From the NCBI GenBank assembly GCA_963989385.1, contig OZ022512.1, forward strand, positions 28,169,899 through 28,233,898: a stretch of 64,000 nt of DNA, written 5' to 3'. Of this stretch, positions 1-64,000 are shown one piece after another. Source of the DNA: Ctena decussata (lineage: Eukaryota; Mollusca; Bivalvia; Lucinida; Lucinidae). The stretch's first letter is position 1. The number at the start of each line of letters is the position of its first letter. The notes under the pieces were generated by a model. The model had not been told where the DNA came from. It saw nothing but the letters and a program-made list of their open reading frames with translations, and made no database searches. Made by a program: the position numbers and the translations under genes.

Positions 1-1370
1 TCCTGCAGGTCTATTGCGCGCCATAACTAGATAACTGTTTGGGATATCTTCATTAAACTTCATAGCAATGTGTATGAAGTCCCTAGGATGTGTCGCGTAC
101 AACTATGGTTGTTCTCCCTATCTTTGTTTCTGAGTTACATCCCTTTTATTCTTTTCGGCTATTTTTGTGTATACTTATGTTGTGCATACATTAACTTGGT
201 AACTGTATGGAATATCATGATGAAACTTTATAGCAATGTGCATGATCACAAGATGATATGTCACATATAAGAATGGTTGCTCCCCCTACGCCCGTTATGA
301 AAAAAAACGGACGTATTATGTCATGGCGCTGTCCGTCCGTCCGTAAACATTCTTGTGCGCGCTATAACTCAGTTACCATTTGGGATATCTTCATGAATTT
401 TTTTTGTAGGCATATATATTAGGTAGGGGGAACGTGTCGCGTACATGAATGGTTGCTCCCCCATCCTCGGTTTCAAAGTTATGCCCCTTTGATTGATTTT
501 TACCCTACAGGTCTTGTGCACGCTAGATAACTGTTTGGGATATCTTCATGAAAATTTATAGCAATGTGTATAAAGTCCCAACGTTGTGTCGCGTACAACA
601 ATGGTTGCTCTCCCTTTCTTCGTTTCTGAGTTACATCCCTTTTATTAGTTTTTTCAGCTATTTTTGTGTATACTTATGTTGTGCATACATTAACTTCGTA
701 ACTGTTTGGAATATCATGATGAAACTTTATAGCAATGTCCATGATCACAAGATAATATGTTGCATATAAGAATGGTTGCTCCCCCTTTCTTAATTTTGGA
801 GTAACCTCCCTCTGATCATTATTTTAGGCATTTCCATTCACTCCATATCTCCTTAACCCTTTGAAATATTAGAATGAAACTTTGTAGGAATGTGTGTAAT
901 AATGGGGCAATGTATCCTGAGCAAGAACCACGACTCTGGCTTGCTTACTGGATTATCTGCCCATGCATAAATTTTCTATTTACTCTGTAACTCTTTAAGC
1001 GTTCAGAATATTTTAACACAACTTTATGGAGATGTGTATATTGTCAAGAGAATGTATTAGAACCAAGAGTGGTATATCTAGTATATTTAGTTTATGAATT
1101 ATCTCCCTTGTTTGACTTTGGCATTACTCAACTTAGGAGCCACTTCACCTTGGAAGCTGATTTTTGGTATACTAATTGTATTTTTTGTATTAAATATTTA
1201 AATAATGTTGCCGTCATTAATTAAAGTGTGGTTTCCCCTGTTTGTCTGCCTGTCTGTCCTTTTGTAAACAATCTTGTTTATTCTATAATTCCTTTATGAC
1301 ATTAAAACGGGCGTATTATGCGCCGCTTGCGAAGCCCTTGTTTTTTATGTAATCCTTTTTGAATTTCAAA
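1..1370 (+). repeat. Dispersed repeat with a duplicated ~250-bp unit
   Basis: Two similar units lie at about 30-290 and 510-790, sharing blocks such as GTGTCGCGTACAA and GTTGTGCATACATTAACTT. Between them sits an (GTCC)n-like motif (333-348). AACGGGCGTATTATG occurs at 1307-1321 and a related form near 63724. The 66- and 73-residue ORFs inside the units are similar only because the DNA is duplicated. Confidence 0.6.
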
Positions 1371-1915
1371 TTAGACAGCCCAATTTTGAGAGAGGTCATT
1401 GTCGCTACCCAGTGCCAAAATTACGGTTGTGGGTGCCTATCCACATAGCTCACGTGAGTCATATTCAGGAATGTTATTGTCAACTATTCAGGTGAAGACA
1501 TATTACAAAACATACTTCCATTTAATCTGCGACGATTATCTTTTTTTTTAAAGATTTTTCTTGTTTAAAGTTTCCTACTATCATATCTTCTTCCATGCGC
1601 TACAACTTTTCCTAGGAGACGGCTCGGTAAAGACTGTCAAGTGTAGTATTGTCTATCCCTGGAGCACCACAGATGATTTTACAACAATCTCTTTCTACCA
1701 AGCCCTGCCTTCAGCTGCCCTAGATGTACTAGAAAAGTCCATCCCTACCCCTACCCACTCCTTAAGGTGGTGATTTATGGTAAATACAAAACTCTGAATA
1801 AAAGTCATAAAAAATTAACGAATCGCTGCGCAAAAATCTAAAAATATATATAAACTAGAAAATGTGTTTATGAAACAGTATGCCCCCAACCATATGCTTG
1901 CCTCTAAAGAAGGTT
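1371..1915. other. No gene recognised; carries a short motif shared with 58.5 kb
   Basis: No exon or RNA gene is visible. A roughly 30-bp stretch at 1664-1693 (CACCACAGATGATTTTACAA and on) recurs at 58499-58527 with few changes, so part of this interval belongs to a dispersed repeat. Confidence 0.4.
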
Positions 1916-2690
1916 CATCCAATAATGCTTGTACCTTTGTACCATAGGCTTCAATGCACTAAGTCGAAAAAGGAGCTTAACTCAGTAAAAAATTCATGAT
2001 TTTTTTTGACAGTTAATCAGGTCATCTTCATCTTGGGCATTATATTCCAGCAAAAAAAATCATGATTCTAGCATCAGGGGTTCTCCAGATATTTTGTTTA
2101 CAAGGTTCCTTAGGCTAACAAGGCACTCAGTTGAAAAAGGGGCATAACTCGATCATAAATTCACATTTTTTTCAAAAGTTAATCAGGTCATGTACATCTT
2201 AGGCAGTATCTTCCTGCAAAAAAACATGCTCCTAGCAACAGGGATTCTTGAGATATTTTGTTCACAAGGTTCCATAGGTTTACAATGCACTAAGTCAAAA
2301 AAGGGGCATAACTCGGTCAAAAATTCACGACTTTTTTTTCGAAAAGTTAATCAGGTCATCTACATCTTGGGCAATGTCTTCCTGCAAAATTACATGATTA
2401 TAGCATCAGGGGTTCTTGAGACATTTTGTTCATAAGGTTCCATAGACTAAGTTGAAAAAGGGGCATAACTCTGTAAATACATGACCCACGAAAAAAAGAA
2501 AAAATACGGGTCAGCTTATTTTTCATGTACATACCACATATAAAATTTCAAGGTCCTAGCATAAGCGGTTCTTGAGTTTCCCACCTGCCAAAAAGCGTTA
2601 CGGAAGGACAGACGGATTCACGGACGGACGGACGGACGGACAGGCCCAAACCAATATGCCCCCTCAACTCCGAAGTTGAGGGCATAAAAA
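1916..2690 (-). repeat. ~165-bp tandem repeat, four units, with a GACG-rich end
   Basis: The phrase GGGGCATAACTCGGTCA and its flanks recur near 1956, 2123, 2287 and 2447, giving steps of 167, 164 and about 160 bp. The block ends with (GACG)n at 2615-2641 and a palindromic end TATGCCCCCTCAACTCCGAA...GTTGAGGGCATA (2656-2688). The opposite orientation of that end is seen at 41806-41840, so this is a dispersed family. Confidence 0.75.
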
Positions 2691-2703
2691 TAGTAATAAT
2701 GAT

Positions 2704-2860
2704 AATTAATATATATCGTTACACTGCTGTGACCAAGACAGCTGTTAAGTGAAATTGTTCAACCATGAAAAAGGAGGCTTTACTGCGAAAAAATTAATAT
2801 ATATCGTTACACAGCTGTGACCAAGACAGGTGTGTTAGTGTTATTGTTCAACCTTAAAAT
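2704..2860. repeat. ~91-bp tandem duplication
   Basis: ATTAATATATATCGTTACAC followed by GCTGTGACCAAGACAG occurs at about 2704 and again at 2795, followed by similar GTTATTGTTCAACC sequence. Confidence 0.65.
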
Positions 2861-3800
2861 ATATCTAGATGACTTTCCTGTGTATTCTTCATAATTTGAC
2901 AAAAACTTGGACACAGACTACTTTTTTTATCTGCTCAACTTGATTTTGAAAAATATTTGCTATGACGCTCTTCTCAATGTATTGAAGTACCTTCAGACCT
3001 AAATATATTTTCATTTTCGATGTTATTTTTTTAACGCACACAGAAAATTTCCCTTTGATCTTTTCTCATATAAAACCTGTTTTAACATCAACAAGTTAGG
3101 CTTTTTTTGGACGGACACACGGGGCCAAGTGTGTGCACCTATGGTTACGTACCGCTGAGCCACTTGGGGAACGTCGTTAGGAGAATTGAACTGAACTGAA
3201 CTGAACAAGCTAGGCTTTTTGGGATTCTGAATTGTGGGTAGTCTTTGGTAAGCTAGATGACATCGAAATATGCCCGAACCAATTTTAAAAGTTTTTTTCA
3301 TATTCTTCAGTGGTTGCTTGGATCTTTCTGCAAACATCCTCATTAGTGGTCCTTATGCGAGATGTTCTGTAACTTTCGATAGCATCTTATCTCAAATGCC
3401 TGCGTTCTTTTCTCTTTTTTGTCGAGGGCAATGGCTCGCAGGCATACAGAAATATAGATATGACAAGGGAGTGCATCAGCTTCACCTCTGATCCAAGGCA
3501 TATGCTGTAATCTCTTCCATATTGGCTTCAGCTTTGGCAGAGCTTCAGTGGTGTGTGGAATCCTAGTGAGAACCTCCGGTTTTGAGCATCATATGTGACA
3601 ATTGCTCCAAGGTTCTTGAAGCTTGTAACCGTTCCTAGCGTCTGTCTTTTAACGTTGAGCTCCCTCCCTTTGGATACCGTTGGCGCTGTTTGTCATCAAG
3701 TTGGTATTCTCGGCACCTGTCTCCATTTTAAGCCTGACTTTGCAATATTCTTCGTGTGCGTTTTCGTGCGCATGCGCGTGATGGTCCGCGAGCATCTTGT
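2861..3800. other. No gene recognised
   Basis: There are only weak ORFs and a short (TGAAC)n run at 3187-3206. Nothing else is recognised. Confidence 0.4.
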
Positions 3801-4385
3801 ATAAAAAATATTCACCTTTTGCTTTTAGCTCAGTTTTTAAGTTACCGCAAAGTCTACAGTCTTGAAACCTGCTCCATAGATACATCTTGGGAAGATCTAT
3901 TGAAAGCAGCGATGCATATCGGGCCATGACCTATAATTCATGGTGGATTGAACATAGGTAAAAATTGCCTGTTGCGTTTAGCTCAGCTTCCTAGTAACCG
4001 CAAAGGCTTGAGTCTTCAAACTGGCTCCATACATACATCTGGGAAAGCGATACACATCGGGCCATGACCTATATTTAACGGTTGATTGAACAAAGCAAAA
4101 CTATTCACCTGATGAAATTAGCTCAGTTTCTTAGTAACCGCAAGGGCTTGAGTCTTCTTGCTCCATAGATACGTCTTGAGAAGAGCTTCTGAAGGTAGCG
4201 ATGCATATCTTGCCATGATCTATATTTCACGGTTGAGTAAACATAGCAAAATATTTTCCTGTTGCGTTTAGCTTATGTTCCAAGTAACTACACGGGTAAG
4301 AGTCTTCAAACTTGCTCCAAAGATACATCTGGGTAAAGCCTACTGAAAGCAGCAATGCATATCGAGGGGCCATAACCTATATATA

Positions 4386-5949
4386 CTGGTCAAAAAAAGT
4401 TAGGGATCAAATATTTGACTGAAGCTTAGATCATGAAAAATGAATTATCAAAAAATAATTTTCTTCTGTTAAATTTAGCTTTCAAAGCGCCACAGAACTG
4501 CATGAAAATATTGGAATCGGATCACGTGACACACCAGAAGAAACGAATAAACAGATATGCCCCTAAAACTGAAGTGAAAATTGGCATCACCACAAAATTG
4601 AATATCCGTGATTCTTGGCTTTATCCATGCAAATCCATTGCCAGTGCTCATCGATATCTCTGGGGGTCTAAATAACTGCATAGCAGCTACTCAGTGTTAT
4701 TTTTGTAAAGCGCTTGAGGCTTATTTGGACACTCGTTTACCATTTGTCATGAAAGGTCTGAATTAGCTGTCCAGGAGTTGCCTGAAGCTTCTGGTTGTTA
4801 GAATTGGTGTTTTGTAACATCTGTCAAACATGTTCAATCAGATTTAAAACTTGCGATTAACTAGACTCGTCCATAAGGACGATAGTCTCTGTCCCAAGCT
4901 ACTGTTTCAACACAATAACACTGTGAGGATGCGCATTGTTTGTCCATTAAATGATTTAATCGGCCAATTTCAGCAAAAACGGTTAGAAACAGACTTTATA
5001 CAGCTAATTTGCACACTTGCATGCTGGTAATGAGGCCAGGATTGATGGGATTCCAGAGAAATGCGAGGCGACAGTCGGCAAAAAATGACCCAAATTGGCA
5101 GCTGGGTCATTGGACCCGTGTTCTATTCTCAGATGAGTCCAGATTTTTATGTAGATATCCACGATGATGGGAAAAGGGTGTGACGCCTGCCAGGTACACG
5201 CCACGTACATTATGGATTCAATCGTGTTGCGGAATATGACATGTCTCGAGGAGGGTGGGTGATGGTATGGTGAGGCATCTGGATTGGTAGCTGTGTGGAC
5301 TTGCGCATGCCAGAAAGAGGCTCTCTGATTGGTGTTCGAGTTAGTAATGACACGTTGTATCCAATTACGAGACCGTTTGCTGAAGTTTTTGGCGATGACA
5401 TCATCGAATCACAGGGCAAATGTGGTGGACCAGTACCTAGCGAAAGAAACAATCGCCCGCATTGACATTTCAATTTAATCACGAGTTTTAAATCCGATTG
5501 AGCATTCTTTGGACATGTTACACCGCCAATCTTGATCACGAGAGGCTTCCTGAAACTCAAGGAGAGCTCATTCAGGCCTTTCGTGAAAAATGGCAAGCGA
5601 GTCCCTAAATGGGCCTTTTGGAATTTATCAGAAGCACACCCGATTGGCTGTCATGCAGTTATTCAGACCCTTGGAGGTCACACTGAGAACTGAAAATGAT
5701 TTTGCATAGATAGAGCCAAAATAATGGACATTCAGTTTTGTGTTAATACCAGTTTTCACTTTGATTTTAGGGGTATGCCTGTTTATTCATTTCTGCTGGT
5801 GTGTCACGTGATCAGATTCCAATATGTGTCATGCAATCTTGTGCAGCGTTGTTAGATGTATTCAACAGAAGAAAATGATTTTTTGAAAATTTCTTTTTTC
5901 AATATAAAAATTTCAGTCTAACGTTTGATCCTTTACTTTTTTTGTCCAG
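4386..5949 (+). mobile_element. Decayed Tc1/mariner element with terminal inverted repeats and TA duplication
   Basis: The left end CTGGTCAAAAAAAGTTAGGG and the right end (read in reverse CTGGACAAAAAAAGTAAAGG) are inverted repeats of about 28 bp. Both are flanked by TA, and the 1564-bp length is usual for Tc1 elements. It inserted into a tandem array whose units resume on both sides. Confidence 0.88.
5010..5612 (+). pseudogene. Tc1-type transposase remnant (C-terminal half)
   Basis: Scattered over several frames are VLFSDESRFL (5120-5149), a GGWVMVW-like stretch near 5254, NPIEHSLDML near 5494 and a terminal ELIQAF.EKW. These match the first catalytic Asp and the final Glu region of the DD34E transposase. 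Frameshifts and the loss of a clear N-terminal DNA-binding domain make it dead. Confidence 0.8.
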
Positions 5950-6559
5950 TACATTACGGTTGATATATCATAGAAAAAAAAATCACCTGTTGCATTTACC
6001 TCAGTTTCTTTGTAACCGCAAGGGCTTGAGCTTCAAACTTGCTCGATAGATAAGTCTGGGGAAGATCTACTGACTTCGGCGATGCATATCAGGCCATGAC
6101 CTATATTTCATGCTTGATTCAACGTAGCAAAAATATTCAGCTGCTGCGTTACGCTCAGTTTCCAAGTAACTACAAGAACTTGGGTCTTTAAACTCGCCCC
6201 AAAGATACATCTGGCGAGGATATACTGAAATCAGCAATGCATATCGGGTCATGACCTGTATATCACGTTTGATTATACATAGAATAAATTACGCCTGTTG
6301 CGTTAAGCTCACGTTCATAATAACCGCTAGCGCTTGAATCTTCCAAATTGCACCATAAATACGTCCGGGGTAGATCTGCTGAAAGCAGCGATGCATATTG
6401 GGCCATGGTCTATATTTCACGGTTGATTGAACATAGAAACAATATTCACCTATTGCGTCTTGCTCAGTCTCTATGTAAACACAAGAGCTAGAGTCTTCAT
6501 AATTGCTCTATTTATACGTCTGGGGAAAATGTATTTAAAGCAGCGATGCACATCGGGCA

Positions 6560-7620
6560 GTGAGCTGTTTTTAATGGTCAAGTTATTTTGCCTTATATTC
6601 GACGACTATTTGATGTATGAACATTTAAGCTTAGCATAATGACTCAAAAGGACCCAAAGTTAACCCTCAAATTAACAGTAGGCCAGAGTGACCTATATTT
6701 TACGTTCTAGTGATTTTGCCTGATATATTGAAAACAATTTGATGTACGAACGTGATTGTTTGAGATAATGTCTCAGTATAATCCAAAGTTTAACCTCAAA
6801 CTAACTGAAGGTCAATGTGACCTTTATTTCATGGTTCAGTGATTTTGCATTGTATCTTAAAGACTATTTGATGTACGAACATGATAGCTGGGAATAATGA
6901 CTTAGTATTACCGGATGTTTGACCTCAATCTAACAATAGCCCACAGTGACCTATATTGCATGGTTTAGTGATTTTACCTTATTACTTAAAGACTATGTGA
7001 TGTACGAACATGATTGCTTCTGAAAATGACTTGGTATGACCAGATATTTGACTTCAAACTAACAGTAGGTCACAGTGACCTATATAATATGGTCCAGTGA
7101 CATTACCTAAAATGTTGAAAACTGTTTGATATTTGTACCTGAAAGCTTGGGATAATGACTCAGTTTGACTCAAACTTTGACCTCTAACAAATAGTAGAAT
7201 ACAGTGAATTATATTTCATGGTCCAGTGATTTTGCCTAAAATCTTGAAGAGTAATTGATGCATGAACATAATTGCTTGGGATAATGACTCAGTATGACCC
7301 AAAGTTTGACTTTAAACTAACGGTAGGCCCAGTGACCTGCATTTCACGCTCTAGTGCTTTTGATTTATAACGTGAAGATTATTTTATGCACGAACATGGC
7401 TGCTTCTTATAATGACTGAGTATAACCAGATGTTTGACCTCAAACTAACAGCAGGTAACAGAGCCCTATATTTCATGGTCCAGATATTATACCTCATCTC
7501 TTGAAGAATGTCTGATTTTGTACATGATAGCTTCGGATAATGATTAAGTATGAGCTTAGCAGACCGCAGATGGGTAGTAGTTCGGCCGCCTATGCTGACC
7601 TTTCCATCATGTTCTTCCAG
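6560..7620 (+). repeat. ~129-bp tandem array (CAGTGATTTTGCC units)
   Basis: The unit phrase falls near 6708, 6838, 6967, 7096, 7222 and 7352, so the period is about 129 bp. Units contain TGTACGAACATGATAGCTTG and CACAGTGACCTATAT. The array directly follows the 150-bp array here and again at 49.9-50.5 kb, so the two form one composite family. Confidence 0.78.
7067..7081. promoter_or_regulatory. Perfect estrogen-response-element palindrome
   Basis: AGGTCACAGTGACCT is the consensus inverted repeat of AGGTCA with a 3-bp spacer. Neighbouring units of the array hold degraded versions (for example GGCCAGAGTGACCT). Sequence match only; no nearby gene is identified. Confidence 0.3.
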
Positions 7621-7639
7621 ACCATCAGACATAATCCTT

Positions 7640-8550
7640 TCTAAACTGGGCCGTTTTAATCAAACATTCAACCAACCAACGGATCCAACAATGTTGTTTA
7701 AAGCACTTTGTCTAGGCAACGCTTGGTAAAGCCCCATTTTCACTGTCACAGTATTGGTCTTTATACCGGCCGGTAAAGAAAAGCCGGTATACCGTGATGA
7801 TCCTGGACTTCTTTCTTAAAAATGTAAATTGCATCCTCACATTACGGACGTTACCCTGGTGTAACTGGTCTAATACCGGAACATTACACCGTATGTCACC
7901 ACAACTTAATCGTTTTAGCCGTGATGAATCCGGAATTCTACGGGATATCGCGATAAAGGGAGGGAAGAGACCCGGACTTGCTTTTGAAATCCCAGGATTA
8001 AGCCAGTTCTTGACATTTCCAGGTGACTCTCGGTTGTATTAAACATTTGAAAACATTCGGGGCTGTAAGCCGGATCTAATGTTGTCCAGGATGTTCATGG
8101 GGTCGTCAGGGTTGTTGTCTCAGTTCGGCAGGTTTTCCGACGGTCTCTAACTGGATCATTAACCGGACTTACCGAGTTTGCCAAACTGGAACTGTAAGAA
8201 ACGGACTTTTAGACTGTTATGCTGTCTAAAAGGGACAAACCAGTCAACAACCCACCATATTGAATGTAGTGTTTAACCAAAAACATTAAAAGCCACGCCT
8301 TCTTGTAATACTTTCCAAGAAATACACCTACTGTGTAAGAGTGTGATTCAGAGTGTTTTATATACATTTGTTTTAATTTCAAATATAATTGCATGCCATC
8401 CTTTTTAAGTTAAAATAATGTCTTTGGTGAAATATTTCACAATTTCTACCCTTCAAAGTAAATTGTTATGTCTATAGTATCTCTTTCTGACAAACTGTCA
8501 TTTTTCAGTTTTATGATACATTCAATTAAGTTAATTCAATCCTATGTCAG
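7640..8550. other. No gene recognised
   Basis: Moderately GC-rich stretch at 7750-8200 with many CCGGA words. A short open frame at 7794-8042 has no recognised motif. A remnant of an unknown repeat is possible. Confidence 0.35.
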
Positions 8551-8765
8551 GTGCCACTGTAGCTCAGTAGGTTAAGTGCTGGCCTGCTGAACTATCGGTT
8601 TCGAATTTGAGCCCCGCTTGAGGCGGAAATTTTTCCAATCGTAAACAGAGTTCCACTTCACACAGCCTTTCATTATAACTCAACCGTCGTGCTGATATGA
8701 CTGAAAAAACTTTTAAAAAGGACTTAAATATCCATCCATCCATCCATCCATCCATGCATTCATCC
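8551..8765 (+). mobile_element. tRNA-derived SINE with (ATCC)n tail
   Basis: An A-box-like TAGCTCAGTAGG at 8560-8571 and a B-box-like GGTTTCGAATTT at 8597-8608 form the polymerase III promoter. The body ends with TGATATGACTGAAA and a tail of ATCC repeats. A second copy with the same body and tail is at 36801-37003. Confidence 0.82.
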
Positions 8766-9578
8766 ATCCTATCTCTGAACCAAAGAATGGATTTTTATCA
8801 AACTAATATGATTTCACCGTTGGGAGAGTGCAAACTGTTGACAAAGTTTCGGTTACCTTGAGCTCAGTTTCAAGGTAAGACTTATAAAGTCAATGTCATA
8901 TCAAGTGTTGACCATTGTTTACACATTAGCTCCTAAACTGGCATGCACTTCTGACCTACGTGGGTTTAATTCAAGTTTACAAAGAGCTAAATCACTGGTT
9001 ATGATTACGATTAAGTGGCCATGACATCATCTTCAGGACAAGGTCAAAAGCGAATATATAAAAGTAGAATTCTGGTTATTCATAAATCAAGTCATGGATA
9101 TCCAAAAATGAGGTCCTTCTTGATATTGTAAATCAATGCTTAATATACATATAATGACGAGGTCAAGGTTAGACTACAAGGAGACTAATCATTGATATCA
9201 CACAGCCAATCAGCAAAACTGTACCGAATATGTAAATCAATGTTTAAATATGCGAATTATGACCTTGACCTGTGATCTGAAGGTTATCAGTAGATTCAAA
9301 GTATTTCAAAGTACTCAGTATTTCACAAGAGACTTTTCCATAAGTTACCCAGTACTGATTCCTTATGTTTGGCTAATGATGAGCTTCAGAGTTAAGTCAA
9401 GGCTATTATATGCATATTAAGTATTGATTTAAAAATGGAAACTTACATATTAGGTACATTTTGCTGACTGGCTGTGTGAAATCTTTGATTTTACTCCGTT
9501 AGTGTAACCTTGCACTCTCCCAACGGTGAACCCATATTAGTTTGATAGGAATCTAATTTTTGGTTCTAGAGATAGGAT
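8766..9578. mobile_element. Foldback/MITE-like element with ~75-bp inverted ends
   Basis: The left end (CCTATCTCTGAACCAAAGAA, then a block ending ACCGTTGGGAGAGTGCAA) is repeated inverted at 9508-9578. Inner segments are also inverted, with CACACAGCCAATCAGCAAAA near 9200 answering GCTGACTGGCTGTGTGAAAT near 9463. It begins directly after the SINE tail. No coding capacity is seen. Confidence 0.72.
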
Positions 9579-10100
9579 AGAGTATATTGAATTCAAAGTA
9601 TCAAATTACTGAAAATTGACAAAAGTAAAATATCAAAGGCCCAGAAGTAACGGTTTTTGAATAACAGATCATCTCTAAAATGCTACGCACGGATGGACGG
9701 CCAGGCCCAAAACAATTCTACGAAGTGCTGGGCAAAAATTCAGGTGAATAGTGGATATCCAAACAAATTCTGATTATTCATAAATCGATTTATGAATATC
9801 CAAAAAAAGAGGTCCTCCTTAAAATTGTAAATCAATGCTTTTAAATACGCATATTATGACAAGGTCAATGTTAGACTAAGGTTAGACTAAACAGAATTAT
9901 ATCATAGATGCTATACAGCCAGTAAGCAGAAATGTACCAACTAAAAGTAAAAAGATGGGCAATGGTCAGGAATTAATATAATCAAATCCCACATCCCGCT
10001 CTCAAAATCAATAGGGCAAGAAGCACACACACGGAAAAATTGACACAAGTTCACGAAAGACACGCACGGTAAACCGAATGAGCAGCTCCTTCCCAAACAG
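9579..10100. repeat. Flank with a direct copy of the foldback interior
   Basis: About 180 bp at 9765-9945 repeat the interior of the preceding element (9065-9230), sharing TTGTAAATCAATGCTT and ATATCCAAAAA. The rest is unassigned. Confidence 0.5.
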
Positions 10101-10353
10101 AATAACCAAGCAACGGACAATGCAAACTTCGGCCCAACTATCTAAACTAAGTAGCTTTATGTCGGGCCCATCATCGAGTCTGATACCTGACCAACCGACG
10201 TGCAGTCAAAGAGGGAAGCAGATTTATTTACCATGATCGAGTTAACTACTTAACATGCAGACTGTAGCATTGTAATTTATCAACCATGATTGGGTTAACT
10301 ACTTAACATGGGCTAACTACTTAACATGCAGACTGTAGCATTCTATTATGTTA

Positions 10354-11499
10354 TACACCTTTCCTATAATTCAGAGTCTGTTCGAGTTTTGTCCCTTGCA
10401 ACGCCTGTGACGTCATCTATAGGATAGGCTATTGTTTTTCATTGTATAACCAAATAAATGCCGGTTTTCGTATATTCAAAACTAACATTCAACGGTTAAG
10501 ATTAAGACAACTTTGTTGTTCCAACTATATTTAGCTCTTTCTTTGTCGGAAAAATAAGCTTTATAATTTATAGCATATGGGAATTTGACATAAAATTAAA
10601 AGATTTCCGACTAAAATTTCGGGCCAAAATTACCGTAATCAAGAGCATGTATCACCAGTACAGCTTCAAAAACATAAGGAAAAGAAAGAAAATCGCGGAA
10701 GATGTTCAGACTGTTATTACAAAAGATACAAAACGAACGATTAGCTGATTATAAAGCAGACACACGCCAAAAATGACAACAAAGTGTGCTGATATGGAAT
10801 TGGTTTGAACGTGTAATCACCGAATCGCGCGCATCGCCGCAAAAACAAACACCTATGATTGTGTATTACCTGGACACGTGTCACCTTTAAGAACACCCTA
10901 CCGTGAAATGGAAACGATCAAATAAATAATACTGCAGATAAGTAAGAGATGGAAAACCTCGGGTTCAAACGTACGGAAAACTGTCTGGATTCTGATGCTT
11001 TTAAATCGTTGTATCGCACAAGAAACCATAAATATCAGTGCTATAATCTGCCTGGTAATAATGCGTAGTTACTACCTGAATACTGACGTTTTACCTGTCG
11101 GAAAAATGGAAAGAACTTTTCAGATTTACGAAACTTATTTATACGAAATGTATCTCTTTTATATTGAGCAAACGCGAATAATGGGGTGTTAAAACACGGC
11201 GTCGATGAAAGGTGTCATGAAAATCATGAGCGACTTGTCGGGATTCTCAATATGATATTAAAATCATAAAAATATATATATATATAAATAAAAAATGTCA
11301 CATGACAACAGGGCAATTACACTTTAATTTGGTCTTTCAATGTATTTTTTGCAGCTCACATTTACAAAACGTCTGCTTTATGCATGTTATGTGTGCTCGC
11401 AGTCGTACAGAATTATATGGGATGTTCCTATAGATGACGTCACAGTCTACTTGGGTAGATAACTCGTGCGCGACTTTATCGATTTATAGGAAAGGTGTA
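10354..11499. mobile_element. TA-flanked non-autonomous DNA element inserted in the Penelope-like ORF
   Basis: Ends begin with the identical 16-bp inverted sequence TACACCTTTCCTATAA and continue for about 85 bp with imperfect pairing, including GACGTCATCTATAGGA. TA sits on both sides (10352-10353, 11500-11501). Cutting it out rejoins the retroelement frame at the conserved Gly-Tyr-Asn. It is 1146 bp with no transposase seen. Confidence 0.85.
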
Positions 11500-12636
11500 T
11501 ATCCTGTACGTTTGCAACAAACGACACTTTTTCTGTACTTATCAGAAAAAATCAGAGCTACCTTGATTGTTTTTTGAATTTATAAACTAAGTCACCATAT
11601 AATTCTGGTTCCGATAGGCCCTGTTGCAAAAAACTTTTTAATCTGACCCTGAATTTAAGAATCAATTCATAATGTCGGCGGTAGAAGTCGAAGTTAAGCC
11701 CTGTTGGAGAAGCTTAGCAGTTAAATTTTTATTACGGGCATTGAAGTTAGTCGCATGACAAGACACTCTAGCAAACCGAATAAGTTGAGAAATGTAAACC
11801 CCATAAGAGGTAGAGGGGGCAACATCACCATCCAAAAATGGAAAATTCACTATGTCAAAATCAAAGTCATCGCGTTTATCATAAATTTTGGTTGAAAACT
11901 CGTTTTGAAATAGATAAATGTAAATCCAATAATGGGGCTTCAGTATCGGCTGCATTAGCTTTGTTTAACTGCAGCCCAGGTGGATATATTCTAGTCACCA
12001 TGCCTTCAAAGTATGGAGTGTCAATATTTAAAAAGATTATCTAGATATCTGGATGTAGAATTAAAAGCCTCAATAATTTCAGATTGTTTATTATTAGAAG
12101 GAGAAGCCATGAAATCTGTTCCATAGCAAAATAAAACAAATCCGCTACAAGAGGAGCACAATTAGTACTCCCTGGAATACCAACAATTTGTCAGTATAAC
12201 TTAGTACCAAATCTAATGTAAATATTATCTAAAAGATATGTTAAGGCTTCACACATATTTTGACATGGCCAGGGTTTATATCGGTTTTGGTGTTCAGAAG
12301 AAAAGAACACGTTTCTTTCGTTACAAGCAAGGGAAGGGGACCTTTCACTTTGGAACGTCCACTCAATTAAATCTCTAAGTTTTTCCTCGATCAAATAATG
12401 TAGCAAAGAAGTATAGAGCGTATAGAAATAAGTTGACAAACTGGTTGCACGAAACCCTCTTATCATACCTCACCAGAACTTTTAATAGACCAAAAGAAAT
12501 TTTTACCAGACCTTTCATAAGCTTTTTCATAGTACCTTATGAAATTGTTTTGACAGCTATGAGGCAAGAAGTTAATAATTTAGAAAGTTCAGTATTGGTA
12601 CAAGAACTAGAATTGGCAATAAATCGTGCTTTATAC

Positions 12637-12954
12637 AGGTTGGGCCTGTAAAATCGATTTAAGCCCCCCAGTAATTCATTACTGACCGTTCCAAGGCGGT
12701 AGTTCTGTTGTGGTTCTCTGTTGCCTGTTTTTGGTGTCAGAGTTTCTGTGATGTTTTACCTTATGTATGTTCTTATTATTTTTGGTTCGGTTTGGGTTGC
12801 TGAGTGGCCACCTTTTGGGAACAAGCTGCTCACTCGGTTGGCCATATGTTCTCTGTATCTTGATTATTTGTAATCTTAGTTGTTTCCAACTATGGTTTGA
12901 GGGCTGGATTTGGATTTTGATTGTTTCAGTTCCTGGTCTTTGCATACATTTTAC
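12637..12954 (+). mobile_element. Penelope-like terminal fragment inserted in the RT domain of another copy
   Basis: This ~318-bp block runs from AGGTTGGGCCTGTAAAATCG to TTTGCATACATTTTAC. Near-identical copies lie on the minus strand at 33955-34270 and 51347-51665. It separates the PKLHK and YKARF portions of the host RT, so it is a nested insertion and younger than its host. Confidence 0.78.
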
Positions 12955-14409
12955 TTTTATGAAGCTTAGGTTATCAGTACATCGTAGGAAGTTTGTCTGG
13001 GTGTTCCTTTACAGTAACAGAAAACTTAAGGGATTAATGGTTGCTTAACTACAGAACTCCCGTCGTCTGTAGGTGTCTCTTTGTTGGCCCTTGTACCGCC
13101 AAGCTCCTGGTTTAAAGTGTTATTGTAACATAGTGTTGAACAACAACAACGTTTTTGCGGCTTGTCTGCTGGAACCAAAACATACAAAAGTTACTCTTTA
13201 ATTTTTTCTATGAAATTCTTGGATACTTCGCTGTAGAAGTCGAAAAGTAGATTTAGATTTAGGGGCAAAATGTGAATATTTTGTGAATAAAACTTAAAAC
13301 GTTTATCTACTATTTTGAAGATACCCGCTTTCCATGCATTTTAGGCATTAGGCTCAACATACTTTCGTTTACACCATCAATTACCGAACTCATTTAATGC
13401 GGATGCTATTTCTTCCCTTCATTTTTTTAAATCGATGCGGGAAGGAAATCTGTATTTTGGACCCTTAGAAACTATGAATAGAGTTCTTGAATCTTAAATG
13501 ATTTTATAATATACCAGCTGCCGGATAAATAAATTTAGAATCTTTACCGTCTTATGACTCACGGGTATTAGCATGAACGTCAAGATCTGAAACAAGTTGA
13601 TTGAAATCCTTAAAGATACTAGGTAAGTCAATAATTTAATACCTTTATCTATAAAATCTATAAAAGGAACTTTAAAATGAAATATCTTTTGTGATTTGTT
13701 TCAGAATCGATTGAGGACGGAGAACATGTTGAGTGTCACATCTAGTAAAGAACACAGTATTATACAATGGATGATTTCTATCGTAGAATTTATTCGCCTG
13801 ACTATCTAGAACATGTAATACAGAAATAAGTAGACAATTTAAAAATGACAGCATTGAGTGTCTATTATTTTCCTTTAAATTTTTCGACTAATTCTTAAGC
13901 AAAATAGTTGTTCTTTTTACAAAACGCTTTTTACGTAAACTATTTCCGTTTGTCTCAAACCATGAGACGTAGATTTACGTTTCCGAAATTCCAAATGAAT
14001 CACAATCGGCCAATTTCAAACTATTGTCCTTATGATAAATATTATCATTTCATATCAGTGGATAAGGAGTCTGTAAGAATTTGATCCATTTTAATTCAGT
14101 TTCATGTCTTTTTATTATTTCAAATCTCGAAGAAGAATATTCATGATAGATTAATTTCTCAACTGGTTGTACTGAAATATCATTCGGAGAATAACCTGTA
14201 CGTTTTAAATGTTGATAAAGAAAAGGATCAAATCGTTTAGGCTTTTTTATTCTACGATAGTGCTCGCTAAATCGTTTTTTAAGAGTACGACCAGTTTGCC
14301 CAACATACTGCATGTTGCAATTGGCTGTTTTTCAGGTCAAAACATATATCAGGCCCATAGATTTTCGGTCTAACTCTGAATTATTTACGACTGAAAATTT
14401 CCTACCATT

Positions 14410-15010
14410 CACTGATGAAGTGACCGTATACTAAATACATAAATGTTTACAACAGTTACACCTTTTGGCACTGCACTTCGAAAACTTGGATACATTCCAG
14501 GGGCCAGTTTCACAAACGATCAGAAACGTGCAGAACTCATATTTCAGCAATGTCCGACAAAGGTCAAGTTCACACTTAGAGGTCAAAGCTAAAAAGGTAA
14601 ATTTATTTGTCAGCTCCGTATCTCGAAAGCAGTATAAGATTTCTTCATAAAAGTTAATACAAATATGAAGCATCATCAGACAATGTGCAGAGAAAAAATA
14701 CATAATCCTACTTTCAGTTTTGACGGAATTATGTACCTCTGTATTTTTTGATATAGTAAATTTCAAATTAGCTTTGTGTTTGCTCTGTATTTTGAAAACC
14801 GTTTGAGATTTCTTCATGAACATTTGTACAAATACCAGATGATATGCAGAGAAAAAGAACCATAATCCTACTTGCAGTTCTGATGGAATTACGTCTCTTT
14901 GTAATTTTTGTCTAGGAATTTCATATAAGCTTCGTTTGTTTTATAGTTTTATATCTGTCTTATTATTGAAGATAAAAGCTACTGACAGAGTTCTGTCATC
15001 TCTTGTTTTC
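14410..15010. repeat. ~166-bp degenerate tandem units
   Basis: Units share GCAGAGAAAAA, CATAATCCTACTT, CAGTT.TGA.GGAATTA and CTGTATTTTTTG, near 14679-14760 and 14845-14920. No gene is seen. Confidence 0.6.
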
Positions 15011-15024
15011 TTTCCAACTTAAGC

Positions 15025-16200
15025 CCCAACGGGCGTATATTGCCCAGCACAGCGGAGCTCTTGTACCACATATGCGCATGGCGGCAATGTTGGTCATGTG
15101 ACTTGCATCAGTTGAACAAATTTTCGTTCTCTCAGCCCCTGGAGGCTCTATATGAAATCTGGTTACAATTGGCCCAGTGGCTTATGAGGAGATGTTAAAA
15201 ATTGTCAAAATATGAGAGTCCTTTGTCACAGACCAATGACTGACCATGACCTTTGAACTCACAAATCTTAATGTACCCATTAAGACAACTGTATATACCA
15301 AATTTAGGCCAAAAAACGTCACAACTTTCCATGAAATCTCATGTTGTAGCATTTATTCATATTGACCTTATCGTAAAAAGGTCAAGGTTAACCAAACTTC
15401 ATTTTTTTAACAATTTTGGTATAACCCGTGTACCTTATGTTACATACCAAGTTTCAAGACCATCAGTCTATTGGTTCTTGGGAAGAAGATTTTATAGGTT
15501 GTTGCCATATATGGGCATAGTTCCCATATTGATGATGTGACTCATACCGTTTGACCAAATATTTGTTCCTTTAACCCATGGAGGCTCCATATGAAATGTC
15601 ATTGCAATGGACCCAGTGACTTTTGGGTAGATGTTTGAAATTGTCGAAATATGAATGACCTTGACCTCTTTTACTCACAAATCTTCATGTACTCATTAAG
15701 ATGACTGTGATAGTTTCCAAGAAATCTTATGTTCTACCATTTTTCGTATAAAAGCACCAGAAAGCAAATTTGACCTAACCGTAAAAAGGCCAAGATCAAC
15801 CCAAGGTCAAGTTGTGTAATCAGCTCCTCTACAGTTTTCCGTGGTTACATTTTAAACTTTATACACATGTTATAGACATTACGAAGATGTGCATGTGGCT
15901 TTCTGATATAGATAATATCATTTTGACAGAATTACAGCCTTTTTAGATTTAGTCATTTTGGCCTTTTTTCACTTAAGGGTATTGAGCTTGCAAACCAGCT
16001 CATTTCATAGATATTAGTAGTTTTGTCCTGAACATATGTATATGCACGATGAACATAATGTAAATATGACTTTTTGATACAGTTTTTTTTTTTTTTTACA
16101 AATCATGGCCTATTTAATTTAGACATTTTGTTATATCTGAATTGACCTCAGACTGTTAGTATTTGTTCTTAAAATATGCTTTAGCGATGTACAACGCAAT
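15025..16200. repeat. Dispersed repeat with a ~435-bp duplicated unit
   Basis: It starts with CAACGGGCGTATATTGCCCA. Two units (about 15070-15310 and 15505-15715) share CATGGAGGCTCCATATGAAAT, TTGTCAAAATATGA and ACTCACAAATCTT..TGTAC. AGGTCA-type half-sites recur (TGACCTTGACCTC near 15657). Confidence 0.55.
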
Positions 16201-16249
16201 GCACGAGGGCATCCTGCGCGTCTTACAGACACAATTAATTAGTTCTTTC

Positions 16250-16420
16250 TGCTCCTGAACTCTCTCATCCTATTTCTCACTTCCTATTTCTCACTTGTTA
16301 GTGCTTACTTCCTGCTTTCATTCCCTACTTCTCATTTACTTCTAACATCGCTTTTCCTGATTCCTCTCACTCACGTTCTACTTCTACACCTCTGCCTACT
16401 TTTCAGTTCCTAACTAAAAT
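16250..16420. repeat. CT-rich low-complexity tract
   Basis: Pyrimidine-rich, with CCTATTTCTCACTT words repeated. No gene. Confidence 0.6.
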
Positions 16421-16570
16421 ACGTTCGTGTTAAACTACTGAAACACGCCACGCCACACCTAAGCTAAGGACTGTCTCCCTAAAACTAAAGACAAAGCTTC
16501 CATAATTTTCAGTGAAACCTAATTTGCAAACTGATTCGAGAACGTGACAGAAAACTTATTCAGAAACAAG

Positions 16571-18834
16571 TAGCCCAAAGGGCAACAATTGCTCACCTGA
16601 GAGAGATTGTAAACCTATAGGGATATTTAAGATGCTCAAGGGCAGCTAACTCCACAGTCAGTGGTCCAATCAGGCTGAAAATCCAAAATCATCCAAAACA
16701 TTATGTATGCCCTCATTTAATATATGCAAGTTTAAAAAGTATCTGATCAAGAGCACAATAGACAGAGCTGTCAAGGGCAGCTAACTTCGTAGTGGTTAGC
16801 CTGATCATGCCAAAATTTGAAGTTGTTTAAGATATTATGCATTTCCTCATTACCTGCAAGTTTGAAATGGATCGGATCAGTACAAACCAAGAAAAAGTGG
16901 CGACATTGATTTTTTGGATGCTCAGGGCAGGTACTCCATAGTCAGTGGTGGGTTCTAGCAGAAATGCTAACTAATCCAAGCTTTTATGCATATCCTCATT
17001 ACCTGCAAGTATGAAGAGGATCCGATGAACAATGAAAATGTGATGACGTTGTTTTCTCCATTATAAGACTAGGGGATTTTTTTCAAACGCTCAAGGGCAG
17101 CTAACTCCGTAGTCTGTGCTCGAATCCGGCCAAATTTTGAACTCATCCAAGCTCTTATGTATGTCATCATTACCTGCAAGTATGATAAGGATCTAATCAA
17201 AAACCTTGATTGCAGCACCCTGAACGTCAAACTTGCTCGAGATATTGTCATGCCCTACGTTTGTGTGAATTTATTTTAAAATCCATTGAGAAATGTAGGT
17301 GCTAGAGCGATGACAAAGTTTTTCTAAAAATAGCCACAGTGACCTTGACCTTGGGCACAGCATCCTGAAAGTCGAACTTGCTTGAGATATTGTCATACCC
17401 TACACTTGTGTCAAGTTATTTCAAAATCCATGGAGAAAAGAAGGAGCTAGGGCAATGACTAAGTTTTTCTAAAAATAGCCACAGTGACCTTGACCTTTGG
17501 CACAGCACCCTGAAAGTCGAACTTGCTCGCGATATTGCCATGCCCTACATTTGTGTGAATTTATTTTAAAATCCATGAGAAATGTAGGTGCTAGAGCGCT
17601 GACAAAGTTTTTCTAAAAATAGCCACAGTGACCTTGACCTTAGGCGCAGCACCCTGGATGTTAAACTTGTTTGAGATATTGTCATGCCCTACGTTTGTGT
17701 TAAGTTGATTTAAAATTCGTTGAGAAATGTAGGCGCTAGAGCGATGACCAAGTTTTTCTAAAAATAGCCACAGTGACCTTGACCTTGAGTGCAGCACCCT
17801 GAAAGTCAAACTTGCTCGAGATATTGTCATGCCCTACATTTATGTGAAGTTATTTTAAAATCTGCTGAGAAATGTAGGTGCTAGAGCGCTGACAATGTTT
17901 TTCTAAAAATAGCCACAGTGACCTTGACCTTGGGCGCAGCATCCTGAAAGTCAAACTTGCTCGAGATATTGTCATGCCCTACATTTATGTGAAGTTATTT
18001 TAAAATCTGCTGAGAAATGAAGGTGCTGGAGCGCTGACAAAGTTTTTCTAAAAATAGCCACAGTGACCTTGACCTTGGATGCAGCATCCTGAAAGTCGAA
18101 CTTGCTCGAGATATTGTCATGCCCTACATTTGTGTGAAGTTATTTTAAAATCCGTCGAGAAATGTAGGCAATAGAGCGATGACAAAGTTTTTCTAAAAAT
18201 ATGTGATGACGTTGTTTTCTCCATTATAACACTATGGGATTTTTTTCAAAAGCTCAAGGGCAGCTAACTCCGTAGTCTGTGCTCGAATCCTGCCGAATTT
18301 CGAACTCATCCAAGCTCTTATGTATGTCATCATTACCTGCAAGTATGATAAGGATCTAAGCAAAAACAGTTGAGAAAACGTGATGATGCCATTTTCCCCA
18401 TTATAACCCTATGGGATTTTTTTCAAACGCTCAAGGGCAGCTAACTCCGTAGTCTGTGCTCGAATCCGGCCAAATTTCGAACTCATCCAAGCTCTTATGT
18501 ATGTCACCATTACCTGCAAGTATGATAAGGATCTAATCAAAAACAGTCGAGGAAAGGTGATGACGCCGTTTTCCCCATTATAACCCTATGGGGGCTATCT
18601 GTTGCCATGGAAACCAGAGTTCTGAGCTGATCTGCACCAAAACCTAATGCAGCCTTTCCCCCACCCCAATGATGCTTCAGATAAAATTTGATTGCAATCA
18701 GCTCACTGGTTTCTGAGATATTTATGTTTGAAAATGTTGACGCACGCACCCACGCACCCACCCACGTACGGACGACGGCTCGACTCCCATCCTATAAGCT
18801 CACCTCTGAGCCTTCGGCTCAGGTGAGCTAAAAA
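16571..18834. mobile_element. Large dispersed element with CTCACCTGAG / GGTGAGCTA ends
   Basis: The left end GCCCAAAGGGCAACAATTGC then TCACCTGAG is answered by a right end TAAGCTCACC then TCTGAGCCTTCGGCTCAGGT. Each end holds a small hairpin. The inside is tandem: CAAGGGCAGCTAACTCCGTA units flank a strict 145-bp array. A GACGACGG tract precedes the right end. No transposase was found. Confidence 0.65.
17270..18205. repeat. Strict 145-bp tandem array with TGACCTTGACCTT
   Basis: The anchor TTTCTAAAAATAGCCACAGT starts at 17321, 17466, 17610, 17755, 17900 and 18045, and a truncated form at 18190: steps of 145, 144, 145, 145, 145 and 145. Nearly every unit carries CACAGTGACCTTGACCTT and CTCGAGATATTGTCATGCCC. 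Confidence 0.92.
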
Positions 18835-18879
18835 TAAGAATAGTAAAACGAATAGGAACGCCATACTGCAACTCAGCTA

Positions 18880-19095
18880 TTACGTTCTTTTAAATGCCCA
18901 AAAAGCATAAATGACCCAACGGCGGTATCGAAGTAAAGTGACCTCGGTGATTATTTCATAGAAAAAGTGACGCCTTTTCAAAAAATACTCACTCCCGTTA
19001 AAAATATGCTCTCCTCGAGAATTTCTATAAAATATTGAATCCCGGTCCTTATTCTATAAAGAATAGTGCCCCCGCCCACTCCCCGTCATAATATT
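18880..19095 (-). repeat. GACCGGGG-type dispersed repeat, inverted relative to 32.1 kb
   Basis: Read in reverse, this block matches 32080-32310: GTCATAATATTATGAC, a G-rich stretch, then GGTCACTTTACTTCG. Confidence 0.6.
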
Positions 19096-19173
19096 ATGAC
19101 TTCCAGAAGCAATGCTGTCTTCAAATATGTTAATAGCATACAGAATATTATGTCCGATCTGTTGTTACAAATT

Positions 19174-19728
19174 TAAAGATTAACTACACTTCAGGAACTG
19201 ACTGAATCAGATCCTAAACCCTATCCCCAACATCAAAGGGAAAGATTGAAAAAGACATCCCAACAAACAATAAATTACAAGTGAAAAGCCGGGTCAGCAG
19301 CTCTTTCCCAAATAGGTGGCAACTCAGCTATCTATACTGAACTGAATAATTTAGACCAACAGAAGGGTTACAACAGACTAAGCAAATTATACGAAAAACA
19401 TTTAACAACTATTTTCACCTATTTTCTATTTTTATTATAGAAGGGTTAAAATGAGAACACCATAAATTAAACAGCACCGAACATTAAACAAATGCAACCG
19501 CAACGAAAGTACTGCCTTGGGACGGTCAGTAATAACTACTGGGGGTTTAAACCGGTTTTACTGGGCCCAAACCTTCACCCTCACTCTTCGCTGCGGTGCA
19601 GACATTAGTTGGTAGTTTGAATCTTATGGGGGTCCCCTAACTTAGTTTAGTTGGTTGGGGCCGGAGTTTGCCTTGTCTGTTGCTTGGTTATTCGGGTCTA
19701 AATGATGGTTTTCTTTTGCTCCGGTAAG
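19174..19728 (-). mobile_element. Penelope-like terminal fragment
   Basis: It runs from TAACTACACTTCAGGAACTG to GCTCCGG and matches 42541-43163 in inverted orientation over most of its length. Shared marks are CAGCAGCTCTTTCCCAAATA, TTGGGACGGTCAGTAATAAC and GGCCCAAACCTTCACCC. The right part matches the 3' UTR following the Penelope-like ORF at 38690-38945. Confidence 0.72.
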
Positions 19729-19739
19729 TCGCTTATTTG

Positions 19740-20500
19740 TTGACGGATTTCAAAATAACTTGACACAAATATCAAGAGGATGTGTCAGAGACAAGGTCTA
19801 GGTACTCAACTCGAAGGTCAAGGTCATAAAGATCATCCAAGGATAATAATGTCCTGTGCTAAGTGGGTAGGGTAACATATATGGTCTAGTACTGTGTACT
19901 TTGAATAGCATTTCAGTTATTCAGAGCTAAATGATTTCTGTAAAACTGTTGATGACATGGAAAGTTGAATGCACGAAAAGATGTTTGGAACACAACTTTA
20001 TCTTTCAAAACGTAGGATTTCTGCTAAATATTTTCCCTGTAAACAGCTGCTCGATTTTCAGTATTTTTTGGCATAAAGTTTTAAGTTCATGGGGGTTATT
20101 GGAAACTATAAGGCCTAGAGATGTGAAACTTGAGCCACTAATACATCTTGTGTTGGGGATCCGAATGCATTATTCTGAAAATAGTGTTGATCTACTTTTC
20201 GTAGTTCACTGATCACAATATTTTATATTAAGTTCAATTTTCTAATGCTTTGTAAACCTTAGAGTTTGTAGTTATAAAAAGGTAGAAATACTGGCATCTT
20301 CATTGAAAAGGCTGATTATCAAACGTTCTACCTTATCTCTCCTGTTCACCCCTGTTCTTTAGTTCGATCACCATCAAACTAAATATCAAAAGTGACTGGT
20401 AAATACTATCTGACATTTTTTTAGATTTAGGTCGATGATAATTATATCCTGATAGAACTAAACGTGTTCGGAGGGTGCGCCCGAAAATGTTACATACTGG
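19740..20500. other. No gene recognised
   Basis: AGGTCAAGGTCA occurs at about 19816. A 93-codon open frame at 19931-20212 has no recognisable motif or splice support. Confidence 0.35.
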
Positions 20501-21045
20501 CATTCATGTACCACAGACCTATTTCACAAACCCATATATAGGTATACCACTTCATCACTACTGTTCTTTAAGACCACATGCGGATCAGCTGTGTTTCTCA
20601 AAGTGACTATCTAGTTGTTATACAGCATAGGGGCATTAAACACAACAGCCTTTCTACACTATTAGGGTAATTTTGAGCGCAGGCACTTAACATAATTATG
20701 TACACTGTTCCTGTGCAGGCTTAGATCTCTTCAGAGGTTAGCCAGTTCTGAGCGTCTACATTTTCCAGCATTTAATCTCTTTTATTCACTGAGACAAACA
20801 CTTGGGGGCAGCCCTGTTTCTGAGAGTCCATATCTATTCTATCACTTCATCTCTTCTGTTCTCTAAGACAACACCTAGGGACTGATGTGTTTCTCAGAGC
20901 AAATATCAACTCTATTGTATCATCTTTCCTATTTTCTAAGACAATACCTGGGGACGGTTGTGTTTCTCAGAGTCAGTATCACTTCATCTCTCCCTTCATC
21001 TAAGACAACACATGAGTGCAGTTGTGTTTCTCAGAGTCAGTATTA
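20500..21045. repeat. Degenerate ~80-100-bp tandem repeat
   Basis: TCTAAGACAACAC, then GTTGTGTTTCTCAGAGTCAG, recurs at least four times with CACTTCATCTCT spacers. Confidence 0.65.
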
Positions 21046-21336
21046 TAAATAAGGTGTGAATGAAAGCAATTGTCATCGATGATACCTTCATAGAACTGCA
21101 TTCGATGCCAGTATTTCTACCGTTTTATAACTATAAACCGAACAATTTATAAAGCATTGGAAAATGCAACCGAATGTGAAATTATTATGTTCATTGAACA
21201 ATGAAAAGTTGATCAACACCACTTTCAGAATAATGCGTTCGGATTTCCTACATAAGATGTAATAGTAGTTGTTGTTTTGTATCACAAAGCCGTATAGTTT
21301 CCAGGAATTCCTGTGAAATTTAAACTTTATGCCAAA

Positions 21337-21350
21337 CCCCCCCCCCCCCC
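21337..21350 (+). repeat. Poly-C tract (14)
   Basis: Uninterrupted run of 14 C. Confidence 0.9.
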
Positions 21351-21850
21351 TTGAAAATGGAGTATGTGTTTATAGGGTGTTTTTAAAACAGGTATCTTAC
21401 TTTTAAAAATAAAAAAATGTCCAAAACATCTTTTGAAGCTTTCTACTGTCCATTTCAGCAGAATGATTACAGAAATTATTTAGCTCTGAATAATTTAAAA
21501 GACATTCAGAATGCACTAACGGACCATAAAGAGTTGCCCCCACTTTAAAATGCTTATATCTCGGAAAAAATCTCTTAACACGCAAACATAGGTAAATATG
21601 AATAAAGCGGTTATATGGAACTGTTCATCAGCAAAATACAAAAACAAAATGGTTGTGGGCAGAAATAGGCCCGTTGAGACATCTCCCTTTGGTTGGTTAT
21701 AGCTCGTAGCTATGTCGTTGGAACAGGATACAACATAGCAAACAAGTGGAAATGACAGAGCTAACTCGCGGTCAAGATTAAATGGAACCACTGCAGAAAA
21801 AACTTATCAACTAAGCAGAACTTATATCTTAAAGACAGGACTTCTCTGCC

Positions 21851-21878
21851 GGGGGGGGGGGGGGGGGGGGGAGGGGGG
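21851..21878 (+). repeat. Poly-G tract (21 G, A, 6 G)
   Basis: Longest G run in the window; a G-quadruplex candidate. It lies 500 bp from the poly-C tract. Run length may be unreliable in an assembly. Confidence 0.9.
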
Positions 21879-22245
21879 TCTGGTTCCATTCTCACAGCAG
21901 ATTTACTTGTACAGGTATAGGTGTGAAAATTTATTCAACCAATCATCTGACCAGAATTACCAGTTGTGGTCATTTTATTGGCTGACTGGAGGTGTTGACA
22001 CTATGTGATCAAGAGGCAGAATGACACTGTTGAAGTTAATCCTCCTTTTATAGCACCACCCCTGTCTTTAATGTGCATAGTCATGTAAGACATGTAAGAC
22101 GAAAATGACGAAGTTTATCTTTGACAAGCTTGGCGTCAGAATCTTTCTGTATGCAGCACGTTCTCAGTCACAGGAATTTTCTTGCATCATTTATTCACAT
22201 GTTTTTATCTCTGCATATAGAGAAGTCTTCAAAATAAGAGTAATA

Positions 22246-23240
22246 TTTCTATGCTCCCCAAAGACGTTCGGGGAAGCATATAGTCGCCACTTCGACCATC
22301 CATGCTTCCGTGTGCTAGTCTGTTCATACGTCCGTGTTCCATACGTCAGTCTGTCCATCCGTCCGTCCCATTCTTATCCTCCCGAATTCTTGGAAGTTAT
22401 TGGTTGGATTTTAACAAAACTTCATTTTTTGGCAATTACTGGTTGGATCTCAACAAAACTTCATGGAAACTTTAAGTATCAAAGGTGGATGTGCATACCA
22501 CCTGTATCCTTTGGTTTGATGATTTTTTTCCAATAGTTATGGCTCCTTGATGAATTCCGCATTAAATGTACAGTTTTGTTACGGTATTTTGCTTATCCGG
22601 GGCTTATTTCTGAAAGTATAAAAGGGAACTAAATGAAACTTCCCACATTGATACAAGGCAATTTAAGAAAGTGCAGCACTTAAGAACCATAACCCTATCA
22701 TAAGTAATTAAGTAGTTAGTTCCCCTCTCAAGTTTTGTGTTACATTTTGCAGTATTTTTGGTTGTCTGGAGTTTATCTTTGGCAGTATTAAAGAAAATTT
22801 AATAAAAACTCACATATTGATAGAAGGCAATGAAGGAAAATGCAGTGCATAAGAAAATAACCATAACTTAAGTAATTACGGAGTTAGCTTCCTTTCTGTT
22901 TTTGTCAGACTTTCTTGTCCGGAGCATTTCTCTGGAAATATATAAGGGAACTAAATGAAACTTGTACGTAGAAGGCAGTGAGAGGAAGTGCAATGCACAA
23001 GAAACATTACCTCACCTATCTCTGGATGTATTATAGGGAACTTAATGAAACTTCACACATTGATAGAGGGCAATGACAGGAAGTGCAGAGCACAAGAACA
23101 ATAACTTTATCCAAAGTTATTTTGGAGTTACTTCCTTCTTATGTTTTGTCTAGAACATATCTTTAAAAATACTGAACAGAATTAATTTAAATTTCACACA
23201 TCGATGAAGAGCAATGAAGTGCAGAACGCAGGACGCAAGA
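22246..23240 (+). repeat. Dispersed repeat with GCTCCCC hairpin end and ~145-bp units
   Basis: It begins with ATGCTCCCCAAAGACGTTCG and GGGAAGCATA, which fold back, then a CCGTCCGTCC tract. Later units share GAACT.AATGAAACTT, CACATTGATAGA..GCAATGA and GTAATTA.GGAGTTA. The 143-codon open frame crossing its left border is not a gene. Confidence 0.65.
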
Positions 23241-23627
23241 GCCAGTTCCCTTACACAAGAAGTTTTGGTGTTTATAATTTCAGCAGTCAAAAGGATTATA
23301 CGGATCGCCCTTACTCAAACACCATGATGGCTAACCATTTTTATGCTTAGGGATGGTTTACCATAATTTGCAAACTTGAAAAAGCTGTGTTACTGAGTAG
23401 ATTTTCATTTTCTCATTTATTTAACTCTATTTTTCCACTTTAAATGCATTACAGAAAATAAATCTTTCACCAGGATACCCAGTCCACTATTGCACCCATT
23501 CAGGGAAAATCCATTGGTTTCACCGATTTTCTTGTTTCATCGCATACAGATGTCCCAAAAAACAAAAACAAAAAGAAATCTTGCAAGACGCGGTATCCTC
23601 GAAACCTTGATAAAATATACAAAAGTA

Positions 23628-26401
23628 CAGGGTGTCTAAAAAAGAAAAAATAGTGGACCCGTGTTGAAATTGCTGTAGCTCCTTTATTTATGATTGAAAC
23701 TTTTCAAAACTTGGCATGGTTGTAGCAAAGTTATTCTGGTGAAGATTCTTCATAAAGCAGAAGTACGAGGCTGATCCAGAAGTTCGTGGACACCTTAAAT
23801 AACTAAGGAATCTGAAGAGGGAAATCGATGAAACGCTACATGCCCATTTTTACATCATTGATAAACACACATGTAAAGTTTGAATCAGATATCTAAAACG
23901 GTTCATATATAACACTGCCTTTTGTTCTGTTACCCTAAGTTGCGCAGCGCATGCCACAACGTCACGTTGACGCCTGATATATGCTAGTGCCCAAAAACGA
24001 AGCTGATAAGATCCACTAAAGAAATCATGACATTAAAATCACAGTTTCAGCATTCATATGATGCGAGGAATAAAGCAATAAGACAATCACAAGTTTTCCA
24101 TCTGGTTTTATAAAGAACAACTTATGATATCGCGTAAACATTTCTTGGGCTCAGTTTTGAGGTGTAAAATCTACTATTTGATCAAATAAGTGCACCATTG
24201 CCATCCTGAGGATCAAAAATATCGCTCGAAATTTATTTTTATGACTTGTTTACACAGTATCTTGAAACGTGTATGTCTCGTGATGCTTTGTGTAAAATAT
24301 GATTTGTTTCCGTTGTATTCGTTATGTTTTTATGGCGGGCTTAAGACAAACTGCTTGCGTGCAGACGTTGGAAAAACGTCATTTTCTTCTTTCATGCCAG
24401 AGGGTGGTGTTCTGTTTTGTGTGTACAGAATGCCATGTCAAATGCCAATAATAAATATTCATATCGTTTGAAATTTGGAAATGCTATGTTAGTTCTTGAC
24501 TGAAATTTTATATCGAAATTTTAAGGATAAAGAATATATTTGATTATTTTAAAAGGAATATTTTGTATTTTTCTGTAAAAAAAATCTGGAGTGCGCCGCA
24601 CAGACAACCCCTGGTATATTCAAACGTAGATGCCAAACCCAATATTTATTGAATTTACCCGATATTGTCAGAAATTATTCAGCCATATATAGAGAAGCAT
24701 TGGTCAAGTTTTGAAAGAAATTACTTATTGCAGTTGGATTTTATGGATTGTGTCCACGAATTTCTGGATCCTCCCTCGTACTTTAACGTGAAGTGACGCC
24801 ATAATGTATAAATGACATCATTTTGTGTCATCTGTATTATTGGAAACACAAAATGGCGTAAAAAAGGGAAAAAGAAATAGTTTCAGAGTGTTCTCAGGTC
24901 TTAATTCTAAGGAAACAAGAATTTTAAACATCTCAAATGATGGAAGGGAGTCTGAGAAAAAACACGCAGCTGAAATTGGCTGCTACATTATGATTAGAAC
25001 CGGGTGGTGAAATAAGCTGTTCAGCATGACTAAGCCGAAAAGCTTAGCAAGAAAAAGAAAGCAGCAGGCCAATAACGGTAACTTCAAAGATCATTAGTAA
25101 ACTGGAAATGGCAAAGTGCTGAAAAGCCTTTTGTTCCTTTACGTGTCCTACTTAATTTTCAGACTTCCAAAGATCTTCTTTGACAATTTTTGTTGATTTT
25201 TTTAATGAATGTGAAACTAATTTCGTGTTGACCTGCAACTTACTTTCCATGCTCTCCATTTTTACTACAAACAGCTATACTCAGCGTCAATGAAAACCCA
25301 CCAGTCTTATAATGCCATACATTTCCTTAAGTTCGATGATCATACTATATCAGCATGATATAGTTATCATTTCGGACCAACTTATTACGCTCATGATGTT
25401 GCTTTGCCTAAACATACGCTGTGAGTGTGTGACGTATCGTAAGCTTTGAAATCAAGAAAAACGAAATTCCAGCATAATTTCACATGGCAGAAATTCCGCA
25501 ATGATGGATTTTGCTAGAGATAGATAGTCCATCAAATCGCTATAGAAAAGAAATCAAGACCTGCGAAGGCAACAAAGTAACATGGAGTCGAACGTCACTA
25601 TATTGGCACATTCATCAATAAATGGACGGACAAAAATAACTTATGGTAAATATGTTACCTTTTGTAACCCAAAATGCTGAAATCAGTGGAATAAAACTGA
25701 ATTTAAGAAATTTTGTGGGGCAAACTTCAACCATTATCCAGACCAAGCATGCCGTTACATGTATAACGTCACCCTTATTTGCCAAACCGCGTCATAATTC
25801 CGTGAAGAAAAATCAAGTTTCTGACAGAGCGCGAAATATAGATTTATTACGCTTTAAATGTGTCATTGGATATCGACAGTGTTCAAACACGTCATATTTA
25901 CGTCACGCTTGAAAGCGCCGATTGGTTGACGAATGTTATTTATCAACATCCTATCCCAACACCAGAAATTAAAGATTTATTAAATTGTCTGTTGCATAAA
26001 TAAACCAAATATTAAACGAACATAACGTGCCATATATCCAAACTGGTGCGTTTTCATTGACACTGAGTATATTTCATTACCAATTTCTTTGATATATTCA
26101 GAATATCCCATATCTGAAATAATGTAAACCCCTTTTTCCGAAGAATGTAAGCTTTCGAACGCTCTGAATTTAAGTTTATTTCACTGGAGGTCAGTATGCA
26201 GTATGCAGAAAAATTGGAAATGACGTCATAAATGAAAATGCTAAACATTATGACGTCACGCTACCTAGCAACAAAGTATTATCAATGCAAGGAGTATTAA
26301 ATTGCTTCAAGCGTCCATAATTTTGAACATTTTCCTTGACAGAAAAGGGAGTTACAGCAATTTCAAAAAAGGTCCACTTTCTTTTTTTTTCAGACACCCT
26401 G
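23628..26401. mobile_element. Mariner-like element with ~60-bp inverted ends, TA flanks, hosting another element
   Basis: The left end CAGGGTGTCTAAAAAAGAAA, continuing through GTGGACC and GAAATTGCTGTAGCTCC, is mirrored at 26338-26401. TA flanks are at 23626-23627 and 26402-26403. Net of the nested insertion it is about 1.76 kb. No transposase motif is recognised. Confidence 0.85.
23766..24778. mobile_element. Nested mariner-like element (1013 bp)
   Basis: The left end CGAGGCTGATCCAGAAGTTC then GTGGACA pairs with the right end (reversed CGAGGGAGGATCCAGAAATT then CGTGGACA). TA lies on both sides (23764-23765, 24779-24780). The outer element resumes at each side. No transposase is seen; the 93-codon frame at 24190-24471 lacks motifs. 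Confidence 0.85.
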
Positions 26402-26739
26402 TATATTGATAATATGAAATAGGTGTTACCTAAATGCGTGCAAAAGCAGAATTTTTTCTTTTACAAAGCTGAGGGCATATAATCTGCAGCCATTTAACTT
26501 CCAATTAGTTCAGGACCCGGTTGTATCAAAGTTTTCATGGTTAGCGACTTATCTTTTAGTAATTGTGCGGGGTGGGGAGGCGGTTGAAAACACTGAAAAT
26601 TTAGAGAACAAGAAAACATGCTAAAGTAATAATAACGATATTAATAATAATCTTTATTTATAGTCGTTTATTTTTTATCAACAACTAACATAAGCTCTGT
26701 AGAGCTTTTATTGCGACTTATTAAGACTATATACATTTA

Positions 26740-26870
26740 TACAAGCTGAGCTGTGGATACGTGACTTGCAAAAGGTCACAACGCAAGGGTCCTGGTGAGG
26801 ATCGAACTCGGAACCCTTCGATCATGGGTCGGGCACACTACCAACCGCGCCACTGCTTTTAGGGAAGAGC
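26740..26870 (-). mobile_element. tRNA-like SINE head
   Basis: On the minus strand, GTGGCGCGGTTGGTAGTGTG resembles an A box and GAGTTCGATCCTC is a good B box. The acceptor-stem halves do not pair over 7 bp, so it is read as a tRNA-derived repeat, not a tRNA gene. Confidence 0.6.
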
Positions 26871-26946
26871 AGAAATAAATAAATAAAAAATTCTTGAAAG
26901 TAATTATATTCTGACCTTGGGAAACTTAAAGTAGACCTACGTTTCA

Positions 26947-26948
<2 letters not shown>

Positions 26949-26983
<35 letters not shown>
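26949..26983 (+). repeat. Poly-T tract (35)
   Basis: Uninterrupted run of 35 T. Confidence 0.9.
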
Positions 26984-26991
<8 letters not shown>

Positions 26992-27179
26992 CTGGTATGC
27001 AAACGGCCAATGTTTCTCTTCAAGAGTATCCCTTTCTGATAGTTCTTTGCTAATAATCCCGCTATCTCTGTTTTGCACATTGTCGTTGATTGTTGCAGTA
27101 AGTTCGACCTTTTGCGTCTAGCTAGTTTTCATGACGTTGTTTCAATGTTGATCGAACACATGGTGTGTGCCAAATATCT

Positions 27180-27880
27180 AGGCTCCAAGGATGGGAATGG
27201 CATGAATAGAAAGGGTTCCTTTCAGGCACGCAACGTTGATTCAACGTTGTAGGACGGATGTGTAGGCTCCTAAAATGGGAATATCATGCATACAAAAAGG
27301 AACACACTCTGCAGGCACACAACCCTGGTTCAACGTTGTGTAGGCCCCTACCCAAGACGCAGGCTCTTAAAGACATACAAAGGGGTACACACCCTTTAGG
27401 CACACATCGTTTAATCAACTTTGTGTGCCCGATTTGCAGGCTCCCAGAATGGAATTTCATGCATACACAGAGGTACATACCGTGTCTGCACACAGCTTTT
27501 ATTCAACGTTTTGTGTCCGATGTGTAGGCCCCCAGAATGGGGGTGTCATCTTACAAAGAGTACATATCTTGCAGGAACACAACGTTAATTCAATGTGTAC
27601 CTGATGTGTAGGCTCCTGCATGCAAAGAGATAATTATCGTGTTGGCACATAACGTTGATTCAACGTTGAGTGTCCGATGCATGGGATGTCATCTTTCTAA
27701 GGGTACATTTCCAGCAGACACACAACGCTGATTCAATGTTGTAGGTCCGATTTGTAGGCTCCCAGAATCGGGACGTCATATATACAAAGGGGTACCCTGC
27801 AGGCACACAAACGTTGAATCAGTGTTTAATCAACGTCATTCAACGTCGATAACCCGATGTGTAGGCTCCTGGAAATCCAA
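27180..27880. repeat. ~90-100-bp tandem array carrying CAACGTTGATTCAACGTTG palindromes
   Basis: Units contain TGTAGGCTCC.AGAATGGG, GTCAT..ATACAAAGAGGTAC, CAGGCACACAACG and the near-perfect palindrome. The palindrome is intact at 27231-27249 and nearly so at 27650-27668. About seven units are seen, all diverged. No gene. Confidence 0.75.
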
Positions 27881-28695
27881 GAATGTTTCGTCCAACAGAT
27901 TGTCAAATCGGGCCACAAGTTTTATGAAAAGTCCTTAGATGATGGTGCGTTGCCCGCGTTGTCTTATGACGTCATCATGTCGTGACACACTTCAAAGCAA
28001 TGGTCAATGCTGTGTTTGTAAACATACTTTGACAATGCCAACGGGAAAGTGAAGCAAGTTTTTTAAAGGAAAATGTAGATGTATCGCTACCAAGCTTTGG
28101 ATAATTTACAAAGTTCTATTGGATGACATTTGAATGGCTAAAGGTTCTTCATTGCACATCGAGGTATTTGGTTCTATTCACGAATTTCCGTGTCCTTCGT
28201 ATTCTACATCGACCATGTTGTCTTTAAAATAGTCGGTTTTCCGAAATATCGAGGTCAATTCTAACGATGGCGGCCATCATATCCAATCGAATCGACACAC
28301 GAGATTAATGGCATGTGATTTATGACGTAGTGTCCCCTATTGTTTGTTTATTTATCATTTTGCTGATACACAGCTAAATCAGTTACCGTTTACTCATTTG
28401 GACTTCTAAGTTGGATTGACCGCCTTTAAAAATAGAACAAAAAGAAATAAAAGTTGAAGAAAACTTTTTTGGTCACTCTCTCAGAAGCGGGACTTCGAAA
28501 AGGAAGGGCATGTGATCGAGGATGGCTCTCGGCTCAGTGTTATTTTGCATTACAGAAACGGGACAAATCCAATGTAAACAGCTTAAGGGCGCAGCCATAT
28601 TTGTCCAAAAGTTTTAAGCTGGAAGGTGTTGGATTTGCTATTTGTGGAAGTAGCTTTTTTAATGATGCATGTTATCTATAGGCGTGCAGCAGCAC

Positions 28696-28738
28696 GGACG
28701 CGCTTCGCGCGTCCGCGCGCGTGAGCTTCGCTCACGCG
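28696..28738. other. Two adjacent GC hairpins with identical CTTCG loops
   Basis: Stem GGACGCG/CGCGTCC with loop CTTCG (28696-28714) is followed by stem CGCGTGAG/CTCACGCG with loop CTTCG (28718-28738). Confidence 0.8.
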
Positions 28739-28988
28739 TGTTGCTTTTGCACGTATTATTTTCGCCCGTTTTCTGTTGTACAAAAACAGTAGAAACCATA
28801 TCACTGCACCTCTAACCTATAAATTCCTAAAATGCATGCAAGATTACTCTTATTTTGAAGAAGTAGCTATATGCCCAATTAACAAGGTAAAACAACGATT
28901 GAGTCTTAACAATTCTACAGCATAATGTTGCGACCTAGAAAAACGATGAATCTGTTCACAAAAACAGCCGGACCTTCCTATCATTTTT

Positions 28989-31866
28989 TGCTCGCCTGAA
29001 CGAGGTTCAGGAAGAGCTGTTGTAATACCTCCGGCGTCATCGGCGGCGGCGGCGTTGGCGGCGTTAGAAAAATGTTTATGTTAAAGTTTTTAAGATCTCA
29101 TAGTTTCTAAACCCTTTGATCGATTTGAATCATGTTTAGTATGATGATAGATATTGGTCCAAAGTTTTATTCTGTTTCAACCACATCCCTGGTCATAACC
29201 TATAGGTCAAGGTACCGAACTTAGACCTGTTATGTTAAAGTTTTACGTTAAAGTTTTTAAGATATCATAGTTCCTAAATCTATTGATTGTTTTGAATTGT
29301 ATTTGGTATGATGATAGATATTGGTCTAAAATTTTATTCAGCGTCATCCCCATCCTTGGTCATGACCCATAGGTCAAGGTTACGGACTTAGAAATTTTAT
29401 GTTAAAGTTTTAAGTGAAAGTGTTTAAGATCTCATAGTTTCTTAATCCTTCGACCGATTATTTGTAATGATGATAGATATTGGTCCAAAATTTTGTTCAG
29501 CACCATCCCCACCGCTGGACATGACCTATGGGTTAAGGTCACAGACATAGAAATTTTATGTTGCAATTGGAGATGTTCTTGGCTAAATCTTCTTAAAGAC
29601 ACATTTTTGATTGCATAATACCCTAATGACTATTTATTGAAACAAGCTGATCAGAGATAAGATCTTCTGGAACACTTGTGATTCAAATTCAAGTATGGGG
29701 CCAGGTAAAGGGAAATCAAGTGACAAGAATATAGTTTTAAACAGATTATACATGTAGCTGGATCAGAATGTTGAAGACCCATATTGAACAGTATGAAAAA
29801 CACAAAAAAAACATTATTTGCTCTGACAGTTTTTTTTTTATTCTTTTTTTTTTTTAAACAAATTGATAATGACAGTAGGTACTCATACATTACAACAGTC
29901 GCCAACACAGAAGACTCTGTGCAGCCTAGGCAGTCTAATCTTAGTCTACCACATGAATAGCATGGGATTCATGGAAATTCAAAACAAAAAGCATATTAAA
30001 TAAATGAAATCCCTGAACAGTCAACAAAGATTTGATGACTGATTGAATATTTACTGTTCAGACAAAAGTTATGTTTACACTGACTTTTCAAATCAGCCTG
30101 CACTGCTCAGGAGCATACATGAACCCAGAGCAAACTACACAGATGTAACGTAACAACTGATTTTGATGCAAACTTATCACATTGAAGGTATATCTTAAAC
30201 GTGCCTTCAAATCAGCATGCACATCTTGGGCAGACTGATTAGTATTCATTTTCGCTATTTACATAAACACGTTTATCTGTTTCAAAAATGCCGGATAATT
30301 TAAATATGTTTAGGTTTTAGGCAATAAAACACCTTTATGCAAGCAGGATATTCATTAACACTTTTTCGACAGAGGTAGTGCAGCTATGTTGGGATAGGAA
30401 CAACCAAGATGATATTGAATGAAAATGGGCATTTATTTAAATGCCAGAAATAATACTAAAACATCAAATCATATATACATACACATGAGAACTCGAAGAG
30501 CAGCAGATGCAGTTGTAATAGGAGCACTTGTATAGCTGCAACTGCAATTTCAGCAAAATTGCAGGCACCCCTATTTGCAAATCGAAGTTCTTCCAACGTA
30601 CAACTGCAACTGCACATCTTCCAACCACTTTTATGTGAACTTGCAACTAACAAAGTTACGCAAAATTACAGTGAACTATCCTAATCTGGGCAAAATGCTG
30701 TTTAGGCAAATAAACCGCCCTGTTTTAATTTCCCTCCGCACAGTCTTCCAATGAATTAAGGGTGGGGGCTGGGGAAGTTGGTGGTTTACAAAATTGTTGA
30801 GAAAGAAACCACAGCTCATACATTGTCCGCTTCTCCAAAATGGCTGACCCAGCTAGACAAAGCGTGGTCACTTGAACAAATCCAGCCATCTGATTGGCTT
30901 GTTCCACGTAATCTGCCATGAATGTAAACAAACTCGTGATCTAAAAACGTCTCGCCATCGGAGGCCCTCCACAGGGTAATTATCCTGGGGGTCCACACAG
31001 GAGAACTGTGCAGGGGGAATACTCTCTTCATAAAACATTTTATGATCCATAAAATATTATTTTGTTTATATTTATCTGAACAAGTAAATAAAAAATATAG
31101 AGTCACTAGTTTACATAAGATCAGAATAAAATAATTAAAACCAATATAAAGGTTTTGTATATTATGAATTAATAATTTGTCTATATCTTTTCTGTCTATT
31201 TTTAGATGCAGAAGCAGGATAATTGCAAAGTCCCCTTATTTGCCCCCCTCATAGGGTTTTATCACTGCCTTAATCCCCTCATAATCACCTAGGTAAGATA
31301 AATCTTTGATGTGAGCTATGGCCCTAAGTACTATTTATTAAGGGAAAATATGTTGTGCCACCACACTTTAATAGGAGAAAAATGTGTCTTTAACCATTTG
31401 ATAGATTTCCTTTATACTTCCACAGATGTAAGGTAATGGTCTAAATTTTTGTGCAGTACCAGCCCTAGCCCCTAATTGACTGAGGTCAAAGTCATGGACT
31501 TATAAATGCTTTGTTAAAATTTTTGGTTAAAGTTTCCTAAAGGCACAATATTTTCTAAGTGTGTGGATAGATTCAGTTGATACTTAAAATTCTGTTAGAT
31601 GCTAGTGCAGAGTTTTACAAAGTACCAACCCCTACTTCTCTCATTGACCTTTAAGTCAAGGTCACAGGCTGAAGGTTTAAAGTTCCATGAAGCCTAGATG
31701 AAAAGTTATACCCAGACTGATGACAGATATGCTCCAGAGTTTACATGGTAGCAGCATGACTACCCTTATTGACTGTGGAGGTCAAGATCACAGTCTTAGA
31801 ACTTTGTGTACATGTTGGGCGAGCACCAGTTCAGGCGAGCTATGCTGTCTGGTGACAGTTCTTGTT
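28989..31866. repeat. Dispersed element with GCTCGCCTGAAC / TTCAGGCGAGC ends
   Basis: The left end GCTCGCCTGAACGAGGTTCA is answered by CAGTTCAGGCGAGCTATG at 31828-31845. A GGCGGC-rich stretch follows the left end. About 180-bp units (AAGATCTCATAGTTTCTAA, GATGATAGATATTGGTCC, CATGACC.ATAGGTCAAGGT) fill 29090-29560. The middle (29600-31400) is unassigned and may be a later insertion. Similar end design to 16571-18834. Confidence 0.5.
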
Positions 31867-31899
31867 TAACTGTTAACCTGTTAACCTTGTTGAATATTT

Positions 31900-32500
31900 C
31901 AATAATCGTCGGGTGTAATTTATGAAATAGGAACCATTGATGCGTAAGGTAAACTCGGGGTGACTTGTTTTGGCGCGGGGGGGGGGGGGAGGAGGGGGGA
32001 ATGGGGGCGTGGAGGATGTTGGGGCGTCGTGATTTTCTTCTCCACGAATCGTCTTTTACCTTAGCATAGGGAGATCATAATATTAAACCGGGGTTCACTT
32101 TTCTTTAAAAATAATGACCGGGGTCGTTATTCTATGGGGGTCACAATTTTTTATGGCGAGGGGTCGTTTTACCTCGCGTGGGTGAGTCATAATATTTTGA
32201 CCGGGGGTAATAAATAATGACCGGGGAGTCACTTTTCTTTGAAGAATAATGTCCGGGGGGCGGGGGGTCATCATTCTGTTGGGGTCACTTTACTTCGTTA
32301 CACCGGCAAAAGTTAGAAATCCGGACTGTGCCATCCCAGATCCATGGAATGAACACAGAATGAAGCAGAGATCATATTCCATTCCTTTCTTTTCTTTCTT
32401 TCTCTCGATACTGCACTCGGTCAGTAACTGACCATGATGGCAGGCGCGGGGTGTGGCGCATAAGTTTCAAAAAAAAAAAAAAAAAAAAAAAAGATAAGTG
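31900..32500 (+). repeat. G-rich GACCGGGG repeat, poly-G and poly-A
   Basis: G runs at 31978-31989 and onward, then repeated GACCGGGG..TCACTTTTCTTT units (32080-32300), inverted relative to 18880-19095. A run of 24 A lies at 32469-32492. Confidence 0.7.
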
Positions 32501-33245
32501 CTTTTTCTGAAACTATGCTTATAATACTGATAATGCGTGTATTAGTCCAGAATGCTGGGTTGTTTTGAGTTAACAGCTCTTTGAAACAGCTCTTCAGTCT
32601 ATTTCGAGCCGTCGTCTAGAGAGAGGGAGAAAAATAATAGATATGATCGGAGAAAACATCTTAGCAACCCCCACCCGCACCTGCTACAGGCATAGAAGGC
32701 CCTTGCCCTACCATTTTTCGAATTCGTAGGACGCCCCTGCACTAAAAGTTATCCAGCACCGTCGCCCGACCAGACCACCCCAAATTAGTCAATAATGCCT
32801 GTATAAAACATTACTGCAATTCGGGAACTAGGTTCTGTTAAATGCCCAAAACAGAACAAAGTTAATATACCGTTTTATCCGATGCCAACAAAAGTTATAT
32901 GCAGACATGTATCTATGAACACTCTCACACATTCCGGGACAAATGTGTAACTCGGGACAATTCATACTTCTAATACATAAGAAATCCGGACTATATTACT
33001 ATAAATCAAATGCGCGGTAGACAACAACGTCAGCTCCCTATACTGTTTCGCCGTTCGAGACAGGAAATACGCCCGCCTCGTAGGCTTATGGAATAGAAAG
33101 TGCATTCACCTTTTGGAATTTAAGTGTTTTTCTTATGTCATGCTTATAATACTGATAATAACCGTATAGGCCCATAATGCCTGTATTAAAAGTAAACGGT
33201 AAGAGAAAGTAACAAGCTGCAACACGAACAAATACAGACTAAAAG
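32500..33245. other. No gene recognised
   Basis: Nothing beyond short repeated phrases such as CATAATGCCTGTAT. Confidence 0.35.
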
Positions 33246-33249
33246 TAAG

Positions 33250-34575
33250 GAGGAAAATTCTCATGAAATGACATATTCAATTCCAGATCCAACCAAAGAC
33301 ACCATGTGGGAAAGAGACAACACAAAACAAGTCATAACCAAAGACAACGGCAGCCATGTGAACAGCCATTTAGGTGGTCAATAGGCTAGCCTTATTATCA
33401 CAAACAATATATCAATAACAGACATAGCAACTAAAAACACACAAAACAACCAAGAAGAACCAAAACAGAACTGTCGCATTGTGACGGCCAGTAATGAAAT
33501 AACTGGGGGGGCCTGAACTGGGTGGTAAACCAACCCTCGCCCTTTGTTCTGTCTTTGTTCATCAGACACTTAGTTGTTCAACCCAATAAAAACAACCACC
33601 GCCCGCACAACAGCCCCACAAAAAAGCACCAACTCTGACAATAAACCCAAATTATACGTAAAACATTAAACATCTATTTTCACTAAATTCGATTTTACAA
33701 TGTTCGGGCTGGCCTTAACATAACAAACCATATATAAAAACAGTTAAAGCGACTAACAACACATAAAACAACTAAGAAGAACCAAAACAGATGTGCCGCC
33801 TTGGGACGGCCAGCAGTGAAACTACTGGGAGGCTTAACCGGTTTTTGGTTAACACTTAGTTGTTCGGTTTGCGCGGAAGATTCCTAACCCGTAAGTGTTA
33901 TATCTCAAGAACGTGGAAAGCAAAATTAAGACTAAGATAAAACAAACATGAAAGTAAAAAGTATGCAAAGACCAGGAACTGAAACAATCAAAATCCAAAT
34001 CCAGCCCTCAAACCATAGTTGGAAACAACTAAGATAACAAATAATCAAGATACAGAGAACATATGGCCAACCGAGTGAGCAGCTTGTTCCCAAAAGGTGG
34101 CCACTCAGCAACCCAAACCGAACCAAAAATAATAAGAACATACATAAGATAAAACATCACAGAAACTCTGACACCAAAAACAGGCAACAGAGAACCACAA
34201 CAGAACTACCGCCTTGGAACGGTCAGTAATGAATTACTGGGGGGCTTAAATCGATTTTACAGGCCCAACCTCACATAAAATACTGCATAAAGACTGCATG
34301 AAGACTGCATAAAATAGCAACACTGAAATTTTGGAGCAGAAGAAACCTACCAGTTAAACCACGGTGGGCCGGACCCACGATGTCCCGGAACGGGTGTCAG
34401 GCGCCAACCGTCTGTGTTACAATTAAGTTAGGTTCAGGTTGGTGTCTTCTCAAAGACTGAGGCCCGACCCACCGTCGTTCAACCGAAGAGGTAAGCAAAG
34501 CTGTGAACATTAATTGGGTTACCCACCACGCAAAACCGCTTTAAGCTCCTTCCAACTCCCATTTTTTCAGTTTAT
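33250..34575 (-). mobile_element. Cluster of Penelope-like termini
   Basis: On the minus strand the block begins with a decayed ORF C-terminus (34570-34480; GGTAACCCAATTAATG, GGTCGGGCCTCAG) and its 3' UTR (to about 34310). A terminal block follows (34270-33955, near-identical to 12637-12954), then two diverged terminal copies about 305 bp apart (33890-33700, 33590-33410). A 3' end followed directly by terminal sequence is the tandem layout expected of Penelope-like elements. Confidence 0.68.
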
Positions 34576-34679
34576 ATTTAATTTATCAGACTGTCAAAAT
34601 AAGTGCCATACGACAACAGTCTGGATGTGAACCTGCTCTGACTGTTCAGTTTTTCATGTTGTTAAAGCCGCCATTCAAT

Positions 34680-35226
34680 GGACCAGTTGCCATAAGGGGG
34701 TTTTCCTGATACAATTATAATTGAGTAATATTTTGTAAACAATTAGTCCTATGTAGGGACGGCATCCCTAAAAAGCCTAAGTCAAACGGACCTTTGGTTT
34801 TATGTACACACAGTCATTACAATGGGTGGGGTAATTCCATACCCGTCGACCCTAATGAACCTAAATGGTAATTTACGGTCTTCCAATTATAAATTGACTA
34901 ACGGTTGTGGCATACCTTCAATAAGCAGTAGACACACTTTAAGATGCTATAAGGTTTCCTTGTCCACTACATATCTGCTAAAACATATCACTTCATTTGT
35001 AATTTATAGTTTTTGTGTATTTTGAACCTACCAACTTTACAGAAAACCACAACGTTTCTCCACCAAACAATAGAATTGCCCTCCCTGTCATGCAAGTATT
35101 TGTCAATGACTGGACATTGCAGAAATATGACCATTTTCTGTAAATCTTCTGACAAATGAGTTATGTGCCCTTGAATGCAGAAAATTGTGTTAAAAGTCTG
35201 AAAACTGAAAGTTTTATACGTAACAG
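34680..35226 (+). repeat. Left arm of a ~550-bp inverted repeat
   Basis: It runs from GGACCAGTTGCCATAAGGGG to TACGTAACAGA. Collinear inverted match to 37081-37632, by eye about three quarters identical, including TACAATTATAATTGA, GTAATTCCAT, AAACATATCACTT and AACCACAACGTTTCTCCACC. Confidence 0.85.
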
Positions 35227-35706
35227 ATTTCTCATTGATTTAAGTGTTCTCCATAGTCCTATCATTCGTAGAAACGGCAAATCACTATGAACAGCTTTTC
35301 ACTCGCATTTCTTGATTAAATGTGGGTTGATGTGTATATATAGAGTCATACAATTAGCAAAAAGTAATAAAACTTTATTTCATGTATCATTATAAATTTC
35401 TCTACAAAATATAATTTTCCTTTTCACTATAAGCAATCGTTAGGAATTGACAGTAGACCATGACTGTACATTGTATTTTTACTCTTTTATTTAAGTTAAT
35501 GATATCGAAAGTAGGTCAGTTTAGTTGCCAAATCATTTGTTTTTTCAAAACCGATTAATGTGAAACTCATGGAAGTTTTATTTGTGTAAAAGTAGCTAAT
35601 AGCGGCCATTTACAATGACGGAACTGTAGTGAGAACCTTGAGGCGATACCTGACGATAGAATAATTTATGAATTTATACTACCGATAGAGAAATGAACAT
35701 TCTGAT
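35227..35706. other. Unassigned loop sequence
   Basis: AT-rich, with no gene or repeat recognised. Confidence 0.35.
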
Positions 35707-35934
35707 AATAAAATATAAAAGTTAGTTCCTTAAAGAGCAGAGAAAATATTCAAAAGGAGAGTATGGGCCAGACTGTACAGTTTCGAATACTAAATTCTCT
35801 TCAGTGACCCTGAATGAACTGGCAATGAAAGCCAGAGAAAGGATACTGTAATTTCGAGTTTCAACAAGGCAGCCTATATAAAGACTGATGTCAATCCGAA
35901 TGGGGTCCAAATATTGCAAACCTGTTTAGAATAC
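35707..35934 (+). repeat. 228-bp direct repeat, copy 1
   Basis: Differs from copy 2 (36087-36314) at two positions that I can see, so about 99% identical. The copies start exactly 380 bp apart. Each contains the same 65-codon open frame on the minus strand, with two amino acid changes. Confidence 0.95.
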
Positions 35935-36086
35935 ATGGGTCTAAACATATAAAAATCGATTTCTCAGAATATTTCCGCTGATCTCTGAGGACCAAAAGAA
36001 AAAAAAATATAAACTGCACTATGGACGATGTACGGGGCTGCTTTTTAGGGCTGCCACACAGCACAACACCAGCTGCAGTGACTACA

Positions 36087-36314
36087 AATAAAATATAAAA
36101 GTTAGTTCCTTAAAGAGCAGAGAAAATATTCAAAAGGAGAGTATGGGCCAGACTGTACAGTTTCGAATACTAAATTCTCTTCAGTGACCCTGAATGAACT
36201 GGCAATGAAAGCCAGAGAAAAGATACTGTAATTTCGAGTTTCAACAAGGCAGCCTATATAAAGACTGATGTCAATCTGAATGGGGTCCAAATATTGCAAA
36301 CCTGTTTAGAATAC
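36087..36314 (+). repeat. 228-bp direct repeat, copy 2
   Basis: See copy 1. The 152 bp between the copies is unique and includes CACACAGCACAACACCAGC. A young segmental or target-type duplication. Confidence 0.95.
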
Positions 36315-36800
36315 TGATTGAGAAAACAATGATACTGATAAAACTGATTGAGAAAACAATGTTGATTCAGACCAGACCAGAGTCTTCAATGTTTGTCAAC
36401 CGTGATATAAAGCATGTTCTTATCAGATAAATGGACTTTCCTAGCTCGAAGATTGAGACGCCCATTATAAACATAGTTAAAGCGTTCTATTCTCTATGCA
36501 AACTACATTCTTTTCAAAGGTGCACTGAACCCTACATTTCTTAAAGCATGTGAGAGCAAAGGGTTCTTAGTTCTGCCTCTTAGCTTCCAAAATCATAAAC
36601 ATGACTATAAAATGGTAAAAATACAATGTACAGGCTTTGTTACACTGTCATTGTGCTGCTTCTGTTTAAATGCATAGGTAACCAGAAACTAAAACTCTGT
36701 TTTGTAGAGCAATTTGTCATTTTTAAAGCATCTTCCGCGATTGTTTGCCAATTAAATGACTCAGCTCATATAAATCATCCCACACTTCATTATCAAACGT

Positions 36801-37003
36801 GGAGCCCCTGTAGTTCAGTAGGCTTAGCGCTGGCCTGCTAATCTAAAGGTTCAATGTTCAAGCCCGGCTGGAGGCGGGAGTCTTTGCAATTGCAAACGGG
36901 GTTTCATTGCATTCAGCCATACATTATCACCCACCAATCGTCCTGATATGACTGAAATACTGTTAAAAGGGACGTAAAATCGCAAGTCATCCATCCATCA
37001 CTG
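36801..37003 (+). mobile_element. tRNA-derived SINE, second copy
   Basis: An A-box-like TAGTTCAGTAGG and a diverged B box are followed by the same body as 8551-8765 (TGATATGACTGAAA) and a short ATCC tail. Confidence 0.8.
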
Positions 37004-37080
37004 AACATGACGGTGGAACCACATTTCATAATGATTTGTGTTTAGAGATTTACCACTGGCGGGACATACGAAGCATTAAG

Positions 37081-37632
37081 TCTGTAACATACAAAATTGA
37101 CATTTTTCAGACTTTTACACAATTTTCTGCATTCAAGGGCAAATAACTTATTTTCAGAACATTTACGGAAAAATGCTAATAATTCTATAATGTCCAGTTA
37201 TTGACAAATACTTGCATCAAAGGAATGGCAATTTTATTGCTTGGTGGAGAAACGTTGTGGTTTTCCGCAAAGTTGGTAGGTGCAAAATATACAAAAATCT
37301 AAAAATTGCAAATAAAGTGATATGTTTTAGCATAGATATGTAGTAGACACAGATACCGTATGGCATTTTAAAGTGTGTCTACTGATTATTTATTATATGC
37401 GGCAACCTTTAGTCAATCTGTTTTTGGAAGACTGTAAATTACCAATTAGTTTCATAAGGGTCGACTGCCATGGAATTACCCCACTCACATTTAATAGATA
37501 GTGTACACAAAACCAAAGCTCCATTCGACTTAAGACTTTTATGGATGAATTACCCCTACATAACGCTAATTGTTCACAAAATATTATTCAATTATAATTG
37601 TACCAGGAAAACCCCCTTATGGCAACTGGTCC
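37081..37632 (-). repeat. Right arm of the inverted repeat, ~120 bp before the TIR exon
   Basis: Mirror of 34680-35226, ending CCCCCTTATGGCAACTGGTC. The loop between the arms is about 1.85 kb and holds a 228-bp duplication and a SINE. No TA or other target duplication is obvious at the outer ends. Confidence 0.85.
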
Positions 37633-37748
37633 TTTATCAAAAGCTTTTGTAGTCAGAGATGGGTTGATTTGAACTTACACCATCTTACTCTCTGATGCAT
37701 GCTATGGAAAGTTTATACGGCTAGTAATAAATTGAGTTTTCTTTGCAG

Positions 37749-37795
37749 GTATACTTGGAATTCGGAATAACATTTAAAATACCAGAATCAAAAAT
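37749..37795 (+). other. 5' UTR part of the TIR exon, preceded by a 3' splice site
   Basis: A pyrimidine-rich tract ending in TTTTCTTTGCAG (AG at 37747-37748) precedes the start codon by 47 bp. The ATG exon therefore looks like the second exon of the transcript, with a non-coding first exon and the promoter further upstream. I could not locate that first exon. The 47 bp contains an in-frame TAA at 37775-37777. Confidence 0.55.
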
Positions 37796-38384
37796 ATGGC
37801 AGCTTGCGTCGATGAGGAAATACAGCTACTATCTGCCTACGAGACTAGTATTGAGGAAACAGAGCCTGACGAATGCCTTTATAACACCGATAAGACCGAT
37901 GAGATAAGCATTGATATGGATAATAGTGAAAGATCAGAATTGCCAAATTGCATAACACTAGCAGAACTCACTGGGGACAAAAAATATCATCTATTTATTT
38001 CTTCTGCCTCTGACGATAGAGACATTGTCTTACAAGTTGTCGAAGAACTAGAGAGAAAGTATGGTGTCAAATGCCTGTTCCATGACCGAGATTTCCAACC
38101 TGGAACTGCAGTTCTGCAAAATATCAAGGAAGGAATTAGCTCGTCATTGAAAACTGTTGTATTTCTTACTCCAAATTTTATGGAAAGTCGCTTTTGTACA
38201 CTAGAATTAGAAATTGCAATAAATAATCCAACACCTTCCGGATTCAGTAGTTTGATTCCAGTTTTATACCAGGACTGCAATGTTCCATTTCACTTAGAGC
38301 CAAGGACGTATATAGATGCCACACTACCGGAAATGACAATATCGAAGTTAGCTTTGAAAATCAAAACGGCTCTAGATCGATCAG
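37796..38384 (+). CDS. TIR gene coding exon 1 (acidic N-terminus plus TIR domain)
   Basis: This exon encodes residues 1-196 and ends at a CAG|GTTGGT donor. Residues 1-50 are acidic and Ser/Thr-rich. The TIR fold starts with KKYHLFISSASDDRD and runs to the end of the exon. Motifs visible are FHDRDFQPG, then KTVVFLTPNFMESRFC, then ELEIAI. The strand-E-like stretch SSLIPVLYQD (151-160) replaces the usual PI.L motif. The reading frame stays open past the donor to 38647, but that tail runs into a dispersed repeat and is not needed. Confidence 0.85.
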
Positions 38385-41300
38385 GTTGGTTGCTACTCCT
38401 TATTTTCTTAGCTGACCTGGCCCGAAGGGCCATAGTGAGCTATTGTCGCACCAAAGCGTCAGGCTTCACCATGTGTCGTGCATCGTTCGTTGTCCGTCTG
38501 TCACCGATTGACGGGTTCAATCTACTGGGCGGTATGCACAGACTGGGCGGTATGCACAAAGACGATGTATGTCAACTACTGTTGATTTATACCCTCAAAC
38601 TAATGACATCATCATATTGTGCAACTGCAGCAAATCTATATTTATAATACACACAGCATATATTTTATCTCGGTTTGAAACATTAAGTTAGCTGAATGGT
38701 CCGCATGAAGGTTTCCTAACTCATCAATGAATCATCACCGGAAACAAACAAATCACGGATAAGGCCTATGATGACACAGAAATGAGGACTCAACGGAAAG
38801 AACGTATTGCGACACCAGGAGACCCCTGGGAAGTCAGACAACACCACTGAAACTCCGGAGCAAAAGAAAACTATCAGTTGAACTCCGAATAACCAAGCAA
38901 CAGACAAGGCAACCTCTGGACCCAACCAACTATATTAAGTAGCTTTATGTCGGGCCCATCATTGAGTCTGATGCCCGACCAACCGGCGTGCAATTAAAGA
39001 GGGAAGCAAAGTTTTTAACCATGATTGGGTTAACCACTAAACATGCAGACTGTAGCATTACATTTATATTATATCCAATATGTTTGTAACGAACGTTAAT
39101 TTTCTTGAAATAGCCTAATGACTTTAAACAAAACCAAAAGTATCAAACAAGCTAATCATAACTTACAATTTGGTACTCAGATAGGTAAAATTAGTTACGT
39201 TTATTTCAAAACAGCTCCTGAGATAAAATATTGGCAATGCTTTAAGGTGAATGGATATTGTGTGACGTGAAATAATTATTAATATCTTAGTCTCCATGTC
39301 TAATGGGGTAACCTTATAATTTTTAAATCATCATCAAAATGACATTTAATTCAAATCAATGATGATTCACTAACTTCGACTCCTTGTTTTGGTAGTCAAA
39401 AAGGTAATGTATACAGCAATCAACAATAAACGAGTTGTCAGATTATCCTTTTACTGTTTAGAAGCTTTCATATCAATGCTAGAGTAACAAAGTGCAGAAA
39501 GCAACCGCCCTTAGGTAAAACACAAATGTGAAAGGAAACATTACACCTAACAGCAGTATCGCCATACATCACTGAAGAGACTCAAATACTTGATACATCT
39601 ATTTAATTGTTTCAGATAGTCATAGTTCCAAAAAAGGGCAAAGACAGTAGCATGATTGCCCACTAAGTTACTATATAATGCATATTTTATATCAGTATTA
39701 TGCCTGTTAAAGCTGTTTACTTAAAGGCGGTAACCCGAGCATTAATATGAAACTTGTTCACAGTAAAGGGGTTCGTTCCAAGAACTGAGGAACTTTTATT
39801 GCTTCAACTTACTGCATCATATCAAAGAGATGATATAATGAAAATCATCATTCTTATCTGACAGATCGTTAACCTTTGAATGTTGTATGTGTTACCATTT
39901 TGAATACCAAACAAGGAGTCAAAGTAAATGAATTATCATGGACTCAATTAAAAGGTTATTCTGATATTATGGTGGCTGGTTTGTGCCATTTCGTCTTTTC
40001 GTCTTGTCGCCGCGAAAAGACGCCAGGCGAAAAGACGAAAAGACGCCATGCGAAAAGACGAAAAGACGAAAAAACGCCAGGCGAAAAGACGAAAAGACGA
40101 AATAACGCCAGGCGAAAAGACGAAAAGACGAAACCCGCCACGCGAAAAGACGAAATTTCAGTGCGAAAAGACGAAAAAACGCCATGCGAAAAGACGCCAT
40201 TTAAAACTCTTAAATTGTCGTCTTTTCGCGTGGCGTCTTTTCGTCTTTTCGTCTTTTCGCCTGGCGTCTTTTCGTCTTTTCGTCTTTTCGCATGGCGTTA
40301 TTTCGTCTTTTCGCATGGCGTCTTTTCGTCTTTTCGCGTGGCGTTATTTTGTCTTTTCGTCTTTTCGCGTGGCGTTATTTCGTCTTTTCGTCTTTTCGCG
40401 TGGCGTTATTTCGTCTTTTCGTCTTTTCGCATGGCGTCTTGTCGTCTTTTCGCATCACATGTTTTGCATTAAGATGAATCAGTATATCCTATTTTAAATG
40501 GAGTTAATACTTTGAATACTTAGACAGGTGTTTCTTTTTTAAACTGTGTAGACCCTGATCAGAATGCAATCTGTAAAGAAGTGTACTAAACACGGTTTGC
40601 AGTTTTTGCCGCTAAACTGTTCTTTTAAAAACATTACCAAAAATATGAGGAAAGAAGTCATTATGGTATTTCTACTGAACGGACAGAAAAGAATATGAGC
40701 CGTCCTGATGTTTTGGAGTAAAATACTCCAAACAATTTTCATCCTATCTTAATGTTGATCTTAAACTGCCTAAAAGATTAACAACTTGTTGACCATGTAA
40801 TCTCTCTCAAACTATGGAAGACGAAGGTGTCTATACAAACATTGAAACATTGTTGTACTTCGCTGCAAGTGTTATGATATGAAAAAATAATGATACGGTA
40901 TTTTCTCTAATTTGACATACATTTAACTGCAGCTAACCAAAAATTTGAAGTTTATAGTTTTCTAAAGACGTGCCAATCGCAGACAGAGCAGAGCCTGATT
41001 AGACTTCTCTTTGGCTTACGCATGTGTGTCCCAATATTTAAAGCTGCAAAGTCTGTAACTTTTGATCTTTAATTTTTAGAATTAATGTTTCTAATTTTCA
41101 AGAATTCAGTAATATAGCTAAAATTTGGGTATACATTTTGCCAGATCCGTAAACCTTAACAAATTATCACTATTAAAACAACAGCATTTATGTTTTGTCT
41201 AGAATTTCTAGAGGGATGTAAATAAATACCAACAAGAGAAAAACACATGTTTTTATAAAAATTATTCACTTTTCCATGCAGTTTTCAGCTGTAGTGAACA

Positions 41301-44300
41301 GATTTATTGTGACTGCATAACTTAAATCTACTTTTACAAATGATTTAAAAAGAAAACAAAACATTTCATAGTTGTAGGGAATCTCCTTTATAGATATTTA
41401 GCCTTAGCAACCGCATAGCAACGACTTCAGTGGCTTTATGAATACGGCCCCAGGTGTACTTCTGTGGATGATATAACCCTTCCAAAAAGTGTGTACTCTT
41501 AAAGGAAACACTTTTTTCCTACAGCAGCCAACTTTCCTTTTAGAGTTTATCCCCATTAAGAAGAAAGGTCAAAGTAAAATAAGCAGAATTATTTCACGTT
41601 AAAGGGTGTCCAGTCACCTTAAAGTCTTAGACTGTTTATTTAGATAATGAAGGAAGATTTCCTGAAAGTAAGGAATGGATCACGCAAAAAAAAAAGAAAG
41701 AAATTAAGAACTGAAGAAAAATGACCTCGGTTTAACTTAGTTTAAATGTTCAGGAATGTAATACTGCAACATTGCCATTGCATCTAGCAGCAGCTTCAGC
41801 CTTTTTATGCCCCTAACTTCGAAGAAGTTGAGGGGGCATATTGCTTCAGGGTTGTCCGTTCGTCTGCCCGTCCGTATTTCTGTCCGTGCGTTCGTTCGTC
41901 ACGCAGACCATATCCTAGGAACAGTGCATGCTAGAGTTTTGAAAGTTCATATATGGATTTATCATAAAAAAGCTGACCCGTAATTTTTTTCTTGCTCGAA
42001 TTGTCTCCTTTTTTCGAGTTATGCCCCTTGCAAAATCATAATGAAACCTTGTCAGCAAGATATCCAAAAAAGTATTTTAGCTACGGCGTTGAGAATTTGC
42101 CAGCTTATGAGAAATGATAGGTAGATGAACTGATCAACTTTTGAACAAAATCTGTCAATTTTTGTAGGAGAAATGGCCCTTTGAAAATTTTGGCATTTTG
42201 ACTTTGTCAGCAAGATATCTGAAAAAGTATTAAAGGTAGGAACTCGAAACTTTGTCAGCTGAATAGGTAAGTGATTTACTTTTGATCAAAATCCGTTAAT
42301 TTTTGTAAGAGTTATGGCCCTTTGAAAATTTCTACATTTTGACTTTATCAGCAAGATACATCAAAAGGTAATTTACCTAGCGCCTTGACACTTTGCTATC
42401 TTATTAGGAATGATGTGTAGATTATATTATCTTTTGGACAAAATCCGTCAAGTTTTGTAGGAGTTTTGGCCCTTTGAAATTTCGGCATTTTAACTTGTCA
42501 GCAGGATATCACAGAAAGTATTAAAGCGAGAGACTTGATGGTCTGCTTTTGCTCCAGTGTGCCAGTGCTGTTGCTGACGCCCCACGGATCTCCAGGTGTC
42601 TCAAAGTGTTTTGGCTGTCGAGTCCTCATCCTTGCTTCATCACGGTCTTTGCTTGATTTTAATTGTTGATCGTGATGACTCTCTGATGAGTTAGGGGACC
42701 TCCATACGAACCGAACTACCAACTAATTGTGTGCACAGCGGCGGAGGATGAGGGTGAAGGTTTGGGCCCAGTAAAACCGGTTTAAACCCCACAGTAGTTA
42801 TTACTGACCGTCCCAAGGCGGTACTTTCGTTGCGGTTGCATTTGTTTTATGTTCAGTGGTGTTTAATTTATTGTGTTCTCATTTGAACTCTTTTATAATA
42901 AAAATAGAAAATAGGTAAAAATAGTTGTTAAATGTTTTTCGTATAATTTGCTTAGTCTGTTGTAACCCTTCTGTTGGTCTAAATTATTTAGTTCAATAAA
43001 GATAGCTGAGTTGCCACCTATTTGGGAAAGAGCTGCTGACTCGGCTTATCACTTGTAATTTATTGTTTGTTGGGATGTCTTTGTCAATCTTTCCCTTTGA
43101 AGTTGGGGATAGGGTTTGGGATCTGATTCAGTCAGTTCCTGAAGTGTAGTTACTCTTTAAATTTGAAACTTTGTCAGCTGGTTGGTGTTGAGTAAATTAA
43201 TTGGTTATCTTTTGAACAAAATCTGTCAATTGTTGTAAGATTAATTGCCTTTGAAAATTTTGGCGTTGGAACTTTGTCAGCAGGATATCTCCAAAAGTAT
43301 TTAAGCGAGGGACTTGAATCTTTTTTTGGCTGATTAAAGTTGATAAGTAGATTAATTGATTAACTTTTGAGCAAAATCCATCAATTTTTGTACGAGTTCT
43401 GGCCGTTTAAAAATTCCGCATTTCAACTTTGCCAGCAAGATATATCAAAAATGTATTTGAGCGTGGACTTAACTTGGTCACCTGATTTGAGATTAAACAT
43501 ATTTTATTGTATAAACACAATGGGATTGGACACAAGTTCTAACAACATTGTACAGTCCTCTCACTACAGTTACAACATATAATATCATGGTACAACAGTG
43601 AATATGTAACATTTGCTTTAAGAAAAAAAACATGTGATAAGAAGACGAAACCATGTAATAAGAACCTGATTGAAGATGATAAGTAGATTGACTGATCAAC
43701 TTTTGAACTAATTCCGTCAATTTGTTTTAGTACAGATCATTCCCTTTTAGGGTCAGGCATATGGTTGGGGCATAGTGTTTTACAAACACATTTCTCTCGT
43801 TCAAACTGACTCGGAATGAGTCCAGATGATCCAAAATGACCAGAAATGCATAATTTCCATCAAAATGAAGTACAAGGAAGCATTTCACGGAAGCCACATG
43901 ACAATTTACACTAGGTGCGGTAGTATAAAATAATTCTTTTTAACCTGTGATATAAGTTACGGTGTCATGAGGTGCATCTTATGGATTCGTTCCGCTAAGC
44001 CTTCTGGGGCACATCATTATGAGAGTTGGACAAAAATGGACTTTATCTCCATAATCGTAGGGCATGATATACAATATATGGTTATTATGCAGTGATTTTT
44101 TTTCTAAGATTTTGGGAAGCTTCCTGTTCGTTTATAATTGAGAAAAAAAAATCAGATATTTTTCTTTATTTTACGGAAAAATTCACAAAACTTGGAAAAT
44201 GAAGGCTATTTTTGGATTGGAAATGACCCCCATACATGGGGATAAAGCTTGCCAAATAAAATCACTGGGTTATGGAAAGTATTTATGACATTTGTTCTCG

Positions 44301-47300
44301 GAGAGGGAAACTTATTTGAATCTGTAGAAAATTAGATTATAATGACCTACTTTTTCATTCATAAAATGAGATACGGGAAAAGAGCGTATCAACATGAAAG
44401 CTTCTTCGTTTAATTTTAATTAACCAACCCCTACAGATAGGGTATGTGGAAGAGTGATGCTTCCAGCTTAGTCTACTCGTGAATTATATCATGCGGCTAA
44501 CTATGGTGCAAGGCGGGCTATGTTTTCAGTCCAAGATGTATTTTAAGGCAAATATCAGTAAGTAACAAATATTTACTTAGTTTAAACATTGTCGATTGAT
44601 AAATGGAGAATAATGACGTCGACAGATACTGCAATTTTTGCTGACATTAAGTGGAATTTCTGGAATTTACATCCTAAAACTTGAAACAAAAGTCTATTAA
44701 AACCACGACATGCAAATATTTTAGCATAAGGAAATACTTTGACCAAAAAAAAAACACCCCATCATATTCACTTAAATATGTCAGTGATACTTAGCCTGTC
44801 CTGAAAAAATGCGACCAGTTTAACTGGACACAAGAACTTCTGTGCTACGGTATTGAGAGGATATGGCCACGGAATCATACTGGAATCAATACAATCAGAT
44901 ACAATAATCTGTATAATACAATTTCATATGTTGCCAGTCTGTAGGGGTTTATATTGGTTAACGAAACAAATTCAGATGAAAAAAATTCAGCGCGGTCAGT
45001 GCATACATCTAATCACTCTAGACTTGTCCACTGTAGTTCACAATGGCCTACTACGGTTATATTAAGTGCATACCGCAAAGTTCAAGACACGTTGGCCCTC
45101 GGTTTTTCCCAGGGCCACCAGCCAACAAAATTGTCAGTGGATGATGCATCTGACCACTTAAAATTCCGACTGAAAGGATTTGGTATGATAAGGCCCATAT
45201 TTGGCCCCCAGAAAATTCATTTGTCAAAACTTCTATTTCGATAATAAAATTTATTATACAGGAAAGTTCCAATCTAGAATGAAACAGCAAACACAAAATC
45301 AACCAATTCTTGCACAAAATATTTGCATTTTTATCTTGAATGTACCCATACCCCAGCCGATTTGGACCAGAATGACGAATTTTGGGGCTCTCAAAGTATA
45401 TGCGCTTGGCCTCCAGCACATTATATATTTTTTATACAAACAAAATTTTGATATATTAATATGCCATGAAAATATTACACGGGCTGAAAACTGGGCTGTG
45501 TATTTATTTTTAACTAATTGTTACCAAACTGGCAGCTTTTCAACATTTTTCTGATTTTTCTTTAAACGCCCATATCTCCGCTTATTGACAAAACAAGCAC
45601 ATTTTGTAGCTATTCTATTTTCTTGTTACAAGGAATAATTTAGTACACGTTTTATTTTGACCTGTTGTAATTTTTTGGTAAGCGTCTCTGGACTTGTAAA
45701 CTTGAGTAGGTGGGGTACCGGGTCTTCGGCAACGCTGAAATTATTCATATTTTTATTAAATGCAAACGGAAACATCTAAAGGAAGCTAAGCAATTGCACG
45801 TTATATTAGCAGGCAATATTATACTTTTATTTTTTTTACACAATATTCAAAAAATAATAGATAAACGTCCCATAACCAAAATTTAAAACTTTAAATATCC
45901 CGTATCCCAAAACAGCCTAGACATGTGTCGGCTTTTAATGGGAGTAGTCACTTTCTAATTTTTGCAGTTCCTTTTCGGTGCTCTTTCAACTATTCTGAGA
46001 TTAAAAGTAAAATGTTACTTTGGATATACTAGGAAAATCTCAATATTTTTCTAATGTTTTATATCTGATAGCTCCCCTAGTTGGCCAAAGTTAGGAATTT
46101 GCGCCCCAGCTTCCTTGAAATAATAGCTAATTTATGCTCCCCAGCTGAATGAAAAAAAAAATCTTTTTCCTCGGTTCTCGGAGTACCTGAGAGAGCCTCA
46201 TCTCTGGCATTTTATGTTCCTTTCGAAATAAGAAACACGAAAAAGATTGGTTATGCAGGTCCGCAGCATGAATCGCTTTTGCTGGACTCCCAATGAGTTT
46301 CTGTTGCAACTACTCGTACTGTGACTCTGCATATTGAATACTGTCTAATTTGGGATGAATAGGACTTATGATTTTGGCCCGGAATGAGGAAGGTGTTCAC
46401 CCTCATTATTGGAAAATATGAAATTTTAGTAGAAGTGCGTCTTTAAAGATAGTTTTTGCCATGCCTGTACATGTAAATATATTAATCAGACTGGTTGTCA
46501 CAAACACAACTGTTAAATAGACCCAGAATTCTCCAAATAGTTGCGTTAAAATTTCATTATATCATTTGACCTATATTGGGAGCTCAAAGTATCTGACAAA
46601 CAGACGGACAGATACATTTACACCAGAAGATTCCTTCAAGACGTTTATTTGTCTCTGATCTATATCATTGCATAGCATCATCCTTTTTTATTCTAACGAA
46701 TGTGCATATTGCTCCGATTACTTGATTATTATCAGAGAACCCGAAGTTTAAAAATATAAAAGAAAATAGAAAATGCGCTAATTATTTCAGGAGCTCCTTA
46801 ACTCTTTAAGCACCAAAAAGCAGACGACAAAATTTACGTCTGCAAAATTAAAAAAATACCTAGTCCAAGACATTTCATATTGAGAATTCAAAGACTAGAG
46901 GGCAAACAGTGTAAATCTAAATGAGGCGGCTCATGATGAGCCGTCTCATCAGGATCTACGCTGTTTGCAAAGGACCTCTTACTATTGTAATGTAAATTTG
47001 CCTATAAAAATAGGGAAAAATGAACTTTCGGTATACTTCAAAATTTTTATTGAAATGTGTGGCTCTGAACTCGATATAATTGGCACATAAATAATTTTTC
47101 AATTATATCGCACACAGAATAAGATTTTTGGAGTAAAACGCAAGTTTTTACAATTAAATGTATGGAAAATAAGAAAAAGTTTTATAAGATGCTTTCCCCC
47201 CCCCCCCCCGTGCCTCAGCAAGCCACTTTGCATGCATATGTGTACTATCAATATACACATTATATATGAGTGGCAAGCTGAGGGGGGGGGGGGAAGATAG

Positions 47301-50300
47301 TCTATAGCTGAAAAACTGAAAAGTGGGTGGGGTAATTAGGCCCTCTGTATCTAAAAATAAGGCTAGCATTCTTTTTATTTACATAAAGTGGCATACTATA
47401 CGCAGCTGTAGTATTTTGCTTCATTTTAAGCATATTTAACAAATGAAATTCAGTGAATAAGAAAAAGCGAAAAAAATATGTATTTAGGATGACCAAAAAT
47501 TTCACTCACCCCTCTAGCGAGAATCGGTGAGAGTTAGTGCACATATGTAATAATTGTTCAAAATCAATATCAAAACCTCTTTATAATAGATCAGTCTTCC
47601 CATTAATGCTAAAATTTTTATTTTTGGCTTCCCAAGAAAGCTGCAGTAATTTGTCGAAAAATAGGCAAATTTGCACTGAAACTGTCAGAGGTCCTTTTGC
47701 TTATTTCGTAACTGGGGCTTAAAGAGTGAAGGCATTCCACATAAGAGAAACAATTCCTACTTTTTGCAGTTTTCAGGAATACACTTTGTTCAAATCCGGC
47801 AAATTCAGATTCTGCAGAACTTTCAGCAGAAAGGGCTTAAAGAGCAAAGGCATTCCACATAAGAAAAACGATTCCTACTTTTTGCAGTTTTCAGGAACAC
47901 ACTTTGTCCAAATCCGGCAAATTCAGATTCTGCAGAACTTTCAGCATGAAAAAGTGTTCATAAGCAGTTGTAATTGTTACTTTAGTCGGATCCTGCTGTG
48001 ATATAGCGATCAAACTTTTAGATATTAACAGTTTTACAAGCTGTATAAGAAAATTTTGTTTTCCTACCCTACCAGAGGCTAGTCATCTAGCAAGTCATAA
48101 CCATAACAAATTTACAAGATCCTTGGGCGTAGGAGCTTTGGCGAGGCTGTGACATATAGTATTTGCTTTCTCTCACTTTTGCAGACAGGAATGGAACATC
48201 TGTCAGCATTGTTGCAGACATCAAACGGCGTTGCCTATGTAGGCCGAACCAATATAAATTCCACTTGACACACACTATACTACGATCGCTGAAAGACCGT
48301 AAAATAGACGTAAGTTACTCTTCGTGTCATGTTTTAGCCACGTGCAAATGTCTGTCCGTCCATCTGGCGTGTCTTAAAACTGTATAATCAGCTCCTCATT
48401 CAGTTTTCAAACAATTAATTTGCACAGATTTCAAATGAACCGCTTCATTGAATTTATCGCCGTGTCTAATGTTGTCTTTAATTAGATCACCAATATCCAT
48501 TATTAACTCATTACTTTATTTATTTTTATCCAACAGGCTTTGCCAAGGCAACTGCAGCAGGTGATTACACTTCTAAACAATGATCTTATGGCAAAAGATG
48601 ACATCAAGAGCAGATGCAGCACAATATGTAGATGGTCATGTGGCGTATGCCCTCTTGGATTCTTTCTTTGCTTTGTACTTTATCTGATATTGGTTTTTTG
48701 CATCACGACAAGACGACCATCAGTAGAAACTGCGAACTTGATGTCAAACTCGCAGTGGGTGACATATACTCCCGTGTTGTTATCTCTGGTCATTGTACCA
48801 GCTCTTTATTGGATCAGAAAGCGAAGAGAAAAACAGGTAATGCTAGCCTTGTTCACCCCATGCATCCAAATGTATAATCTGTACGATCAAGATACAATCG
48901 ACAACTGTAACCAAGAAAAGTTGCTAACTGACAGGGAAGGAAGATTGATTTTGAAGCAGCTTGTACGAAGCTAAGCTAGGAAAGACGATTTCGCGAAGCA
49001 AAGAAGTGCTTATAACCTACCGTTCGTGTGCGTGCGCGTCCGCATGCGCGTATGCGTATGCGTGCGCAATTGTGTGCGTCAGCAAAAATATAAACCTGTT
49101 GCGTTTAGCTCAGTTCATAAGTAATCGAACTTGCTCCATCGGTACATCTGGGAAAGATCCGCTGAATGCAATTATACATATTAGACCATGCCCTATATTT
49201 CACGGATCATTGAACAAAGAAAGCATATTCACCTATTGCGTTTAGCTCAGGTTCTAAGTTCTAAATAGAATAGAGTCTTCAAACTTGCTACATAGGAACA
49301 TCTGGGGAAGATCTACTGTATACAGTGATGCATCTCGGACCATGAAAAATGTTTTATGGATCATTGAACATAGAAAAAGTACTCAACTGTTGCATTTAGC
49401 TCAGCTTCTAAGTAAGCAAAAGGGATAGAGTCTTCAAACTTACTACACATGTAGATCTGGAAAAGATTTTTTGGAATGCAGTGATGCATATTGGACAGTG
49501 ACCTATATTTCATGAATCATTGAAAATGGAAAATATTTTGATTCACCTGTTGCTTTTAGCTTAGTTTCTAAGTAACCAAAATGGATACAGTCTTCAAACT
49601 TACTGCATAAGAACATTTAGCAAAGATCTACTGAATGCAGTAATGCATATTAGGCCATGACCTATATTTCATGGATCATCAAACATAAAATTATTTACCT
49701 GTTGCTTCTAGGTAAAATCTACTGAAAGCAGAGATGCATATCGGGCCATGACTTATATTTCATGAATCATTGAACAAAGAAAATTTTGATTTACCTGTTG
49801 CGTTCAGCGCAGTTTCTAAGTAATCAAAATGGAAACAGCCTTCAAACTCTTCAAACATCATGGGAAGATCTACTAAATGCAATGATAAGTATCTGGCCAT
49901 GACCTATATTTCATGGTCCAGTGATTTTTGCCTTATATGGTGTAGACTATTTGATTTATGAACATGATAGCTTGAGATAATAAGTCAGTATTACCCGATG
50001 TATGGCCTTTAAATAAAACTGTGAGCTTTATTTCATGGTCCAGTGATTTTGCCTTTTATCTTGAAGGCTGTTTAATGTATTATCTTAATATCTTTGGATG
50101 GGAAGTCAGTAATGCCCGACTTTTGAAATCATAATAAAAGTAGGACACAGTAACCTGTATTTCATGGTCTAGTGAATTTGCCTTATATGTTAAAGACTTT
50201 CTGATGTATGAACATGAAAGCTTGGGATAAGTAGTCAGTATGGCCCGATGTTTTACCACAGAATAAAAATAGGAATACATAGCCTTCCATATTCATGGTT

Positions 50301-53300
50301 CAGTGATTTTTCATTCTACCATGATGACTATTTAATGTATAAATATCATAGCTTGGGATAATATAATAGTTTTGCCCCATGTTTGATCTCAAAATGAAAG
50401 TAGGTCACAACAACCTGTATTTCATTGTCCGATAATTTTGCCATAAACTTTTACCACTTTCTGAAATGCACACTAATAAGAAAACCCTGATTTTTTCAAA
50501 GAAAACCCTGGTTTTGCGATTTGATACACCAGGTTTTTAAAAATATAGCCACATTAATTCCTGGAAAGGATATTTGCCACTTAAAATTAGTAGCCGCATA
50601 ATGTTTTTAGCCACATAACGTTTAGCCACCTAAATGGTCATTCATGGGTACGTCCGTCCGTCTGTCAGTCCGTGCCCACTATTTCCAATTGATAACGAGT
50701 ATTTATTCACGGATTTTTTTTCTTCTAATTTTGCATACATATCGTTATCGGCGATGAGTGGTATGGGATTGTTAACGGGCAAAATAGGTCCTTTTTAACA
50801 GAGTTACTGCCCTTGTTCGCATGTTCGAATGGTTTCTTGCCTGTAACTCCCTTACTGTTTATGATATCTGAATGAAATATAAAAGATATGTTGAACATCA
50901 AAGGTGACATATTCAATCTAAGGGCCGTAACTCTTACCTTTCCAGTTCGTGAGTTATCCGCCCTTGATAGGCCTGAAAATGGTTTTCGTCCTGCAGTTCC
51001 TTTACTATAAGAAATATCTGAATGATACTCCACACATATGTTGAATATCTATGGTTACAAAATTGTGACACAGAACCGTCACCCTTACATTTCCAGTTCG
51101 TGACTTATCTGCCCTTGATTGATATGAAAAACGGTTTTGACCAGTTGTTCCTTTACTGTATGAACTTTCTAAATGAAAGTCCACAGATATGATGAACATC
51201 AAAGGTCACATATTGTGACTTAGGACCGTCACTCTTACCTTTCGAGTTCGTAAGTTATCTGCCCTTGATAGGTCTGAAAAAATGTTTTAATGACCCGTAG
51301 TTCCTGTAGTATATGGAACATCTAAATGAAACTTCACAGATATGTTAAAAGTAAAAAGTATGCAAAGACCAGGAACTGAAACAATCCAAATCCAAATCCA
51401 GCCCTCAAACCATAGTTGGAAACAACTAAGATTACAAATAATCAAGATACAGAGAACAGGCCAACCGAGTGAGCAGCTTGTTCCCAAAAGGTGGCCACTC
51501 AGCAACCCAAACCGAACCAAAAATAATAATAACATACATAAGGTAAAACATCACAGAAACTCTGACACCAAAAACAGGCAACAAAGAACCACAACAGAAC
51601 TACCGCCTTGGAACGGTCAGTAATGAATTACTGGGGGGCTTAAATCGATTTTACAGGCCCAACCTCACTCTCAGTTTCTGAAGTGGTACAAAACATTTAG
51701 TTGGTTGTTCGGTTCGCATGATAACTACATATTGTGACTAAGAACTGTCACTCTGACCTTCCAGTTCGTGAGTTATCCACCCTTGACAGGTCTGAAAAAT
51801 GGTTTTTGACCTGTAGTCCCTTTACTTTGAGGAATATCTGAATGAAACTTCACAGATACGTTGAACATCAAAGGTTACATATTGTATCTAAGAACCATCA
51901 CTCTAGCATTTCCAGTTCATGAGATTTCTGCCCTTGATTGATCTGAAAATGGTTTTTGACCTGTCGTTCCTTTACTATATGGAATATCTGAATTAAACTT
52001 TAAAGGTATGTTGAACATTGAAGGTTACATATTGTGACTAAGGGCGGTCACTCTTACCTTTCCAGTTCATTAGTTATTTGCCCTTGATAAATCTGAAAAA
52101 TGGTTTATGACCTGTTGTTCCTTCTCTATATAGAATATCTAAATGATTCTTCACAGATATGTTTAACATCAAAGCTTACATATTTTGAATAAGGACGGTC
52201 ACTCTGACCTTTCCAGTTAATGAGTTATTTACCTTTGATAGTTCCTCTACTACATGGAATATCTGAATGAAACTGCACAGATATTAATGTCTACTTTGCA
52301 GTACAGACATCATTTAGTTATTCTATATTTCACAAAATAAGTTACGATGTCCAGCGGTCGCGGGGTATCATGTATTGTCTTTGGTGCTTTTATCTATCAA
52401 GGTCTGACGCCGAATACCGCCGCCGGCGTCCATCTTAAATCCCGCATTTTTTTTTCAAAATAATTAGGTTACAGTACTCCCTTATCACGGTCAGTTTAAC
52501 CCTGTTGTTTCAATAATATCCACATACACTTTCTTCTTCTCACTCACATCCGATTCCTTTGAAAGCCCCGACCCACACCGATTGCTGTTTTTATGCCCCT
52601 GTGACGACACTCAGCTGAGGGGGGAGAGGGAGGAGAAGGGGCGCAGTTTGTTTTACCCCTGTTCGTCTGTCCTTCCGTCGCACCTAAAAAGTTTTTGAAT
52701 CAACACGTCTTACAGTTTTTGAGCAATGAATTTGAGCGTTGCACATGCAGATGTTACAGACATACTGGAGCTGTGCAAGTGCCTTTCTAGAGAAAAAACT
52801 TTTAAGAAAACAAAATATACGGCCTCATCAAACTTCGAAATTCTGAGGATTATGGCTAACACAGGATCAACTCCTCCTACATGGTTTAAGCAACGACTTT
52901 GAAACTTTCTAAAGACGTTACTGATAAACTGAAAATGACCCTGTTGTTTCTTAGGAGAAAAAAAAATCATTTTAAACCAAAATTACGGCTCTTTCAAACT
53001 TTGAGATTTAAAGGTTCTGCCTAATATAGAATGGCAAGTTTGTATACCGAGCCGAAATTATAACGCAACAGAGCATTACATGCCACCTTTACTCCATTAA
53101 ACAATACGATTTTGTCTGTCTGTCTGTCAAATAAATATTATTTCATTTATTCATATTCATTTCTAAACATTTTGGCATTTTCAGCTTTTTGCCCTTTGAG
53201 AAATTTTGAAATCTATTAATACATGGGGTGTTGAAATTTTCCACGCCTAAGTCAGTACTCTGTATGGTCACCTCAGAAATAGATAGATAACAGCATTATA

Positions 53301-56300
53301 TCTGCGCGGCATCGAGCGGATATAATGTTTGATTAATGGTAAGGGATGATTGTTCCATTCTTGGCCTAGTGCCTTTTCCAAAAGAGCGAATCTGAGGGGG
53401 TTAGGGCAACGTCTAGCGCGTCTGTACAACTCGTCCCAAATATGTTCACTTGAGGACCGATCATATGAGAGTGAAGGCCACTGCATTATATCATTCTTTT
53501 CTGTCAGTAACTGGGATTTAAAACAAGCAGTGTGGGGGCGGGCTTTGTCTTGCTGGAATACGTTATGCCGTTAGCGCTGGTTGATCGGGAGCAAGAATAT
53601 TGTCACGGTACCTTTGAACATTCAGATTCCCTCTTATGACAACAATGTTTTTCCATTGTGCGAAATACCGCCCCACACCATCACTGACCCACGTCAGAAT
53701 CGATCAACCCCCATCACACACGGGTTTGAATATCTTTCATCCCGGCGACGATTAACTCTCGTGCGCCAATCAGCTTTTCGGAGAGTAAACCGAGTTTAAT
53801 CGGAGAATAAAACCTGTTGCCATTGCCATGCTAACCAACGGTGGGGAAGGTTACACCACTGCTGTCGGGCATAACGATGGCGTGGTGTCAAGACTGGGCC
53901 TACATAAAAGCGCCTTGGCCTGATGCCGCGTTCACGTAGCCGCTCGAAAACCGTTCATGAACTGATAGGGCGGTACGTGTACAGAAATTTCATTAAAATC
54001 AACAGAAGAATAAAAAGAAAAAACAATTTACCAGTCTGTTGAAACATGTCCCACAATTCAATCACGGTAGACCGGTCAATGGAAGAGGCGAAAAACAGCC
54101 AGTTGCGAGCGTCCTGCCTGCAATATGCCACCAACAACTCGTCCACGACCTTGCAGGCTCAGTCTTGGCATCACTTACGGCTGCAACAAAGAAACTGACT
54201 GGAGTTTATAAGCCGATTGTCTAAGAACACATTGATGTTGTTTGCTTTAACGTTGTACACGTATACCGCATGCTTTTCACCTAAAACCTAATTCTATACA
54301 AGTGTATGGTTTTGCAACGATGCTTAATATGAAGTGACTAAACAAACTTTGGTCTCATAGACATAGGGCTACTTTCGAAAACTTTGCCATTTTTTTTTCG
54401 AAGGAGCTAGGAGTTACGAAAAAAACTATCAGTTTCGTGTTGCCTTATAAGTTTAGTTCTGTATATAATCAACCCTTCCCATAGTTTTTAAGCCTGAAAT
54501 TTCGCACAGATATTTAAGATATACTGTACAGATGCATGCGCCTTTTTAATCAGGGAAAGGAAACTCTTTTGACAACAACGGCCTTCTTAAACATAGACAG
54601 TATTCTGGTTATGGCTAATACAGGATGACAGATCAGTATAATCAACTATTTCAAGTTTCAAGGCGATTAGATTAAAACGTTGTGCAGACATCTTGAAGAT
54701 AAGCATATATCTTTTTGAAGAGCAAATTATTATATTTGATAAAACAACGATTGATTAAACAGTTGCATGGAATCCATTAGCACGGATAAATCTTTGGAAC
54801 TGGGGAAAGAAGTGATTACATTTTTGTGACCTTGAACTCATTTTGAAGGTCACACCTGACTTTGAAACTCATATTTTGATAGAAAAGGCTTGTGCGCACA
54901 CTATCTTGACTCAATGGCTGGAATTTTACCAAAGTAGCACAGATACAGCATTAGGCCATGGGAATGAAATGGTTAGATTTTGGCATTGACTTCATTTTCA
55001 AAGTCATTAGATAATAAAAACTGAGCTTTGTGTGCCCTCTATCTCATGTAACAATTGATGGAATTTGACCAAACTAGCACAGATATTTTATTGTGATCGG
55101 TAAAAAAAGTAGTTAGAGTTTGGTGACCTTGACCTTATTTTCAAGGTCACAAAATTATAAAGACTCTAAAAGTGAGCCTTATGTGCACACTATCTCATTA
55201 ATTAATAGATGGAATTTGACCAAACTAGCATAGATGAATTATTGGAACTGGGAAAAGAAGTGATTACATTTTAGTGACCTTGACCTCATTTTGAAGGTCA
55301 CACCTGCACTTTGAAATTCAAATCGTAATAGGAAAAAGCTTATGCACACACTATATCGTGAGTCAATTGCTGGAATTTTCCCAAACTAGCATAGATACAG
55401 CATTAGGACACGGAAAAGAAGTGATCAGATTTTGCTGACCTTGACTCATTTTCAAGTTCGCTACAATATACTCGAAAAAAATATGAAAGGGTCAAACTTT
55501 TACCCCGCGATTTCTGGAACATTTCAAACGTTTGGCAAAATAAATCATTTCCACCTTCCATTTCATTCATTTTACAAGTTTTGTACACATGAAGTTTGAA
55601 AATATAGCCTGTATCTTGACCAAGTCCAGACTGCAATTCACACTACCCTCAAAATCAGAGTTGTTTGAAGTCCATTGGGACCAAATTCACCAAAATTTTC
55701 GATTTCGCCAATTCATGGATTTTTTGAAAAATTGCTCAAGAGTCATCACGTTTAATCATTTTTAAGGTCAGCAAGCTATAAGAAGTTTGAAACTCATAGC
55801 AATTTTAGAGGTTATTCCCGACCAAACTGACACACTATCAATTCTCTATGGGAATTCAAACAACTTTCATTTAAGGGGTAGTTTGACTTAAAGCTTGACC
55901 TTGGTCAAGACAAATGCTATAGGATCAAGCTTCATGTGTATAAAACTTGTAAAATGAATAAACTGGAAGGTAGAAATGATTTATTTTACCAAGTGTTTGA
56001 AATGTTCCAGAAATCTTAGGGTAAAAGTTTGACTCTTCAATATTTTTTTTGAGTATGTAAAGACTCCCAAAATAAGCCTTGCGTGCACTCTATCTCATGA
56101 ATTAACAAAAAGCATTGATCAAATTAGCACAGATACACCATTGTGATCGCGGAAGCAGTGATAAGATTTTGGTGACCTTGATCTCATTTTTTAAGTGACA
56201 CTGGCACTTTGAAACTCATTTTTATAGAAAAAAAATCTTGTTTTAAATGTTGTTTTTCAATATCTCATAAAGGCAGTAATGGAACTACATGAAATTTTGC

Positions 56301-57498
56301 AGGAAGATAGACACCTGTGGTTTTGTTTGTTTTTAACTTACTATCCCTTTGATGAAATTATATTGGATTTTTTTACAGACTGGTGGTGGGGGGGTGGTGG
56401 GTGGGGTGGGGGGTTTTGAAATGAACAAGACCTGATTAACTTTTAAGCAAATTCCGTCAAAAATGGATGGCTGATTTATACCCCTTGTTTGAATTAAGCA
56501 TTTTCCAATATCGAAATAGCTTGACCTTGAAGCGTAATAAATAGTTGTGGATGTATTAAATATTTTAGTTAAGGTAAGGTAAGGGATTTCTGCGTTCATT
56601 AATGACAGAGTTAGAGTCACAATTAACGCACCGTCTTGGCTCAGGATCCATAGGGTAAATGAGTTTGAAATTTAATTTGTGAAAACTTAAAAACATACTT
56701 TTATTGAATTGAGTACGACAGACGCCCGTTTCTATATTTAACTTCTTAGGTCTTGTTTGGCAACGAACATCCCTCTGTGAGTCACACTTCCTGACGTGTA
56801 GTGCGATACACTGCAGCTGCAGACGCCAAAGTATTATCTCGCCAGCGCAGGCGTCCCCAGGCCATGAGCAGTCCTGTATTTTGTTCTTCATCAACTTTCC
56901 CCTTTTCGAGAAACCTAACGCCTCCCTTGCACAAACTGTGTTATAGCGCCGTTTTATTAAGTATGGAAAGGCGTTTCGAATCTGTCCGACAGACAATAGC
57001 GTTTTTTTTTGCTCCTGCAGATTAACCAAGCATCATTCGAAGGACAGAGACACACGACATGATGAGAAAACGGAACAATAGCATTTTACTACGCAGTCTT
57101 TTTTGGGTTTATTAGATTATGAAAAATATATGCCATGAAAACCATGTTTTCAGAAGTAATGAATGGAGTTTACAACTATTTTAATCTCTGACAGCTGATA
57201 AAGTCTCTTGAATGAATATGATGATTTATATTTACAGGCTTCAATCAAGCTAAAAGAAAAACTATGGTATGAAGTGACATCGAGGACGTATCATAATGGT
57301 TTGACATTCTCGTATTGTGACACTTTCGATTGGCCACCCATGGTATACTTTCATTCAATTAGAAATTGTTTTTTGCCGTTTTTCACCGTTCTTACAATAA
57401 CGGTGATAAAGTGGCTGAATATTGCCACAACAGACGCACTTAGTCTAACAAAGAATACCGAAGAAACGACAAGCCTACCAGAATGCATCGTCACCTAA
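37796..57498 (+). CDS. TIR-domain multi-pass membrane protein, spliced gene (4 coding exons)
   Basis: Reconstructed coding sequence join(37796..38384,48185..48309,48537..48836,57238..57498), predicted 424 residues. Seen: GT/AG at each junction and an uninterrupted frame. Exon 1 leaves one base over, which completes an Asp codon with exon 2; the other junctions are phase 0. The TIR domain covers about residues 64-195. Box 1 is YHLFISSASDD (64-74), the BB-loop box is RDFQPG (98-103), and FCTLELEIA (133-141) carries a Glu (137) three residues after Cys134. That spacing matches the catalytic Glu of NADase-type plant TIRs, but Toll-receptor TIRs share it. A basic linker follows (197-238), then hydrophobic segments at about 273-294, 312-331 and 381-398. 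There is no signal peptide or LRR. Inference: an intracellular TIR anchored in a membrane, acting in immune or death signalling. An in-frame TAA seven codons upstream supports the start. Exons 1-3 are firmer than exon 4. Confidence 0.72.
38400..38680 (+). repeat. Dispersed repeat fragment at the start of intron 1
   Basis: It starts with a small hairpin, TGGCCCGAAGGGCCA, and contains GTCCGTCTGTC and a doubled CTGGGCGGTATGCACA. This explains why the exon 1 frame stays open past its donor without being coding. Confidence 0.5.
38690..39115 (-). pseudogene. Penelope-like element C-terminus and 3' UTR in intron 1
   Basis: On the minus strand the frame 39115-38945 is open for about 57 codons (KINVRYKHIGYNINVMLQSA, then CLVVNPIMVKNFASLFNC and GRASDSMMGPT, stop 38945-38947). 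A 3' UTR follows to about 38690. It equals the C-terminus of the element at 10157 and is better preserved. 5'-truncated. Confidence 0.82.
39116..39988. other. Intron 1, unassigned
   Basis: AT-rich intron sequence with no exon or repeat recognised. Confidence 0.35.
39989..40454. repeat. Long hairpin of GAAAAGACG / CGTCTTTTC units
   Basis: The left arm (about 40009-40202) is built of GAAAAGACG words separated by CCAGGC, CCATGC or CCACGC. The right arm (about 40217-40454) is built of the reverse complement, CGTCTTTTC with GCGTGGCGT or GCATGGCGT. The loop TTTAAAACTCTTAAA is itself palindromic. Open frames of up to 198 codons run through it in several phases as a by-product of the repeat. Confidence 0.92.
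40455..41805. other. Intron 1, unassigned
   Basis: AT-rich. No exon, RNA gene or clear repeat seen. Confidence 0.35.
41806..43460 (+). repeat. Dispersed repeat with ~145-bp units and TATGCCCC hairpin end
   Basis: It begins with TATGCCCCTAACTTCGAAGA and TTGAGGGGGCATA, then a CCGTCCGT tract. Units share GCCCTTTGAAAATTT, GTCAGCAAGATAT and CTTTTGAACAAAATC near 42174, 42314, 42468, 43247 and 43402. The third unit is split by the insertion at 42541-43163. Confidence 0.75.
42541..43163 (+). mobile_element. Penelope-like terminal fragment in a tandem array
   Basis: Matches 19174-19728 inverted. Its left 180 bp match the 3' UTR of the element at 38690 (shared GAGTCCTCAT, GTCTC, TTGCTCC blocks). It then runs through CTGATGAGTTAGGGGACC into terminal sequence (GGCCCAGTAAAACCGGTTTA, CTGACCGTCCCAAGGCGGTA). 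A 3' end followed by a terminal copy. Confidence 0.72.
43500..46900. other. Intron 1, unassigned
   Basis: Several open frames (for example 45057-45419 minus, 45201-45554 plus) overlap each other and have no recognised motif. Possibly old dispersed repeats. Confidence 0.3.
46911..46969. mobile_element. Short palindromic MITE-like repeat, copy 1
   Basis: GGCAAACAGTGTAAATCTA at the left pairs with the right end (AGATCTACGCTGTTTGC), around a central GAGGCGGCTCATGATGAGCC then GTCTC. A diverged copy is at 61870-61938. Confidence 0.72.
47196..47293. other. 98-bp hairpin with a poly-C arm and a poly-G arm
   Basis: C14 (47196-47209) pairs with G12 (47282-47293). Inside, CTCAGCAAGCCACT pairs with AGTGGCAAGCTGAG and ATATGTGTA with TATACACAT. 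Confidence 0.85.
47714..47951 (+). repeat. 119-bp tandem duplication before exon 2
   Basis: GGGCTTAAAGAG begins the units at 47714 and 47833. They are nearly identical through GGCATTCCACATAAGA, TACTTTTTGCAGTTTTCAGG and CTGCAGAACTTTCAGCA. Each copy carries a pyrimidine tract with TTTTTGCAG, an acceptor-like sequence, upstream of exon 2 at 48185. Confidence 0.9.
48185..48309 (+). CDS. TIR gene coding exon 2 (basic linker)
   Basis: The acceptor is TCTCACTTTTGCAG and the donor GAC|GTAAGTT, a near-consensus site. The 125-nt exon completes the split Asp codon and encodes residues 197-238. It is basic and Cys-containing (motifs such as KRRCLCRP and LRSLKDRKID). No domain is recognised. It probably links the TIR to the membrane region. 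Intron 1 before it is 9800 bp and intron 2 after it only 227 bp. Confidence 0.72.
48537..48836 (+). CDS. TIR gene coding exon 3 (two membrane segments)
   Basis: The acceptor is TTATCCAACAG and the donor AAACAG|GTAATG. The exon is exactly 100 codons, phase 0 at both ends. An amphipathic stretch (RQLQQVITLLNNDL) is followed by a Cys-rich turn, a strong hydrophobic segment from GFFLCFVLYLILVFCI, a short polar loop and a second segment (PVLLSLVIVPALYWI) closed by basic RKRREK. The basic flank suggests a cytosolic side. Reading through the donor gives 46 more residues before a stop at 48972-48974. A retained-intron isoform ending there is an alternative to exon 4. Confidence 0.72.
49080..50465 (+). 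repeat. Second copy of the composite two-part array (intron 3)
   Basis: TTGCGTTTAGCTCAG units (49080-49870) are followed by CAGTGATTTTGCC units (49910-50460), in the same order and orientation as at 3800-7620. Confidence 0.78.
50790..52290 (+). repeat. 150-bp tandem array split by a Penelope-like fragment
   Basis: GCCCTTGATAGGTCTGAAAA anchors fall near 50812, 50960, 51110, 51260, then 51780, 51929 and 52079, a step of 148-151 bp. Units also hold TTCCAGTTCGTGAGTTAT and ATCTGAATGAAACTTCACAG. Confidence 0.85.
51347..51725 (-). mobile_element. Penelope-like terminal fragment inserted in the 150-bp array
   Basis: Near-identical to 12637-12954 and 33955-34270, here extended by TTAGTTGGTTGTTCGGTTCG. 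The array unit is cut at GATATGTT and resumes at CTACATATTGTG. It shows a 3-bp deletion relative to the other two copies. Confidence 0.8.
52291..53230. other. Intron 3, dispersed repeat start and unassigned sequence
   Basis: TATGCCCCTGTGACGACACT followed by a G-rich stretch (52592-52642) looks like another TATGCCCC-family end. The rest is unassigned. Confidence 0.4.
53268..54171 (-). pseudogene. Tc1-type transposase pseudogene in intron 3
   Basis: On the minus strand, across frames: RGRVVGGILQAGRSQLAVFR and STVIELWDMFQQTG (N-terminal helix-turn-helix), VLFSD then a stop (first catalytic Asp), FQQDKARPHTA (second Asp; the usual Asn is Lys), and SSSEHIWDELYRR (Glu). It ends IRSMPRRYNAVI. Part of the domain between the DNA-binding and catalytic regions is replaced by AT-rich sequence. 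Element ends were not found. Confidence 0.85.
54780..56225 (+). repeat. Degenerate 130-160-bp array rich in AGGTCA half-sites
   Basis: The GGAATTTGACCAAACTAGCA phrase falls near 54930, 55060, 55211 and 55372, and again near 56110. Most units carry GTGACCTTGACCT then TTTTCAAGGTCAC. Split by the MITE at 55471-56053. Confidence 0.75.
55471..56053. mobile_element. TA-flanked MITE with ~165-bp inverted arms
   Basis: The left arm CTCGAAAAAAATAT, GTCAAACTTTTACCC, ATTTCTGGAACATTTCAAAC and on to CTTGACCAAG is mirrored by the right arm ending ATATTTTTTTTGAG. TA lies at 55469-55470 and 56054-56055. No coding capacity. The array continues on both sides. Confidence 0.88.
56381..56413 (+). repeat. GGT/GGGG tract with quadruplex potential
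   Basis: Repeated G runs separated by single T. Confidence 0.75.
56414..57237. other. End of intron 3, unassigned
   Basis: A 154-codon open frame on the minus strand (57029-56565) is the longest frame here free of recognised repeats. It has several Cys pairs (RRCVNCDSN) but no recognised domain. 56740-57020 is richer in GC than its surroundings. Confidence 0.3.
57238..57498 (+). CDS. TIR gene candidate last exon 4
   Basis: The acceptor is GATTTATATTTACAG, joined phase 0 to exon 3 across an 8401-bp intron. It encodes 86 residues and then TAA. The first part is polar and aromatic (KLWYEVTSRTYHNG, YCDTFDWPPMVYF). A hydrophobic segment CFLPFFTVLTITVIKWL follows, then a short Thr-rich tail. Composition looks coding and the frame fits, but no homology is recognised, so this exon rests on splice logic only. 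I saw no AATAAA soon after the stop. Confidence 0.5.
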   Translation, partial: ASIKLKEKLWYEVTSRTYHNGLTFSYCDTFDWPPMVYFHSIRNCFLPFFTVLTITVIKWLNIATTDALSLTKNTEETTSLPECIVT

Positions 57499-58805
57499 AG
57501 AAACGCTTCAAAGACATGGCAGTTTTTCTGCAGGCAAACTTCCCTTAAAATTCATTTGAAATAGTTCATCTGGCCTAAATGACGTTTTTATTGCAGTACC
57601 TGAGAAAACTAAGCCAATAGTTAGCTTTTGATCTATCATCGTCAGTCGGTCGTCTCGTCTTCATGCCCTTCTTCAAACGACATTTCCTCTGAAATATCTG
57701 GATAAGCTGAAAATAGTGGGTCATATGTGATTTTCTAACACAGCTGTTCAAATCAAATAGGTAAAATTTTACCGCTGTGGCGTCCAAAAGCAAACCTATG
57801 TTAAGCTAGACTCCTTAGAAACTGACAACCTTATTTCAAACAATATATTAATCAATCTTGTAGTTGCGAATTCTGCTTCAAGTTTAATAGTGTTTCCTTA
57901 AGCTTCCAAGATATTGTTACCACCATCTGACGCAGAGATCAGATTTTATAGGGGCCATAATCTAAGACACTCTACTATACAGTTTCAGTCCTTGATTTTT
58001 GCTTTTTCCAGCGACAAAAAAACTTATGATTGCATCTCTTCCTTCTGTAAATAGCCGACTGTCGTTAAAATTCCAAGAAATGAAGTGGGCTATATTCGGT
58101 TGAGGTGGGGATCGGATGCTGTCTGTCCGGTCACTACCCTCTGTCTTTCAGAATTCAACCAGTTTTATGAAAGTTTCTAATAATTGTTTTAGCTACAGTT
58201 TACCATTTTTCATTAAGCTCAATATCACATAGTTGAATTAATGATTCGTCCATAACGTGTGATCCCCACTCCTCCATATGTTAACCAATGTTTATGAAGA
58301 TAGTTTGCTAAAGTATTTACCAACTAGTGTTACCTAATTATTTCGTACTTATGATAAGTACTTACGGTCAGATAAATGGCTTTTGAATATCATCTGATCT
58401 TATAGCGTCGAAGTCTTCCCTAATTCATTTCGTTGGGGGAATGTTTGATAAGGTACTGTTCAAGTCTAGTCGGACCCATACCTAGCGAGGTCGTTGGGGC
58501 ACCACAGATGACTTTACAACAATCCCTTTCCAACCCTAGTTGACCTATAGGGTATGGAGACTGATGGAGGTGGGCGCGTCATATTACCTCCCTCAAGTCA
58601 CTGACTTGCCCACTGCCTACAATATCAACAACCAGACCCAGACGTTCAAGGTAACTGACCCCTTAAATCAAGCTGAGCAAGCTCAATCGGGTCTTGCAAG
58701 ATGAAAGGATCTTTCCATCACCTTTACAATGGGGTGATCGGAGTTTAACAGAATTATATTTATGATTATCTGGTGGATCTTTATAGTTTGGAAACAAATC
58801 ATTAC
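57499..58805. other. Downstream of the TIR gene, unassigned
   Basis: A short phrase at 58499-58527 matches 1664-1693. The 3' UTR of the gene probably lies at the start of this interval, but no poly-A signal is clear. Confidence 0.35.
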
Positions 58806-58872
58806 AATAAATTGTAATTTTAATTTCTTGCTGTCTCTTTTCATCGAAGCAAATGACGCACTGAAATAATTT
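58806..58872 (+). repeat. 67-bp direct repeat, copy 1
   Basis: Appears identical to 59364-59430 across AATTTCTTGCTGTCTC and CATCGAAGCAAATGACGCAC. Offset 558 bp. Confidence 0.9.
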
Positions 58873-59363
58873 ATACATTATGCTTAGCATAATACTTAAT
58901 TATTAAGTAAGGAATGCGGCTCTCCTTAAGCTTTATATAAGTACTCTTCTTCGGTCTAGTTAAACAAAGAAACGTATTTTCATTGGTTGAGAATGTCACA
59001 TGGTGCATAACTATGCGCATGCTATGTGCGCGATTTTGTAACGCGCGGGATTTTGCCCGCTGCATTTCATTCTTCGGCAAGACTCAGCCGAGTCAACATC
59101 GACATTGTCAGTCGAATTTTTTGTTACCCACCCACCCTCCCGATATATGTGTAATAATCCTGGCAATTTAATATTCATACATCGGGAGTATGTGACCACT
59201 TTCAATGATCATTAATCTTTGTTTCTCGCTGAATTCTTATTCAGTTAAAATGGTGGCCTATCTTATGGCTTGTAATTTTATTTATATCAAGTTTCTACTT
59301 GTATATTTACTGGTTTGATTTACTGATCTATTAGTAAAATGTGCATATAGAAAATCCGCCAAT

Positions 59364-59430
59364 AATAAATTGTAATTTTAATTTCTTGCTGTCTCTTTTC
59401 ATCGAAGCAAATGACGCACTGAAATAATTT
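59364..59430 (+). repeat. 67-bp direct repeat, copy 2
   Basis: See copy 1. The intervening 491 bp is AT-rich with no gene recognised. Possibly a rearrangement. Confidence 0.9.
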
Positions 59431-61869
59431 GCTTCTAAAGGTTTCATACAGAGGACAACGAACTAAAACATGCATTTTATCTTCTACTGATTTTTTGCTG
59501 TTTTTTTACAAACCAGACAAAGTCTTTTATTTCGAGGTATTTTGCTAAATATGTTGTGGTTCAATAATATCATTTTTTTTCTAGGCTTTCTTCTAATCCA
59601 GACTTTTCGTACATTTTAGGACAGTCTCGTGACCATGTGCTGAGAAAGAACTGACCTCTTTGTCTTCCATTTGCTCTGCCTCCTGCTTTGTTAGTTTGGT
59701 TCAGTTTCTGATCCTTGCCTCCTCATCATTTGTTCATTGTCAAGCGGGATGAAGCCTGTCTGGAAATACGAGCGTCACATCGTTGCACCATTACAAAAAG
59801 CCAACAGAATACTAACAACCAACAGCTGTTCATACTAAATACAAACTACTTCACTCAGCATAAAATAGCCCATTATCTCCATTTTATATATATATATATT
59901 AGACCCAAAAGAACGGGACCCATCCCTGCAACTGGCTTGAAAACAATGAATCAAGTAAATTATTTGAGTTTTATGCACAGTTACAGGATTTATGCGAATT
60001 AGATTATGAACTAGGCTTATGGGAAACACACAAACTGCCAGGATTAAAAGCTCATTTTAAACTCAATACTTAAACTAAAATATGATTCGATCTATCGATA
60101 AACACTATAGGGATTTAAGGGGAAACTTAAAACTACCAAACAGAAGGTTCCTGATAAAAATGAACATTCGAAACTTCTGCCCTGTTCCCATTTTTCATGT
60201 CACAGGTACAGGAACACATTTAGGATACGCCCAACTATAGGTTAGCACATAGAACCTAGTAACCTTAAAGTCAATAGCAGTCTGTTGGGACTTGAATTGA
60301 TGATTTGCAAAGGCAGCATGGGGCCGGGTAGTTCTCTCTGTGTTGCTGCGGATGTTGGCTTTCATAGCGTTCGCCTTTGATTCTGGGACCTTGCCTATGT
60401 ACTCCTTTAGCCATACATACAATCTAACCGCAGGGCCTTAAAGAGCGGGACTAAGTGACGGGAAACCTAACGGACGATTGAAGACGAACAGACTCGAGGA
60501 TGCCAGTTAATGCCTGACTCGGAACCTCCTTGGATGCTTCGACATGACTTAAATGAAAAATAAAAAAGCATCAGTATTTAGATCTCCAGTCAATAAAATT
60601 AACATGTTTGGAAATTCTGGTTCACCGATTTGTTGAAAAAAATCACAGCTTTACCTTTACAAGTAGCATAGATTATTATATTCTAGCAATCAGAACCCCC
60701 GGCAAAGAAATCCTGAAAAAATTCGAAGCCTTCATTAATTGTGAGGATAAACCCATTGCATGCAATATAGGCCTACTCCGGAAATTAACAATTATCGGAG
60801 TACATAACGTGTGATTTGTAAATTTCTCAGAATTTGAGATCAGCACAGATAACGTTGAAAAATTGTTCTACTAAATAACGTCAACGGTTTTTGAGACACT
60901 GTAGCTAAAATCTTATAAAACAGAGAATTGCTGAGTTTGTACCAGGGTGCAAAGTAGAATTTTCTGAGACGTAAGTAGCATGGGTCTCTACACTGATTGT
61001 ACGCAAAACTTTTTTTCTTTTTTTTTTGTATTCAATGCCTCAATATTTACCAGTTTAACGTCTACTTTATAGCTTCTGAAGAAGATATTTTCAATTTTAT
61101 AATACAAAAGACGTAAAAGTAATTATTTGCACTTTTCTCTGAAATGACTATATTAGGAAACTGAAAAGTTTCATCCACGTCTCACGAACTGGAAAAAATA
61201 TTTATTTACATTTTCAGAATTAACTTTATTTCTGCAACCGTTTCAAACGTTATATGAATCAATAGGAATTCTTTGTTTGTCACTAACAACAGTTTTTCCT
61301 AAAACTCAATGTTAAAGAAGACAGGAATTTAAGCAATAGTAGCTTTGCTAACAATGAACCATTCACTTTGTCGAATACGATTTTTGAAAATCTTATTCTA
61401 GAACCAATGATTTGAACTCTAAACTGTTCGGGCAGCACAAGCCTGACTAGTAGATTCAAATATGAACACTGACACCTAGGAATCACACCTTTACAGTTTA
61501 AGGATGTAGAAAATCTTATGTAGAATCAGTGCTCAAATCATTTTTTTGAATACATGCTACGATGATAGTGCTTGATCCAAGTGAACGTTTCAGGCCCTGT
61601 TGGCGCTCTAGTCTCCTTTGTAAATTATTTATTTGCATATTCATTTGTTTACAAGAACCTTTAAGATTTCAGCACTATTATTCACTCTTATAAACCTTAA
61701 CGAATATCTAGCTGAATGTTATGAGATATGAAGTGACCGCATGTAAGGTAAGATATAACTTTTTTCAGTTATTGGGTCAAGTCAGGTATATTCGGACAGC
61801 AGGTAAATTCGGACAGTGACATTGTTTTCTTTATATGTCATTTATTTGGAATTAAAACAAAAATAACTG
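59431..61869. other. No gene recognised
   Basis: A short (TA)n lies at 59887-59899. A 75-codon minus frame (60422-60195) and a 68-codon plus frame (60608-60814) have no recognised motif. Confidence 0.35.
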
Positions 61870-61938
61870 GGCAAACAGTGAAAATCCTGATGAGACAGCT
61901 CATTAAGAGCCGCCTCATCTGAATTTTGATTCTTTGCA
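61870..61938. mobile_element. Short palindromic MITE-like repeat, copy 2
   Basis: GGCAAACAGTGAAAATCC at the left, a central GAGACAGCTCATTAAGAGCC then GCCTCATC, and a weakened right end TTTGCA. Same family as 46911-46969. Confidence 0.65.
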
Positions 61939-62086
61939 ATGGTATGTCCGAATTAACCAGCTGTCCGAATTTACCAGACTTGACCCTATCGATCACATCG
62001 GATGAATGATTGTCCAGGAGGACTGCACAGGTTGTGACAGAACTGTTTTCTTGACCACCTTCATTAAACCATGCGCAGTTTTTATA

Positions 62087-62253
62087 GTGAGTGAGTGAGT
62101 GAACTCGGGTTTAACGTCCCACTAATAAGAGGTGATACGGAGACGGGACCACGGTTTAAAGTCTCATCCGAAAGACCGGAGAAGCGGGGGATCGATCTTG
62201 CGACCCCTGGATTGGTAGTCTTGAGTGTTATCCACTACGCTACAGCCGCTCCT
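62087..62253 (-). mobile_element. tRNA-derived SINE with (CACT)n tail and 12-bp target duplication
   Basis: On the minus strand, TAGCGTAGTGGATAAC (A box) and GATCGATCCCC (B box) head the element; it ends in a CACTCACTCAC tail. GCAGTTTTTATA flanks it at 62075-62086 and 62254-62265. The body matches the common molluscan type with GTTTAACGTCCCACTAATAA. Confidence 0.9.
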
Positions 62254-62265
62254 GCAGTTTTTATA

Positions 62266-62960
62266 TAGCTTTAATCGGATTTTCTCTCGACGTAAAGTAG
62301 TTTTTTCTAATACATGTATGGCGATATCCATTTTTAAAAATATTTTCCTATATACGATATTGAGCTTTAGCGCATTTACATATGCATGAGAATGTTATTT
62401 TTTTCGGATATCCTCGACCAGTCAGAAAAAGTAGTATGGTTAAAAAGCGAAAAGAACAACGCAATAAACACAATTTTGGCTTGCGGTCATGACTGCAAGA
62501 AAGTATTCATATGGTTTAGCGATAACAAGCTATTTTCGGAAGAAACGATACGTCATGCTATTTCGGAAAATACCAGGAGAGTTGGCAAATACCAAAATAT
62601 GGAGTTGAGTCAACCTATGGAGTGGAGTCTTGGAGTGGTGATTTTTTGAGTGGTATTTTGGAGTGGAGATTTGGCGTGAACTTATTTTCGGGCAATGACC
62701 AGTTGCAAATGGGCATGTTCTAATTTCTGGCCTTGACTAGCCAGATTATGTGAAATGACATAATAGCTTGCTTGAAAGCATAATACTATGAACCAAGCAA
62801 GGCCAGGCCAAGTATACTTTGGGGAACAATAATTAAAGACTATGGCCATACTGTATATTTATCCGAGTCAGGAGCATATAGTCTCTGCAGTTTGAAATAG
62901 GCCCCTTGGGATACGGTAATGAAACATGTCAAATTCCTACCAAATCAAATTGTACCTTCT
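62266..62960. other. Unassigned
   Basis: An 87-codon frame at 62386-62649 has no recognised domain. Short GAGTGGAG repeats follow at 62617-62665. Confidence 0.35.
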
Positions 62961-62968
62961 GACTGAAT

Positions 62969-63131
62969 TATACCACCCTTTCCAGAAAACGCCAACTTTA
63001 GAGCGATATATTCAGCACTGAGCAAGGTCTACACTGATAAGGGTGGTATAAAATGGTTATACCATGGTTTTTCCCCTTGTACGGGAGATAGTGGATTATC
63101 TCCTCGTACATGCGGACAAACCATGGTATAA
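62969..63131. other. Two adjacent inverted repeats
   Basis: TATACCACCCTT (62969-62980) pairs with AAGGGTGGTATA (63039-63050). Directly after, GGTTATACCATGGTTTTT...GGGAGATA (63055-63090) pairs with TTATCTCC...AAACCATGGTATAAC (63096-63131) around a 5-nt loop. Confidence 0.82.
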
Positions 63132-64000
63132 CTATTACATATAAAAATAAAAGTTTTGTTTGGCATTGCACTAATTTACATTAAAAATTACTATCATTTA
63201 CAAACTAAAGAATGTTTATGCGAGTTCATGACTGTAATTATCTAATCAGAATTTGTAATTATCTAATCAGAATTTATGAATTACATGTAATGACACTCCT
63301 CTATATATTTCAGCAATATGTTATGACACTTCTAAAAAGCCGAGCGTGTACTAGTGCAAGAAGAAAAGATCAAGACTTTGAGGTATATTTCCTTTTCTTT
63401 ATATGCTTACGCTGATATTTTGTATGCAGAAGAAAATTTAATAAAACTTCTGTAGGAAAGTAGAGTCATAAGGAAATTGGTATTGTGCGTATCATTTACA
63501 ACAGAAACGCTCCCCCTTCATGTGTGTTTAAAACAAATACCGTCATTTGACATACGCTTCGTGAAATGTTTCAAACTGTAAACTCATGAAAGACTTACTA
63601 GTAAAAGTAACTACATACAAATAAAATATTGCCGTAGTCATAACTCTGTTATAGTTCCAACTTCGATACAGTTTGAATCAAATGCCATTGCATAAATTTT
63701 CTGCTCACTCGATAGCGCTAAAACGGGCGTTTTAAGGGCCGTTTGCGAAGGTCTTTAATATTAAGGCTCGTGAATTGAATTTGTTTGATTTTAAATTGAA
63801 GCCTATTATATAAAAGTTGGTATAGACGCTTAGCTGAGGACTTAAGACTTTTGAATACCAGAGGCGAAGGTCATTCTTGACTTTTTACCAAGAGCACTCA
63901 TATTCAACATTTTCTAAAATTTTCTCCTCTTAAGCCACTTTTCCAAATGAAATTACTGCAAATAACATGATCTTTAACTTGTATAATCATACTCCACATC
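63132..64000. other. Unassigned, with a repeat-family end
   Basis: AAAACGGGCGTTTTAAGGGC (63721-63740) resembles the motif at 1304-1330. A doubled TAATTATCTAATCAGAATTT is present near 63235. No gene. Confidence 0.4.

Follow-up and report, generated by a model that had tools for sequence, protein, structure and literature searches.

The 64,000-nucleotide stretch of the Ctena decussata genome analysed here (the window) carries, on its plus strand, a gene whose predicted product joins a TIR domain to two membrane helices and a conserved C-terminal tail, with no coded ectodomain. On balance, we think it is probably a membrane-bound TIR signalling scaffold or adaptor, rather than a receptor or an enzyme. 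The features to which we refer are as follows, with the evidence for each in brackets.

37749..37795, plus strand: 5' untranslated part of coding exon 1 (acceptor score, sequence)
37796..38384, plus strand: exon 1, with the ATG, an acidic N-terminal region and the TIR; residues 1-196 and one base of codon 197 (sequence, Pfam, P0001, paralogs B and C)
37994..38323, plus strand: TIR core, Pfam TIR_2, residues 67-176 (E 2.4e-20)
38087..38104, plus strand: BB loop or Box 2, RDFQPG, residues 98-103 (sequence; RDFQPG in paralog B, RDFLPG in paralog C)
38204..38206, plus strand: Glu137, at the catalytic-Glu position of NADase TIRs, also found in TLR-like TIRs (sequence, TIR alignment)
48185..48309, plus strand: exon 2, basic linker D-NG-S--I-A---R-C----YKF-L (sequence; 43% identity to C)
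48537..48836, plus strand: exon 3, a helical stretch and two membrane helices (sequence, hydropathy, predicted structure, homologous exon in C, weaker in B)
48648..48704, plus strand: predicted membrane helix 1, residues 276-294 (mean hydropathy 2.73)
48759..48815, plus strand: predicted membrane helix 2, residues 313-331, with a strongly basic stretch behind it (mean hydropathy 1.78)
57238..57498, plus strand: exon 4, C-terminal tail including the stop codon (sequence, homologous exon in C, weaker in B)
57256..57303, plus strand: tail motif EKLWYEVTSRTYHNGL, residues 345-360 (EKLWREVTSRTYKNGL in C, EKLWRQATMTTYRDCI in B)
57367..57423, plus strand: third hydrophobic segment, residues 382-400, confined to the window copy (mean hydropathy 1.69)

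The four exons have AG/GT borders and join in frame, with phases 1, 0 and 0, into a product of 424 residues that runs from the TIR through the basic linker to the membrane segments; the preliminary description had proposed this chain, and both its positions and its reading frame held. The best upstream acceptor lies between positions 37748 and 37749, with only 0.14% of AGs matching or beating its score, and an in-frame stop (TAA, 37775-37777) stands between it and the ATG. With the same splice weights, no AG between this acceptor and 38204 scored above 0, and an AG inside the TIR, at 38273, scored 4.6. Using consensus splice weights and thresholds chosen after the exons had been seen, the best compatible downstream chain was 683 nt and identical to the exons proposed earlier. 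This length was reached by none of 100 first-order Markov controls (maximum 545), and the three other stretches of the window all yielded best chains of only 269, 272 and 377. Taken singly, exons of this length are not remarkable: in those stretches internal ones reach 383 and terminal ones 447, so that the chain alone stands out. Of the 100 Markov controls, 29 also contain a terminal exon that matches exon 4 in length. A codon score trained on exon 1 counts against the gene model, as it placed exon 3 last among six candidates (-18.4). We put this down to the hydrophobic make-up of exon 3 and consider it outweighed by the paralogs.

We judged a search of the window's own 1.66-Gb genome for paralogs to be the decisive test of the model. 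Two paralogs (B and C; one on C11, the other elsewhere on C15) repeated the complete set of exons with order, strand and phase unchanged. Exon assignment agreed for each residue aligned among the three genes (364/364, 368/368 and 351/351). The layout is thus a family trait and not a chance chain of open reading frames. Exon 2 of C was 43% identical over 42/42 residues, with equal phase and length, and C also provided homologs of exon 3 (genome-wide E 1.7e-5) and exon 4 (genome-wide E 2.3e-4), for both of which the match in B was weaker. Some paralog splice sites are weak: exon 3 of C has no donor scoring above 0, and that of B scored 1.9 at both ends. The codon-position pattern, counted on a protein-guided alignment that itself leans towards such a pattern, supports the model weakly. 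In all, this genome yielded one decayed copy and three in which each of the four exons is open, and the arrangement looks like a real animal gene belonging to a small family.

When the full protein, exon 1 or exon 3 was used as query, protein searches returned a single relative, the ENA protein P0001, whose TIR exon is 79% identical to exon 1 of the window over its whole length. Scans of viral contigs found no relative. The only match in a scan of genome contigs, L001, sits in a 770-residue frame that is not TIR-like by eye, and was rejected as chance. The P0001 frame of 237 residues runs past the position of the exon 1 donor, sharing 18 of 27 residues with the window copy there, and the frame of exon 3 likewise stays open past its donor, up to 48974. 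Together with the poor codon score and the derivation of the model from DNA alone, these open frames could indicate an artefact, in which a TIR-only exon 1 has been joined to chance frames or to another gene, or in which exon 3 simply runs on to 48974. The recurrence of the four exons in two paralogs refutes this in the main, and we regard such an artefact as extremely unlikely. The frame past the exon 1 donor is not shared by the family, as B stops after two codons and the tail of C is unrelated, which is why we rejected a tail-anchored isoform made by reading through exon 1. Exon 3 as the last exon was likewise rejected, both paralogs having a counterpart of exon 4.

Within the TIR, Cys134 and Glu137 lie where they had been placed. 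The preliminary description had likened Glu137 to the catalytic Glu of NAD-cleaving TIRs, with the reservation that signalling TIRs share the spacing. The equivalent position, in helix C, held a Glu in all 25 TIR rows aligned, 16 of them TLR-like copies from the same genome, and PMC7075850 places a Glu at the catalytic position in more than 70% of all TIRs. Because it is carried by every row, Glu137 is uninformative on enzyme activity. The BB loop is of the signalling type, RDFxPG, and not the E(R/K)LEAG of SARM1; PMC7075850 assigns the Box 2 motif to the TLR, IL-1R, TIRAP and MyD88 groups and gives E(R/K)LEAG as the BB loop of SARM1. The same paper describes a ligand-binding Trp in SARM1 four residues before the Glu, a position held by Phe or Tyr in five of five family rows (Phe133 in the window copy). 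A membrane-anchored, SARM1-like NAD-cleaving enzyme would fit the Glu that the three genes, the decayed copy and P0001 all keep at the catalytic position (Glu137). It would also fit matches, with E of roughly 1e-5 to 7e-5, to some bacterial TIRs, of which one is CRISPR-associated and another is recorded as 'NAD(+) hydrolase AbTIR'. The BB loop, the Phe or Tyr and the domain partners all differ from SARM1, the same Glu occurs in 16/16 TLR-like rows, and SARM1 was absent among the 59 solved-structure sequences matched at E <= 10, against 4e-14 for TLR1. We therefore consider an enzyme very unlikely, and of the earlier proposal of an 'enzyme or scaffold' it is the scaffold that fared better.

The solved structures nearest to the TIR were Hydra TRR-2 (E 2.7e-14) and TLR1 (E 4e-14). 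Since bacterial TIRs (7uxr, 1.1e-6; Cat1, 9e-6; AbTIR, 6.9e-5) scored like the adaptors MyD88 (5.9e-6) and TIRAP (3.2e-5), this ranking favours TLR-type TIRs and not adaptors as such. An NCBIfam Retron_TIR match (E 1.2e-8) lay far under its cut-off and was confined to the TIR. The window TIR shares the Box 2 BB loop and the Cys-x-x-Glu of TLR1/2/6/10-type TIRs, with RDxxPG found in all three genes (RDFQPG, RDFQPG and RDFLPG), but differs in the Phe or Tyr that replaces the Trp at Glu-4, in preceding the helices where a TLR carries its TIR behind a single span, and in lacking LRRs and Box 3. Towards the end of the TIR, the window copy, B, C and P0001 all lack the FW of Box 3 (helix E), which 15 of 16 TLR-like rows carry; the remaining row ends before that site. 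Thirteen of these 16 rows come from open frames of at least 642 residues, and the other three (L036, L040 and L050) are short frames assigned on their motifs alone; LRRs were found in the same frame as the TIR in all three of the TLR-like genes checked. A TIR tree drawn from 28 loci, of 150 scored TIR_2 places and 81 exon 1 matches, gave the family clade a support of 87/88, which is below the tool's own bar and accompanied by a long-branch warning. Loci left out of this tree were L002, L004 and L009 (E above 0.01) and L006, L032, L033 and L034 (the family itself). AlphaFold2 run on exon 1 with two sequences failed to fold it (pLDDT 39).

The absence of an LRR ectodomain, claimed previously, was borne out by a Pfam scan of the window copy that found no LRR and by the in-frame stop that precedes the ATG. 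The protein begins with an acidic region, and hydropathy values, used here in place of a signal-peptide program, showed no hydrophobic segment in exon 1 (maximum 0.74). In all three genes the TIR precedes both membrane helices, as had been described for the window copy. Where two or three membrane segments had been envisaged, the two helices of exon 3 are common to the three genes and the third segment is confined to the window copy: B and C end before residues 382-400, 10 of the 50 other open stretches compared from the window score equally high in hydropathy, and a third conserved helix was rejected. The organelle half of an 'organelle- or membrane-anchored' protein found no support. AlphaFold2 modelled exon 3 with middling confidence (pLDDT 68). 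Hydropathy and charge suggest, more weakly in one paralog, a topology in which the N-terminus, TIR and tail are cytosolic and 15-18 residues lie outside. Behind helix 2 the three genes have charges of +8/-2, +6/0 and +4/-1. On the N side of the membrane in B (+1/-2) the charge rule gives weak guidance, as it does in C, where a loop of +4/-2 is as basic as the tail side.

Hydra TRRs carry the TIR behind a single membrane span. HyTRR-1 and HyTRR-2 resemble the window protein as membrane-bound TIR proteins without LRRs, and PMC6321704 and PMC8609888 describe Hydra receptors split into LRR and TIR proteins. Along the lines proposed for Hydra, and with the TRR-2 TIR as the nearest solved structure, the window protein could be the signalling half of a split Toll receptor, pairing with LRR-only membrane proteins and supplying their TIR. 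We consider this unlikely. PMC6321704 attributes a likely Ig-like extracellular fold to the Hydra proteins, whereas here the TIR comes first, two helices follow it as a hairpin in the three genes, and almost nothing would lie outside.

Beyond the hairpin, a tail motif of the form EKLWrevTsrTY is conserved in the three genes, and both paralogs end soon after it. The exon 3-4 region had no convincing relative in Pfam, NCBIfam or solved structures. A Pfam SUR7 match to exon 3 (E 0.00012 to 0.00046 with exon 3 ending at its donor or joined to exon 4, 0.0033 with read-through) was below cut-off, occurred in one of three family members and was rejected as composition. The Box 2 BB loop, combined with the lack of any effector domain recognised by Pfam, would suit a membrane-anchored decoy that binds TLR or MyD88-type TIRs and dampens signalling for want of a Death domain. 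We hold this to be distinctly unlikely, as the conserved tail motif suggests recruitment, which a pure decoy would not need.

In the scaffold reading that we prefer, the TIR would be fixed to the membrane through the two-helix hairpin and would act by TIR-TIR contact, as its BB loop and sequence neighbours suggest, bringing together at one membrane TIR partners such as TLRs, MyD88-like proteins or others with a TIR; the conserved tail may offer a second docking site. Since no adaptor partner domain (Death or SAM) was found, the scaffold role of this predicted membrane protein is proposed by analogy. TIRAP/Mal and TRAM bind lipid or carry a lipid anchor. Like them, the window protein would place at the membrane a TIR without a receptor part, but through an integral hairpin and with a separate conserved tail. 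PMC7075850 gives TIRAP, too, a Box 2 without a Box 3. As a candidate TIR adaptor or scaffold in the broad sense, the window protein fits in sequence class, as a signalling-type TIR with no receptor part, and the charge rule agrees in part with a cytosolic location. No Death domain of the kind found in MyD88 was detected before the TIR by Pfam. An N-terminal TIR in animal innate immunity is shared with the 'Metazoan TIR-STING fusion' (PDB 6wt6; E 8e-7, TIR only), an oyster protein; Pfam detected no STING domain in the window exons or in the exon 3-4 region of any of the three genes. Like the ecTIR-DC families of invertebrates, reportedly described by Gerdol et al. in 2017, the members of the window family are invertebrate TIR proteins other than TLRs or MyD88.

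More tentatively, and at something short of even chances, we propose that the family represents an undescribed class of animal TIR protein, combining a TIR, a hairpin and a conserved cytosolic tail that matched no known family, which would serve as an integral-membrane signalling hub, neither sensing ligand itself nor acting as a soluble adaptor. A TIR placed before a hairpin was not met in the literature searched, which excluded the main bivalve survey (Gerdol 2017), and its novelty is provisional. The usual classes of animal TIR protein are receptors, in which the TIR follows the membrane span, soluble adaptors and enzymes. A family embedded by a hairpin and bearing its own separate, conserved tail would extend the range of designs in TLR-type signalling. 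The tail motif is a concrete bait for a partner search, and three open copies in one genome make the family testable. The window copy alone, unlike B or C, ends in the four residues CIVT, which resemble a prenylation box.

The preliminary description proposed four exons for the window gene (37796-38384, 48185-48309, 48537-48836 and 57238-57498); AG/GT borders are present for these, and they join in frame (junction phases 1, 0 and 0) to encode 424 residues. Pfam matched TIR_2 to residues 67-176 (E 2.4e-20) and found no LRR domain, as had been claimed, and neither a Death nor a STING domain. The start codon is well placed. Exon 1 is opened by acceptor 37748|37749, which 0.14% of window AGs equal or better in score, and since a stop in the TIR frame (37775-37777) lies 3' of this acceptor and 5' of the ATG, an upstream coding exon joined through it is shut off. 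With the same splice weights, no AG from that region to 38204 scored above 0, and one within the TIR, before 38273, scored 4.6.

Using consensus splice weights and thresholds chosen after the exons were seen, we found six candidate internal exons within the 25.6 kb that follow exon 1, and the best compatible chain, of 683 nt, consisted of the exons already described. This length was reached in none of 100 Markov controls (maximum 545), and the best chains in three other window stretches were all shorter (269, 272 and 377). What is unusual is the chain alone: the real-sequence control stretches do hold equally long single exons (the longest internal one being 383 and the longest terminal one 447), and 29 of the 100 Markov controls contained a terminal exon that matched exon 4 in length. 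Codon scoring with exon 1 as the training set did not favour exon 3. The hydrophobic segments by themselves would prove little: among 50 further open stretches of the window (≥86 residues), 12 contained a segment of hydropathy ≥1.6, two having several, and none reached the 2.7 seen in helix 1, the first exon 3 membrane helix.

The decisive test of the gene model, at the level of sequence, was a search for paralogs in the same genome (1.66 Gb, 245 contigs; the window is C15:28169899-28233898). Exon 1 had two close relatives, on contig C11 and at C15:14603879 (E 5e-39 and 6e-39); after these two the best match was at E 2.7e-13. Exons 3 and 4 matched C11:80254872-80255153 (E 1.7e-5) and C11:80256650 (E 2.3e-4), downstream of the C11 TIR exon and on its strand. 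Each of the two paralog loci repeats the exon order of the window gene across all four exons, and the phases of its splice sites agree:

Gene C, contig C11: 80205844-80206381, 80210896-80211020, 80254863-80255153, 80256638-80256781; four exons
Gene B, contig C15: 14603879-14604455, 14613875-14613996, 14620671-14620964, 14622960-14623079; four exons

Exons 3 and 4 of gene B are weak singly (E 1.2 and 0.047, local search) and were assigned by place, phase and alignment with gene C. Exon 3 of gene C had no donor scoring above 0, that of gene B scored 1.9 on both sides, and intron 2 of gene C spans 43.8 kb. Aligned residues fell in the same exon throughout the three pairwise comparisons (364/364, 368/368 and 351/351). 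In a pattern that protein-guided alignment favours, third codon positions were less conserved than second in 12/12 exon comparisons and than first in 11/12, the sole exception being exon 3 of the window gene versus B (0.33 vs 0.32). Through the paralogs, these sequence comparisons establish the gene model, its layout and its conservation. A decayed copy, with TIR pieces in two frames, lies on C15 near 62.434 Mb on the minus strand (L038) and is close to gene B (76% over 87 residues).

Exon 3 carries two helices in all three genes (hydropathy 2.73/1.78, 2.34/2.47 and 2.80/2.58), spaced 15-18 residues apart, and its single-sequence AlphaFold2 model contains two long helices, 4-59 and 72-99 (pLDDT 68). 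A basic stretch follows helix 2 (charges +8/-2, +6/0 and +4/-1), and from the positive-inside rule we infer that both protein ends should be cytosolic. The charge pattern is clear in the window gene; gene C blunts the rule, its loop (+4/-2) matching the tail side in basicity, and in gene B the stretch ahead of helix 1 is +1/-2. The exon 4 tail carries the motif EKLWYEVTSRTYHNGL in the window gene, EKLWREVTSRTYKNGL in C and EKLWRQATMTTYRDCI in B. Because B and C end shortly past this motif, the third hydrophobic segment (382-400) and the extension are private to the window copy; of the "two or three membrane segments" first described, two are common to the family. The exon 3-4 region had no convincing match in Pfam or solved structures.

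Among solved structures, the nearest TIRs were Hydra TRR-2 (E 2.7e-14) and TLR1 (4e-14), with TLR6, TLR2 and TLR10 next. Behind the TLRs, animal adaptors and bacterial TIRs were intermixed (TIR-STING 8e-7; 7uxr, a bacterial TIR, 1.1e-6; MyD88 5.9e-6; Cat1 9e-6; TIRAP 3.2e-5; AbTIR 6.9e-5), and SARM1 was absent from the 59 sequences at E ≤ 10. The BB loop reads RDFQPG, RDFQPG and RDFLPG in the three genes. A rival reading, that the protein is an NADase, had drawn on Glu137, at the position of the catalytic Glu. PMC7075850 reports that TIRs carry a Glu here in >70% of cases overall and in >90% within the TLR1/2/6/10 subgroup, that Box 2 of this type marks the TLR, IL-1R, TIRAP and MyD88 groups, and that SARM1 has E(R/K)LEAG in its place and a ligand-binding Trp four residues ahead of the Glu. 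We aligned 25 TIR rows, 24 from the Ctena decussata genome plus P0001, a frame close to exon 1; 16 were TLR-like (13 with long frames; LRRs in 3/3 tested). The Glu was present in 25/25 rows, including these 16, and Glu137 is therefore no argument for an enzyme. At Glu-4, Trp occupied 16/16 TLR-like rows and Phe or Tyr 5/5 family rows; the family thus differs from SARM1 in both its BB loop and its residue at the Trp position.

The genome (G000) holds at least 150 TIR_2 places over cut-off (150 scored of 267 candidates), a very large repertoire. Four places on contig C8, from 52 to 82 Mb (L003, L005, L007 and L008), form a separate short TIR family with open frames of 313-536 aa, a BB loop without Box 2 (MDIYQMGGGD in L003 and L005) and a helix C Glu set within SANCRRE; Pfam found TIR_2 alone in L003. 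We take the members of this family, and not the window gene, to be the candidate enzymatic TIRs of this genome.

Between the enzyme and the scaffold first suggested, we favour a membrane-anchored scaffold or adaptor, which would gather TIR partners at a membrane. Its TIR would act through TIR-TIR contact, and the tail may be a second docking site. The protein might instead be one half of a split receptor, or a decoy. The Gerdol 2017 survey reportedly defines ecTIR-DC families. No TIR-first, two-helix animal protein was found in the portions consulted of a literature that included PMC6836662, PMC5549309, PMC6321704, PMC4346834, PMC8609888, PMC9334734, PMC12521104 and PMC7075850, a provisional result with Gerdol 2017 and Saco 2023 outside its scope. 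A text look-up in PMC8494770 gave no match. Excerpts on oyster and Aplysia describe further TIR proteins of unknown role (PMC4346834, PMC9334734).

The window also contains several repeats. An interrupted inverted repeat at 34677-37635 (arms ≤154 nt, 80-93% complementary) ends about 110 nt 5' of exon 1, encloses two direct copies of 228 nt that are 99% alike, and may be a mobile element. An open stretch of 100 aa on the minus strand (53268-53570) had no Pfam match; it contains QQDKARPHTA, which is reminiscent of a Tc1/mariner transposase remnant. Units of 23/31 nt (CGAAAAGACGCCAGG) form an array at 40013-40455; its second half looks, by eye, like the first half inverted. Tandem repeats at 5969-7553 and 49128-50442 (unit lengths 129 and 154-155 nt) are far apart and resemble each other at 68-70% in their five best pieces.
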